NCBI GenBank assembly: GCA_025526995.1
Contig: JAHLKG010000025.1
Span: 248,001 to 312,000 of the forward strand
Direction of reading: 5' to 3'
Source of the DNA: Powellomyces hirtus
Taxonomy: Eukaryota > Chytridiomycota > Chytridiomycetes > Spizellomycetales > Powellomycetaceae
Length of the DNA: 64,000 nt
Shown one piece after another: positions 1 through 64,000 of the stretch (position 1 is the first letter of the stretch; each line of letters begins with the position of its first letter). Position numbers and translations under genes: made by a program. The notes beneath the pieces were generated by a model that did no database searches, had not been told where the DNA came from, and saw only the letters and a program-made list of their open reading frames with translations.

Positions 1-1
1 T

Positions 2-1081
2 ACATCACCGACATCAAGCATACACAGCGTGACGACAAAAATCGTTGACAGTCAAGGTGCGAAGGCTTTCGTGGATGGGACGCTGAAAGATATTGGATCT
101 TACAACGGGGAAGCCAATATGGTCAAACTCCGAACGTTCATCAACAAGATTGAGACAGTTGTGAAGTACGAAATGGTTCCGCCCGAGTTTCTCGTAGATT
201 TTGTGGCTACGAAACTCACAGGATGGGCATACACTTGGTGGCAGTCGCTCTCACCAAATAAAAGGAACGCAATTACGACGTGGCATGACTTTGAAGACGT
301 TGATTCAGGAAGAACCAACACCGGTCTCAGGTCCGCCCTTCTGGCGCGGTTTGCGCCACGAAACCACACTAGGGATTCGCTGCAGAAACTACGGGAATTG
401 CGCCCCAAAGGCCGCATGGATGAGTACATCACTCAGTTTAACATGCTGGCATTTTCTCTGCCGAAAACACCGGATTACGTCCTTCAGGATTACTTCATCA
501 ACGCACTAACACCGGACCTTGCGGCGTTGGTTCAGGCTAATGAAGAAAACATAACTGATTTGAGCAGTTTACAGGCCGCTGCATCCAGGATCGCCGCCAA
601 CATGGCTAAGAAACCTAGCGGGACCACAACGGATACGCGACCAGGTGCCGCACACACTGACGCCTCTAAGAAACAAAAGGGTGGCAAGAACCACGGGGAG
701 AAGTCAACAAACGGCAAGAAGGACAAGGAATCTACTCCATCAAACAAAGGCCAAACCCAAAAGTCGGGTTGTTGGGCCTGTGGAGACCCTAAACACCGAA
801 CACAGGAGTGCAAAGTGTTAAAGAAGTTCAAATCCGAGATGGAGAAGAACAAGACGAAGCAGTCGTCTGATGGTGCTGTTAGCACAAATGCTGTGGAAGC
901 ATTACCCGTCTGGGTCCGCCAAGAACAACCGTATGAAGCCCTCATCGACTCTGGCGCTACGGACCACATGACACCTCACAAAGCGACCTTGGATCGCTCA
1001 ACCGTGTATAGTGATGTCAGAGAGTTATGCTTGCTGACAAAACATCACTACCCTCTACAGTTCGAGGTACGGTACGAGTAG
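2..1081 (+). CDS. Copia-1 Gag and start of protease (5' partial, frameshifted)
   Basis: Structural Gag protein of a copia element, forming the particle in which reverse transcription occurs. The frame is open from the window edge with no ATG before about residue 40, so the true start lies to the left. A Gag-like helical region is followed by a Lys-rich linker and a CX2CX4HX4C zinc knuckle (CWACGDPKHRTQEC, near 770-815). The aspartic protease motif DSGATDHM lies near 948-971. The frame then ends at 1081 with an unrelated tail, because an extra GA at about 1018-1022 shifts the reading frame. Without those two bases it would run straight into the pol frame, so Gag and Pol were originally one polyprotein. 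Confidence 0.85.
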   Translation, partial: TSPTSSIHSVTTKIVDSQGAKAFVDGTLKDIGSYNGEANMVKLRTFINKIETVVKYEMVPPEFLVDFVATKLTGWAYTWWQSLSPNKRNAITTWHDFEDVDSGRTNTGLRSALLARFAPRNHTRDSLQKLRELRPKGRMDEYITQFNMLAFSLPKTPDYVLQDYFINALTPDLAALVQANEENITDLSSLQAAASRIAANMAKKPSGTTTDTRPGAAHTDASKKQKGGKNHGEKSTNGKKDKESTPSNKGQTQKSGCWACGDPKHRTQECKVLKKFKSEMEKNKTKQSSDGAVSTNAVEALPVWVRQEQPYEALIDSGATDHMTPHKATLDRSTVYSDVRELCLLTKHHYPLQFEVRYE

Positions 1082-4000
1082 AAGTAAACGACTATCCAAA
1101 TCTGCTCGAGTTGGGCGGAGTCCTGCATGTGCCAGGATTACGACGAGATCTCGTATCGGTAGCGAAATGCAACGATCGAGGCATTGACGTGCTCTTCAAG
1201 TCGAATGGAGACGTCATTTTCACGCGAGACGGCAAAGAAATCGCCAAAGGCGTACGCTGCAACAACGCGTATTACCTGCAAGGTACGCTGCTGTCTGAAA
1301 GTCTGTGGACAGATTCAGAAGCATGCACTGTCGAAGTCTCTCCTACACTCGCTCATGCTTGTCTTGGACACGTTGGCAAACATGTCCTGGAGAAGATGGC
1401 ATCGGTTACGGACGGTTGGTCCGTAGTGGGGGATCTAAGCGACTTCAAAGATTGTGAAGCCTGCGTGTTAGGAAAAGCCGCTCGTCTTCCATTCTCCCCT
1501 GGTAACGTTGAAACCAGGGAGATCTGTGAGCTGATTCATTCAGACCTACAAGGACCATTTCGCATCCCTGGTTACGAAGGATCACGCTATTCGCTGGAGT
1601 TCATTGAACACGCATCCAGATACGTGACTGTTTTCCCTATTCCTTCAAAGGATTCAGCAGTCATACTCGACAAGTTTCTCGTTTACAAGGCTTGGATTGA
1701 GAAACAGACTGACCGACACATCAAGATTCTACGCACGGATCGAGGCACCGAATACTTTGGCAAGGTTCTAGCCTACCTATTGCAAAATGGTATCACTCAT
1801 CAAAAGTCCGCGGCCTATTCGAGTCAGCAAAATGGGATTGCCGAACAATGGCATTGCACGGTGCTGGACAGGGTCCGCGCCACCTTTGCGGATACGAAAT
1901 TACCCCGAAGATTCTGGCCTGCTTTACTAGTAGCAGCGGGATACATCTATTCCCTTACATACAACCGCATCAACAAGAAGACGCCGCATGAAATACTGTT
2001 TGGCCGGCGTCCTGATGTCGCCCATCTTAGGCGTATCGGTTGCGTGGCGTATTCCGTTCTAACAAGCAAAGGACGCGATAAAATGGGAAATCGAGCAAAG
2101 AAGGCTTACTTGGTAGGCTATGCTCAACCCTCAGGTACCAAGGGGTATCTGGCATGGGACCCTGTTACTGACAAGGTCGAAGTGTCACGAGACGTGATCT
2201 TCAAAGAAGACCTGGGACTCGAACCCAAATATCAGCAGGATCCTGCACATCTTGACCTCCTAGATGAGGAGAGTCAGGAGGATGACGTCAAATACGCCGT
2301 GGAGGCAATTATCGACGAGCGCCACAGTAAGGCGCACACGAAAGAGTACTTGGTTAAGTGGGAGGGATATCAAGAACCTACCTGGGAGTCCCGACTCTCA
2401 TTACTCGATACTACCGCATTGGATGACTGGGAGAATCGAGTAGCCGCATACGACGTCGGCACACGACGAAATGACCCCATTGCTGCATACGCCGCCCGCG
2501 CGCGGACTCAAGCAACGATCAACGAAGACGCCATGACATGGAAGCAAGCGATGAAAACCCCTCAGAAGGAGGAATTTCTCAAGGCTGCACGCATCGAGTA
2601 CCAATCCCTGGTCGACAATGGTACATGGAAACTCACCAAGCGTCCACGTAACAAGCGAGTGATCGGCACAACATGGGTCTTTCGAACGAAGGTCAATCCC
2701 GATGGCACTTTTAACAAGTTCAAAGCCAGAGCAGTGGCTCAAGGCTTCTCTCAACAACCCGGTCGCGATTTTGGTGATACATACTCACCGACGCTACCAT
2801 TCACAGCGCTACGCCTCTTCTTGGCGTATTGTGTCCAGCACGGGCTGGACATCCACAGTATGAACGCTGTCACCGCCTTCCTTAACAGTGATATTGATAA
2901 GGATATCTACATCGAGCAGTTTGAGGGATTCGAAGATCCGGATCACCCCAAAGGCGAATGGGTCCTGAAGCTACTGAAAGCTCTCTACGGCCTGAAGCGA
3001 TCACCTCTTCTTTGGTATGAGACCTTGAAGACTGCACTGTTGAAGCTCGGCTACAAAGCGGTTACTGTATGCCCTTGTATCTTTTTTAAGTACGCGACAT
3101 ACGACCGTACACCTCCGTCGAACGACAACCTGGTCCTTATTCTCGTCTTCGTCGACGATCTGCTTGATGCAGCGAAGGATCCGGAGATTCTGGCGAACAG
3201 CAAGATGGAACTACATTCGAAGTTCAAGTTTACGGAACAAGGTTGCGTATCCAGTCACCTTGGTCTCGTCTACAAATATGACTTCAACTCTCCTGTTTGT
3301 ACCCTCGAAATCTCAAATGTCAAGTATATCGACGACGCTCTTGCACAATTCGGCATGAGCGACTGCCATCCTGTCTCCACTCCGTACGCCGTGTCAGCGT
3401 GTAACCAACAACCGGAGGATTCGACACCATTCACGAATCTCAAAGTGTATCAGGACGCAGTGGGGGTCCTCACTTGGGCCTCCATCACATGGCAATGGGA
3501 TATCGCCACTTCAGTCGGTTACGTTGCGCGCCGCGTGGCCGCACCTACCAACTCCGACTGGAACAATGTTAAGCGCATTTTCCGCTATTTGAAGGGTACC
3601 CGCGATTATGCCCTCAAGTTTACATCCGAAAGAAATGATCCGCGTGGCTTACGCATATTCACGGATGCGGATTATGCAGGAGAACTCACCGACCGGACGT
3701 CCACTACAGGTATTTTGGCCCTTTACAATGGGTTTCCTGTTCTGTGGAAAAGCAGCAAGCAGAAGTGCACCGCCCAAAGTACGACCGAAGCGGAGTATAT
3801 AGCTGCCAGTACCGGCCACAACAAAGCCAAATGGGTACGCCAACTCTTGGCGGAAGTTTTGGGACCTCAACCGGATTACAAATCTCGACCGGTCCCTCTA
3901 CATGTCGATAATCAGAGCGCCGGGACCTTGATTCAGTCTAAGGCTATCAACCAACGCACCAAACACATCGACGTTCGGTACCACGCTATACGCGATTCGT

Positions 4001-4878
4001 TCGCGAAGCAAATTATCAAAATCATTGACACCAATACGGACGATCAACTGGCGGACATCTTTACAAAGCCGTTTCCCACTATGAAACATAAGGACACTGT
4101 CCTGAGGATTACGAATGGGACTCATATATTTGATGAACGCATACGCAATGAGGGCGCGTCTACGGAAGCACACCGAGCTCAAGTGTTACTCGCTGAATGT
4201 CAGGAGAATTACTCACAACACCAGCTTACCTTGGCTACTACACCACAATTGTGGAACCCGACGCAATGCCTCCCAAGGAGGATGGGCCTGCCCCTCCTCC
4301 ATCATCCTCATCGCTTGAGGGTGAGCGTCGGCTTGAAGAACCCGATGGGCCCTCCAACTCCTCGGCTGCCCCCTCCTCCTCCTCTTCCTCATCATTATAT
4401 GGAGCTTCCTGCTCCAGGATGTCCCACTCCCTCTTCACCTCCGCTGCAGACTTCTTGTCCGCAGTCCTCTTCTTCGCCTGGGCTGTATCCTTGCCCTTCC
4501 CAACCGCCAGCTTCCGGCTCCGCCGGTCCTCCAGTATGGACCTCAGTCCATCAAGCGTCCCGCTCGCACGTGCGCGACCAAGAGGCGTACCAGACCTTGC
4601 CCGTTCCTTCACCCGGTCTTTCGCCTGCTCGATGTGACGTTCAAGGACCCCTTGACGGTCCTTGCGGTGGAACTGTCGGGCATGCGCTGCCGACATCGTT
4701 CAAATCTCCGCTCGGGACAACCCCGCAGCAGGTGCGCCTCCCTGTGGTGCAGAGGGCACCACTGACAACGGCACAGCAGGAGCTGTGGTCGTTGCAGGAG
4801 CGGTTACCGGCGGTCCTGTCTTTCTTGCCGTCTGCTTCGCTTTGCCCGAACCTGACAACTACACCGGCACATAATTAG
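1027..4878 (+). CDS. Copia-1 Pol: protease end, integrase, chromodomain, RT, RNase H
   Basis: Open frame of 1283 codons with no ATG at its head; it is the frameshifted continuation of Gag. In order: the end of protease; pre-integrase (HACLGHVGKHVLEKMA); an integrase core with HSDLQGPF, RTDRGTEY and NGIAEQWH giving D, D and E; a chromodomain (2290-2455, YLVKWEGYQEPTWE); RT; and RNase H (TDADYAGELTD, then AQSTTEAEYIAAS). RT box 1 reads SMNAVTAFLNS where the family has a catalytic Asp before the V/A, so Asn replaces it. The second box is FVDDLL. Homology ends near 4130 with LADIFTKPFP and a short tail. The remaining 700 bases are open only by chance, being antisense to another reading frame. The element is probably not autonomous. 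Confidence 0.88.
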   Translation: MLADKTSLPSTVRGTVRVEVNDYPNLLELGGVLHVPGLRRDLVSVAKCNDRGIDVLFKSNGDVIFTRDGKEIAKGVRCNNAYYLQGTLLSESLWTDSEACTVEVSPTLAHACLGHVGKHVLEKMASVTDGWSVVGDLSDFKDCEACVLGKAARLPFSPGNVETREICELIHSDLQGPFRIPGYEGSRYSLEFIEHASRYVTVFPIPSKDSAVILDKFLVYKAWIEKQTDRHIKILRTDRGTEYFGKVLAYLLQNGITHQKSAAYSSQQNGIAEQWHCTVLDRVRATFADTKLPRRFWPALLVAAGYIYSLTYNRINKKTPHEILFGRRPDVAHLRRIGCVAYSVLTSKGRDKMGNRAKKAYLVGYAQPSGTKGYLAWDPVTDKVEVSRDVIFKEDLGLEPKYQQDPAHLDLLDEESQEDDVKYAVEAIIDERHSKAHTKEYLVKWEGYQEPTWESRLSLLDTTALDDWENRVAAYDVGTRRNDPIAAYAARARTQATINEDAMTWKQAMKTPQKEEFLKAARIEYQSLVDNGTWKLTKRPRNKRVIGTTWVFRTKVNPDGTFNKFKARAVAQGFSQQPGRDFGDTYSPTLPFTALRLFLAYCVQHGLDIHSMNAVTAFLNSDIDKDIYIEQFEGFEDPDHPKGEWVLKLLKALYGLKRSPLLWYETLKTALLKLGYKAVTVCPCIFFKYATYDRTPPSNDNLVLILVFVDDLLDAAKDPEILANSKMELHSKFKFTEQGCVSSHLGLVYKYDFNSPVCTLEISNVKYIDDALAQFGMSDCHPVSTPYAVSACNQQPEDSTPFTNLKVYQDAVGVLTWASITWQWDIATSVGYVARRVAAPTNSDWNNVKRIFRYLKGTRDYALKFTSERNDPRGLRIFTDADYAGELTDRTSTTGILALYNGFPVLWKSSKQKCTAQSTTEAEYIAASTGHNKAKWVRQLLAEVLGPQPDYKSRPVPLHVDNQSAGTLIQSKAINQRTKHIDVRYHAIRDSFAKQIIKIIDTNTDDQLADIFTKPFPTMKHKDTVLRITNGTHIFDERIRNEGASTEAHRAQVLLAECQENYSQHQLTLATTPQLWNPTQCLPRRMGLPLLHHPHRLRVSVGLKNPMGPPTPRLPPPPPLPHHYMELPAPGCPTPSSPPLQTSCPQSSSSPGLYPCPSQPPASGSAGPPVWTSVHQASRSHVRDQEAYQTLPVPSPGLSPARCDVQGPLDGPCGGTVGHALPTSFKSPLGTTPQQVRLPVVQRAPLTTAQQELWSLQERLPAVLSFLPSASLCPNLTTTPAHN

Positions 4879-4937
4879 AAACGTACGCCTCATTGGCGCG
4901 GATCTCATAGACGTACCCTGGCCATTCCTCGTATCTT
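4238..4937 (-). pseudogene. Antisense reading frame at the copia-1 3' end, two in-frame stops
   Basis: On the minus strand one frame runs from about 4937 to 4238 and is broken by only two stops, a TAG near 4884 and a TGA near 4703. It starts with an aromatic-rich stretch (EEWPGYVYEIRANEAYV), passes through a Pro/Ala/Thr-rich linker into a Lys/Arg-rich helical region (ERHIEQAKDRVKERARSG), and ends in an acidic Glu/Asp-rich tail. The last 152 codons are open from an ATG at 4696. Composition and order look like a real protein with decay mutations, not a chance frame. I do not recognise the family. It lies between copia-1 RNase H and the LTR, in opposite orientation. Confidence 0.45.
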
Positions 4938-5031
4938 TAAAAATGAAATAAATGGGGGTGTTTGGGGGTGTGTGCGGGGCTGTGTAGTAAAGGTAGATAG
5001 AGCAACTCTCTCACTGCCAGACTGACAGGTC

Positions 5032-5041
5032 TGAGTGGGGG
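5032..5041 (+). other. Polypurine tract of copia-1
   Basis: A purine-rich run ending in GGGGG directly precedes the TG that opens the 3' LTR, the expected place for the plus-strand primer. Confidence 0.6.
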
Positions 5042-5282
5042 TGTTAGCACGTACAGACTCTGTCATCGAGTCACAACTGCGCCATCGCAGGGCGTATCAC
5101 GTGATCACGTGAGCCCACGTGATCAACTCCGATATAAGTAGTTTTCGTTCCATACTTAATATATTGGTGGGGACTTTTCTCTTTTTCTCCAAGTAGAGCG
5201 GGATTAAGTTACTTCGTTGTTCTGCTCAGTCAACTACCCTAAAGGTTCCTCAACTATCTACTCAGATACTCTCAGACCAACA
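5042..5282 (+). repeat. Copia-1 3' LTR (241 bp)
   Basis: It begins TGTTAG and ends CCAACA, giving the short inverted TG...CA ends of an LTR. It contains the palindrome CACGTGATCACGTG (5098-5111), a further CACGTGATC, and a TATA-like GATATAAG near 5131, a plausible promoter. Directly after it the antisense copia-2 RT sequence begins. No second copy is in the window. Confidence 0.75.
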
Positions 5283-5755
5283 GGATGTCTTGATTGACAA
5301 GATTTCCGATTCGGTCTTTGCGAAAATGAGGAGATCGTCGACGTAGACGGAGATGTACTGCAATGAGTCACTTCCAGGTAGAGTTCTGATGTAGACAGCA
5401 TTGTCATTTGCCAGGCGCTTGAATCCCAAAGAAGTCAGTTCTTTGTGAAGTAGGGAGTACCATTCACGCGGGGCTTGTTTCAGACCGTAAAGGGCCTTTT
5501 GGAGTCGAAGGATGGTCAGATTAGGATGGTCTTGGTAACAATCCCATTCAGGAATGCGGTTACTACATCCATTTGGTGGCATTTCAAGCCCAGGCTGGCA
5601 GCGAGAGCGAGGAGGACGCGTTGGGTAGCAATCTTGGCAACCGGAGCGTAGGTTCTGTTGTAGTCGATGCCGTAGCGTTGTTCAAAGCCTTTCACTACAA
5701 GCCGGGCCTTGTATCATCGGGGTTGGCCATTCAGGTCTTGTGTAGTCTTGAATAC
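5283..5755 (-). pseudogene. Copia-2 reverse transcriptase fragment
   Basis: Reads [38 protein letters not shown] and YVDDLLIFAKTESE, the ordered copia RT motifs with both catalytic Asp sites present. Between FLNG and the KALYG motif about 25 residues are missing and the frame shifts, so the gene is dead. The homology breaks off at the copia-1 LTR. Confidence 0.85.
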
Positions 5756-6912
5756 CTATTTGGTGCGGATGAACCGTTGATTGTGCGGTAAGGATTTGGG
5801 GTTAATGACTTCCCATGTTTCATTGGTGTGCAGGGACTTCAACTCAGCGTTTAGGGCCTCGGTCCACTTTGGCACATCATCTGATGAGAGCGCTTGTTTG
5901 TAGGTTTGGGGTTCTTTGGTGCTTGTAGCCAAAAGAGCGATCGCTGTCTTCTTGTTGATGTTGTCAGCAAAGACCGTCAAATGATTGACATTTTGGATAG
6001 GTTCCCATGTATTATCTTCGTCTTTGAATCCCAGCCATTTGCAGAGGAATTTGCGGCCTTCCTTGCCATCACGTGAGTCAAGAATCTCTTCAACCTTGTA
6101 GTGTTCTTTGGGGGGGGGATGTAGTCTTTTGCAAGTTCGAGTGCTGAGGTTTCGTTGAATGTTACATTGCAAGAAATGACTTTTCCTTGACGGTTATCAT
6201 CCCAACAGCGGTACGCACCGCCAAATTCGTAACCAATGAGTTTGAGATGTGTGGCACGCGGTGCCAACTTTGAGACTTGTTTTCTCTTGACGAGATGCAC
6301 GAAGGCATTGGCCCAGATCACACGAAGGTGAGAAAGTGAGGGCTCTTTGCCGTTGAGCCGTTTGTATGGCAAAATGTTGTTATTGGACTTGTGGGGTAGG
6401 CGATTCCGTAAGTAGACTGATGTAGCCGCTAACTCGATCCAGAGTTGTTTTGGGATGCCGTATGTGTGTTCCAATGAACCAATGGTGTTGAACAGGGTGA
6501 GGTTGAACCTTTCTGCTACACTGTTGGACTGTGGGGAATCTGCAGCAGTGAGTTCGTGCAGAATGCCCTATTTCAAAATGAATTCTTTCAGATTGTGATT
6601 GACAAACTCCCCCCCTCAATTGGAATGAAGTTGTCTGACCCATTCGTTGGTCTGATTTTCAATGAAATTGATGAATTCAATCAATTTTGCAGTAGATTCA
6701 CTCTTTGTCTTCAAAAAGAAGATTCATGTGAAGCGTGAATAGTTATTGATCACAACAAGGGAATGTTTCTCATTGCCAACCGCTGGTATGTGCGGACCGT
6801 TTAGGTCAAAATGTAGGCGATTGAGTGGCGTCTTGGACCGTGTCATCGTACCGTTGAATGGTGAGCGCTTGTGCTTACCAAACTCGCAACCTTTGCAGAC
6901 CTCGTTGGTCAA
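5756..6912 (-). pseudogene. Copia-2 integrase and chromodomain, frameshifted
   Basis: Pieces in different frames give CKGCEFGKHKRSPF (integrase zinc region), RNRLPHKSNNN and SHLRVIWANAFVH (integrase core and C-terminus), then a chromodomain (about 5985-6108; KVEEILDSRDGKEGRKFLCKW, shortened here to KVEEILDSRDG and FLCKWLGFKDEDNTWEP), then the RT lead-in WTEALNAELKSLHTNETWEV. The shift at the integrase-chromodomain border falls in a run of G (6109-6117 on the plus strand), consistent with homopolymer slippage. The chromodomain lies exactly in the integrase-RT linker, as in copia-1. Confidence 0.8.
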
Positions 6913-6922
6913 TGGGAGCTTG

Positions 6923-7197
6923 TGTAATGAGGCGTGGCTCGCCAGCCTAAGCCTAGGTACGTGTCGGGAAGGGCCCCGCGCAAGATGGATGCTAGCGTCA
7001 GCATCCTGAAGGGTACCAGACCTCAGGGATGGCCACGGATGGTCATCACGTGACCGGGACCGCCTCGCGGTCCAGAAGAAAAGTAGGAATACTCCGACGA
7101 GGGCGTATTCAAGACTTAGGGATCTTACAGTAGAATTAGAGATAGGGAATTCCCAAAGAGAAGACTAGACTCTGGCAACGGACCTAGTATTATTACA
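6923..7197 (-). repeat. Solo LTR of the gypsy-1 family inside copia-2
   Basis: This 275-bp copy is clearly homologous, in reverse orientation, to the LTRs at 22670, 30280 and 60520. It begins TGTAAT and ends ATTACA. It is flanked by GCTTG at 6918-6922 and again at 7198-7202, a 5-bp target duplication. It splits the copia-2 integrase zinc region: HHRLGHPGTRIMKQLKL lies on one side and the CKGCEFGKH part on the other. No internal gypsy sequence remains, so LTR-LTR recombination removed it. Confidence 0.93.
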
Positions 7198-9145
7198 GCT
7201 TGAGTTGCTTCATGATGCGAGTGCCAGGATGGCCCAAACGGTGATGCCAGAGGGTTCTTTCGTTGACAGGAGAAGAGGGACTAGAACAAGCCCCAGAAGA
7301 AGCCGCCAAAGCAGCAGCGGAGGCAGTGCTAAAGCTGCCTGCCCCCCTCCCTTTCCGAGAGCACCAAGGGGGGGGGCCCCCCCGCCGGTCTGGTTGACGG
7401 CGGGGAGGACCCCTCGGTGCTCTGGGGGGGGCATCCTCAGTGAGGATGGGGCTGACGTTCCCTGATGGGGCCGACCAGCCCCAATTTGGGGCCGCCGGCC
7501 CCTCCATTGTGGCTTGGGTCGGAATAGAACGCGTGACCGAGATACCGGTAGTGTCTGTCGACAGGTTGGACGCTTTTGTACTTGAGCGAGTTTGAGTAGC
7601 GAAAGCCATCGGAGTTGGCGAGATGTGATACATTCCTCGAACGAGAGGTATGGTGATGTCATTCGTAGTGCCATTGCAGTCTTGAATGACAGCGCTCTCA
7701 TCTTCAAAAGTGACTCTCTTTCCATCTTTGGCGAGTGCGGAGACCGAGATGAGAGTTTTGGCGAGTTTCGGAACATAGAGAACATCACTGAGAGGTACAT
7801 CTCCATCTGGAAGCTTCAAGATAGCGTTCCCTTTCACTTCGGCATTGAGAAAGGCGTTATTTCCAAATCTGACGCGCGTTGAGTGCTCTTCATAGGATTC
7901 GAGAATGGAAATGTCATTCGTCATGTGCTGTGAGCAGCCCGAATCCAGGTAAGCCAATGTAGTGGCGTTGTGTGCTTCTGCAATGTTGGCATTAGCAGCG
8001 GGTTTTAAGGCTTCGACAGCCTTGGCTTTGATGGGACAATTGAATGGGGTATGTTCATTCGAATTGCATAACCAACAGGGGAAGTTCTGTCTCTTCTTCG
8101 AGTCAGTGGTCTTCTTTGCGTCGGTCTTCTTGTGACTTGAGCTGTCTTTCTTTGAAGGTTGGGCTTTGAGCGCGATGTTTTTGCCCTTCTTGGCGAAACG
8201 GTTATTTTGGTTACTCTTGTTACTTCCATTGTCCAAACGTTTGGCAGCCGCTTGTAGGCCTTCGAGATCTACGAAACTTTGTGTTCTGATGAGCTCTGCT
8301 TGATGTTCGTTCATGCCTCGAAGGTAGAACCATTTGTAGACTAGAAACGGGATGTCTGAGACGAGCTGACTGGTAATCTTCGCAAACGAGGTATTGTACT
8401 GTGAGATAGTATGGCTTCCTTGTCGCAATCTTTCTAGTTGAGTGAGTAGGACTTCCTCGTGATCGGTCGGTTGATAACGCCGGAGGAATGGTCCTTTGAA
8501 AGTTTGCCAATTTGTGATGGGGTCAGCATTCCCCTTTTCAGCCTCTTTGCAGTAATTTCGATACCATTGTTTTGCATCGCCAGAGAGTTTGGTGAAGATG
8601 AATGCAAGTTGTTCTTCTCCAGGTACTGATTTGAGACGAAAGACCACTTCAATCTGATCAACAAAGTCGACGAGTTTTGAGAGATTTCCCGTTCCATCGA
8701 ATGTGATGACTGCATTAATCGCTGATTGAAAGAATGTGAATGATGTGCACTGGGCTTCACGGTCATCGCTCTTTCTGCTGCTCGTAGTTGTTGTGCTCTC
8801 CATTGGGGAAGACGGACGAAAGTGAGGGGCAACTGGGGCTTCAACTTCGCCGTGAGTAATGTGTTGATGTAGAAAAGGGTACTCAAGGCCCGCTTTTGGG
8901 CTTCTCATCGGTGAAACAGCCATAGGATGACCATCGATATGAGGCTTTTTGTACTTTTTGGGTTGTTGATGGGAAGTTGATGTAGCGAGAGGGTTTGAAC
9001 TAGTCAATAAAGTCCTCTCCAACCTGTCCATCCGATGGTCGAGCTTTTCGTCGATTTTCCATCTTGAACCTCTGCAGAATGTCCATGACAATGTCAGTCG
9101 GTACTCCAGACGGTACTGTCGGCAGGTCTGCATGAATTTCTCCAT
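7193..9145 (-). CDS. Copia-2 Gag, zinc knuckle and protease (650 codons)
   Basis: Copia Gag with the retrotransposon Gag helices (KLSGDAKQWYRNYCKEAEKG, LERLRQGSHTISQYNTSF), a Lys-rich linker, a CX2CX4HX4C knuckle (CWLCNSNEHTPFNC) and the protease motif LDSGCSQHM. A Pro/Gly/Arg-rich insert precedes the pre-integrase HHRLGHPG motif. The frame ends only because the solo LTR interrupts it. The ATG at 9145 is probably not the true start: another frame upstream (9000-9197) looks like the original Gag N-terminus (DIVMDILQRF), joined by a shift near 9060. Confidence 0.8.
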   Translation of the reverse strand: MEKFMQTCRQYRLEYRLTLSWTFCRGSRWKIDEKLDHRMDRLERTLLTSSNPLATSTSHQQPKKYKKPHIDGHPMAVSPMRSPKAGLEYPFLHQHITHGEVEAPVAPHFRPSSPMESTTTTSSRKSDDREAQCTSFTFFQSAINAVITFDGTGNLSKLVDFVDQIEVVFRLKSVPGEEQLAFIFTKLSGDAKQWYRNYCKEAEKGNADPITNWQTFKGPFLRRYQPTDHEEVLLTQLERLRQGSHTISQYNTSFAKITSQLVSDIPFLVYKWFYLRGMNEHQAELIRTQSFVDLEGLQAAAKRLDNGSNKSNQNNRFAKKGKNIALKAQPSKKDSSSHKKTDAKKTTDSKKRQNFPCWLCNSNEHTPFNCPIKAKAVEALKPAANANIAEAHNATTLAYLDSGCSQHMTNDISILESYEEHSTRVRFGNNAFLNAEVKGNAILKLPDGDVPLSDVLYVPKLAKTLISVSALAKDGKRVTFEDESAVIQDCNGTTNDITIPLVRGMYHISPTPMAFATQTRSSTKASNLSTDTTGISVTRSIPTQATMEGPAAPNWGWSAPSGNVSPILTEDAPPRAPRGPPRRQPDRRGGPPPWCSRKGRGAGSFSTASAAALAASSGACSSPSSPVNERTLWHHRLGHPGTRIMKQLKL

Positions 9146-9410
9146 GATTCATCTCATCCACATCAGCATCTGCGTCGTGGGAATCATGATAGATCAAGGC
9201 ATCGATATTAACATCTTCTTCAGCATCAGGACGCCATTGGGCTTCTCGTGTGGCTTAACGGGCTTGTTGGCGGGTCTGCACTCCTTGAATGGGAGATCTT
9301 GCAGTAGGCATCTTGACGGTGTGCTCGGTACTTTCTTGGCACTTGAATTTGACGGAAGACTGGTAGTTTACAGGTTTTACGAAGGGACAATGATTTGAAT
9401 TAGACCGGTC

Positions 9411-9425
9411 TCAGGGCTCATAACC
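9411..9425 (-). other. Copia-2 primer binding site, half-tRNA type
   Basis: The minus strand reads GGTTATGAGCCC, complementary to the anticodon arm of initiator tRNA-Met (GGGCTCATAACC on the plus strand). Copia elements are known to prime from such internal tRNA fragments. It lies between the Gag start and the probable LTR. Confidence 0.55.
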
Positions 9426-9428
9426 TAT

Positions 9429-9715
9429 TGGAGATATCAGCGTTTCCAGTACTTTATCGGAAATGCAGAGGATTGGCCGAATTCGATGTGGCCTCCAGTA
9501 TACTTTGTAAAGGGGGGTTACAGAGCTCTTCTGTGATGCAGATGACGGTGTAGCGTTGTCAGATGCACAGAGATGTAATGTATGTGAATGTATTTTTATG
9601 TCTTAAAGTCTTCTCAGTAATGTCTCGCTTCGAGCGTTCTAATCTACTTTTTCTCCAACCACGTGATCATACGTGATCCAATTCAGCTCCTAGCGTTACC
9701 GGTATGGTGGTCATG
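9429..9715 (-). repeat. Probable 5' LTR of copia-2
   Basis: Non-coding block directly upstream of the primer site. On the minus strand its inner end reads CTCCA. It contains CACGTGATC (9660-9668) like the copia-1 LTR. The outer border is uncertain because the partner LTR is not in the window. Confidence 0.4.
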
Positions 9716-9793
9716 CATTCTAGTCGGAGAATCCAAGTAAGGATCTAATGTAAGGACCAAACGTTGAGTACGCAAGTCTCAACAATCCAATAT

Positions 9794-9829
9794 ATCTAAT
9801 TTGTCCAGCGGTGCACGGACAAATTAGAT
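9794..9829. repeat. Hairpin A: 13-bp perfect stem, 10-base loop
   Basis: ATCTAATTTGTCC (9794-9806) is followed by a 10-base loop and its exact reverse complement (9817-9829). The stretch after it (ATGTTTTTGACTGCAAAG) resembles that after hairpin B at 10611-10651, so the two may be diverged copies of one element. Confidence 0.6.
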
Positions 9830-9896
9830 GATGTTTTTGACTGCAAAGCATGGGCGGGGACACAAAGAAAGCATCACTTGCATCCAAAAGCCATAA

Positions 9897-10126
9897 CTCA
9901 CTTGATCTTTTTCTGTGCCAGTTTCTCTGCTTGGTGTTTAACGTTTCTCTGCGGTAGAGGTGGTGCTGCAAATCTCCCAAGCTTGGTGAGTGTAAACTTG
10001 GGGAGAATCCCACGTGCCAGTCTTTTGTTTGCATAACAGTCTCAAGGTCTTTGTCTGAGCCTGTGGAACTGGGAGACCTTTCCTCTTCGGTGGTTGCTTC
10101 TTTGGTGGCATTGTCTGTGCGTGTCA
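9897..10126 (-). CDS. Possible small coding fragment, unrecognised
   Basis: Minus-strand frames give a basic N-terminus (MPPKKQPPKRKG) and, in another frame, a Lys/Gln-rich end (KFTLTKLGRFAAPP then EKLAQKKIK and a stop). The two look like parts of one protein separated by a shift or an unseen intron. I do not recognise the family, and the true extent is unknown. Confidence 0.2.
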
Positions 10127-10208
10127 TGTGTGAAATGGAACAGAATGTGAATGAATACTGATACATATATATTGCAAAACAATCAAAACCCTCCCCTCCC
10201 CTCTGCCA

Positions 10209-10424
10209 CTACTCCTCCTTGGCCTTCTCCTCCTCCTGCTTCTTCTGCTCCTCCTGCTTATCCCGCTCATCCTCAGTCAGAATCTTGTCAGCTTGGAGAT
10301 TCATTGATTCTTTGGTCAAAACCTTGCCCATTCTTGCACAAGTCGCACAAGTAGCTGTTGGGATTGTTGGAGGAAGGAACTTCCTCTCCCAGATAGGGTG
10401 TTCTCTGGCTTTTGCTTGGAACAC
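10209..10424 (-). CDS. Possible charged C-terminal exon, unrecognised
   Basis: Minus-strand frame rich in Lys, Glu and Gln, ending KQEEEKAKEE then stop, preceded by CATCARMGKVLTKESMNLQ. An overlapping frame just upstream carries CGTC, so a split CXXC pair is possible. It lies directly downstream of the gene at 10458-11268. Function unknown; it could be a decayed exon. Confidence 0.2.
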   Translation of the reverse strand: MFQAKAREHPIWERKFLPPTIPTATCATCARMGKVLTKESMNLQADKILTEDERDKQEEQKKQEEEKAKEE

Positions 10425-10457
10425 TGTGAGCCACGGCTGCAGTCCACCTCAGCAGTT

Positions 10458-11268
10458 CTAGGGACTCTTGGCAGGTGCCACATTGCACGATGGTTGCGAT
10501 TGACAGGATGAAACTTGAGGTTGCCGCCTACAACAATAAATAGAGGTAGAAGTGACTGGACATATTAAAAAACATTAAAGCATATAGCTACTCCGATTGC
10601 GTGCAAAAAAACCATTTACTGTGTCCAGCACATACGGACGCAGTAAATGGTGTTTTTGATTGCCAAATTTGTTTACATGCACAAAGACAATGTCTCACAT
10701 GTCCATACATACCCAAGAGCTCCTGGCGTACACATTATCCCCCTAACACGCTCCCCTCCAGCATAGTTCCTTGCTTCATTGCCAACAAGAGCCCAGCCAG
10801 CTGCCACACCAGACTCGAGTTGATGTGCCAAGGTATTGATGTGATTGATGTCTGTCATGGTCCACCAGTACCAGGCAGTCCCCTTTGGCTGTAAGGTCTG
10901 AGGGGGGCAGGCTTTGGCAAGGTATCGCAGGAGCGCAACGGTTGCTTGCAGTTCTTTTTTTGCCATGCAAGCTTGAATGGCCACAAAACCTTTGAGATAA
11001 TGTCTCTCTTTAGGTGGTTGCCACGATCGTTTCCCTCCACCACCACCACTTCCACCACTTCCACTTCCACCACCTCCTCTGCCTAGGTTAAAAAACCTTG
11101 CTACGGTTCCCCATAATGCCCTACTTACAAAAAAAAAAAAACAAAAAAACTGCGGGACGCATGTCAGTTTGTTTTTCAATGCAAATTGGACTGTTCTCTT
11201 CAAATACACCATCTAACCCGTCCCTTACATACCTTGTTGGTGGTGTTGGTGGTGTTGGTGGTGCTCAT
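10458..11268 (-). CDS. Hypothetical three-exon gene, 159 residues
   Basis: Model on the minus strand: exons 11268-11229, 11082-10713 and 10527-10458. The introns start GTAAGG and GTATGT and end TAG, and the joined 480 bases stay in frame to a TAG. The protein begins with a Thr/Asn repeat (MSTTNTTNTTNK), then a Gly/Ser linker, then a denser domain with KERHYLKGFVAIQACMAKKE and SGVAAGWALVGNEARNYAGG. No motif was recognised and no signal peptide is evident. Intron 2 contains hairpin B, which suggests an element inserted there or a structured intron. The protein family and start are inferred. A Lys/Glu-rich frame just downstream (10424-10209) may be a separate or alternative exon. Confidence 0.45.
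10604..10656. repeat. Hairpin B in an intron
   Basis: ACCATTTACTG (10611-10621) pairs with CAGTAAATGGT (10641-10651). An inner GTCC pairs with GGAC across one T-G wobble, and outer runs of A and T extend the stem. The loop is about 9 bases. Same layout as hairpin A. Confidence 0.55.
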
Positions 11269-11447
11269 TCTGGGTTGTGCTATTGAGATGAAAGGTGTCA
11301 GATGGGAAAAGATGAGTTGGGGAGAGAATGGGATTTGACAGGTGAGCCTGCCAGGTAAGATTCGGCAGCACGAGTGACTGACGTGTACATGAACACATGT
11401 TTTCCATTGGCTTGTTTGGCTTGAAATCGGCAAAATCGCCTTAGAAA

Positions 11448-11668
11448 TCAGGTATTTAAGGGGATTGTTATTTCCACCCCCGCTGGTGTGGCACAGCACG
11501 ACACGTGACACGTTGCATTGAAATTTAAATGATTGCGCAGCGCGACACGTGACACTTCACTGCGTCGCGATGAAATTCAAATGATATATAAAGACCAGAA
11601 TCACAAACGGCTTGCCCATTGTGACTTCCTGCCCCAGAAAACACGTTTAAGCACACCGTTCGCGATCC
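11448..11668 (+). repeat. Left arm of an inverted-repeat element
   Basis: Reverse-complement homology to 11846-11949 joined with 17972-18088. It holds the AT-rich core TCATTTGAATTTCATCGCG (as its complement) and a block reading ATTGTTATTTCCACCCCC, found inverted at about 18058-18077. A gypsy insertion (gypsy-2) separates the two halves of the right arm. A TATA-like TATATAAA lies near 11585. Confidence 0.6.
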
Positions 11669-11684
11669 TGACCTCCTCCTCACC

Positions 11685-11792
11685 ATGGCTTGCTCTTGCA
11701 TAAATGGCTTCGAGCCTACTACTGCTGGCAAGACTGTCGAACCTCAAACCCTTGCCGCAATGGCAGACAAGCAGCCACAAGCCACTAATTGA
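11685..11792 (+). CDS. Small ORF, 35 codons, inside the inverted-repeat element
   Basis: ATG to TGA reading MACSCINGFEPTTAGKTVEP and a short hydrophilic tail. It lies about 95 bases after a TATATAAA box between the two inverted arms. No family recognised; it may be by chance. Confidence 0.15.
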   Translation: MACSCINGFEPTTAGKTVEPQTLAAMADKQPQATN

Positions 11793-11845
11793 GCCTAGTC
11801 GCGCATGGATCAAAGAGAAAAATAAATACGCACATTAGCTCAATG

Positions 11846-11949
11846 GGCACGCCATTCGTGATTCTGGTGTTTATATATCATTTAAATTTCATCGTGACAT
11901 GTCAGGATCGCGAAAGGTGTGCTTAAACGCGTTTTCTGAAGTCACAATG
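11846..11949 (+). repeat. Right arm of the inverted-repeat element, first half
   Basis: Contains GATCGCGAAAGGTGTGCTTA and GTGATTCTGGTGTTTATATA, inverted relative to 11570-11668. It is interrupted at CAATG by gypsy-2 and continues at 17972-18088, where the same CAATG is repeated. Confidence 0.6.
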
Positions 11950-12227
11950 TGTCGGGGAAACCTCATATTCTTATACTTTTTTGTGACTTTCTGATTATGT
12001 TATACGCGATCCTTTGTTTGGGCTGGCCATCCGTTCATCGGTGATACACATGACTCCTGACTCATAGGCAATAAAGCGCCACCCGGATGAATTATGTGTG
12101 CGCCACCCTGACACGCATATATAAAGCTGTCAGCTGCTGGTCACCTTTCCCCGCTCGTTACCTTACAACACACGATAATACACACTATTTATTACTACCA
12201 ACTGTCAAAGCTTCCTTTGACGTTACA
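11950..12227 (+). repeat. Gypsy-2 5' LTR (278 bp)
   Basis: Starts TGTCGGGGAAACC, ends GACGTTACA, and is nearly identical to 17694-17971. It carries a TATA-like CATATATAAAGC near 12115-12126 that probably drives the element. Confidence 0.95.
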
Positions 12228-12242
12228 TGGTAGCACCACCCC
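12228..12242 (+). other. Gypsy-2 primer binding site
   Basis: TGGTAGCACCACCCC begins directly after the LTR with the TGG that pairs with a tRNA CCA end. The identical 15 bases follow the gypsy-1 5' LTR on the other strand (30279 down to 30265). The tRNA was not identified. Confidence 0.7.
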
Positions 12243-12282
12243 ACACTAGCACCATCAACCACAATCACTCTAATTGAACAAC

Positions 12283-13644
12283 ATGCCCCCTGCACTTACC
12301 GCCGCTCAACAAGCTGCTATCGTTGCCGCAGTTACTGCCGGTGTTATCACCGCGGCTCCTGTCGTTGCTGCTGCAGCTCCTGCTCACCCCAACCGAGCTA
12401 AGACTCTTCTTGACGCACAAAAGGCCAAACTCTCCGAATACGATGGCACCAAGTCTGCTAAGAACATAGAGGAGTTTTTGAGTTCTCACAGTAACTTTTA
12501 TTGGGCTCTTGCTACTCCTGCCATTCCAGCAGTCGTTGGTCCTCCTCCTGTCCCCGCAGTTCCTGCCGTACCATTGCCCATGGCCGATTACGTTGGCACG
12601 CTCCAATCCTACCTCAAGGGTACTGCTCTCGAGTGGTACAATACAACTTCCGCTGCAGGCCCACCAGCCACTTGAATAGCCTTCCAAACGGCCCTTATTA
12701 CCGAGTTCTTCCCTCGCAATCTTTGCAACGCAATTGAACTCAGATTGACTAATCTCGCCCTCGGGAACTCACTTGAAGAATTTGTTACAAAGTTCCAAGA
12801 TGAATGTCATGAACTTGATGCTGCTTTGTGTCTTGATCCTACACAAGCTACTATTCCTGCTGCTGATATCATTCGTATTTTTCAAGCAGATCTCCTTAAG
12901 AACCCTATCATCGGTCACTATCTATACAATGATATCAATACTTTCGAAATCAATCAAAACCTTGCCACCGCCGCTGCTGCGCCCATTACTATTCAACAAG
13001 CCATAGAAGCTGCTCGACAAGCTTTTGTCGTTCATGGATTTTCTGGCAATAATCCTCTCAATACGTCCTCTTGTGGACGCGGCAGATCCGGTCGCGGTCG
13101 TGGAAGCGGTCGTGGCCGAGGCGGTCAAGGTGGCCAACAACGATATAGTCCTTATTCCAGCCCGCGAATAACCGGAATAGACGATACTGATAACCTCACG
13201 GATGACTTCAACAATCTCAACCTTATTCCATATCCACCTGGCGTTAGCTGCAACCTCATTACCTACAGACCACCTTACAATTATCCTAGACAAGGTTACC
13301 AATCGAGAGGCCGCGGTCAAAGACGCCAAGCACCAACAACTCCTTGCCCAATTTGCAATGGTATGGGACACTGGTCCGCTGACTGCTGGTACAATACCGG
13401 AAATCAACAACGTGGTAACCGACGCGGTGGCTCCGGACAACGAGGCCGCGGAAATGGTCGCGGCCGAGGCAGTCGTGGCCAACCCAATCAAAACCAAAAC
13501 CAAGCGCAAGGAATGGCGAATGACAACAGGACGCAGAATCAGTTAAACCAAATTGTCACGCCGCAAGTCCAAGCGGCCATCCAAAGCGCCGTTGATGTCA
13601 CTAATGCTCAACAACGACAAGTGGGTTTTCTCAACGGTCGTTAG
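12283..13644 (+). pseudogene. Gypsy-2 Gag with one premature TGA
   Basis: Gag begins at ATG 12283 with an Ala/Pro-rich N-terminus. It continues through a Gag core (LKGTALEWYNTT; ITEFFPRNLCNAIELRLTNL; FVTKFQDECHELD) and Gly/Arg-rich segments (GRGRSGRGRGSGRGRGGQ) flanking a CX2CX4HX4C knuckle (CPICNGMGHWSADC). A TGA at 12673-12675 interrupts the core in frame; the expected residue there is Trp. The natural stop is the TAG at 13642-13644, and GGGTTTT lies just before it. The Gly/Arg-rich part should bind RNA. Confidence 0.88.
13623..13629 (+). promoter_or_regulatory. -1 ribosomal frameshift heptamer GGGTTTT
   Basis: In the Gag frame it reads GTG GGT TTT, so the heptamer has the X XXY YYZ form of retroviral slippery sites. 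A slip of -1 enters the pol frame (TCT CAA CGG TCG TTA GAG), open through the Gag stop at 13642 into the protease. Confidence 0.7.
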
Positions 13645-16600
13645 AGCCCATTGGTAGCTCTGATCGGCCTTCATATCTACCTACCGTTCAAGATGCGTGG
13701 ATACCTTTGGCCACCGGATTATGGATTGCACATTGCCGTATTGCAAAGAAATTTGCCCGAGCATTATTCAATAGTGGAGCAACGGGAATGTTTCTCAACA
13801 AGACTTTCGTCAAAAAACATAAATTCGAAACTAGGCCTACCGAACCACAACAAGAAACTCTGGCCGACAAAAAATCTCAAATGTTCTTAGACACCGTTGT
13901 CTCTGAACCGTTAGAACTTTGGAACATTGAAACTCGTTCGCCTTTCATGGTTGGACAACTCCCATGGCTCGTCAGCGATCTTATATACGATGCAATCATC
14001 GGAACACCGTTTTGGAACCTTTTTACTCATGCTGAACAATACTTACACGAAAAACAACCTATTCTCCGTTTTACTAATCATTCACAGATACCAAACGCAT
14101 CCCTTTCCGTTACCATCAAATGCGAACGAACATCACGAAAATGGCAACCATTACACTTTCTCCCTCAGAATTGTCTCTTTCACTTTGACACCACTCCATC
14201 TACAAAACAATCTGCATCACCAAAGCCGCTGCTCATTGCAATATTCAAATGATCGAAGTTACATCTAAGCGATTCAACAAAGCCTGGCGACAAAATAAAT
14301 TCGAAGACAATACTGTGTGCCGATTGGCCCTCAACGAAATTTCGGAGGATCCGCAACGGTTTAGGGGAAACCCCGAACTTTTGAAAGATTCTCTGGAGAA
14401 GTACGTTGATACTCTCTTCAAGGAACCGCAAGGCTTACTACCTGATTGGGGAGAAGATAATTTCCAAATCAAACTTGTCGAAGGCGCTGAACCTGTCTGG
14501 CAACCTCTCCGCCACATGAATAAGGAAGAATTAGCCGAACTGAAAAAGCAAATTCAACTGATGCTCAAGAAAGGATGGATACAGCACTCCTCAAGCCCAT
14601 GGGGAGCTAATGTCGTCTTCGCCAAGAAGAAAGATGGAGGACTACGTATTTGTTGGGACTATCAAGGTCTCAACTCCGTCACAAAGAAAGATCGAACACC
14701 TCTTCCGAACATCCGCGAAATGCGCGACCGAATTCAAGGATGCGAATACTTTAGTCTTATCAATATTAAGGAAGCCTATCATCGTTTGCTCATTCAAAAA
14801 CAAGATCGAGAAAAGACTGCCATACGCACAAGATTTGGTCATTTCGAATACCTCGTCATGCCTTTCGGCTTAACCAATGCTCCTGCTGCATTCCAATGAT
14901 TAATGAACAAAATTTTTCACAAAGACTACAACGACTTTGTTAACTCATACCTCGACGATATTCTCATTTTTTCAAAGACATTGGAGGAACATCAGAAACA
15001 TGTGGATTTAGTCCTCAAGAAGCTCGAAGAACATCAACTTTACGTCAAACCTTCCAAATGTGTCTGGACCGTGCACGAAGTTGAATGGTGTGGACACGTC
15101 TTGGGCCGAAATGGAATTCGCATCACCCCTTTGAAGATTCAAGTGATCAAGGACTGGCCTAGACCTACGACAACAAGAGAAGTTCAATCATTCCTTGGCC
15201 TTGCCAACTATTTCCTCGACTTTGTCAAAGATTATTCAAATATTGCTCTTCCATTATCCAACATTCAATCGGCAAAAGTCAAGTTCCAATGGGAAGCCGA
15301 TCAAGATCAAGCATTCCAGAAACTGAAGGAAGCACTTATCAACCCGCCAGCTCTAGCAACTATCAATGAAAGTAAACCTATCTACGTCTACACAGATTCG
15401 TCTGGCTACACTATTGCTGGATGGATCGGACAACCATATGATGATGAGACTATACCAACTAATCTTCCTCGTCTCGTCGGCGAATGGAAACAATTACCTT
15501 GCCTCCAACCTGTCGTTTTCTACTCTCGCAAGATGAAGGGCGCTGAGACTCGGTATCCGACACACGAACAAGAACTACTCGCATTAGTCAAGATGCTTGT
15601 AGCCAATAGACCATACCTGGTTGGACGACCGTTTTGGTGCTTCAGCGATCACAAAGTTTCAGAATTTATCCAAACACAACCTCACCTTAGCAGAAGACAA
15701 GCTTGATGGGTCGAAATTCTACAAGAATACGATTTTACAATTCAGTACATTCCAGGGAGGTGGAATCATATTGCGGACATTCTCTCCCGAAGTGCTATTT
15801 ATGCTCCACGTTGTGTTGAATGTCAAAGACGCGTCGATATGCATACTCAGGTCAATAACATGATGGATGGAATTCCTGCTATAGTCGGAACAACAATTGA
15901 TCTTTGCACGACACCAACGTATTCTATCGAAGAATGGAAACAAGCTTTAGCTATTGATCCCTACTCGGAATATCTCGAAGAGATTTGTAAGAAACCCGAT
16001 CACGAAAAGACCGCAAAAGAACCACGGTATACTTTCCAAGATGGAATCGCTCGCCACGAAGGATGTCTTTACGTACCTGAAAGCCTACGCCCAAAAGTCT
16101 TACGACAATTTCACGATGATTTAGCCACTGGAGGTCACCTCGGCGTTAAGAAAACACTCGCTCGAATTCTCGTCAATTATTATTGGCCTAATGTTAGACA
16201 AGACGTCATGAAGTATGTCGGAACATGCAAATCCTGTCGACAATTCAAACCTGGTCATTGCCATTACGGATTTCTACAACCACTTCCTGTGCCTTTGGGA
16301 AGATGGCATACCATTGGATTCAATATCTTCTATATCAGAGATGAAGCATGTCTTGCCTGTATTGATTATCTATCAGGACGTGCTATCCTTTCAGCAGTCA
16401 ACAAGAACATTGGCGGTAAAGAACTTGCTGCCATTTTTCTGGATCGAGTATGGAAATATGTTGGGACTCCAAAAGTCTTTGTTACGGACCATGAACCTCG
16501 AGCACTTTCAGATTTTTTCCTCACTTTTGATATCTTACTTGGCGTTAAACATGAATTCGCCACGGCTTGACATCAGCAAACAGATGGGAAAGTTGAACGA

Positions 16601-17407
16601 GCCATTCAAACACTGAAGGGAATCTTTAAGCAGTATCTCAACTACGATAAGAGCAATTGGAAGAAGTTACTCCCGCTTGTGGAATTCGTCTTCAACACTG
16701 CCCCTAGAAGCGAATATGAAGGCCTGACACCATTCGAAGTAGACCTTGGCCGTACAGTCATCTTACCTGGATGGAATCCACTCCTAGAAGGACAAGAACT
16801 TCGTTTACGCGGAGTCGACAAGGCCGAGCTCGAAAGATACCATAAGGGACAAGAAGAGATAGCCTGAATCGTACGCAAAAATCTACGTCAAGCACAAGAT
16901 GAATTCGCCCGACAACATGACAAAGGCCGCACTCCTATCGCTTACAATATTGGAGATCTCGTTGACCTCAATCGCAAGGGTATAGACCTCGAGGTTGACA
17001 TAAGAAGAGGCCCTCGATTCTCTACTATATGGATCGGACCCTACAAAGTCATCGCCAAAGGTGATCACCCTGACACCTACAAACTCGACCTTTCGCCTTC
17101 AAAGATTAGTGGCATTTGGCCTGTCTTCCACGTTGATATCCTACGTCCTCACGCAACAGACCAGTATCCGAAACGCGAAGTCGAACAACCATCTGAACCG
17201 ATCGAAGTTCGTGGGGAACAAGAATGGGTTGTCGAAGACATCATTGATGAACGGCGCCATAAGCGAAATCTCTTGGTCAAATGGGCAGGATGGGCCGACC
17301 CTACATGGGAACCTGAGTCTGAACTCCGACAAACACCTGCATACCAACAATGGCAAACAGCCCACCCTCACTCTCTGGCAATTCAGCCACGTACGAGGAA
17401 AAGATAG
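13629..17407 (+). pseudogene. Gypsy-2 Pol: protease, RT, RNase H, integrase, chromodomain
   Basis: The protease motif reads LFNSGATG, so the catalytic Asp is Asn. The frame moves at about 14138 (a lost A in an A run), then stays constant to 17407. RT gives WGANVVFAKKKDGGLRICWD, VMPFGLTNAPAAFQ and YLDDILIFSKT. RNase H gives YVYTDSSGYTIAGW. Integrase has the zinc region (LATGGHLGVKKTLARIL, CKSCRQFK) and a core with HQQTDGKVERAI. A chromodomain closes the protein (17222-17370; EWVVEDIIDERR, LLVKWAGWADPTWEPES). In-frame TGAs lie at 14186, 14897, 15704, 16568 and 16865; the last four fall where Arg is usual, so CGA changed to TGA. Confidence 0.9.
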
Positions 17408-17685
17408 ATCTCAACACTACTCAACAAAGACGGATTGGCTTCGCCTCGTCTCCTCACATCACGCGTGGCGACGCAAGAACTGGCCTATAATCACATGCAC
17501 GGCGACGCAAGAACCGACCTACACATACACACAAATGCTTTGACACGAGAAACGCCTCTGTCGCATACACAAACATTGCGTGCCAATGCAAGAACTGAGC
17601 ACTGCGTCAACAGTCTAAAATGAACATGAGCTCTCCCTTTCTATTCATCCCCTTCACATTCATCTACGATGCTTCCTCAGGGTCT

Positions 17686-17693
17686 GAGGGAGG
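17686..17693 (+). other. Gypsy-2 polypurine tract
   Basis: GAGGGAGG directly abuts the TG of the 3' LTR. Confidence 0.6.
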
Positions 17694-17971
17694 TGTCGGG
17701 GAAACCTCATATTCTTATACTTTTTTGTGACTTTCTGATTATGTTATACGCGATCCTTTGTTCGGGCTGGCCACCCGTTCATCGGTGATACACATGACTC
17801 CTGACTCATAGGCAATAAAGCGCCTCCCGGATAAATTATGTGTGCGCCACCCTGACACGCATATATAAAGCTGTCAGCCGCTGGTCACCTTTCTCCGCTC
17901 GTTACCTTACAACACACGATAATACACACTATTTATTACTACCAACTATCAAAGCTTCCTTTGACGTTACA
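17694..17971 (+). repeat. Gypsy-2 3' LTR (278 bp)
   Basis: Same borders as 11950-12227 with about eight to ten substitutions. The stretch 17408-17685 between the pol stop and this LTR is a 3' untranslated region with no recognisable gene. Confidence 0.95.
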
Positions 17972-18088
17972 CAATGGGCATGCTGTTCGTGATTCTGGTC
18001 TTTAAAATTTCTTTGCGACGTAGCGATGTGTCCCGTGTTGTGCTGCGCCACACCGGAGGGGGTGGAAATAACAATCCCCGTATTTAAG
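17972..18088 (+). repeat. Right arm of the inverted-repeat element, second half
   Basis: Continues the arm interrupted at 11949. GTGATTCTGGTCTTTA and GGGGTGGAAATAACAATCCCC match the left arm inverted (11461-11600). Confidence 0.6.
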
Positions 18089-18134
18089 TGCTCGGCCACA
18101 GTAATCGAGGCCACACACCAAAATGTGGCGCTTA

Positions 18135-18148
18135 GGCCATCTCCAGTC
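18135..18148 (+). repeat. Harbinger left terminal inverted repeat
   Basis: GGCCATCTCCAGTC, preceded by the target copy TTA. It exactly matches the right end in reverse. The 18149-18474 stretch is non-coding leader with one GACTACGTAGTC copy at 18449. Confidence 0.9.
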
Positions 18149-18474
18149 CTGACTCTACTTTACAAATTTGTACAGGCGAATATAAAGGACGAGTTTGGTC
18201 ACACTAGGTTGCACATAGGTTGCACATCGCGTGTCCCCTTGTTTCGGCCGCATTTGTCGGCTGCATCTCCACTCGCAGGCCATCCCACCTGCAAACTCCA
18301 AAACACGGTGCCACGCTAATTGGCAAAATCATCCTTGCGCTTTTTTTTCCCCTGGATTAAGCCAGGCCCCAGCCCTGGATTACATAATAAGAATAATAAT
18401 AAAAGAAACAAGCGCAGCATGTTCTAGGTATTCAACGACTCCTTTGACGACTACGTAGTCTGTAGTTGCTCGAC

Positions 18475-19944
18475 ATGTTTTCCCCTCATCTCAGACACTT
18501 ACCGGCATGCCATGGCGAGTACCGATGGCAACGCCAGCAGGCCAACGATGTATACATCATACGCCGGCATCAGGAAAAGCAGGAGGAAGCTCCACGTCAC
18601 GGTGGATCAAAGCACGGCCGGCCGAAGTCCCTCAATCGCAACCAAGAAGCAGGGCATGCACGCCTTGTTCAGGACTATCTGAGTGATACGCCTGTATACG
18701 ATGGAATTCTCTTTAAGCGCCGCTTTGGAATCAGCAAAACGCGCTTCATGTGGTTTTGTGAGGAGCTGCAATCGGAGAAGTACTTTTGCCTGAAATACGA
18801 CGCAGTCAAGAGGCCAGGATTTACGACCAAACAGAAACTTTGTGCGGCTCTTTGTGTATTGCCCTATGGTCTGGCTTCCGATGGAGTTGACGACTACGTA
18901 GTCATGAGTGAGTCAACTGTCAGTGACACCCTTGATGAGTTCTGCAGTGTCGTTGTGGACAAATATGAGGCGGAATGGCTCCGTCCTCCAAATGAGGAAG
19001 ACCTGCAACGAATTCTGGCCGATAACGAGGAAAGACACCTCCCCGGCATGCTAGGATCACTAGACTGCATGGCTTGGGCATGGATGAACTGTCCTACTGC
19101 CTGGGCGGGTAGTTACCAAGGCGCAAAAGGGATCTGTGTGATGCTGGAAGGTAAGCGACTACGTAGTTGAAGGATACGGACTACGTAGTCAAGCTTCTAA
19201 ACGTCCAGTTGCAGCCACCTGTACGCACGATCTACGGTTCTGGCATGCATATTTCGGCAAAGCAGGATCACAAAACGACATAACGATCATGGGCAAAAGC
19301 ACAATTCTAGCCCGCCGGCTTGCAGGAACAGAGCCTACTGTGGAGTTCACTGTGAACGGAATGCACTATCAAGGGGGATACTGGCTTACTGACGGCATTT
19401 ACCCTCACCATACCTGCTTTGTAAAGGCTTATAAGTTTGTAGCAACACCCGCTCAAGCAAAGTTCACAAAGCACCAAGAAAGTGCTCGAAAGGTATGGGT
19501 TGCAGACTACATAGTCCGTAGCTCGTGATCTCATACTCAGCGGTTTTATTATAGGATATTGAACGCGCCTTCAGGGTTCTACAGGCCCGCTGGGCCATCG
19601 TGAAAAAGCCTGCACTAGTATGGACGATTGCTAAGATGACACGAATCATGAAGACTGTCATGATTTTGCACAATATGAATGTCGAGGATGTCAAGCCACC
19701 CTGGAGGCCAGCGCGAGCACCGCCTACACTGTCACAAGTTTTAGTGCCGCCTGTAGTACACTCTACCGCTGCCGGTGACTACGCGTTGAGTGTGCAAGGA
19801 CGGCTCTATGATGCCGATGCTCACTTTCGCCTGCGCGAAGATCTTTGTGCGCATGTAGATGAGGAGCGTGAAGGACTGGATGAAGAAGAAGAACTGTCTG
19901 GCTACGAAAGTTTTGATGAGAACAGCGATAGCGAAACTGGCTGA
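18475..19944 (+). CDS. PIF/Harbinger DDE transposase (three exons, 449 residues)
   Basis: Cuts and joins the element at TTA targets. Exons 18475-19150, 19209-19492 and 19555-19944, with introns of 58 and 62 bp bordered GT-AG; the joins keep frame. The start is the ATG at 18475. The three catalytic acids of the DDE_4 domain are visible in GSLDCMAWAWMNCPTAW, GSQNDITIMG and RKDIERAFRVLQARWAIVKK. The N-terminal half has a helix-turn-helix-like region (KRRFGISKTRFMWF; FTTKQKLCAALCVLPYG). The C-terminus is acidic (DEEEELSGYESFDENSDSE). No stop or shift is present, so it may be intact. The palindrome GACTACGTAGTC codes for DYVV at 18892, and other copies lie in both introns. Confidence 0.92.
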
Positions 19945-20179
19945 TATGTAGTCCGCGAATACGTAGTCACTGATAATAACATGCTCTGTTGCCACATCAC
20001 AAAAACTCGGCTATATTGACTACTGATGACTGATGACTACTGATGACTGATAGTACTAACAACTACTACTCTGGTTCAATGACTATATACGCTGGTCCAC
20101 TATCGACGCTCCCGATGGGGCCGGGGGGAGGGGGTGCGAGCCCGCTCACAATGTCGCCGTCGTTCAGGAGACCGATGTG

Positions 20180-20440
20180 CACGGCGGCGTGGTGGAGATG
20201 GGCTGCGGTGGCGAGGGGAGGGGGAACGGCGGCGAGGGGAGGGGCGGCGAGGGGAGGGGGTGCGGCAGCGAGGCGAGGGGCGGTGAGGGGAGGGGCGGCA
20301 AGGAGAAGGGGTGCAGCGGCGAGGAGAAGGGGTGCGGCAGCGAGGCGAGGGGCAGCGAGGGGAGGGGCGGCGTGAGGCGGGGGGTGTTGTGTGCCTGGGT
20401 GGGAGGGCGGCAGGGGGCCTCGAGGGCCGCCGAGTTGGAG
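20180..20440. repeat. G-rich tandem repeats in Harbinger
   Basis: Imperfect repeats of about 13-20 bases built on GGCGGCGAGGGGAGGG. All three minus-strand frames are long and open here, giving Pro/Ala/Leu or Pro/Ser repeats, so coding status cannot be judged from openness alone. A possible last exon of the gene at 20658-21135 would cover it (20536-20066). Confidence 0.6.
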
Positions 20441-20657
20441 GAGCCCCAAAGGAAACGGGGGAGGTTGCTGGGCGGCGAGACCAGCGACAAGCTCGCCTTG
20501 GGCATGCGCCTCCGCGAGCCTTGTCTCTGCCTGCAAGTGTTTGGGCAGACAAGCCAGCCTTCAGGATTTTAGTAGACACTATCAAACTACGTAGTCCGTG
20601 ACTACGTAGTCCACTAGAAGACCAAATGAACTCACCCCTCGTGTTTCTCCCTAAAGG

Positions 20658-21135
20658 CTATCGCCTGAACGTGTCGTCATGAAAGGCCATCCATTGGTTG
20701 CATGTATCCCTCACCCCGGGATGGTTATTGTAGTTGTATTCACGCAAGAGAGTGTCGATCTTCTTCTGTAGGATCCACAGGTATCGAGCTTGGACTCTCT
20801 GGATTGCCCTCGTTCTTTCTTCGGCTTGCTGTCACAAAGAAGGAAGAAAACCGACAGCGTGAGTTGAGTGAGGTCTGACTATGGACTACATAGTCATTGA
20901 TCTACCAGCTTACCAGGGTTATTATGGTATCCGTCAGCAGGTCATCTTCTGTTACGGTGGGCATGCCTCTGGCTCTTGCTGGCCGGATGGCAAAGGGGTC
21001 CTCTGCAAGGGTGCGCGTCTGAGTGGGAGGGGGGGCCCGAGGGCGGACGAGTTGGTACTGTGCGGCTTCTTCCTCCCCATGGTTGTTGTCGTCATCAACA
21101 TCGTCGGCTTCGTAGCGCGTGCGCCTGTGGGACAT
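20658..21135 (-). CDS. Harbinger accessory gene, unrecognised (two exons, 130 residues)
   Basis: Exons 21135-20914 and 20828-20658 on the minus strand, with an 85-bp intron from GTAAGC to GACAG. The start is an ATG after a CT-repeat leader. The protein opens MSHRRTRYEADDVDDDNN, has a Pro-rich middle, then TEDDLLTDTIITL. The second exon is helical (AIQRVQARYLWILQKKIDTL) and ends DDTFRR before a TAG. Just past the stop another frame continues IAFREKHEG to a GTGAGT donor, so a lost base may have cut off further exons towards the Pro/Ala-rich frame at 20536-20066. I know no family for it. Its place in the transposon suggests a helper protein. Confidence 0.55.
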
Positions 21136-21146
21136 GTTGGAAAGAC

Positions 21147-21149
<3 letters not shown>

Positions 21150-21182
<33 letters not shown>
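21150..21182. repeat. GA/CT microsatellite
   Basis: Near-perfect GA dinucleotide run with two interruptions, in the leader of the accessory gene on the minus strand. Confidence 0.85.
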
Positions 21183-21414
21183 TGCAGCAGACCACATTGG
21201 TGAAGAATGAAAGAAGTGCAGCGAGCAAGGTGCGTGTATTTATATTAAAATTTGATCTATAGTAAACGAACAGTGCTAGCCCCACAGAGTCTCGGACTAC
21301 GTAGCTGTCTCGTCCTGCCACATACAAGCCCTGCCCTCATACGAATCCTGCCCCCCCACTGTCTTGTCCCGCCCACAGAGTCTCGGACTACGTAGCTTAA
21401 GGAGCTTTCCCAAG

Positions 21415-21600
21415 ACATGAGTCTCGTCCTGCCCATGTCTCGTCCTGCCCATGTCTCGTCCTGCCCATGTCTCGGACTGCCCATGTCTCGGACTACGTAG
21501 TCCGAGCCCACTCTGTCTTGCCCTGCCCATGTCTCATGTCTCGCCCTGCCCATATCTCGCTCTGCCCATGTCTCACCCTGCCCCTTCTCGTTATCTGGTC
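21415..21600. repeat. Tandem 15-16 bp repeats with embedded palindrome
   Basis: About ten copies of a unit like CCATGTCTCGTCCTGC, drifting to GTCTCGGACTGC and GTCTCGGACTACG. The 20-bp palindrome CTCGGACTACGTAGTCCGAG sits at 21487-21506, as if it arose by merging the unit with the GACTACGTAGTC motif. Confidence 0.75.
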
Positions 21601-21687
21601 ACTAATCCAAGTAGGTCCTCCCACGCCGGTGTGATTGTCAGCTTGCTCGCTTTTACGCGTATGTTCAATGAGATTGTGCAGCCATTA

Positions 21688-22669
21688 TCAGTAGTCGTCG
21701 TCAGCATCGGAGTTGGGCTCGCCCAAGTCGTCTTCTAAGACTCCATCCTCAAAGTCGCGCGAATCGTCCTCAGGGATGGCGGATGACTCAACTATGGTGG
21801 ATGACTCAACTACGTAGTCCGTATTCACTAGGGTGGATGACTCAACTACGTAGTCCGTATTCTCGGAAACCTCCTTGGCGCTAGTGACCTCAACGGCTTC
21901 GTCCTGATTATTCCTCAGTGCCTCAGCCGCTCTCTTGCACGCAAGCGCCGGCTCATCTTCTTTCTTCAGTAGGAGAAGCTCAGCCAGATTCTTCTCCTTA
22001 TCAATGTTGTTGCTGATAAGGAACATCAGACACTCCATTGTTCTCTGGTGAGCTTCAGCTTGGCGCCGGTCCTTGACAAATGCTGCCTTGTCCCAGTTCT
22101 CAGAGGCTCCTTTCTGTGCCTGTTTTGCAGCAAGGCGCTTTGCTTGCTTGAGTCCCATAGGCCGGGAATGTGCAACGGTTGCGTCAACAGGATCCGTAGC
22201 GGACCTCTTCCGCGAGGGATCTAGCGCAAACCTAATAAATGAGGAATGAGTAATCACGACTACGTAGTCCAGTGACATTGACTACATACTTTGGCACTTC
22301 CTTCAGAATGTCATAGACTTCCATGTAAGGGAAGTTATCCCCTTTGGTGATCTCTCGGTAATCCTTTCGTGCGTAATCCACAATGTTGGATTTGCCACTA
22401 GGGATGAGTGCCTTTGCTTTCTTGAAGGCCTCAGTCCACCTATTGCATGCTTTCTGGATTGTGGAGTACTTGCACTGCAAGGACTTCACAGTTCGCGGTT
22501 CCCAGGCGGGATTGCTGCGCTCCAGGTACAATACCGCGATCTTTTCCCAGAAAGATTCAGACTTCCGCTGAGTACCAATGATAGGGTCCTCTGATACTTG
22601 TACGTAGCACGTGGCAAGGAGTACACTCTCAGAGGTAGTGAATGCGGTGCCCCGCTTTCTAGCACGGCT
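21688..22669 (-). CDS. Harbinger Myb/NAM-like second protein, C-terminal part
   Basis: Minus-strand continuation of the gene whose 5' part is at 30555-30997. Removing gypsy-1 and one target copy joins the parts in frame. Exons here are 22669-22290 and 22231-21688 with a 58-bp intron holding a GACTACGTAGTC copy. It codes for a trihelix/Myb-like part (KIAVLYLERSNPAWEPRT; SLQCKYSTIQKACNRWTEAF), a region like the plant NAM-associated C-terminus (RPMGLKQAKRLAAKQAQKG), and an acidic end. In PIF/Harbinger elements such a second protein binds DNA and brings the transposase to the ends. The joined gene would be 453 residues. Here the gypsy insertion disrupts it. Confidence 0.8.
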
Positions 22670-22944
22670 TGTAATAATACTAGGTCCGTTGCCAGAGTCT
22701 AGTCTTCTATTCGGGAATTCCCTGTCTCTAATCCTACTGTAAGCTCTCTAAGTCTTGAATACGCCCTCGTCGGAGTATTCCTACTTTTCTTCTGGACCGC
22801 GGGGCGGTCCCGGTCACGTGATGGCCATCTGTGGCCATCCCTAATGTCTAGTACCCTTTGGGATGCTGACGCTAGCATCCATCTCACGCGGGACCCTTCC
22901 CGGCGCGTATCTAGGCTTAGGCTGGCGAGCCACGCCCCATTACA
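22670..22944 (-). repeat. Gypsy-1 3' LTR
   Basis: TGTAAT...ATTACA borders; the same sequence is at 30280, 60520 and, reversed, 6923. Contains TCACGTGAT at 22814-22822. Confidence 0.95.
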
Positions 22945-22953
22945 CCCCCCTTA
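22945..22953 (-). other. Gypsy-1 polypurine tract
   Basis: On the minus strand TAAGGGGGG directly precedes the LTR. The same tract is at 60795-60803. Confidence 0.7.
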
Positions 22954-23360
22954 GATTCGCGACTATCTCTCAGGCTCGAATCTCTTCAGCAAGGCGAAGC
23001 TTGCCTAAGCCGAACGGCTGCGGTTGAACGGATGCTGACGTGGTTGTGGGAAGATGAGGCTGGGGAGGCGGCCCTGGTGCGGGTCGCGTCGCGGTAGTCT
23101 CCGGCGGGTAGTCTCCGCCCTTCGTAGGGCGTGAATTCGTCGAAAAGTCTATTTTCTTGTCGCAGGAGCCCTAAATGACTCACGACTAGTTTTCTCCATG
23201 CAAAATCTGATAAGTAACATCTGCTGCGCTTTGTAGGGAATGAAACACTGACACCTGAATTCCCGAGCGTTCCCAGCCATGACGAGCCTTCAAAAGGCGC
23301 TGCCCGCTAAGTCCCCCCCTCGCTTCTTTCTTTCTTCTGTAACTAACAACAGAAACAACA
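22954..23360 (+). promoter_or_regulatory. Leader/promoter region of the antisense gene
   Basis: About 400 bp conserved in both gypsy-1 copies (repeated at 60804-61209), without a convincing ORF. A pyrimidine-rich stretch (CTTCTTTCTTTCTTCTG) and CAACAGAAACAACA precede the ATG at 23361, typical of fungal start regions. A clear TATA box is not visible. Confidence 0.4.
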
Positions 23361-24031
23361 ATGAACGTCGACCGCAACAACTCCCCGTCCCCCGACACCA
23401 CCACCACCACCACCACGGCTAAACGCCGTAGGAACCAACAGCTGCAGAAGGCAGCCGCAAAGAAGGTCCAGCTCGCCGGGGTAAGTGAAGTCTTGACTGT
23501 TCCCGTCGGTCGCGGTAATCCCCTTACGCCGTCTCACAGGAGCCGACCGTCCACTACGATTTGACCCCGGAGATCGTGGCCGCAACCAGCACCTGCTGGA
23601 AATGCCGCCTGCACAAGGGTGGCAAGATGTTCCTCGGGGAATGTCACCACATGATTTGTCGGCCATGTATTGTGGCCTTGGCCGACGCCACAGTACGTTC
23701 CCGCTGGTTATGAGGCTTTCCGGTGTCGTTTGGTACTCATTTTCTCTCTCTCCTCTTCCCTTCTGTAGGACACTGGCCCTCTGGGCCAGTTTGTGTGTGG
23801 TGTCGACTGGTGCAGGAGGACGCTGCACTTCGGTGCAATCCCGGTCTGTTGCGTCCATGACACCTGCCCCTCCGCTGTGGCGGCCTTCCGTTGGGTCCCC
23901 TGCACCCATGTCAACTGCATGGCACACATTTGCGCGTAAGTCATCTCTTCTCGTCGATTGTACGCTTACCTTACCAGCTGATCCATTTCTCCCATAGCGA
24001 AATGAACATTGCGAATTTCACTCCGCTCTGA
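23361..24031 (+). CDS. Antisense spliced Cys/His-rich gene inside gypsy-1 (157 residues)
   Basis: Four exons: 23361-23480, 23540-23692, 23769-23935 and 23998-24031. Introns of 59, 76 and 62 bp start GTAAGT, GTACGT and GTAAGT and end CAG, TAG and TAG; the sum is 474 bases in frame to TGA. It runs opposite to gag-pol. The N-terminus has a Thr run from a CAC repeat and a basic stretch (AKRRRNQQLQKAAAKK), possibly nuclear. The rest holds 13 Cys and several His: CWKC, ECHHMICRPC, CGVDWC, CCVHDTC, and CTHVNCMAHIC. The first half fits a RING-like C-x2-C...C-x-H-x2-C-x2-C layout, so zinc binding is likely; the family is unknown. A second copy at 61210 keeps all these Cys/His and the splice sites. Confidence 0.8.
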
Positions 24032-24360
24032 TGCGGCATGGGGGAGCGCTGCCATGGGGCAAAATGCCTCTTCTCATTCACCCATATCAACTAGTTGGTC
24101 CCCCCCCCTTTTTCCCTTTTTCTTGTACATAATTTCGTCCTGTTGCTCCCTTGGGGCCTGGCCCTCGGGCCGTAATCAAATTCAGTACCAAAATCTCATT
24201 GCTGTACTTGCCTTCTCATCGCTGTGCTCCTTTGAGCCTTGTAGCATTTCGTATGCGTCCGCTGTGTCCAATGTCACTCGGCTTCCTCCCGGCTATGGTG
24301 CTCATGGTAGATGCCCTGCATCACACTTCCCCGTTCGGGAGACCACTCAGCGGTTCCCCG
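24032..24360. other. Non-coding spacer between antisense gene and hairpin array
   Basis: Conserved in the other copy (61880-62180) apart from an absent stretch of about 35 bp just after the stop. No ORF, promoter or terminator was recognised beyond a T/C-rich run near 24104-24123. Confidence 0.4.
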
Positions 24361-25080
24361 GCCATCGTCCAACGATGCCGGTATCTCACCTAGTGAGGTC
24401 TACTGCCTCGCAGTCTTCGGCTCATCGCCCAGCGAGATATGCTGCCCAGCAGCCTTCGGCCATCGTCCAACGATGCCGGCATCTCACCTCGTGAGGTCTA
24501 CTGCCTTGCAGTCTTTGGCTCATCGCCCAGCAATCCCGGCATCTTGCCCAGCGAGGTATGTCGCCCAGCGACCTTCGGCCCATCATCAAAGAATGCCGGT
24601 ATCTTGGCCGAAGCCCTTCTCTTCCCCTTCGCATGGGTATGTACTACGGCCATGGTCCCCGCGGGTCTCGAGGTACGCTGCCATGCAAATCTGGTGCCGG
24701 TCACCTTGCATCGGCAGCCGGTCGATGCCCAGCATCACCCTTCTCACCCAGTGAGGTATGCCGCCCAGCGGCCTTCGGCCCATCGTCAAACGATGCCGGT
24801 ATCTTGGCCGAAGCCCTTCTCTTCCCCTTCGCGTGGGTATGTACCACGGCCATGGTCCCTGCGGGTCTCGAGGTACGCCGCCATGCAAATCTGGTGCCGG
24901 TCACCTTGCATCGGCAAGCCGTCGGCTCATCGCCCAGCGATCCCAGCATTTCACTCAGTGAGGTATGCTGCCCAGCAGCCTTTGGCCATCGTCCAACGAT
25001 GCCGGCATCTCGCCCAGCGAGGTATGCTGCCCAGCAGCCTTCGGCCATCGTCCAACGATGCCGAGATCTCGCGCTATAAG
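24361..25080. repeat. Array of triloop hairpins, copy 1
   Basis: About twenty inverted repeats with 5-6 bp stems and 3-base loops, mostly CCA. Examples: CATCGT-CCA-ACGATG, CTCGC-CCA-GCGAG, GCTGC-CCA-GCAGC, GTCGC-CCA-GCGAC, GATGC-CCA-GCATC, GCCGC-CCA-GCGGC and CTCAC-CCA-GTGAG. Short spacers (CCGGCAT, GTAT, CTTCGGC) recur between them in order. Both strands of each stem differ together between units. A 200-bp segment is also tandemly repeated inside (near 24571-24930). Frames through it are open but repetitive and are not called as genes. Confidence 0.85.
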
Positions 25081-25133
25081 GTCCTCTACCTCAAGTAGCA
25101 TATCTCTTGTTAATTTACGGTACAGCTCGCTAT

Positions 25134-26270
25134 CTAGGTTCTCTTACGTCGTCTGGCTGCTAGCCTTTGGCCACGGTCCTCTCCCGGGTGCTCCCGGAGC
25201 CATTCTTCCAGTGCGGTCGTCCCCTTCACGTGTGCATACGGCTCCCACGTGTTCTGAGTGCTGTCGTAACCTGTCCACTTGACTAAGAACTGCTCGGTGT
25301 TCCTGTGCCATCTGGCATTTAGGATCTTGTCCACTTGGTAGGTTTCCTGACTGTCTTCGTCCTTCTCGGGCTCAGGCGGAGCGGTGACCTGTCTGTACAG
25401 GGTACCGCCCGGATCATGGTACCGTCTCAGAATGCTGACATGAAAAACTGGGTGCAACCCGGTGAACTCCTTGGGTAGTTCAAGCTCGTAGGTGTCAGGA
25501 TGCGGCCCCTTGCCGCATACTGTGAATGGCCCAATCCATTGCTCAGCCAGCTTTTTGTTCCTTGTGGTGATGCTAGTAATCGCGATACCCTCACGATGGA
25601 GTAAGACCTTGTCGCCCTCTCGGTATGCTTCCGTGTGCTTCTTGCGGTCATTGTACTTTGCCTGCTGGTCCTGTGCGTCTCGGACCCGTTGCTGCACGAT
25701 GCGACTCACGTCGGCGAATTCCTTAACCCGTCTCTCCACGGTGGTTCGTGCCGATTGCCTTATAATCTCTCCGGGGTTAGGTGCTACCCATTGGTTCGGT
25801 ACCCGGGGAACGCGGCCTAGGTCGATCTCGAAAGGTGATAGTCCCGTCGACGTCTGCGGCGTTCGGTTGTAGTTGTACTTGAGTGTGGAGAGTAAACTCT
25901 TCCAGTTGGAGCCGGCATAGTCAAGAAAGGGGGCCTATGATTCCCTTGATCGTCTTGATGGCGTTCTCCACCTTGCCGTCGGTCTGTTGGTGTCGTGCCG
26001 ACGAGAGTTCTTGCTTGACGTCAAGTGCCTGCATGAGGTACCGCCAGAATTCTGATAGCCACTTGGGGTCCGGATCGCTCACAATGGTGTGGGGTAACCC
26101 CGTGTGGCGAAATGCCTGTTCCAGAAAGAGTTGAGCCGTCTCCTGAGCTGTAGCACGTGTGTTAGTAGGTAGGAGTATCACGCGGCATGAAAGGTAGTCA
26201 ACGATGAGGAGTACGGCATCTGCCGTCTTGGTCAGTCTCTAGCCGGTGTGGTGCGGAGGGTTCTTCGTCA
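25134..26270 (-). pseudogene. Gypsy-1 integrase core and chromodomain, frameshifted
   Basis: The minus strand continues Pol: IVDYLSCRVILLPT, SDPDPKWLSEFWRYL and HQQTDGKVENAIK give the integrase D, D and E. GLSPFEIDLGR and GLHPVFHVSILRRYHDP follow as in gypsy integrases, and a chromodomain ends the protein (about 25190-25345; YQVDKILNARW, FLVKWTGYDSTQNTWEP). Breaks: a long C run near 26291-26300, a TAG near 26240, and one extra base in a G run near 25930. The copy at 62974-63921 has the 25930 site intact. Confidence 0.85.
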
Positions 26271-29065
26271 CGTCGGGCTCTAGCCGAGGTTCCCCCCCCC
26301 TTAGAGCCTGACTTGGGGAAGAATATATCCATGCCGATTTGTTGCCAACGAGCGTCGGGGATCGGTAAGCTGCGGAGGAAACCGATCGGCGCGGTTCGCT
26401 TGTGACGTTGGCAGGTAGGGCAGGTGCGGACATATTGGTACACATCACGTTCCATGTGGGGCCAGTAGTACGACTCCAGAAGTTTGGCGAGCGTCCGTTG
26501 GACACCGGAGTGACCACCGTTTGCGAGGGAGTCGTGATGAATTTGAAGGAGTGGCCCCCGCAAGCTGTCGGGGACGTACCGACGGTCATGGTACATCAAG
26601 AATCGGTGCGGAGGGGAGTCCACTGTCCGGAATCGGCGTGCATGGCCGGATAGGTTCTCCGGGGAACTGTTGATGGTTAGTAAGATGTTTTGGCCAAAAT
26701 CATCCGATGCGAGCGCTTGGGTCCAGTCCGCATCGGTCGGCATGTGCGTCGTGATGGGCTTCTCCGTCTGCACAATGGCTGTGACCACGTTGATCTTGGC
26801 CTGGCAGGTTGCACACTTGGGGGCGTAAGTTGGGTCGCGACTGAGGAAGTCGGCAATCGAATTCCATGTGCCGGGGAGGTATTCCACTGAGAAATCAAAC
26901 TGTTGGAGGAACTCGACCCAGCCTGCTTGGCGGCGTGACAGGTGGGGTTGTTCCTGGAGATAGATCAGGGATTTGTGGTCAACAAACGCGCGGAATGGGC
27001 GGCCGATGAGGTAATGGCGGTTGGCGCGGATGGATTTGACTAGTCCCAGCAGTTCTTGTTCATGCACGGGGTATTGGGTCTTGGCGGGTTGCATCTTGCG
27101 GGAGTAGTATGTCACTGGGCGAAGTTGTGGAAGGTTGGCTAAGCCTGATTTGGTGGTTGGTAGTGGGGGAGGGTAAGGGAAATCCCCTTTAGCCGGCTGT
27201 GCCAGCCATCTGCCGTAAGCGTAGCCCGATGCGTCTGTGAACAAGTAGGTGTCGAGCGCCGGGTCGAAGTACGCTAGGGTGGGTGCCGAGGAGCATAATT
27301 CTTTTAAGCGATTGAATGCCCAATCTTCCTCGTCACTCCACTGCCATGGGCGGTTGCCGGATTGCAAGTTTGTTAGTGGCAGGGCAATCTGTGCATACTC
27401 GGGAATGTATTCCTTGACGTAGTTGACGAGGCCCATGAAGCTAAGGAGCTCCAGGGAGTTGGTCGGGCGAGGCCGTTCCCAGACCGCGGTCACCTTGGAG
27501 GGGGCAATACTCAGGCCATCCTTGCCAACTCGGTGGCCGCAGAACTCGACTTCGTCAACCGCCCATTGACATTTGCTGGGTTTGACGTGCAGGCGATGTT
27601 CCGCCAGGGTCTTGAGAACCTTGTTGACGTGCTGAATGTGCAAACTCATGTCGGTGCTGAATATGAGAATATCGTCGAGGTATGAGATCACGTAAGCGTC
27701 GTACTTGTCGCCCAAGAGTTTGTTGGTTAGTCGCTGGAATGTAGCAGGTGCATTAGTTAAGCCGAAAGGTAGAACATTGTATTCGAAATGCCCAAAACGT
27801 GTTTGGAACGCTGTTTTCTCTCTATCTTCCGGTCGAATCATGATGCAGTGGTACGCGTCGCGGATGTCAATTGTGGTAAATACCCGCATGTTGACAAGCC
27901 TGTCGCGCAGCTCCGAGAGGTTCAGAAGTGGCGTGGCATCCTTGTGGGTCATCTTGTTCAGTGCCCGGTAGTCAATGCAGCAGCGTAAGCCACGGTCCTT
28001 CTTTGGGGCAAATAGGACGGGCGCGCCCCACGGGCTGCGAGATTGTGAGATCCAACCCTTGTCCATTAAGCGCTGCAACTGCTGGCCGAGCTCGTCCAAT
28101 TTGTCAGGGCTCAAATGCCGGAGTGCCTGCATCACGGGCTTCGAGCCGGGTTTGAGCTGAATGGTGAAATTGTCTTTGCCTCGGTCCGGAGGCATGCCTG
28201 ACTGTTCGGTGAATAGTGTTGTGACGTATTTCTCTAAGGTCGGTCGGAGTGGGTGGTCGGCCGGCAGTGCCTCTAGCGGGTCCTCTTGATCTGCCGTCTT
28301 GGCTTCGGCGTTGGTGTGGCGGCGTTCCTCCAAGATTGCCCTTTTCTTGGCGTCGACTGTCCGTACGAATTGAGCTTCTACAAATGGAATTGCATTTACG
28401 ATGTGTACCTCGAAGACTCCAGTGATCTCGCCCTTCCTCATCAAGCGTTTCCATTGCTTGGCCGTGTAGATTCCTTCTGCATTGAGTGCTGGCTTCGCCG
28501 GCTGGAATCTGCGGGGCCGTATCTCTCGTGGGGAGAGCAGGCGGGCTACGCACGCGGACGGTGCTTCCCAATGGCGATTAGTCAATTTGGCTCGAAGGCT
28601 GAGGGTCTGGCCGTAGTGATAGAATGTCATCGTTGGGAAGCCCTCTTGGTCGAAAAGTCCTCGGACGTCCAATCCCAATATGAACGGCAAGCCGAGTATG
28701 ACATCAACCCTGATCGGTGCAACCACAAACAGTACGGTGCCTTCCCGGTAGGTAATCTTCTCCTCGGTGAACACCGAGAGGTCCCCACAGGTCATCTTCA
28801 TTGCACCATAGTTTCCCGCTCTATCGCCCCATCGGACCTCCAGCGGAGTTGGAGAGGTGTAGGTCCGGAGGCCGTGCTTGGCTGCCCAAGTGTCGCTGAT
28901 GATCAAGGTGTTACACCCGGTATCGATTAGGATGCGGGCAAAGTGCCCTTGTATCTTCCCGTGAACCACAATTGTCTTCCTGTGGATGCGGGGTCCCGGC
29001 CTGTCCGTGGGGATCTTGTCTTGCATCCGGGGTTGGGGTACTGAGACGGTGCAAACGTTCAGCAC
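26198..29065 (-). CDS. Gypsy-1 Pol: protease, RT, RNase H, start of integrase (955 codons)
   Basis: The long open frame overlaps the Gag end by a few bases in the -1 frame. It starts without an ATG (GTG at 29065), so synthesis by frameshift from Gag is likely, though no classic slippery heptamer is visible. The protease motif is ILIDTGCNTLIIS. RT has SPWGAPVLFAPKKDRGLRCC, VLPFGLTNAPATFQRL and YLDDILIFSTD. RNase H gives YLFTDASGYAYGRW. The integrase zinc region is HHDSLANGGHSGVQRTL with CPTCQRHK. The frame goes astray after MDIFFPKSGSKGG at a homopolymer, with an Arg/Glu-rich tail that is not real. Confidence 0.92.
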   Translation of the reverse strand: MLNVCTVSVPQPRMQDKIPTDRPGPRIHRKTIVVHGKIQGHFARILIDTGCNTLIISDTWAAKHGLRTYTSPTPLEVRWGDRAGNYGAMKMTCGDLSVFTEEKITYREGTVLFVVAPIRVDVILGLPFILGLDVRGLFDQEGFPTMTFYHYGQTLSLRAKLTNRHWEAPSACVARLLSPREIRPRRFQPAKPALNAEGIYTAKQWKRLMRKGEITGVFEVHIVNAIPFVEAQFVRTVDAKKRAILEERRHTNAEAKTADQEDPLEALPADHPLRPTLEKYVTTLFTEQSGMPPDRGKDNFTIQLKPGSKPVMQALRHLSPDKLDELGQQLQRLMDKGWISQSRSPWGAPVLFAPKKDRGLRCCIDYRALNKMTHKDATPLLNLSELRDRLVNMRVFTTIDIRDAYHCIMIRPEDREKTAFQTRFGHFEYNVLPFGLTNAPATFQRLTNKLLGDKYDAYVISYLDDILIFSTDMSLHIQHVNKVLKTLAEHRLHVKPSKCQWAVDEVEFCGHRVGKDGLSIAPSKVTAVWERPRPTNSLELLSFMGLVNYVKEYIPEYAQIALPLTNLQSGNRPWQWSDEEDWAFNRLKELCSSAPTLAYFDPALDTYLFTDASGYAYGRWLAQPAKGDFPYPPPLPTTKSGLANLPQLRPVTYYSRKMQPAKTQYPVHEQELLGLVKSIRANRHYLIGRPFRAFVDHKSLIYLQEQPHLSRRQAGWVEFLQQFDFSVEYLPGTWNSIADFLSRDPTYAPKCATCQAKINVVTAIVQTEKPITTHMPTDADWTQALASDDFGQNILLTINSSPENLSGHARRFRTVDSPPHRFLMYHDRRYVPDSLRGPLLQIHHDSLANGGHSGVQRTLAKLLESYYWPHMERDVYQYVRTCPTCQRHKRTAPIGFLRSLPIPDARWQQIGMDIFFPKSGSKGGGTSARARRDEEPSAPHRLETDQDGRCRTPHR

Positions 29066-30245
29066 CCGGGGCGAAAATCCGAGCTGTTGACGGAGCCTCC
29101 GTCGCTGACCACGTTGTCCCCGGGCTCTTTGGTGATCTCTACAGGGGCGGCGAACGTTCTATGCCCACCGGTCTTACCTCTACCTGCTGAGCACCCACGG
29201 GCATAGTGCCCCTTGCCTCCGGAATTGAAACATTCGTTGCGTTCACGACGTTCATTATAGCTGATACGCTCACGGTCTGAGATCCCTTGGTGGTTGTCCG
29301 TGCCGCGCGTGGGACGACCTGAGCCATAGGGGGTGTGGCGTCCCCTTTCTCGTGCTTGGTAGTTCCCTCGATGTACCTGAGCCGGCTGGACTGCAGCGTA
29401 CTGACGTCTCCTTCCGTCGGAGGTTACCCGCGCGATATCGTCCGCATAGCCTCGAATCCTGTAGCATAGTAGAGCTTCGTTCTGTAGCTCGGTGATTGGG
29501 ATCTCGGCGCCATTATTCCTCATGATTGCGGCATAGCAGTGGTCCCAAATGCACTGGCCGACATGGTTGGTCGAGAATCCCGTTAAGAAATAGTCACGCT
29601 CTTGCCTTGGGGTAAGCCACTCCTTGTCATCGAGCGTCGCAATCTGGGCCCGAAGGGTATTGAACTTGGAGATATACTCCGAGATGCTATTAGTGAAAAC
29701 CAGCCGCTTCATCTTTGCTTCTGCGGTGTTTTGTAAGTTGGCGGGGTAGAAGCGGACGCGGAGGATCCTCGTGAATTCTTCACGGATGTCGTGGGCTGCT
29801 CGCCGGCATCTCTGAGCATTTCCCACCACTCATCGGCGGTCTCCTTGAGGTACCCCGAGATGTGGTCGACGTCCCGGTGGTCCGTCCTGAAGTCGGTTGC
29901 CTCAAGGTAGCGCGTGTGGACCTTCAAGAACTCATTGACCTTTGACACCATTTCTTCACTGTTCCCTTTTCCGTCGAAGTGTGTCAGCTGCTTGCAAAGG
30001 TTCTCGCGGCGTTCTTTCTCGGCTTTCATTCGTGCGCGGTTTTCTTCCGCCAGGATGATGTCGACGTGCGGTGTTGCAACCGCTGGTTGGACTGGAGTCA
30101 GAATCCTTGAGAGAAGGGCTTCGAAGCGGGCCTTTCCCATTGCGATCTGCTCCTGCAGTAGACGTTGGGTCTCCGCCAATTGTACAGCCAACATTGCAAC
30201 GGGGTTGTCGGTTGGTGTGTCGACTTCGGGTTCTCCTACTGCCAT
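29059..30245 (-). pseudogene. Gypsy-1 Gag, one frameshift
   Basis: Starts at the ATG at 30245 with a coiled-coil-like N-terminus (LAETQRLLQEQIAMGKARFE). The Gag core is split between two frames near 29800: KETADEWWEMLRDAGEQP before, DIREEFTRILRVRFYPANL after. An Arg/Gly-rich region and a zinc knuckle follow (CFNSGGKGHYARGC), where the second Cys is Ser, so zinc binding is probably lost. It ends at 29059 in the Pol overlap. Confidence 0.85.
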
Positions 30246-30264
30246 TGGGCTGTTCCTGGTGTAC

Positions 30265-30279
30265 GGGGTGGTGCTACCA
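30265..30279 (-). other. Gypsy-1 primer binding site
   Basis: On the minus strand TGGTAGCACCACCCC directly follows the 5' LTR, identical to the gypsy-2 site. Confidence 0.7.
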
Positions 30280-30554
30280 TGTAATAATACTAGGTCCGTT
30301 GCCAGAGTCTAGTCTTCTATTTGGGAATTCCCTGTCTCTAATTCTACTGTAAGCTCTCTAAGTCTTGAATACGCCCTCGTCGGAGTATTCCTACTTTTCT
30401 TCTGGACCACGGGGCGGTCCCGGTCACGTGATGGCCATCCGTGGCCATCTCTAATGTCTAGTACCCTTCGGGATGCTGACGCTAGCATCCATTTCGCGCG
30501 GGGCCCTTCCCGGCGCGTATCTAGGCTTAGGCTGGCGAGCCACGCCCCATTACA
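30280..30554 (-). repeat. Gypsy-1 5' LTR
   Basis: 275 bp, matching 22670-22944 with roughly nine substitutions, mostly transitions. It is flanked on the right by the Harbinger gene it interrupts. Confidence 0.95.
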
Positions 30555-30997
30555 CGGGTGGCCTGGTCGACTCCGTAGTCCGTAGTCGGTGTCGATGCCG
30601 TTTGGGGTCTGCTACGGTCTGCAGCAGGGGTTGGCGTTTGGGCAGGGGTAGGAGAAGCAGCTGCCCGTGCGGGAGTTGCCGGAGTAACTGGCCCTGGGCT
30701 TGGGCTCCAAGTACGTGTAGCAGCTGGTGCCCACGCAGATGGTTGGCCGACTACATAGTCCGTAGATCCGCTCTGGCCGACTAGGTAGTCCGTAGATCCG
30801 CTCTGGCCGACTACGTAGTCCGTAGTCCTAGTAGATGTGCTTGGTTGTTGTCCGTAGCCTTCGTAACCTTGATATCCCCCAGTGAGAAGCTGACTGACGT
30901 GAGGAAGCAGGGGCTGCTGGCTGCTGCTATAGTCATATTGACTGCTGCCATAATCAGACTGGCTGAACTGGCTCTGTCCATTCCAGGTCGGTTGCAT
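30555..30997 (-). CDS. Harbinger Myb/NAM-like second protein, N-terminal part
   Basis: Begins at the ATG at 30997 with a Gln/Ser/Tyr-rich stretch (SQSDYGSSQYDYSSSQQ). Then come three copies of a TDYVVGQSGS-type repeat, coded by the palindrome GACTACGTAGTC and two variants, and a Pro/Ala/Thr-rich segment. It is cut at 30555 by gypsy-1 and resumes at 22669. The join reads ...DQATR|ARKRGTAF in frame after dropping one target copy. The low-complexity N-terminus could mediate self-association; that is inference. Confidence 0.75.
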
Positions 30998-31045
30998 CCT
31001 GTGAAGTGAATTTAAAGAACGACGGACGAGTGGGGATGGTGCGTT

Positions 31046-31131
31046 TGCGTTCTTTAAAAATAAAGAATCTTTATTTCCGTCTTTATATATATAAAGACGG
31101 AAATAAAGATTCTTTATTTTTAAAGAACGCA
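31046..31131. repeat. 86-bp perfect palindrome
   Basis: Left arm 31046-31088 and right arm 31089-31131 are exact reverse complements with no spacer. The ends read TGCGTTCTTT and AAAGAACGCA and the centre is TATATATA. It lies upstream of the minus-strand Harbinger gene (start 30997), inside the transposon. It could form a 43-bp hairpin or cruciform. Confidence 0.97.
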
Positions 31132-31263
31132 CGGGAGCCCGGGAAGTGGTAAAAAAAACGACCGGTCGGTTGAAAAACCGAAGGGTCGGTTAAAGGACGC
31201 GACTGGAGATGGCTTTTTTCGGCCGTTCTTTATAAATAAAGGAAACGCGCAAAGAAACGCGAC

Positions 31264-31277
31264 GACTGGAGATGGCC
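31264..31277 (-). repeat. Harbinger right terminal inverted repeat
   Basis: GACTGGAGATGGCC followed by TTA. A near copy (GACTGGAGATGGC) lies inside at 31201-31213. Confidence 0.9.
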
Positions 31278-31389
31278 TTAGTCGCGATGTGAAAGATACC
31301 TTCGCAGAACAATGTCGCACCTGCATCGATACTGACCCACTGTTGCGTCATCAATTTAGTCATGGAGTTTTGGAACGTCCTTGACTAGA

Positions 31390-32305
31390 TGGCCAGTGAT
31401 AGCAAAGCCACGCCTGAAGGTGACCGCCGACCTGGATACCCAGTGCTCTCAAAGCCTCTACATCTCTCCACAGCTGACCCTGTCAGAGCTTGCCGATATA
31501 ATGAATGAGGAGGTCGGCAGCACCATCTCCATCAGGACCGTCTGACAATCTACTCCCACCTCAACAGCTGCACCAAATCCAACCGCTATCGCCTCAAGGT
31601 CATGCGCTTTGAGCCAGAAGACTTCATTTCCCCCCAGCGGGTGTGGGACTGTCAGCGCTGGTGTGAGTGTATGCTCAAGGGCAAAACATCATGGATGATG
31701 TACACATGGACGAGTCTGGCATCAATCTGAAGCTGGACAAGTGCCTGGGCTGTGCATGCAATGGCCAGCATCCCAAGTGCGTCCAACCCAATGTGGCCAC
31801 AACCACACCCTCAATATCACAGTTTCAAGAGCAGATGGCATTGTTGGCAGCCGGATGCAGATGGGTGGGACTGTCAATGCCGCATCCATCTGCGACTTCA
31901 TGACAGAGAACGTCTTCCCCGCACTCGAAGGCTGCTGCCTCAACAACATCATCGACAACGCGCCGGTCAACCGAGGTGAAGACAACACTGGCCACAAGCT
32001 CTTCCGTCTCCCAAAGTATACTCCGTACCTGAACTGCGCCGAATGGGTCTTTTGCAGCGTTAAGCCTATGTCAAGAAGCAGGAGATTGAGCAGGGGCAGT
32101 GCACGGACGGCGTTTCAAGGCAAGCATAGAGATGATTGAGGGGTGGATGAGGGAGGTGCAGCGTAACTTCACGATCGCGCTCCGCGGGGAGTGCCTTGGG
32201 CGCATGTTTGACAACCGTAGCTACCGTAGTCCGGCGCAGTTTGAAGGGGTTGATCTGGACAACCCGAAGACAGGCATGCAGCTGAACTTGAACAATGTCA
32301 TCTGA
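31390..32305 (+). pseudogene. Tc1/mariner-type transposase, decayed
   Basis: Plus-strand pieces in several frames give a helix-turn-helix part (SPQLTLSELADIMNEEVGST), then DESGINLKLDKCLGCA, LNITVSRADGIVGSRM, IIDNAPVNRGEDN and YTPYLNCAEWVFCSVK. The DESG, IDNAP and ...LNxxEW spacing matches the DDE_3 superfamily of Tc1/mariner/IS630-like transposases. The C-terminal end (MREVQRNFTIALRGECLG) closes at 32305. At least three frame changes make it non-functional. No inverted ends or TA duplication were identified. Confidence 0.75.
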
Positions 32306-32598
32306 CGGGTTGTTGATTTCGAGTGAGAAGTTGTTTTTCATCTATACATAAGGACGTTGCAAAAGAGCGCTCGACGTTGTTGCCATGTGGGCGATCTTTT
32401 TCTTGCAACGCACGATGCCGCTGCCATTTCGCGCGGACGTTGCTCCCATCCGAGTGGCGCCGCTGTCTTTCTGCGGGCAGGATACATGAAGTATCTTTAG
32501 CTATGTCCTCTCGCTGTCTGTATATTTGTATGTACATATTGAGCCTGAACATTGCCCTACAGCACGAGCACTCAGTTGTCTCGGTTGCCATTTGGCTT

Positions 32599-34195
32599 TC
32601 ACAGCGCATGAAGGTGTCCAGCTATAGGCGAGGCGGGCTGGGTCTTTCCGCGGTTGGTCCTCTGCTTGCTCTTTGCGCGCCAGGTCCTGATTGTCGCGAC
32701 CGAGTTCCCCACGGCCAGGACCGCAAACAACAGGCCGGCAACTGTTCCCTGCCACGCTTCCTTCGGGGGACCATTAGCGACCGCCGCCGCCCACCATCCC
32801 GTCGAGTGATCATAGAGGTCGGCCTCGAGCATTATTCGCCGTGACCACTCCCACCACGGTCGCAACAACAACACGGCGTTCCATCCTTGCCACACCTGGC
32901 CCACTGCCAGAAATGGCACGAGAAGTCGAAACTCGCGTTCAGCAGCAAAAAACCCGCCCTCGCCCGCGACCGTGTCCATGGGCCGGGCTCGATCGAGCGC
33001 GACGAGAACGTACAGACGAGACCGCTGGTAGCGATATTGGAGGTACTGCATAGCGGAGATGTAGAGGGAGAAGGCGAAAAAGTGGGTGCGAAACTTTTGG
33101 TACAGCGGTGAAGCTGGCCAGATCAGCGTGATGCCGGACAGTACGATCGAGATGTAGTGGTGCACGAACCACCTGTAGCGTAGGAGATAAATGCAACCCG
33201 GAGAGAAAAATCACACAAAAGAGTTCAGTCACCGATCAGCTTGACGTGTTGATAAACAATTCACGCACCAAGTCCGTATTCGGCTTCCGTTGACAAGTAG
33301 AATGTGTTCCCTTAACACGCAGGTTGCGTAATAATACAGCATGGCGAACCCGTAGATAGCATCTAGCACGCGTGATGACACGAGAAACAAGGCAAACATT
33401 GACAGCACCATGAACACGAGCGTAAAACGAAGTTTGAAGACCTCGTACTCGTGCTTGTAAGCGAGACGCAATTGCAGTGGTTTTAGCGAAACAGGTGCGT
33501 GGGAACCGATGGCAATGCGGAGGATGATGCTGTCACGAGATAGAGAAAAGGAAGAGGGAATGAACATGGGCAGTTACGCGGGGGAACAGATTTGAGAATG
33601 CAAATTATATACACACTGTGCAGGTTTGGGAAACTGGTACTCCAAATGCCGGACTTTTCGCTTGATCCTCTGCATTGGGCTCTCCTCACCCTCATTCAAA
33701 CCACCTGTCAAAACCCGCGGTAGCGATTGTGGCGGGCCCTGTTGATGCTTTTGCTCTCTCTGTTCCTGTTCGATGAGCTTGCCGAGGTCTTTCATTGCAC
33801 GTTTGGATTTCCCGAGCTCGGCTAGACATGCACGTTCTTCAGCATTCACTTGCCGTGCGAGGTCGTTGAAGTGAGCGGCGCGTTGCTGCGAAGACACAAA
33901 CAACAAATAACGGAAACTCAATATCGTCAGGAAGATACAGAAGAGAGTGATGAGGACCCTTGAAGATATCGCCTGTTCCATCCGCCGCCCGCGGTAAGGT
34001 CTAGCCAATTGTACTGCCGATTGACACTTTCCACTGCCCCTTTGGCAATCCTTTCCATACCTCGAGTTTCTTCAGATTCACCAGAATCGACGCAGCTTGT
34101 TCTTGTGCTGTCGTAGGTTGTTCAGGCTTGACTGAGTTGACGACTTCGCCATCCTTATGGTCCTTCCCCTTCTCCGGTCGGTCTGTCGAGGGCAT
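32599..34195 (-). CDS. TMEM120/TMPIT-like membrane protein
   Basis: Multi-pass membrane protein of the TMEM120 (TACAN) family, found in the ER or nuclear envelope of animals; its role in fungi is unclear to me. Confident exons are 33885-33617, 33529-33269 and 33172-32599, with frame-keeping introns of 87 and 96 bp. They hold a coiled coil (FNDLARQVNAEERACL), FPKPAHIILRIAIGS across one join, AYKHEYEVFKLRFTLVFMVL, NGSRIRTWWFVHHYIS across the next join, SAMQYLQYRYQRSRLY, and FRLLVPFLAVGQVWQGWNA, as in the family. At least six hydrophobic segments are visible. An N-terminal exon 34195-34028 (start MPSTDRPEKG) fits in phase, but its donor is weak and the 142-bp intron is less certain. The C-terminus is basic. 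Total about 423 residues. Confidence 0.82.
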
Positions 34196-34199
34196 GAAG

Positions 34200-37100
34200 G
34201 TGTCGGGATTTTGGCGCTGTACTTTGCAGACAGCTGTCAGTGTTTGCTAGTGAAACGGCAGAACGGGGTGATGCTCGGAAACAAGAACGGGAAGCTAGAT
34301 GCCGGCGTCCTAACCTGCAGGGCACCAGCACAGATGGCAGAAATGTTATCTTGTTGTGTCCCTCATCATTCATTGTTTCCGTCAAGCGCAAGTGGCTTGG
34401 CTGGCTTGGAGATGGCTTTGGCCACGCGTCCGTCCTTTCCCCATGTTTTTCACAAGAGTTTTCGTTGGCATTTGTCTATGTTCCGTCAAATTTTCCGAGC
34501 AGCAAAGAGGTTCAAGCAATCTGGCAGCAGTGCGGCGGGGCTTTCACTTCCCTTCTCCCTCGTTAACGACGAAAATGTAATAGTCGACTCAGCGTTCGGT
34601 ACTAAGCGTTACACCCCTTTTGACGAACCTTAGAAGAACTGAGTTTTTTTGTGGGTTGGGTGTGGAAAGGGGTCGCCAGACATTGCTAAAACTTGTGGCT
34701 ATGGGCACGAAAACGTTGAGCCGCACATCTGCAAGAAGGTGCTGGCTAATATGCTGGATGAGACGTCAGTGAAGGATGTAGATTCGCGGGTGTTGGAGGA
34801 GACACTTTTACATAGTCGCAGAGCCTTTGAAGGACCCCGTCAACGATGTACGAAGTTTTAATCTGGATGGAGTTGAAATGCCTTATCTGTGGCAGGCCCG
34901 GAACTGAAGCAAAATAGCGATATCATGTTCACTTGCGAACACCCGCGATGTCCATTGGAAGTTCATCGATAAGAATCGGCACGCATAACTCAGATTGGAA
35001 TTTCTCGGTGAGAATCTATCGGAAAGTTAGTTCGTCAGGTAACCACACCGAGTTCTTGGCTTTCCGCTTAGTTCCGCCGAGACGAGTGATTCAGAGTTTG
35101 TCGAGAACAAGGTTCATGAATATGACCAGTTCATCCCAAAATCCACGATGCGGTCGAGCTGTGTTGCTGGCTTTCCTCTCTCATGTTCGCGGTTGTCTCG
35201 CGGCGGGATACCAAATTGGATGAGAAGTGGGGCGGAATAAAATGCTTCCGTCAAACGAGTGCTTTGCAGTGTGCGTGTGTGTGTATCTGTGTTGCTGCCT
35301 TTCCCAGTTTGGTTTTCGCGGTTGATGAAGGCGAAATGAATTGTTCCATCGGGACCGACTTTTGAAGATCATCTAGGTATCCGTAAGCAATATTTACGGA
35401 GTCGGGTGTGTATTGGCTTGGGAGAATGGGCAATTAGGAGTATCGTTCGAACTACAGTGATCACACAATGTTCGGTTCAACAATTGTTTTTTTGTTCGAC
35501 GGTTTTGGTGGAGATGTTGCCTCAGAGAGTGACTTGGTGCGGACACATGGGTGGCGGAGGAGATGCAGACACGGGCATACGTTGCGCATTGCGTCAACAG
35601 AACCGGTAACTGCAATTGCTTTTACAAGAAGAGTTATGCACGCTGGGCCGTCGCGGGTTCGGATCCGCAGTCGTTAAGCGCCGCCAATTTGATTGACACA
35701 AGGAGGAACCGAGAGCAGGGTTCTGAGACTTCTTACCGCAAGAATTGAACGGGACCGTTAGCGCAAGGCCTTTGCCTGCGGTTGTCGTACTGAGCTTTTA
35801 CCGCTTGCCAACGAGAGGTCGCCATGTTCGCTTTGTCAAAAGCGCAAGATTTCGATATGGTGCGTTGATTGTCCAGTTTCTAGATGCTCAGACAAGCTTG
35901 AGACCGTTTCAAAGTGCGCTCGGCAGGAACTGCGAACCAGGCGAGAAAAGCAGTGCAAAGACGGAGATCATGTTGCAATTTGGCGCAAGCTGTCGACGCT
36001 ACCAGATTACCGGCCACCCGCCGTTTAACATCGCGCCGATCTTGTTGCTCTCACTACCTTGAAGCCATGTGATGCCAACCTAATACAGAACATCAAGACT
36101 GTTTTGGATAGATCTGTTCAAAATCCTCCACAAGTGGGTGGAGGAGAATCGATGAAGTAACCTTAGGCGGAGAGATTCTGAAGCCACTCTTGCGCCCGTT
36201 ACTTGATGGATCGCCGACATTACCGTACTATAAGAGAAAGTCCCACCGACGAAAATGCTGAAATGAGCTCATCCACTTCCTTCAGTGGGGCGGAGGACGG
36301 GAAGAAATAGTGCTTCAACACTTGACGTGTTTGGACGTAGGACTAACAGGGAGGCTCAGAGCGGCCGGATGGCCACCCGTGGCGCACGTCAATGAACAGC
36401 TTGCGGCATTGTCCAGCGACTGGGTAACGTGGCCCAAAAGTCTAAGCTCCTTCAGAATTGTATGAGAGCTAGCTAGGTATGAAGCTCTCCATCCAGAGCA
36501 GAAACCTTTGCACGCCATCCAAATATTCTGCATGATGCTCATCTTCCTATAACTTCAGCAGCAAAGAAGCTCACGAGAAATTAGCGTCCTCAGGAACATT
36601 GCCCAAAAGCAGTTCGAGCTCATGCACACTGGCATCCCTTGTCCCATTTTGAAGCCGGTCCTCTGCCGTCACACTGGTCAGGTTCGGGCTGCTCAATCAC
36701 TTACCCCTACCCCACCGTATGCCTCACCGCCTGTCTTTGGCCTTTTGCCGTTCACTACAAGGATTGTTGCCTCGCTTCTACCCTTCTCCGAGCCGGAAAT
36801 ACTATCTGTACAGATCTGGGAACCTTCATCCAATCCTCCCCCCACCATTGCTGCCATCATCATTCGGCAACTTTGGGACAACGACATTGTGTGAGTAGAT
36901 ACCCATGAATACATGCCACAATTGCAAAAGTACGCCTAGGTGATGATGCATCAGTCTTAAATTTATTCACCATCCCATATTGGATGCTTGAGAGATTTTC
37001 GGTTTTTCTTCCATCTTCATTGTTCTAATGATTAAGGCCCCTTTACTGAACATGCATTCACCTCTTCCGTTCTCACAAGCACGGAGACGAGGAAATTGAG

Positions 37101-40100
37101 TGCGCAGATCCACTCCCGGCTTGTCATCGCCAATGAGGATGTAGAGCATGCATTCCAATCACTGGATTGCCATCCAACAACATCAAAGATGATTGGAGAC
37201 AGGTAAGATATCCGCTTTATAAAGATTGATCTTGTCTTTTCAATTGAATTGTCGCATGTCAAACTCTTCTAAAAGCAAGGAGAGAATTCACATGTTTGAT
37301 GAACCTTATGAAGTTCATAGCATCAGCAGTCGCAGCAGCAGCAGCAACCTAGCAGCACCAGCAGCATCTTGCGTCTGCGAATGCCCTCCAAAATAAAATC
37401 TGTCACAAAGGGCTCACGGACTTTTTGGGGGTAAGCGACGCGTGGGTGGCACAGCCACGCACCGTTGATAATCACTTAGCTCCGCCACGAGAGGGCTTTG
37501 AAAATTCTGCTGGTCTTGCTCTTTCCGTAGTCGCAACCTTCGCAAGTCGTCGTAGTAACACGAGGGACGGCGCATCCTGCAGAAATGAGCGGCAGCGGGA
37601 GCATGACGGTAGTTCCGAAGCACAGCTTCCGTATGAGGAGAAATCTTGCGAGGTATGCGGATTGGTTGGAAATTGACCCAACAAAGGAAATGGACGAACA
37701 CCCCGAGCTAGCGGTGCAGTAACGTTTTAGATATGCCAGCGCAATATTAAGGAGCGGCCGTTATCTCTCCAAAGCGACCCTCTCTTTTCCTGCTGTTTTC
37801 AATCCGTCAGCATGATGGACTGACTTCTACTGGTAGTCCTCTGAAGTCACTGGATCTACCCATGGGAGAGCGTCTCCTTCGCGAAGGCTTGCGCATATGT
37901 TGTAGTTACAGATGAAAAGGACAGTGGTGACGCCTCCTTCACGTCGCTCGCCGCGACGAAATCGAGAGACCGGAATCACGTTGAGTTTCGGTCCCACGTC
38001 AACTGCAACGACGCTCGGTCAGCAAAAGACGCCATTTTTGCTTGAGCTGTAATCTTTGACGAAAACTCTGCCCTTACCCACCTGTGAATGACCTTCCTGA
38101 AGAGCTCTGCGAGGCGGCAGCGAACGGGATTGTCCTAACGGTCGCGAAGACGAGGTCAAGCGGGTTGATTGCCTCGACGAGAAAACATGGGAACCTCTCG
38201 AGGACATAGAGCACTGCTCCATTTACTCTGAACAGGTCATGAGAGGGTTGCTATCGCTTTCTCTGCCGCCGTTACGCCTTTGCCAAAATGGTGAGCTTTG
38301 TTCCTCGTGAAAGCAGGGCTCCATTTGTTTTTGAATTCGAGCGTGCCGCGCATTCATTGCGTTCTTTCCGGTCTTGTAATCCTCCGTGACTGTGATATTT
38401 GAGCACATCCGCGAGATATTTTGGTGGCGGGAAGCGTATTCGTAGCTCCGAGGGCGTCCAGTCTCTTCTTCACCTCGTTATACTTGTACACAGGGAGACG
38501 CCGAACGGCGAGACCCCGACCGAGATGCAGGAAGAGGCGCTCGTTGGCGCCTGTCGTTTTCGTGCCTCGCTCTAAACTGGCTTTTGAGATCGCCAGCAGC
38601 TGGGCTTGAACATTCTTCTTCATGGCATTTTGCCGAATTGCCAGATTTCACGACGACGTCGCTCTTGGTTGACCTCGATGTCGTTTCTGCTGTTATCCCT
38701 CATCGTAAAATGATTTTGGCTTAGGTCCTGTCGACTTTTCTGGCCAAATTCTTTTCTTGCATTCGAAAGTAAGCTCCAGGAAAGCCCTTCAGCGACGATG
38801 GTCTTCTAGTCGGAGCTGTAGCCTGCCGGTTTCTTTCGAGGGCCTTGTGAAATGGAAAGATAGAGAGAACGAGAAGACTTGAAGAGAGGTTGCGTTCGAT
38901 TATTGGGTTGTTTTGTGATGGTTGGGGACGTTACCACTGCACTGTATGTATGCACGGTCGGGCTGTACGCAACTGGAATTCTATGTTGAGCCAAAGATAC
39001 CACAGTGATTTTGGTAGAAATTGTCACAGAGCGGTGGCCGACTTGGCTAAATCTTTGCTCAGTTTGGCGTTTGAGTTGTGGGTAAATGAGCTGGAAGCTG
39101 ATGGACTACGCCGGTTTGGCGATCCCCTTGCTTCTGACCATGTTTCCACCATGCATTTTGTTCAAGTTCGAAATCCTTTGACACCCAGCCTTAGAACTAC
39201 TTGGACAAACGAAATAGAGACTTTTCCGCAGTTTGGCGTTGGAACCGTAAGGTAAATTGGCTAGGAACTGATGGAGGTATTGCATTTTGCATTTCAGCCT
39301 CTTCTGACACGTGCTTTGGCAGACATTCTGGCGCAAGCGCAACTATTTTGACGTCTCAGACGCAGGAATCATTAGAGTAAAAGGAAAGAGGAGACGAAGA
39401 AAGGGTGGTGTCTTGTACAAACTTATCTTTCAGTCCACAAAAAAGCCGAGTCATTCAATACCGTTACCAATATCTTTCTTCTCACGGGAGGTGCCCTTGG
39501 TAGAATGTCTTGAATGGTTCTTGAAAGAGCTCCTCCGCAGACATAAGTTCTCCTGTGTGAGGTGCTGAATGAAAATGCGCTGTATTTGATCTTGTCACGC
39601 TCAATCCGATCTAGAGTGTTCATTCAAAGCTTGATATCCGATTACGAAACCGAGCAGTTTTTAATTTATGGAAAACTATGTCAAATAACCCTCATGTCGG
39701 GAACCACGACAGATGTTCTGATTTACACATGATAGTAGCCAAAGACTGAGGAAGGCGTGATAGTGAACCTAGGGTCAGAAAGTATGCAGCAGATGTCGGC
39801 TTTCATCACCCATAGTCCACGCTGCTGACGATCTTCCCCGTCCGAGCGCCCAGAGTGCGCCCTTCTCATTTGGCACTAAAGTGATCTTGCTGCATCGGAT
39901 ATGCCACTGCTCATTTGACAAGGAACGGACCACGAGTCGACAATATGAAGAAACTCCGATGCCCTTCTGATATCCCTATCTACCTAAGGTCTGTGGCGAG
40001 AGCATAAGAAACAGCTCAGAATAAAACCGTCAGGCGAACAACACTTTCATTCCCAGTGCACCCTTGTCAACAAGTCTTTCATGCATGGAAGGCCGAGATC

Positions 40101-42960
40101 AATCCTATTGACCAAGCAAAATGGATTAGTAATCCATATCGTTTTCTCGGCTCGTATATCACTCGGTCATCTTCCCGAACTTCGTGAAGGTTGACGCCAC
40201 CATAGAGGAGCGAATGAATGCCCCATGGTGCGGGCACTGGGAAGAGGAGCGGCAGCTCTGTGTACGACCCGAATGCGCATAACAAGCAGCTTGCGATGCA
40301 AATGCTAGGCGAACACGCGTTTCATCCAGTCCACTTTCTTTTTTGCATCATCGGGGAATGTCGACATGCTGCGCGACATACGAGAGAACAATATTGCGAC
40401 CTTCAAATCGTCGGCTTCGCCTTGGCGACCTGTTCCCACAATCAGGGTATTTACCATAATAGTTCCCAAGTCTCCAGTTCATAGCGAAGTGGCCGACCTG
40501 CTTGCTCCTCTTAGGGCATAGGACGATGCGTGTAAAACCGGGGGTACCAGTCGCCAGGCAATCGAGCTCGACGCTATCCGACGGGTTCTCAATGTCAAAG
40601 TAGAGAAGCAAGTGCCTGGATCTCAATGACACTCGGACGAGGTATTTATGGGGCCTTCCCCAATTAATGAGTGGTATGAGCCTGAGTGCGCGCCTGATGC
40701 ACTGACTTCTGGACTGACATCCGCCTCGTTGGTGCTGAGTGTCAGTCTCACATCCTTTTTCTCCTCGATCACTTATATTCGGATCTTAGAGCCACGCAGA
40801 TCCAGATTCCCTGTTCCCGGCGAGAAGCAGCGCGCTGACTTTTCCACCTCTGCACTTGGAAAGCTGATCGGGCCAAGTGTCGTACAGTTGAGCATATGTT
40901 GACGTTGCGGCAGAGCGAAGTGGGTGGCTGGTATCACCGCGTGGATCTGCACGGGATAGTCAGCAGACGCAATGACGCCTCAATGCACCGGCCAAGCAGG
41001 CCTTGCCCTCAACGGCGATTGAGGTTAGCTCGATAGTCTGGTGTAGCTTTCGCCCTAAAGATGAGCAATGAGAGTGTTGCACAGCAATATTGGCGTAGAG
41101 GCCACCGTTCCGTATAGGGCCCCAAAAATGTCGGCAATCGTCTTCGGGATTCAAGATTTGTGAGCAGCAGCAGGTCGTAGAACGGTGATCCGAGAGCTGA
41201 ATGGTGGCTGTCCTGCTCCTTGACATGTCACCCACCGACCTCACATTGAGAGGTATGCCGGAATGAGCACGATTTCTGACTTCCCTTCCGGCCCACGCAC
41301 GAGAAACATTATGGTCGCCTGGCGTTGTACATCGTAGTGATCGAACGAGCACCCGAAGCTCCGGGCTTGATCTCTTGGCAGACACAATTGGATCCCCTGA
41401 CTGTGGAGCTCGCACGAGGACTTTTATAAGCAGAGGAGGCAAGAACTCGTGCGGCCGTGTGGGGTGCTGTGTTAGGGCCTACTGAAGGTGTTCATGAACC
41501 GGTGGGGTGTGCAACTGTACGGTGAGAGGGACTTCTTGCTCATGGATGATGAGCATGTATCACTATTTAAGGCGGGACATTCTTCAGCAGCAACCCGGGG
41601 GATTAAGACGGTGACCAGTTTGAACCTGCGATTTCGACGAGATGTGTCAGACATCACACGGCTTCTATCAACATCACCGTCATCTTGCTCTTGTGTCAAG
41701 ATTTGCAACATATCCAATTGGGCATCATGATCTTCACTTACACCCAGTTACAGCCTTTTATGAAATCTATCGATGGGATGAGCAAAATATCGGGCATGAC
41801 GACCTCAATTGATATACACCTATCTGTCAAGTCGTGGTTCTCGTGTAGATAAATCAAGCGCACTGCAGTGGCACTTGAAAGCGTCATCCGGATGGGTGGT
41901 TATATCGGCGGGCTGAGCTTCCCTGGCAAGCAGAAAATCCAAGATTCGTGGATTTGGACCTAGATGTGGAGGAATTCAGACCATTAAGCAGGCGGCCTCT
42001 CAGTTCTTTGCAGGTCGAAGTCACGCCGCCGATTCGTTGAGTGTGTTCCGGCAGTTCGGCGTCGACATCGAAGACTCTACTTTTGCGAAGTCGGATGGGG
42101 GGCGGGGTATGTGTGTTGACTCTGGTCGCGTATGGACTTGGGTCGCGTTTCTTTATCGCCCCGCGGAAATACGGACCGGCACATTCGCACGAAGAGCAAG
42201 GCGTGGCGGCAGTGGTGCTTCATCAACGCTGCTCACTGCGACGATGATGGCGTTTGTTGAGCGCTGCTTTAAGACCTGGTTGGAAGTCGAACGTCCGTTG
42301 GCTCATCTGCTGCTGCGTTTCCCCGGTATCGGCGAATTTACCAGAACTTACCGTTGGATCTAGAGAGAATTTGCACACCCACACTACAAGTATGTGTGTT
42401 GTGACGTGGCCAGTATACTTGTAGGTTCTGAGTCCTCAATGAAGTCCGGGACTGTCCGGCTCCTTGGGATGCGACGCGCCCAAGTAGCAACTTCGCACTA
42501 ACTTGAATGGTTCCGCCGCTCGCGACGCGCTTGTATTTCACATGACATAGCATGGCTTGCCTCAGTGCTTGAACTAGACTAAGCAAAGAAGAATGAGATA
42601 TGAGTGATTGTGAGCAGCATGCAGAGACAGCGAGTGCGGGAGAGGGTCGGTTGACACTTGTGAATGTAGAAATTGACTGGCCTTTTTCAAGTACGCAAGA
42701 CGAACAACAGCCGAGCTACCAGAAAGTTCAATGAGGAGGAAGATCAATCCACCGAACGACCAAACCAGGTTGGCCGTGTCGATGTTGCCGTTGCGCGTTG
42801 CTGTTGCAAATTGCTGGAGGCCGGCTGCTGGTGGCCGGTTGCTGGTGGCGTGTGGGTGACAGCATTGGGAGACGAGGAAAGAAGGACGAAGGGGACCATA
42901 GTGTGGGTGGCGCAGACATTCATTTGTTGCTCAGCCGCGCGCCCGACTGACTGATTCACC
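34200..42960. other. Long region without a recognisable gene
   Basis: 8.7 kb between the TMEM120-like gene and MAU2. Open frames stay below about 160 codons and none shows a known motif. A CAG trinucleotide run lies at 37330-37370. A weak duplicated segment with CAGTTTGGCGTT occurs at about 39061 and 39229. Minus-strand frames between 40079 and 41442 (for example LLLYFDIENPSDSVELDCL and YTELPLLFPVPAPWGIHSLL) have protein-like composition and could be exons of a decayed or unrecognised gene. No LTR, inverted ends or RNA gene was found. Confidence 0.5.
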
Positions 42961-43012
42961 GATGCATGGATGGATTGACAGTTTTTCCCTTTTTCCCTCC
43001 AAATGTCTGCAA

Positions 43013-45408
43013 ATGTCCGGCCAGCCTTACCACTACCTGTGGGCATTGGCGGAAGCGCATCTCCTGAGGGCGCGCTCGGCCCATGACAAAACTCAGCAGG
43101 ACGTCACCGCTGCAATCAGATGTCTCGAAGCCGTCCTCCTCACAAACCTTCTCCCCCTCGACTCCGAAGTTAGGACCCGTTACAGAATAGCAGAGCTTCT
43201 GCTCGCACATGCCGATCCGTCCAACCTCATCCATGCAGACGCCCATCTGAACAAGGCATCTCTCCTCCTTCTCAAACAGAACGACCCGGGAATGAGAAAC
43301 TACCAGTTCGCCATCCAGGACCTGCAGGCAAAGATCACCACCGCTGCAGATAACCAAGTCGCCGATGATCGTGGAATACAACGCACCTGCAGTCGCACTG
43401 TTCTCAATTCCCTCAAATCGGCCGAAAAAGAAGCTCTCCGGCTTGAAATGTGGAAGTGGTTCTATCACTTTGCAATGAGACGCGCGGACATGCTGGCCAG
43501 AGATGGGCAAGTCAAGGCATGCTGCTCCGTCATGTACACTGCCGCCGGAGAAGCTGACCGGGTCGGACATCTTCAAATGAAGGTTAGTGATGGCAGGGAA
43601 ACGACATGAGGTTCGCATGCGCGAGTTCGACCGCTTCTTCTCTAATCTCGGATTTCCACGCAGGCAGTGCTTCTGATATCGCTCACCCACCATATGATGA
43701 AAACGCAGAGTGTCGCGCTGGCCGCAGATGCTCTTGCCCAACTCTCCGTTCTATTTGAGCCCCCACTACCACCATCTTCGACAGACATCACTCCTGTCTT
43801 GCCTACCATTGCGCCTACCCAGTCAGCCCCTCGTGCCACTGTCGACCACGAACATCTCCGCTTGTACTACACGGTCACCGCAATCATTCACTCTCTACAC
43901 ATCGGCAAGACTAGAGACGCCCTTGCTCGCTTGGCCTTTCTGCATGCTCAAGTCGAGAAACCGTCCACTACCGCTGATGCCGAAATCGATACAGGAGTTG
44001 CTCATGTCCTCCTGACACAAACAAATTCTAGCACAACCGAGATTTTTCCGGTCACCCTTCTTCCTCGGAACAAGCTGTACGCTTTGGTGTTTCTGATATC
44101 GGGAATGGTGCACAAATGCGACGACAATTTGAAGGCCAAAAAGCATCTCATTGAGGGCCTGAAAACCATTGAAAGTACGGAACATGCTTATTTCCTGCTT
44201 CCATACCTTCTTTTGCCATCCTGTTGGTTCCACTCATGCTAACGTATCTTCCTTCTAGAGGAATTCGAGAACGACGAAAGTATGCATTTCTTGTTGTATG
44301 TCTACCCGCCAGAGTAACTTCATACTGATCCTTCATTGTCACTATAGCGTCGGCAAAACAGGCACACGCACCCACTGCTCCCAATTGGCCACATGAGGTC
44401 AAAATCATGCAATTTCGGCATTTGGCAGAGGTCAGCCTCACGCGGGGAGAATTTAACGATGCGTTTCGGGTATGTTCTACCGCCATGGCTCACCTTGTTA
44501 CAATACTAATGAGACATTTCCGTGTCCATCGTTCAGATACTGTTGAAGATCAATGAATGGTGCAGCGAAGATGCTCAGCTGTGGCGAAAACATCAACCTG
44601 TTGTTGCGCTTGACTGGGCCATGCTGTACCAAGCTCTCGGCAAATTTGACTTGGCAACTCAGTGGCTCCAAACCGCCTTATCTCTTGGCAATCAAGATGT
44701 GCAATTCACGGCAAAGATTCACTTGATTGTGATGGCTTTTGCGGGCGCCTCACCTAGTCCCGCCAGCGTGAGTACTTGATGCCCATTCTCAGAGATATGC
44801 TCCTGTAATCTAATATCCGGGACGGTGGTGTTGATAGGGAGTCATGCTACTGCACGAACTACGCGATCAGAAGCGTGCCGGAACAGTATGCACAACAGGC
44901 CAGTTAGCGCTCCTAGACCTTGTCAGCGGTATGGAAAGCATGATCAATGGCAACATTCGGGATACAAAGTAGGAATCTTTGTCTTTGCGATACAGAGCCC
45001 CTCCCACATCACTCCTCAATGTGACTGACACCGATCACTCAACTTTTCAGGGTCAAAATCCTAGACTGCATTAAAACCAACGAAGCTCTGGTCTGCGTGC
45101 AGCTGCGGTATGTGACCGTTGGACTTCTCGGGGATCTCTTCCTTCCGCTCGACGCAGTTCAAGCCGAAAAAATGTACACAACCGCTTATATCATGGCAAA
45201 GAAATCGCACAACGATGCGTTCGCAGCCACGAGTGCCGTTGCCATCAACGAGCTGATCCAGAGCAGTGGCCGGTCAGACGACAAGTACGCTGATCTGGCT
45301 ATCAGCCACGGGCATGTCGTCAAAAAGGCAACGGATCTCGTTGCGGGCCGGTTGAGAGAGTGGGAGCAGAAGGGAGGACCAAACATGATGGCATCCCGCG
45401 CTTTGTGA
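43013..45408 (+). CDS. MAU2: MAU2/Scc4 cohesin loading factor (647 residues)
   Basis: Partner of the Scc2/NIPBL loader; the pair loads cohesin onto chromatin in the nucleus. Seven exons: 43013-43582, 43664-44174, 44259-44279, 44348-44469, 44537-44767, 44838-44968 and 45051-45408. All introns are GT-AG, 67-84 bp, and all joins keep frame to TGA. The protein is a run of TPR-like helices: YLWALAEAHLLRARSAHD at the start, IRCLEAVLLTNLLPLDSE, YRIAELLLAHADPSNLIHA, LYALVFLISGMVHKC, DWAMLYQALGKFDLATQWLQ, and LRYVTVGLLGDLFLPLD near the end. The last part, SHNDAFAATSAVAINELIQ, fits the family. The ATG at 43013 is the first in frame that leads straight into conserved sequence. Exon 3 is only 21 bp. Length is normal for fungal members. 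Confidence 0.88.
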
Positions 45409-45545
45409 GTTTGATTCACTTATGATGTAGGGTTGCATTTCATTTCTGTTACCCTATCTATTCGCCATGTTTGGTATATATGTGTATGTAGTCTTAAAAG
45501 AAGGTTCCCCTATTTTGAACGTCTTCTTTTCAATGATCTATATTC

Positions 45546-45960
45546 TCAAGCCATGTTCTGATGCACCTGAATCATAAGCGCTCCGCCTTCCATCCCCGCC
45601 GATCCAATGCGGAATCCTCCTGGTACCGGCATCACCGTCTCCCCACGTTTCGCTCCCGTCTCCCCTGCAACGTGATGAGGGCGCTGGTGCATCGCGTGGG
45701 TTGCCCGGCTAGCGTGCATTTTTGCATGCTGCTGTTGTTGAAAGAGTTTGTCGTCTCCGTGCCTTGGGATCTGCGGATTTCCGGATGGCCGAGGATCTGT
45801 GCCATCTGCCATGCGTTGGACTGGTATGGCGCACAATCCTACTGGTCAGCGAGTTTCCAATAAATTTCATGAGATTGCGCTTACCGCGGAGTTGCCGTAT
45901 ATACTCTTTGTGCGCATCGACGATCACCTGTGCCTGTATCCTCAGATCATCAGCATCCAC
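45546..45960 (-). CDS. Small hypothetical gene, tail-to-tail with MAU2
   Basis: Minus-strand exons about 45960-45885 and 45841-45546, with a 43-bp intron bordered GTAAGC and CCAG; the join keeps frame. The first exon reads ADDLRIQAQVIVDAHKEYIR, a good helix. The second is Gln/His/Met-rich and ends FRIGSAGMEGGALMIQVHQ before a stop. No ATG was found in frame, so an upstream exon probably exists. The family was not recognised. It converges on MAU2 with about 140 bp between the stops. Confidence 0.5.
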
Positions 45961-45969
45961 GCAGTATCA

Positions 45970-48900
45970 CGCGCATCCTTTCATAACAGCGCACTCCATA
46001 CCTTTGCAGGCCCCCCATCCACCCCTCGCACAAGCGTTCCCGTTGTCGGGAGGGCAAAGTGGGGAACGCGTGATACGTCAGTGGTTTCGTCGCGAACGGG
46101 TTTGATCCTATGTACACAGGAGGAAAATCACAACCGACTCAAAAGAGCTGTGCTGCGACATCGATGGACACCCAAGCTGTGAGGTGCGTACCGTTTTTGC
46201 GTCAGTAGTGTGTACATGTTGGTTATGAATCGGACGCCGGCGTCGGGCTGTGCAGTCATCACGGCATGGGCTGCTTCTTCCGGAATGTGAATTCTATGGC
46301 GTTTGAAGACTGCATAGGCGAATCACATGTACGGTTCAGGTGCATTGGGAGAAAGAGGTGGTAGGACGCTGTTCAAGGACATACGTACATTTCCCCAGCT
46401 GTTCCTGCAGAGCACCATGCGACAGAGGACAGAAGCGTGAGTACAACTGGATCCATGGGCAGCCCACAACGCCGCGCACTTCATACCCAGTTCTTGGCCT
46501 TCTGCGCAGTACTGTCACCCGTATACATCCTTTCCAAAGCAAGCAAGGTATCTCCCGCATGATATCGTGCGAAAATCTCGGCAATTGTGTATCCATTCGC
46601 CAAGTCCCTGGTGAAGAAAATGAAACCAACCATGAGCACCCATGTTTCTGATGAGTTGGTTTCAAAGCATGTGGTGAAGGTTGTGTCGCTACCGCCGTGG
46701 ATTTTTGACCGGATACGTGAGGTCGAGACTTTGCAGCCATTTGAGGATTTCGCGGGGCAGTGGATGTTGGTGAGGATGTAGTGAGGAGCTCATTGTTGAC
46801 AGGTTGTATGTCGGACAGTTTGTGGTGATGATGAACAGATAGTTTTGGATTACTTGATGCGACGCGTCCCAATCTCCGACTGAAAGAATGTTCGAAATTC
46901 AAGCCACAGATCATTGCGCTGGGACGGCAGGCGAACCTTTGCATCTCGCTGTCGTTAGGATGGAGTTCAAGGCACGCAGGCAGTCCCTCCCATACACAAC
47001 CGGCATTGCGACACTCTCTGAAATGCAAGTGGAATGACCACAGGTTTTCTTTCTGCTGAAAGCTCAAATATAATGGCACAAACGTTCTGATTTGTGGGAA
47101 TGAGTTTTGTAGCGCAAAAATCTCAATTGCACTATTTTGCTCAGACGTATTACGCTTGAAGCTGCGCCAACGACATATGCAACGCTCACATCACGTTCAG
47201 ATTATGCCTTCCACTCAATGTCTGAAGGTCGGGCCGCAAATGTTTTTATACTATTCAATGACTTACCCACCCTCCTTTCTTTTTGTATAGATAACGTGTC
47301 AGTTGAATCATCCATTGCAATGGAAGATTTGTCTTATGTTCAGAAAGATGTGTTATTGTCGGATCTGATGCGCGACTGGGGGAACAATGACGGATGCTGA
47401 TTTGCGTTTTGTGTCAACGGTAATGGTAAAATTTTGCTTCCCATCCGGATGTTCCCCATCTTTTCTTTTCAAAAGCGTGTTCTTTCTGCGCGATGGCAAA
47501 ATTGTCACGAAAGACACAATGGAGATACTGGAAGGTGCTGATCCACGGTTTCATATTTGGTGTTCACTTGAATCCTCGGAGACCGTTGGATCGCCGTCGG
47601 ATGCGCGTTGGAAGGCGTTCGGGAGCAGTGAAGACGATGAGGGGGTAGTCAGCGTGGCAGCGACTCAGGCGGTTGCGGATGCCGAGACTTAGGAGTGGGA
47701 CGTGGCGGTCGAGGAGAGGATCGGCCAGCTCCTTGCCTGGCACATCAGCCAGCTCGGCTGTCTCATCGTAGTAGTTGGCAGAGTCGGATGGCAACTATCC
47801 ATAGTTCTATTGTCTATCTTCTCCTTCTTTGAGATCGTGGGAATCAGAGATAAGCGAGCTTGACAGCTCATTATCTCCATGGAACGGTGTCGCCAACATT
47901 ATGACACTGTACGAAAACTGCGCAGCTGAACCCCCACCCGCACACTTCATCGGCATTTCTGCATCATCATAAGTTGACGCATTGGGAAACGGGCTGCGTT
48001 CGGCTTGACCAACATCCTGGCCTCGGAAAAATGATGACGCTGACCTGTGACTCAATCATGAAACTTTTCGCGATGTCTGGCATTGTCTACTTCGCAAAAG
48101 TCTTCCATTGAGTTTCTGATGTGGGTCAAAGACTGAAACCTGATCGGTTCGATGGTCTAGTCGCGGTGGTGTCATCCATTGTTGCACACCTTGTGCGTTC
48201 CCGATCGAGGACTTTCCTGCGGGGCTCCCGCGTATTTTCCCTTGCAGTGGAGAGTCGGAGGCTTGGTGGGGCGGGGCTGGATATCGCCATGTCTGTCCTC
48301 TCTTCGACCTGCCACGTTTGTTGATATGGGTTCATTAACTCTCTGAAACGATGAAATATCGCTTATGATGAAGCGAGATCAGCTTGGGGTTGCTGAACGC
48401 AATGAAGTCCAAGAAACGGAGATCTGATGTGGCTTGCATCCAAACTTAACAAATCAAAGACGGAAGTATGGCCAAAGGTAGGTTACTGGAACGTGTATTG
48501 CAAATGCCAGGCATCACAACTCATGGGATTTTGTTATCGTAGGGTTACCCAGATTTTGCGTTAATGGTAATCCCAAATTCAATCACAGATCGTACCGGTA
48601 AGATAGATAGAAGTCAAGAGAGAATTCGTCGTAGGTCATCACATCTACCGCTGCGTCCACCGACAATATATCTGACTGCCTGACGGCTGCCCTGAATATA
48701 TTTTCATCCAGAAGTTCACTATTGTTTGGGCTTTCGCACATTGGCCCGAAGAAACCGTCAGATGCACCAGTAGTAGACAGCTTGTAGGGGGTGCGAAGAG
48801 TTGGAGTGCACCGGGTCATGCTGTCCCACTACGAGGCCGTGACTCACAATTGTGTGCGAGGTCTGATCGCGGAGGGGTTGGAGACGGATCGAAGCCTCCA

Positions 48901-49740
48901 ACAATGCAAGAGGACGGGAGCGCGATTGCGGTGCTAGAATGGGGGGAAGCACAATATCGAGACCGACAGCACATATTGATGATGATCATTGCGTAGGGAT
49001 ACGCAGACGCTCATATTGCCTTTCGGAATCTAAGAATCAGGGTTCCCACACTTTACTTCCGGAGCAGCGCATGAGCATCGGATGATATCCAATGTTTGAA
49101 AAATCGGAGCATCCAAACTAGCCATTCAGCGAAGACAGAAGGTTCTGACGTTCCAGCCCGTCGCCTAGTGGCCTGGTGACTCCGAGTAGCTGCGACAAGC
49201 AGAGCGTAAGACTGCATGGTTCGACGCCAGAGCCAACGTTGTTCGGGATAACACTTGACGCACGGCTGCCTCAAACCATTGGTTCTGCAAGCTGGCGACG
49301 TTCCACCAAAGTGAGAACTACGGACAGACCAATCTTCCCATCTGAATGCCAAAGAGCTACAAAGGACACAGCCAACTCGGGTGCGCTTGAGCCCTCCGCG
49401 AATGGTCTCAGAGACTTGGCCGCGAGAAGAAGACTGGCAGTTCATCCTACCGCTGGTAAAAAGCGGGCCGTTGAATTATATCATAAGTGAACAATGGACA
49501 TCCCCCGACGAGCTCACCGTGCCAACGCTGCTTAACTCTCCGCAGCGTCCTTCGTGCCCTCCACGGTATCGTATAGCTGATTCCTGGTGGGCATGCGCTC
49601 CAGCTGTGCCAGACGCGTTTGGCACACGGAGACGGAGAGAGGCGGCGCTGAACGCAATTTCAAGTTGGCAGCTCCGACAGCTTCCACTGTACACACGAAA
49701 CACACTCCGCCCGTGGTTGACAGCGCTTTTGGTTCAAAAT
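45970..49740. other. Intergenic region without a convincing gene
   Basis: Several frames of 60-250 codons overlap on both strands and show no motif. The most protein-like are plus-strand 47387-47692 (KIVTKDTMEILEGADPRF) and minus-strand 47564-48055, where one frame is broken only by two stops near 47800 (DSANYYDETAELADVPGKE). A minus-strand end at 48586-48740 (DEFSLDFYLSYRYDL then stop) could be a last exon. None is strong enough to call. Confidence 0.4.
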
Positions 49741-49741
49741 C

Positions 49742-51185
49742 ATGGGCTGTTTTCCGTCTGCCTTCAGGCGGGTCACGCTGAGACGGATGCTCAAACAGCA
49801 TGCGAAACGACTCAACTATCTGCATCTCAGTTACACCTACTTTGTCGGGTCCTCGCTGCTTTTTTCCCTGGTGCTGTGGTTGATGGAAAGGGGCACGGTA
49901 GCATATATCGATGCCTTGTTCCTTTCCGTCTCGGGAATGACTGTGACGGGTCTCTCCCCCGTTAACAGCTCGGCGCTGTCCACGCCATCGCATGTCTTAC
50001 TCTTCTTTACAATGATTGTCGGTAGCAACGTCTTCACTTCTCTAATTCCGGTCTGGATCCGCCGCCGTGCTCTACTGGAATACAATACCAAAAACGAGGT
50101 AGGAGCCTCTCCCACAAGGCCTCTCGAAGATGAATAGAGTAAGTCCCATCCAAGTTCTTAACCTTTTTCAATCCTCTACCACATGTGTAGGCAGATAGGG
50201 ACAACCTTGCAAACAGCGAGGACGGCGTCGAGGATCACACCTTTCGTTTGGCAGAATTTGGTTTGACTACCATGCGCAGAAGAGACTGGAGAGACCGAAC
50301 GATCGGAACGGGAGGACCTTTAGTACAATCGCCATCCTCTATTCTGGGGAAGAGCCGGCCGGAAGCACCAGCGAAACCGAAAGAGCCCAACTCAGTCCCT
50401 TGCGTAGGAGGACCCGAAAAGAAACCACTACCACCACTAAATTACGATGTGGTTGATTCTGATGTTTCTAAGAGCAACATGCGAACGAATGCCGATACTG
50501 TTCGAAGTCTCGGCCAAGTGCGGTTCGCCACCAAGCATGGAGAACCAGAGGGTACCTCTGCGGGACTGGACTTCAGCGCGCAATTTGTCACAGCGAATAC
50601 TGCAACCTCGAATGCCACTTCAAGCGATCCTCTAGTACCAGTCCCTCGCCCAGAACTATCTCATGGCAGTCTGTACGCGCTAGAAGAAGTGGTTGGAGTG
50701 GAATTCCTGGCGCTTACAAAGCTGCAGAAGATCGTCCTCCTGCTCTTCTTGGCGGTTCAGCTTATGGTGGCCATTATCGTTAGGATCACCCTAGCCGCGT
50801 CACCCGAAACAGCGGCTGTATTGGATCGGCACAGTGTGGATCTCTGGTTTTTCTCAGCGCACATCTCCGTCTCCGCGTTCAATAACGCCGGCTTCACTTT
50901 GCTCGATGACAGTCTCGACAGCTTTAGCGGATCTGGCATCATTATTTTTACCCTTGCGTTCAGCATTTTAGTTGGTTTTACCGCTTGGCCCATTGCAATG
51001 CGTCTGGTTTTGCATCTACTGGCCATGTATCATCAACGACGCGGAAATGTTCACGAGAAACGAGTTTACCAATACCTACTTGATCACCCGCGGCGCTGCT
51101 ACACGCATCTGGTTTGTCACTCTTATTTGCTACATTCTTTCTTCTACGCCATTTCTTGTTCCTCTTTTCTCAATTTTTCTTCCTT

Positions 51186-51227
<42 letters not shown>

Positions 51228-52421
51228 GTGTTAAATAGTTTGAATGGCACCAAACCCGATGGCTGTGCTTTGTCATCACCATCTTGACATCTTCTCAACT
51301 CATACTTGCACTGGTGATGGATTGGAACGCACCGTACGCTGCCGGCATGGGTGCTTTTACGAAGATCGCTGACGAATTCTTTCAATCATGTTCCACCCGC
51401 CTTGCTGGCCTTACCGTCATACCTGTGCCGGAATCGTCTTCATCAGTCCTCTTCCTGTACCTCATCATGATGTACATTGGTGTATATCCAGTTGTCGTCA
51501 ATATTCGTGAGACCAATGTCGCTCGCAAACGCGTTAACGAGCTTGGATTACGACGATTTCCCACTTCCGATTTTTCCGATCTCCCTATGCAAAGATTTCA
51601 AACGGGAGATTCTTTGGCCTTGAGCAGGTTCAGGACGATGGACTCCACTATGACCGAAATGAGGCACAAGGTGCCCTCTGGAAGTTACATCATGGCTCAG
51701 TCGAAAGAGCTGTTTTGGGAACAAATTGCGTGGCCGATCGTTGGACTATTGCTGGTCCTCATTGTACAAGATGTAGATGGTGCCGGAAAGGAAGAAGGAT
51801 ATGCTATCTTTGATTATCTATTGTAAGTCCACCGTTTCTCTGTTTACTGACAAATATGAGTTCTTCTCTGATCGTTTTCAACTGCTTGGGTATCCGTATG
51901 TCTTTGTCAGTGAGGTGATATCAGCGTACGGCACTGTCGGTCTGACGTTGGGGGTGACTTCCCGCTTGCATGTAATCTCCAAACTCGTGATCATGTGCTT
52001 GATGCTAATTGGTCGACATCGGGGAATGCCCGAGGCATTTGATGTCACGGTCCGGATACCCAGCAAGCATACAGGAGTCGAAGCGAAACGCGTTATCGAC
52101 CTCCAGACCGGGAATGCCGTAGATGGGGCGCAGTGGGTGGACGACGTCACGAGTCCCGCTGAGGAGACACTGGGACAGCCTGACCTGGTCGGTTCTGGTG
52201 CTATAGCGGGCAGCGGATTTGGCCCGGCAACATATTCGGCAGATGAGGGTGTAGGCCCATTGCCTGTCATCGACCGTACAGTGCGACATTTGCCCCGGGT
52301 GCGAAAAGATTCACAAAAATCCATGGGAGGCGTTGCATTACGGCGATTTTACACGGGCACTAACCAGGGAGGGTCTGGGAATTTTTTCAACCTGGGACTG
52401 CCGAGGACTCGGACACAATAA
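49742..52421 (+). CDS. TRK1: TRK-family potassium transporter (790 residues)
   Basis: Plasma-membrane high-affinity K+ uptake protein of the fungal TRK/HKT type. Exons 49742-50098, 50191-51111, 51239-51822 and 51911-52421; all introns are GT-AG and in frame. The four pore loops are visible: LFLSVSGMTVTGLSP, SVSAFNNAGFTLLDDS, CSTRLAGLTVIPV and VISAYGTVGLTLGV. Membrane pairs surround them (YFVGSSLLFSLVLWL; IVLLLFLAVQLMVAIIV; LFLYLIMMYIGVYPVVV). The long hydrophilic loop in exon 2 lies between the first and second pore units, as in yeast Trk1, though shorter here. The C-terminus is hydrophilic. The start ATG is close to the first membrane segment, so a short upstream exon cannot be excluded. Intron 2 holds 40 T in a row. 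Confidence 0.9.
51187..51226. repeat. Poly(T) run of 40 bases within an intron
   Basis: Uninterrupted T run in intron 2 (51112-51238) of the potassium transporter gene, 12 bases before the acceptor. The exact length may vary or be a sequencing artefact. Confidence 0.9.
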
Positions 52422-54280
52422 GAACTTATTGCAACATACCTATCTTCGACAGATGTACGTTTTGACTGAAGGCGAAACATTCATTCTCTCACGGTCTGGA
52501 GGCGGGGACCAGATTGAATTGGGACCAGGCCGCTGTCCTCCATGCTGACGGGTGAAGGGTTGCAGGGAGCCCCTTCATCAACCAAGCGAAAGACACGCAA
52601 GCGATGCCTCGGAGGAGTGAAACTCCCACGTTTATCGATATTTTCTCTAACTGGGCAAAGGGAAGGAGTCGAGGGCTTGAGCGTTAAATATCTCCTCAAA
52701 ACTCATGCTCTCCGCATCCGCTCAAAGGTAGCGGCCCTCTGCGCAAGGCACAGCATCATGCCTCGCCAACAGCGAGATGATAATGGTCATTGGGGGCTGA
52801 ACCTAATCAAGCTGGAACCAGATCCCTGCACCCCGTCGATGAGGGTTTAACGATGCAGAAAAGCGAACGGCCGAGCGATACCGCAGGGCACCCCGACGGT
52901 CCCACCGATGCGGTGCGGCAAGGAGATGCAGGGAGGACCACCGCAACTAATTTAATTTTCTCAATCCCGAAGGGACTGGTGCCATGCTGAGTGGAAGTCT
53001 GACTTGATATGTGAATCTTTCATGGCAACTGCATCGCACAGCTCCTTTCCACTTTCCGGCATAGTGAGCTTCACCGCAGGTGTACCCAGCCCTCACTCGA
53101 TCCGGTCTGGCTTTGCAAAATCGATGTAATTTACGTTTGCGGCAATCATGTCCTGTACTCAATTCCACGATATCACAAGTGCGTGCGCAATAAAGAATGT
53201 TCAAATACGCCAGAGAATTTAGATGGAAAAATGGATGACAACACCTACATGCTGCCCTGAGCCGCCGGTCTAATGGCTGGAATATCGGTGATTGCGGAGC
53301 TTACTGCTGTTGATGGTCGGCTGTCGAAGGGGTTGTCCATGCTGCGACTGCTGCTGGACATGGGTCCACACCCAGCGATCCGGGTGGAGCTCCCATGCGC
53401 CCCCTTTGTCAGCAGTAGCTCGGCCGGATGCAGGAATGCTCATTCCGAAAAGGAAGCGTAAGAGTGTCAACGATGTGACAAGGTCATGTAGCTTTTCTGA
53501 TGTCTCCCTCTGCTTCCGAGGCCTGCGTGGCCCCGAGTGAGCACAAGAAACGGAGTCCCCAATTTCTCAAGGACAAAGCAAGCGTGAGGGCAAGGAAGCG
53601 GGCGAACATCATCCGCTACATAACATGATGGCAATAACCATGTCTTAACGTCTATCCATGCTCATGCAGTAACATCGATACTATCTACCGTAGGCCCATC
53701 ATACGGTACCATGGCGCTTTGCGTTACCGGGTTGACGGATACGGTGAACCGGCTGGCTGGATCCACCAACGTGTGGCATGGCATGGCAGTGTTGAGCCAA
53801 TGAGTGAAAAGAAAAAAAAAGGAGAAGAGAGAAAAGAGTGGTTGGCAGACTCGACGTGGGTGTGTACGTCGGTGTTTGGGAGTTTCTTCCCGCTTGCTTG
53901 CTTCGTCGATCAAAAAGGAGGAGAACAGGGAAGGTCATGCATCTGGGCTGGCGCTACACATACACACACCACGCACACATACGCATCCTACTGATGGCAG
54001 TGATTGCGCACTTATAACAACAAAACCAAAACAAAACATGACAAGAACAACAACCTTGCGCAACGGCTCTTGTTGACGCGACGCGTACAGGACAGTTAAT
54101 CGTGGCCAGCGAGTTTGCTAGGACGTGCGCCAATGCATGCATGCCGGCATGTTTCGCGCGCGGACGGTATGCATAGCAGCGACTTTTGAGCATAAAGGCG
54201 ACAGGGCGCAACTCACGCGCTCACGCAAGTCAGCTCCGCCGCCACTGTGAGAGTGATACGTCCTTCTCCGCTTCTCTCCG
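52422..54280. other. Intergenic region between transporter and ceramidase genes
   Basis: 1.86 kb with only short overlapping frames, none recognisable. A purine-rich run (53808-53840) and a CA-rich run (53957-53986) lie in the second half, probably towards the ceramidase promoter. Confidence 0.5.
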
Positions 54281-57053
54281 ATGTTCAAACTCGGCGGATC
54301 CAGCTTGTGGATCCTGGCGAATGTCCTCACCGCACTGCTTTTGGTCTTTGCTGAAGGTGGCCGCTCATTCCCTACCAAACGCCAAGATGCTGGTCTCTTG
54401 GTAAGACAGGATACAGCATGGATGTAGTCAGCTACGCGCAATCTAAACGTTCCTTGTTGTAGGCCGGTGTCGGGATGGCGGACATCACCCCTCCGATTGG
54501 GGAGATTGTCATGATGGGTATGTGAGCCGTTCTAGAGCACTGACCTCAACATGGTTTAATGTAATCTCGGATCTCGCGCAGGTTATGCCAGCTTGGACCA
54601 GCGGGCAAATGGCGTGCACCTCCGTATCAGAGCTCGAGGTCTGGTCCACATTGCTTTTCCCACCATGAGACAAATGTACTAAGTCGACTCCTATTACCTT
54701 CCTTAGCATACATCTTTGCCAACCCGTCGCAACCCAATCGTCGGGTCGTCTTTGTCTCAACCGATACGGGGTCAGCTTCTCATCATGTTCGCCAGATGGC
54801 CGTCAATTACCTGAAGAGCAAACTGTCGACCGCGGACGCAGCCTTGTACAATGCGGATAATATTATGGTCTCCGCTACGCACACCCACGCTGGTCCCGGA
54901 GGGTACAACGACGACTTTTTGTACCAGGTTTCTACGCTCGGAACGGTTCCCCGAACACGCGAGGCAATTGCACAGGGTATTGCCCAAGCCATTCTCGAAG
55001 CTCATCGGAACGTCGCTCCGTCGACAGTCACCGTCACGAGTGGCAACCTCGACAATGCGTCCATCAACCGGTCCAAGAAATCCTACCTCGCCAACCCCGC
55101 AGCCGAACGTGCAAAGTACACCAGCGACATTGATCAGACGATGGTACAGTTGATGATCAAGGACGGCCAGGGCTTGAAAGGCATCGTCAACTGGTTTGCG
55201 GTCCATCCCGTGTCAATGAATATCAGCAATCCGCTGGTCTCCGGTGACAACAAGGGTTATGCGAGTTACATGTGGGAATTGCAGGAACGTCAGAGAGGCA
55301 ACAGTCGCTTCGTGGCTGCGTTCGCACAGTCGAATGGTGTAAGTTTTTCTCTTTATGAAGAGACCGGCCCGTGTTCCAAATCTCATCCGAGGTGTGTTTA
55401 GGGTGATATCTCTCCGAATCTTGAGGGTCCGCGGTGCCTTGACACCGGTGCCGTTTGCGATGGCGACAAAGATTCGTGCGGCGGCAACATTACAAAGTGC
55501 GTCGCACGCGGTCCCGGATACGCGCAAGGCGGTGACGTTCTCTCCACCGAAATCATCGGTAGCCGTCAGCTCGCGAAAGCGCAGGAACTTAGCTCTGGTT
55601 CGCAAACCACACTCGCCGGTGGTGTTGTAGACTACCGGCACGCCTGGGTGAAAATGTCCGACTTGCAGTTGGAAGGCGGTGGCCCACAGATGTGTAAACC
55701 CGCCATGGGATACTCTTTCTCGGCTGGGACCACTGATGCCCCCGGTCCTGGCATTTCATGGCAGGGAGATAATGACCCCAATGCCGGAAACAAGCCGCTC
55801 TTTGACTTTATCAGGAACATTTTGAAAAAGCCAAGTGCGCAATTGGTGCAGTGCCATGCTCCTAAACCTATCTTGCTCGCAACTGGTGAAATGGACGTAA
55901 GTTGCCCGCCCATTTCCCTCGATTCAATTGGTGAGGTTTGTTCAATCGTACTAAATCAGAGCATCCTCTTTCCTCGCAGACTCCAAACCCATGGCAACCC
56001 CACGCACTTCCAATTCAAATGTTCATCATTACCCGGAAGGTGGCCATTATTGGGTTCCCTGCCGAGATTACTGTCATGGCCGGAAGGAGGATGCGAGACG
56101 CCATCAAAGCTCAGCTTCTCGCAGACAACACGGTTGATGCTGATGCTCTGGTAGTCATTGCCGGATTATCCAACACATACAGCAGCTATGTGAGTGCAGT
56201 TGTCGTTGGCTCTCGCACTCCCTTGTGTGCGACACCTCACCCATTTTCCCGCCTTTGGTACAAACTAGGTCACGACATTCGAGGAATACCAAGTTCAGCG
56301 CTACGAAGCCGGCTCAACTGCCTACGGTCCCAACACTTTGGCGGGCCACATTCAGCTCTTCAAGACTCTCGCTCACTCGTTCAATACCACTTCCCCTCCA
56401 AACTCTACTCCGAACTTCCCGGTAACTACTCAGCCTGCTGCCAGCTCCGATTTGAATTTCTACACGCCCGTCGTGCTTGACACGACTCCTGGTGGCAAGT
56501 CCTTTGGTTCCGTGACTGCCCAGCCCGCCGCAACATACAAATCGGGCGACACCGTGACCGCACATTTTGTATGTGCTCACCCGCGGAATGGCGCTTCGAC
56601 GCCGCGGACATTGGGCAACGTTCAACTCCCGGGCGGCCGCTTGCCGGGTGGTGCAGCGTCCACATACATGACGGTGGAAAAGCAACTTGCAAACGGACAG
56701 TGGAGCGTGGTCCTGGATGATTCGGGTTGGGATACTACATACAAGTGGGCGAGGGTTGGCGTTGCCGAAAGTTCATGTACTTTGAAGTGGACCATTGGCA
56801 GGACTGTTCCTGTTGAACGTAAGTGACTCATACAAAGTACCCTTCTTTGACGCGCGAAGCCCTCACCGCCGTACCACTATTTGACGCATTCAGCCGGGAC
56901 GTACCGCCTTCGCTACTTTGGACAGTAAGTGTCAACCATGCAAAAGGCGGCAAACCACATCACTCGTTTGCTGACCAAACTTCCAGGAACAAAAGCGTCA
57001 TTGTGACTTTAGCTCACTCTGGTGCCACCAATGCCTTCGTAGTTTCACCATAG
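54281..57053 (+). CDS. Neutral ceramidase, secreted or membrane-bound (738 residues)
   Basis: Hydrolyses the amide bond of ceramide to sphingoid base and fatty acid; zinc enzyme of the neutral/alkaline ceramidase family. Nine exons: 54281-54400, 54463-54517, 54582-54638, 54707-55338, 55402-55896, 55980-56189, 56269-56818, 56894-56924 and 56987-57053. All introns are 60-80 bp, GT-AG and in frame. The N-terminus is a signal peptide (LWILANVLTALLLVFAEGG). The domain opens AGVGMADITPPIGEIVMMGY. Metal and active-site regions are SATHTHAGPGGYNDDFLYQV, VNWFAVHPVSMN and FAQSNGGDISPN, where the Ser aligns with the catalytic nucleophile of the family. The C-terminal Ig-like part has YKWARVGVAESSCTLKW and PGTYRLRYFG. 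Length and order are normal; no defect was seen. Exon 8 is only 31 bp. Confidence 0.92.
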
Positions 57054-57675
57054 ACAATTATACGTCCAGATGTTGACACAAGCCGTTGTCGGCAGTTTGT
57101 CTGGCACAGAAGGCTGGACGGTGATTCATAAGCCTTGATATCCTGGAATATTTACAAATATTACTGCTACTGACTTCAAGATAATAGGGAGTTTCAAACA
57201 TCCGATGAAACGCGATTTTTTCCCTCTAAACGAAAGGATTTTTCTTTGCTGACGAAATGACGAATTCCGGGTAGAGGGTATTTGAAGCTAGATCGGAGAG
57301 CTCTGATAGGCTCCCGCAAAATTGGGCATCTTTCAGTGTCTCAATTCAACTTTTGCAACCTGCAACTCCAGAGGTGCTTTTTGCTCCATTTCAACGTCGA
57401 AACGCGGTCTAGCAACCCTGTGCAACGTTTGCAACTCGCTGGTCTCGTCATTCTTTTCAACAAGCTTTCCAACGTTGAAACAAATCTGGCCGTTCAAACC
57501 TCAACCGCCATTCATTGTTTGTGCAACGGCATGCTAGCTCGCTCATTGGCTGGCCACAAGCGAACACAAGAGCGCAGCATTTTGTGTAATATTCAGGTTG
57601 TGGACGTTAAGGGCAAATATTCGACTTATGTTTGAAACTCCCTAATGATAATTTTGCAGAAGATGTCTTTTAAAC
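57054..57675. other. Intergenic stretch after the ceramidase gene
   Basis: 620 bp between two converging genes. One open frame of 117 codons (57282-57635) shows no motif. An inverted pair GGGAGTTTCAAACAT (57188) and GTTTGAAACTCCC (57631) brackets about 440 bp, perhaps a small non-autonomous element. Confidence 0.35.
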
Positions 57676-58674
57676 TTAGTATCCAGTTTCAAAAAAACTT
57701 GGTGCATTCCACTTCTTCAATTTTGTGTTTTCTTCCACGAGTGAATTGTTCTCAAAAATGCGTGCATCAAGCTCCGCCTGAAGATTGAGTACTTGATGGT
57801 AAAGCTCACGGATCACCCAATCAGAGTTCTCGGCATCAAATGCCATGACTTTGGCCGTGTCATCCTTGCCTCCAAAATCAACGTATTCAAAGTCGGATGG
57901 TGAGGCAAGGAATGATAGTGTTGATGCAGTTGAAGATGGTCCACCGTGATCAAATGCAAAATTTGAGCTAGAGGAAAAAAAAATGTTGGCAGGGTTGGGG
58001 GTGAACTGCGGGGCCGGCTCAAGAAGACTGTCCACTATGCTGTCAATGTCACTGTCGATTTATGACATGAGATCAAAGGCGTCTGGCAGTGACAGTTTTT
58101 TTTTCTTTTTTTGGACTCTAATCTCCCTTGTTCACCTCCGTTTCCCTCCAGTCACCGTTTGCTCAACTGAGGAGGTGATGGGTTCCGCAGACAACACAGA
58201 CGACATTGTTGGCTCAGTCACAGTAGGGGTGATCAAGCTTGAAGTAGCCGCAGAAGTCAAAGAAGTGCTTGAAGTGGATGGTTCCGTAGCAGTTGCTGTT
58301 TTTGAAGAGGGCAACAAAAAAGTTGCCCCATCTGTGTCGGTAGTCAGCAAGCTTGAGGTGGTGGTGCTCGGAGCTGTACCAATAGTAGTGTTGGTCGATC
58401 CCGTGACCTCCTCAACACTGAAAATCGACGTAGAGACCGAAGCAGTGACTGTTCCATTGGGTGTGAGAGACAATAGCAATGAGCTTAAGATGGCTGCCTT
58501 GGATGACACGGCTGAGAAGAGTGAAGAAATTGACGTTGATCTCAACCCTGCCCAGTCCTTTGTACTTGTGGTTGTTACCTCTGTAGCAGAAATAGTCGGC
58601 TCAGCAGGCAAAGTAGTGGGTTCAACGGACGACGTGGTTGACTCTGCTGCACTGTTTCTGTTGCTACTTTTCAT
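57676..58674 (-). CDS. Ser/Thr-rich hypothetical protein with leucine-zipper-like end
   Basis: Minus-strand exons 58674-58136 and 58051-57676. The 84-bp intron (GTGAAC to CGACAG) removes two stops, and the join keeps frame for 304 residues. Exon 1 is almost only Ser, Thr, Ala, Glu and Val (TTSSVEPTTLPAEPTISATE), low in complexity. Exon 2 is different: DSIVDSLLEPAPQF, an acidic part (PSDFEYVDFGGKDDTAKV) and a helix with regular leucines (YHQVLNLQAELDARIFENN). That is like the end of a bZIP factor, but I see no basic region apart from a Lys-rich stretch inside the assumed intron. If the intron is not removed, the gene is broken. Function unknown. Confidence 0.5.
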
Positions 58675-58699
58675 TTTGTTGGTAGTAGTGGGGGTGGGA

Positions 58700-59437
58700 T
58701 GACAAAAGGGATTGGCAGATTTTTGTAAGGTATGAGTTGATTTGTGAGATAGGAATTTGTTAAGTTGGTATATAAATCAGCAGAGGAAACGTCTAGACAC
58801 GAGTTTATATAGCACTCTGATATTTTAAAATTAGAAATAATTTATTTTAAAACAAAAATGAAAATATGAAGATAAGTTCGACTTCTAAGTTACAGCATTT
58901 GTCAACATAAAACAAGTGGGGCAATTGACACAAATTTTTTATACACTTGTCTGGAAATTAACAATTATGAATGAAAATAACATTCAATGTCCATAATAGA
59001 ATTTTCAATTAATAACAAAAATAAAAACAGAATTGAGCAGTTTCAACATTCTTTATTATGAATTAAAATGACATTCAATGTCCATAATAGAATTTTCAAT
59101 TAATAATAAAAATAAAAACAGAATTGAGCAGTTTCAACATTCTTTTTATTTGCAGTTATTAATTTGTGATTTGTCAAATTATAAGCACTTTTGTCTTTTT
59201 TTTTCTAATAATAAGTTTTTTCTAATTTTTTCTGTTATGTTATTTGAAATTCATATTTTGTGTGAGACATATGTTGTATAATGCCACAACTTGCAAGTTT
59301 TTCACTTATGACAGAATCCCAACTTGGATTCGTTTGTGCAAATGAATTGAGCAAATCCATTCATTTACATAGTTCACCCATTCACCATTTTAAAGAAAAA
59401 AGATTAAAAAACAGTTTACGCAAATAAATTAATTTAA
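58700..59437. other. AT-rich non-coding stretch
   Basis: Much richer in A and T than its surroundings, with no coding frame of note. It includes the 91-bp tandem duplication listed separately. The composition shift suggests an old element or a decayed region. Confidence 0.5.
58966..59147. repeat. 91-bp tandem duplication in AT-rich DNA
   Basis: CATTCAATGTCCATAATAG occurs at 58981 and again at 59072, and the whole 91-bp unit is repeated with only a few differences. No ORF. Confidence 0.85.
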
Positions 59438-60118
59438 AGTGACCAGCTGCTCAGCTCTTCTAAAGAGAAATTGTTCGTTCCACTACCAAACTTGCTTGAT
59501 ACCTTTGATATGACATCTTTGGTATAGCTGAACGTCTTCTTAGAGCCAGGAGCACGATCAATCACTTTGCCCTTCTTTCATGATTGCGTGCTAGCGAAAA
59601 TCAGGTCAGACGCAAAACTTTGCATGTTATCACCATGCCGATGACTTTGCTGAGACCCAGCCAAATCCTAATGATACATTGAAAAGGAAGACAGAGAGAG
59701 GCAACGTGAATCAGGGAAAAACCTTCCAATGCTGAAACTAAAGCCAAAAACAACCCACCACTCGCTGACTGCAATGATATGGCCAGCAGTTAATGCTCGG
59801 GCACTTTTGGACATGATGCCCCAGCTGGCGACATGTATAACATCTAACCACTTTTGATTGTCCACCTAAACAGAGGAGGGTGGTAAAAATCCAATCATTA
59901 AAACCCGACAGACCAGGTCTAACAACAGTCCGTAACTCAGCTTTCTTGAGAGCATACATATCCATTTCAGATTCAAATAATGGATTTGTGCTGTCTAAGG
60001 ATTCGGAGATAACTTCAAGAATGCAGCAATGGGTTGAAACTAAGCGGATTGGAGACAGACAAACTGGAAAGACAAAAACCACTGTCAATATATCTAAAAG
60101 ACGTATGAGTCTATTCAA
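59438..60118 (-). pseudogene. Zinc-knuckle protein remnant, spliced
   Basis: The minus strand carries a CX2CX4HX4C knuckle (CYTCRQLGHHVQKC near 59810-59851). After an intron (GTGGTG to CATTAG, about 59669-59768) the same phase continues DLAGSQQSHRHGDNMQSFA, passes a TGA near 59581, and ends KVIDRAPGSKKTFSYTKD...LEELSSW before a stop at 59438. An alternative frame over the knuckle also looks protein-like, so the call is uncertain. It may be a Gag-like or KDZ-type element remnant. Confidence 0.3.
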
Positions 60119-60519
60119 CTCTCAATGCAATGCAAGCCAAGACATTCGGGTGTCACATCACTGAACCCCTATTGACCTTGTGAAATCAGATCTCAGTTGT
60201 GGAGAATGGAAAGAGTCTATTCAACTCAGTCATGATGCGTCAGCTTGCGTGCCATGTGGACTCTGTGGACTCACAAAACTCATTGTGCATCAGCTTACGT
60301 GTTATCTGTCATTCCCTATATCAAAAACAAGGTTTTGATAATAGGCCTGTGATAAAAGTCTATGTCAAAAGACTTTGCACAAGTCTAAGTATGTACATTT
60401 CTTATGACAGGCAAGCTTTTGTTTTCTATGCTCAAGCTTTCGCCTTCTTTTCTGCTCAGATATATCCAAAGCTTTTGCACATTGCATATTCCACAATAGA
60501 GCAAGCCCGTGAATCCTAT

Positions 60520-60794
60520 TGTAATAATACTAGGTCCGTTGCCAGAGTCTAGTCTTCTATTCGGGAATTCCCTATGTCTAATTCTACTGTAAGATCTCTA
60601 AGTCTTGAATACGCCCTCGTCGGAGTATTCCTACTTTTCTTCTGGACCGCGGGGCGGTCCCGGTCACGTGATGGCCATCCATGGCCATCCCTAATGTCTA
60701 GTACCCTTCGGGATGCTGACGCTAGCATCCATCTTGCACGGGGCCCTTCCCAGCGCGTATCTAGGCTTAGGCTGGCGAGCCACGCCCCATTACA
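60520..60794 (-). repeat. Gypsy-1 3' LTR, second copy
   Basis: TGTAAT...ATTACA borders, 275 bp, few differences from 22670-22944. Confidence 0.95.
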
Positions 60795-61209
60795 CCCCCC
60801 TTAGATTCGCGACTATCTCTCAGGCTTGAATCTCTTCAGCAAGGCGAAGCTTGCCTAAGCCGAACGGCTGCGGTTGAACGGATGCTGACGTGGTTGTGGG
60901 AAGATGAGGCTGGGGAGGCGGCCCTGGTGCAGGTCGCATCGCGGTAGTCTCCGGCAGGTAGTCTCCGCCCTTCGTAGGGCGTGAATTCGTCGAAAAGTCT
61001 ATTTTCTTGTCGCAGGAGCCCTAAATGACTCACGACTAGTTTTCTCCATGCAAAATCTGATAAGTAACATCTGCTGCGCTTTGTAGGGAATGAAGAACTG
61101 ACACCTGAATTGCCGAGCGTTCCCAGCCAGGACGAGCATTCAAAAGGCACTGCCCGCTAAGTTCCCCCTCGCTTCTTTCTTTCTTCTGTAACTAACAACA
61201 GAAACAACA

Positions 61210-62594
61210 ATGGATGTCGACCGCAACAACTCCCTGTCCCCCGACACCACCACCACCACCACCACGGCTAAACGCCGTAGCAACCAACAGCTGCAGAAGG
61301 CAGCCGCTAAGAAGGTCCAGCTCGCCGGGGTGAGTGAAGTCTTGACTGTTCCCGTCGGTCGCGGTAATCCCCTTACACCGTCTCACAGGAGCCGACCGTC
61401 CACTACAATTCGACCCCGGAGGTTGTGGTCGCAACCAGCACCTGCTGGAAATGCGGCCTGCACAAGGGTGGCAAGATGTTCCTCGGGGAATGCCACCACA
61501 TGATTTGTCGGCCATGTATCGTGGCCTTGGCCGACGCCACAGTACGTTCCCGCTGGTTATGAGGCTTCCCGGTGTCGTTTGGTACTCATTTTCTCTCTCT
61601 CTTCTTCCCTTCTGGAGGACACTGGCCCTCTGGGCCAGTTTGTGTGTGGTGTCGACCGGTGCAGAAGAACGCTGCACTTCGGTGCAATCCCGGTCTGTTG
61701 CGTCCATGACGCCTGCCCCTCCACCGTGGCGGCCCTCCGTTGGCTCCCCTGCGCCCATGTCAACTGCATGGCGCACATTTGCGTGTAAGTCATCTCTTCT
61801 CGTCGATTGTACGCTTACCTTACCGGCTGATCCATTTCTCCCATAGCGAAATGAACATTGCGAATTTCACTCCGCTCCGAATGCCTCTCCTCATTCACCC
61901 GTATCAACTAGTTGGTCCCCCCCCCCTTTTTCCCTTTTTCTTGTACATAATTTCGTCCTGTTGCTCCCTTGGGGCCTGGCCCTTGGGCCGTAATCAAATT
62001 CAGTACCACAATCTCATCGCTGTACTTGCCTTCTCATCGCTGTGCTCCCTTGAGCCTTATAGCATTTTGTATGCGTCCGCTGTGTCCAATGTCACTCGGC
62101 TTTCTCCCGGCTATGGTGCTCATGGTAGATGCCCTGCATCACACTTCCCCGTTGGGAAGACCGCCCAGCGGTTCCCCGGCCATCGTCCAACGATGCCGGT
62201 ATCTCACCTAGTGAGGTCTACTGGCTCGCAGTCTTCGGCTCATTGCCCAGCGATCCCGGCATCTTGCCCAGCGAGGTATGTCACCCAGCGACCTTCGGCC
62301 CATCGTCAAACGATGCCGGCATCTCACCTCGTGAGGTCTACTGCCTCGCAGTCTTCGGCTCATCGCCCAGCGATCCCGGCATCTTGCCCAGCGAGGTATG
62401 TTGCCCAGCGACCTTCGGCCCATCGTCAAACGATGCCGGTATCTTGGCCGAAGCCCTTCTCTTCCCCTTCGCGTGGGTATGTACTACGGCCATGGTCCCC
62501 GCGGGTCTCGAGGTACGCTGCCATGCAAATCTGGTGCCGGTCACCTTGCATCGGCAGCCGGTCGATACCCAGCATCACCCTTCTCACCCAGTGA
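61210..62594 (+). CDS. Antisense Cys/His-rich gene, second copy, stop codon lost
   Basis: Exons 61210-61329, 61389-61541 and 61618-61784 have the same lengths as in the first copy. Exon 4 starts at 61847. The donors are GTGAGT, GTACGT and GTAAGT; the acceptor of intron 2 is now GGAG in place of GTAG. All Cys and His of the first copy are kept (CWKC, ECHHMICRPC, CCVHDAC, CAHVNCMAHIC). There are about fourteen amino-acid changes. After NIANFTPL the TGA has become CGA and about 35 bp are missing, so the frame runs on through the spacer and hairpin array to 62594, adding roughly 250 residues that are probably not functional. It may be a slightly damaged copy. Confidence 0.7.
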
Positions 62595-62920
62595 GGTATG
62601 CCACCCAGCGGCCTTTGGCCCATCGTCAAACAATGCCGGTATCTTGACTGAAGCCCTTCTCTTCCCCTTCCCGTAGGTATGTACCACGGCCATGGTCCCC
62701 GCGGGTCTCGAGGTACGCCGCCATGCAAATCTGGTGCCAGTCACCTTGCATCGGCAAGCCGTCGGCTCATCCCCCAGCGATCCCGGCATCTCACACAGTG
62801 AGGTATGCTGCCCAGCAGCCTTCGGCCATCGTCCAACGATGCCGGCATCTCGCCCAGCAAGGTATGCTGCCCAGCAGCCTTTGGCCATTGTCCAACGATG
62901 CCGAGATCTCGCGCTATAAG
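62181..62920. repeat. Array of triloop hairpins, copy 2
   Basis: Same arrangement as 24361-25080, including the 200-bp internal duplication (near 62411 and 62611). Many stems are kept (CATCGT-CCA-ACGATG, GCTGC-CCA-GCAGC, CTCAC-CCA-GTGAG). Some have single transitions leaving T-G wobbles (GTTGC-CCA-GCGAC) or mismatches (GCCAC-CCA-GCGGC). Confidence 0.82.
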
Positions 62921-62973
62921 GTCCTCTACCTCAAGTAGCATATCTCTTGTTAATTTACGGTACAGCTCGCTAT

Positions 62974-64000
62974 CTAGGTTCTCTTACGTTGCCTGGCTGC
63001 TAGCCTTTGGCCGCGGTCCTCTCCGGGGTGCTCCAGGAGCCATTCTTCCAGTGCGGTCGTCCCCTTCACGTGTGCATACGGCTCCCATGTGTTCTGGGTG
63101 CTGTCGTAACCTGTCCACTTGACTAAGAACTGCTCGGTGTTCCTGTGCCATCTGGCATTTAGGATCTTGTCTACTTGGTGAGTCTCCTGACCGTCTTCGT
63201 CCTTTTCGGGCTCAGGCGGAGCGGTGACCTGTCTGTACGGGGTACCGCCTGGATCATGGTACCGTCCCAGAATGCCGACATTAAAAACTGGGTGCAACCC
63301 GGTGAACTCCTTGGGTAGTTCGAGCTCGTAGGTGTCAGGATGCGGCCCCTTGCCGCGTACTGTGAATGGCCCAATCCATTGCTCAGCCAGCTTTTTGTTC
63401 CTTGTGGTGACGCTGGTAATCGCGATACCCTCACAATGGAGTAAGACCTTGTCACCCTCTCGGTATGCTTCCGTGTGCTTCTTGCAGTCGTAGTACTTTG
63501 CCTGCTGGTCCTGTGCATCTCGGAGCCGTTGCTGCACAATGCAACTCACGTCGGCGAATTCCTTAACCCGTCTCTCCACGGCGGTTCGTGCCGATTGCCG
63601 TATCATCTCTCCGGGGTTAGGTGCTACCCATTGGTTCGGTACCCAGGGAACGCGGCCTAGGTCAATCTCGAAAGGGGATAGTCCCGTCGACGTCTGCGGC
63701 GTTCGGTTGTAGTTGTACTCGAGTGTGGGGAGTAAGCTCTTCCAGTTGGAGCCAGCATAGTCAAGAAAGGGGCCCATGAATCCCTTGATCGTCTTGATGG
63801 TGTTCTCCGCCTTGCCGTCGGTCTGTTGGTGTCGTGCCGACGAGAGTTCTTGCTTGACGTCGAGTGCCCGCATGAGGTAGCGCCAGAATTCTGATAGCCA
63901 CTTGGGGTCCCGATCGCTCACGATGGTGTGGGGTAACCCCGTGTGGCAAAATGTCTGTTCCAGAAAGAGTTGAGCCGTCTCCTGAGCTGTAGCGCGTGTG
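62974..64000 (-). CDS. Gypsy-1 second copy, integrase and chromodomain (partial)
   Basis: Open for 315 codons from 63921 down to a stop at 62974, without the frameshift found in the first copy at 25930. SDRDPKWLSEFWRYL and HQQTDGKAENTIK give the second Asp and the Glu of the integrase core; YNYNRTPQTSTGLSPFEIDL and GLHPVFNVGILGRYHD follow. The chromodomain has HQVDKILNARW and FLVKWTGYDSTQNTWEP. Upstream of 63921 the homology continues to the window edge, so the real gene is longer. Confidence 0.88.
   Translation of the reverse strand, partial: TRATAQETAQLFLEQTFCHTGLPHTIVSDRDPKWLSEFWRYLMRALDVKQELSSARHQQTDGKAENTIKTIKGFMGPFLDYAGSNWKSLLPTLEYNYNRTPQTSTGLSPFEIDLGRVPWVPNQWVAPNPGEMIRQSARTAVERRVKEFADVSCIVQQRLRDAQDQQAKYYDCKKHTEAYREGDKVLLHCEGIAITSVTTRNKKLAEQWIGPFTVRGKGPHPDTYELELPKEFTGLHPVFNVGILGRYHDPGGTPYRQVTAPPEPEKDEDGQETHQVDKILNARWHRNTEQFLVKWTGYDSTQNTWEPYAHVKGTTALEEWLLEHPGEDRGQRLAARQRKRT

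Follow-up and report, generated by a model that had tools for sequence, protein, structure and literature searches.

In the chytrid Powellomyces hirtus, a Ty3/gypsy chromovirus-type retrotransposon carries an array of short hairpins with three-nucleotide loops directly behind the stop codon of pol. The stems differ among hairpins and remain complementary, the array recurs in diverged relatives of the element, and matched stem changes outside CpG sites exceed their control. Our preferred reading, which we hold tentatively, is that the array forms an RNA structure that is maintained within the 2.2-kb 3′ UTR of the full-length element RNA; its close rival is a repeat that perfects itself by template switching. 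With matched hairpins of fixed loop size, both the hypothesis (RNA structure) and its rival (template switching) become concrete, and the question can be tested on the dozens of copies that a single genome contains, some of which retain open frames of 1340 aa.

Coordinates refer to the window, i.e., the whole 64,000-nt stretch of DNA that was analysed. The element lies on its minus strand and was identified by an LTR pair and Pfam domains. The 3′ LTR (22670 to 22945, 276 bp) is 96.7% identical to the 5′ LTR (30280 to 30555), both on the minus strand. Between them, on the same strand, are a gag piece (29059 to 29829; Retrotrans_gag, 24.6 bits against a cut-off of 24.1), a pol portion with protease-like, reverse transcriptase, RNase H and integrase H2C2 parts (26198 to 29065), and the C-terminal end of the integrase with SH3_Tf2-1 and Chromo (25134 to 25739), whose stop codon occupies 25134 to 25136. 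The Pfam domains found were RVT_1, RT_RNaseH, Integrase_H2C2, SH3_Tf2-1 and Chromo, their order being taken from coordinates; the open pol frame at 26198 to 29065 stops short of the chromodomain frame. The element has the LTR pair, reverse transcriptase, RNase H, integrase and chromodomain that define a Ty3/gypsy chromovirus. From the pol stop to the 3′ LTR there are 2,189 nt, an unusually long 3′ UTR, through which a sense transcript presumably runs.

Within these 2,189 nt, a convergent antisense gene occupies 23361 to 24094 on the plus strand; its limits and those of its exons were set by eye, as were the GT-AG introns at about 23481 to 23539, 23693 to 23768 and 23936 to 23997. The array sits between the pol stop and the end of this spliced gene, and 29 nt separate the array end from the pol stop. 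As regards a possible coding role, the array has frames on both strands, which would be disrupted by its units with lengths of 59 and 60. One exon of several in the antisense gene was scanned against Pfam and gave weak RING-like matches only (zf-RING_5, E 3.6e-5, 24.1 bits, below the cut-off of 27.9). The encoded protein is Cys/His-rich, and similar stretches were seen by eye in the diverged copies L073, L074 and L076. An 8-bp triloop hairpin, ACTGGCCC TCT GGGCCAGT, lies at 23772 to 23790 within an exon of this gene and also occurs in L074 and L076.

The array spans from about 24310 (GATGC CCT GCATC) to 25098 (CTACC TCA AGTAG). It begins with outlying, partly decayed hairpins (GATGC CCT GCATC and ACCAC TCA GCGGT, 24310 to 24354), followed by a first block in the order A-B-C (24363 to 24595), a hairpin-poor insert of about 120 nt (24600 to 24722), a middle block D-B-C-A with the stems GATGC, CTCAC, GCCGC and CATCGT (24724 to 24795), a second copy of the insert (24800 to 24922) and a last block (24929 to 25060). 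The insert is duplicated, 24742 to 24924 matching 24542 to 24724 at 92%. The terminal hairpin, CTACC TCA AGTAG (25086 to 25098), has one closing mismatch in the window copy and is perfect (CTACC CCA GGTAG) in L072, L073 and L076. A second array in the window (62177 to 62912) belongs to another element copy that is cut by the window end. Four hairpin classes recur in the order A, D, B and C: A is CATCGT/ACGATG, D is GATGC/GCATC, B is CTCRC/GYGAG, and the stems of C include GCTGC/GCAGC, ACTGC/GCAGT, GTCGC/GCGAC and GCCGC/GCGGC. Class D is absent from most units read.

The earlier note on this DNA had described about twenty hairpins with different stems, almost always a CCA loop and ordered spacers, between 24361 and 25080. 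In these 720 nt, we count 18 perfect hairpins that have a 3-nt loop and 5 bp or more in the stem; the stems are not unrelated and fall into the four recurring classes. All five stems that it named are present (GCTGC/GCAGC, GTCGC/GCGAC, GATGC/GCATC, GCCGC/GCGGC and CTCAC/GTGAG). Its statement on the loops was too strong, since CCA closes 13 of the 18 hairpins here and 19 of 30 over both window arrays, the others being CTC, CAA, CTA, CTT and one ACA. Its bounds lie inside the array, whose true reach is wider and is interrupted by the two inserts. The spacers are ordered, with hairpin centres 17 to 22 columns apart, mostly in a 22-21-17 rhythm, except at the inserts, where the flanking centres are 142 and 147 columns apart.

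The hairpin excess as such is real. In 1000 dinucleotide shuffles of 24361 to 25080, the same count had a mean of 0.81 and a maximum of 6. Among 528 segments of 720 nt, the median was one triloop hairpin, and 14 of the 14 top segments listed overlap one or other of the two arrays. The excess within 24361 to 25080 peaks at 3-nt loops; loops of 0 to 2 nt gave 2 to 6 hairpins, and loops of 4 to 12 nt gave 0 to 5. Because tandem copies are not independent, the hairpin count alone is no proof of selection. Folding of the whole array gave z values of −7.0 (sense) and −4.8 (antisense) with 20 shuffles each. In 150-nt pieces of the array from six close copies, mean z ranged from −1.7 to −2.4 on the antisense and from −1.1 to −1.6 on the sense strand, with controls at −0.36 and 0.07. 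The two results disagree on which strand folds better, the antisense strand doing so locally and the sense strand over the whole array. Rfam returned no match at the gathering score in 22600 to 30600 on both strands.

The hairpin unit is not confined to this locus, a point that the earlier note had raised: arrays occur in many copies across the genome searched (29.26 Mb, 60 contigs) and, whole or in part, in 10 of 13 distinct further stretches, mostly diverged copies. A first array search, with 40 of 103 candidates scored, gave at least 40 near-complete arrays. A search with the integrase end gave at least 150 matches (506 candidates), about 70 of those scored being near full length at 89% identity or more, and arrays were fetched from part of these roughly 70. 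Array length in the measured copies ranges from 245 to 1029 nt. The short arrays include L042 (245 nt) and L061 (305 nt); array size is not fixed, because L042 combines its 245-nt array with an open frame of 1257 aa. In L087, a stretch that looks LTR-like by eye (1 to 260) abuts a truncated array, an arrangement that is probably a nested insertion or a rearrangement.

Diverged relatives in the same genome, at 65 to 86% amino acid identity, also have the array. The positive stretches among the 13 are L071 to L076, L079, L081 and the fragments L082 and L084; no array was seen in L077 and L078, both of a family at 42%, or in L080, and L083 repeats L074 and was not counted. Triloop counts exceeded all 500 shuffles in L071, L072, L073, L075, L076, L079 and L081 and did not do so in L074, L082 and L084. 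Little excess folding energy was seen in the diverged L071 to L074 and L076 (mean z 0.3 to −0.9). The closest outside protein match was from Powellomyces hirtus (91% over the 201-aa integrase end). An exact 28-nt array piece had no match in viral_contigs and genome_contigs, and no pol relative was confirmed in viral_contigs.

The covariation of the stems is real and weaker than first claimed. By column majority over 52 copies, every pair of the 25 hairpins (132 of 132) is Watson-Crick. The lack of any G-U pair is not what a structure formed by a single RNA strand would usually show, although the pairs are not independent of one another. Twenty-four of the 25 hairpins belong to classes A to C, and paralogues within a class differ by 67 matched and no unmatched pair differences, which again are not independent. 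This majority pairing is inflated by CpG decay, whole-unit exchange and common descent. Independent decay of a palindromic CG/CG step would, by simple arithmetic, end in a matched outcome about half the time, and CpG decay in palindromic stems can therefore mimic covariation, a warning for similar studies.

A shifted-register test on an alignment of 56 of 67 arrays treated changes outside and at CpG sites separately. Outside CpG sites, nine matched changes occurred in at least two copies, as compared to 0 to 1 in nine shifted registers; at least two of these nine are unit exchange. Matched changes touching a CpG were not above control (5 shared vs 0 to 5). Thus, pure CpG decay with descent is largely excluded. 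The 11 arrays dropped were near-identical duplicates (L003, L029, L032 and L035), the diverged L075, the truncated or odd L059, L096 and L102, and the long L012, L030 and L068. Removal of the badly aligning L062, L087, L094 and L091 from the 56 gives the 52-copy set; L013, L042, L050 and L061 are in neither alignment.

The diverged relatives provide a further comparison, in which hairpins from 10 loci were excised by their spacers alone, leaving the stems free. Watson-Crick pairs numbered 153 of 185 in class B (shuffled mean 136.3), 163 of 185 in class C (139.5) and 179 of 276 in class A (145.4), each reached in 0 of 2000 column shuffles. Class D was not clearly above the shuffles (74 of 2000), nor was class E, with three rows only (680 of 2000). 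Classes A and D keep off-target spacer hits, and kinship among rows can beat column shuffles in the absence of structure. The matched stem changes emphasized in the earlier note are therefore borne out at non-CpG sites and, in the relatives, for classes A to C, and they do not stand above control where a CpG is touched. Its further contention that tandem duplication cannot produce such a pattern overlooks both CpG decay and unit exchange.

Unit exchange is directly visible at hairpin 136, where columns 132, 133, 141, 142 and 160 changed jointly in 12 copies. Its stem went from GCTGC to GTCGC, and the adjoining spacer letters and the CAA loop match the unit of hairpins 256 to 278; units evidently overwrite one another. 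Hairpins 98 and 158 have variants that could likewise stem from exchange with other A units. Exchange also bears on a contrast between frequent and private variants. Among non-CpG variants in the 52 copies, those present in at least three copies were matched in 5 and single-sided in 8 cases, and private ones in 5 and 37 (p 0.045); the corresponding ratios in 56 copies were 6:9 and 11:67 (p 0.028). Such a contrast would point to maintenance in an active lineage and loss in dead copies. However, it is marginal and does not survive a closer count: two of the five frequent matched variants lie in hairpin 136 and represent one exchange; counted once, they leave p at 0.10, and without hairpin 136 p is 0.17.

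One clean case of a matched change comes from the last C hairpin: of 53 readable copies, 10 have GCTGT CCA ACAGC in place of GCTGC CCA GCAGC. At columns 722/726, the letters are CG in 43 copies and TA in the other 10; no copy is changed on one side alone, and hence there is no intermediate; the chance figure for this pairing is about 0.0013, calculated post hoc. The ten TA carriers have 7 specific columns of 773 in common, namely four tied to hairpin 136, one spacer column and 722/726 themselves. In the flank tree, which comprises all of them but L088, nine carriers group together with a support of 97. Across the genome, there are 14 occurrences of the changed 13-mer, 12 of them in element copies examined, once each, including L013 and L086, which are outside the ten rows; the remaining two are at C2:237006 and C13:720600. 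No donor unit for the change was found in the arrays.

Decay rates were compared in 38 copies. Stems and short spacers each had 0.36 private variants per non-CpG site, three times the 0.12 of the inserts, and the pol end had 0.17; per CpG site, the values were 0.47 for stems and 0.50 for short spacers. The earlier note had named stems that decay as fast as spacers as one of two refuting outcomes, and the equal rates agree with that outcome, speaking against selection in inserted copies. Selection would probably not act on dead copies in any case, so these rates do not decide the matter for the active lineage. With regard to strand, single-sided changes have no bias at CpG stem sites (C>T 23 of 30, G>A 29 of 34), whereas at non-CpG stem sites they lean toward the sense strand (C>T 7 of 55, G>A 15 of 51; p 0.054, or p 0.011 against the other array sites, 37 and 20). 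This lean is mostly private, 11 of the 15 G>A changes being so, and the shared changes number 3 and 4. The wobble strand test was therefore not used as evidence, and it does not point to the sense RNA in particular.

Under our preferred reading, the short triloop stems directly behind the pol stop would be a structured region within the RNA of the element itself, presumably on the sense strand. Selection on the active lineage would keep the pairing while stem letters drift; what would matter is the hairpin and perhaps the loop, which in sense RNA would be UGG or another triplet ending in G, and not the stem sequence. Gain and loss of units, together with the overwriting of one unit by another, could spread matched stems. 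The most likely use would be that of a platform, repeated along the full-length RNA, at which Gag or a host RNA-binding protein docks or gives protection; such a platform would shield the long 3′ UTR or mark the RNA. A fuller version, unlikely when taken as a whole, is a retrotransposon cis-element: a modular triloop array with pairing and loop size selected in the active lineage and stems free, read by a loop-binding protein, either on the full-length RNA alone or on the two convergent RNAs, and resized by unit exchange.

The close rival of a maintained RNA structure dispenses with function altogether. After tandem duplication, the arms would have been kept matched by unit exchange and by hairpin-templated copying, with template switching either in reverse transcription or in DNA replication; we consider this a serious, if somewhat doubtful, possibility. 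Template-switch hairpins have been described for microRNA and rRNA genes, and the process has been proposed to create and maintain hairpins (PMC8794818). Perfect stems with both arms changed simultaneously are shared with our array, and the matched 722/726 pair that lacks an intermediate is what template switching predicts. The strand-symmetric pairing with no G-U in the majority fits as well, as do the visible unit exchange and a frequent-vs-private contrast that is not significant once exchange is allowed for. However, template switching alone leaves the single loop length and the single place in relatives unexplained. In contrast to our 3-nt loops, such loops are under-represented among the instantaneous compensations reported there (3.52% vs 6.11%; PMC8794818). 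Furthermore, the inverted loop (TGG on the plus strand) is found 0 times in both window arrays and the listed class B and C hairpins. Among private variants, matched changes are scarce (5, compared with 37 single ones), which makes copying during host replication a weak option; copying during reverse transcription is possible.

A boundary element would place the function elsewhere, with palindromes acting in both transcripts or in DNA to end or separate gag-pol and antisense transcription. The array does lie between the ends of two convergent genes, its palindromes fold on both strands, and the majority sequence has neither G-U pairs nor a clear strand bias; yet sense transcription must cross the array to reach the 3′ LTR, and half-sites that vary by matched changes are ill-suited to sequence-specific DNA binding. 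Altogether, we regard a boundary function as improbable. A plain sequence-specific DNA-binding site was ruled out by argument, its half-sites varying yet staying complementary. Very improbable, finally, is chance with descent, whereby hairpins were tandemly duplicated and the covariation is an appearance left by CpG decay. In its favour, 64 of 264 stem columns are CpG, the changes from CTCGC/GCGAG to CTCAC/GTGAG and from GCCGC/GCGGC to GCTGC/GCAGC are each possible by two CpG transitions, CpG-touching matched changes stay at control level and stems decay like spacers; against it stand the nine shared non-CpG matched changes and the 722/726 pair.

Fungal mitochondrial double-hairpin elements and bacterial REP/REPIN sequences are families of short palindromes that are dispersed. 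Unlike these, the array copies examined here occupy one place inside a retrotransposon. A closer parallel is the plant Retand (Tat-type) group of Ty3/gypsy elements, in which tandem repeats and antisense ORFs lie between pol and the 3′ LTR; the origin and function of such repeats are stated there to be unknown (PMC11963269). Our element resembles Retand in the place between pol and the 3′ LTR, in an antisense gene beside tandem repeats and in variable array length. It differs from Retand, a non-chromovirus lineage, in having a chromodomain, the chytrid element being classed here by its domains. The one antisense exon scanned is weakly RING-like, whereas most Retand elements have TRP28 antisense proteins (PMC11963269). 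The repeats are matched hairpins in the chytrid element, and the word hairpin is not mentioned for Retand in the text of PMC11963269 that was available. Plant elements thus offer a precedent for repeats beside an antisense gene in this position, and the new aspect is that the repeats are matched triloop hairpins. Among the literature matches listed (titles and abstract beginnings of mostly non-subscription papers), none concerned a hairpin array of such kind in an LTR element. The RSV RNA stability element, which protects its RNA from nonsense-mediated decay, is a 400-nt stretch behind the gag stop codon of a transcript whose 3′ UTR is long (PMC5580461). Our array similarly lies directly behind a stop codon in a long 3′ UTR, a likeness of position and perhaps of working.

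The window contains other repeats. A second gypsy-type element (11949 to 17971) is flanked by 279-bp direct repeats that are 97.5% identical, and its integrase end is 39% identical to that of the array-bearing family. An LTR of the array-bearing family lies on the other strand at 6922 to 7197, beside a long minus-strand frame (7193 to 9145), and is perhaps a solo LTR. At 31048 to 31129, about 500 nt beyond the 5′ LTR that bounds the array-bearing element, an AT-rich long inverted repeat with arms of about 40 bases was seen by eye; it looks like a foldback or MITE-like sequence.
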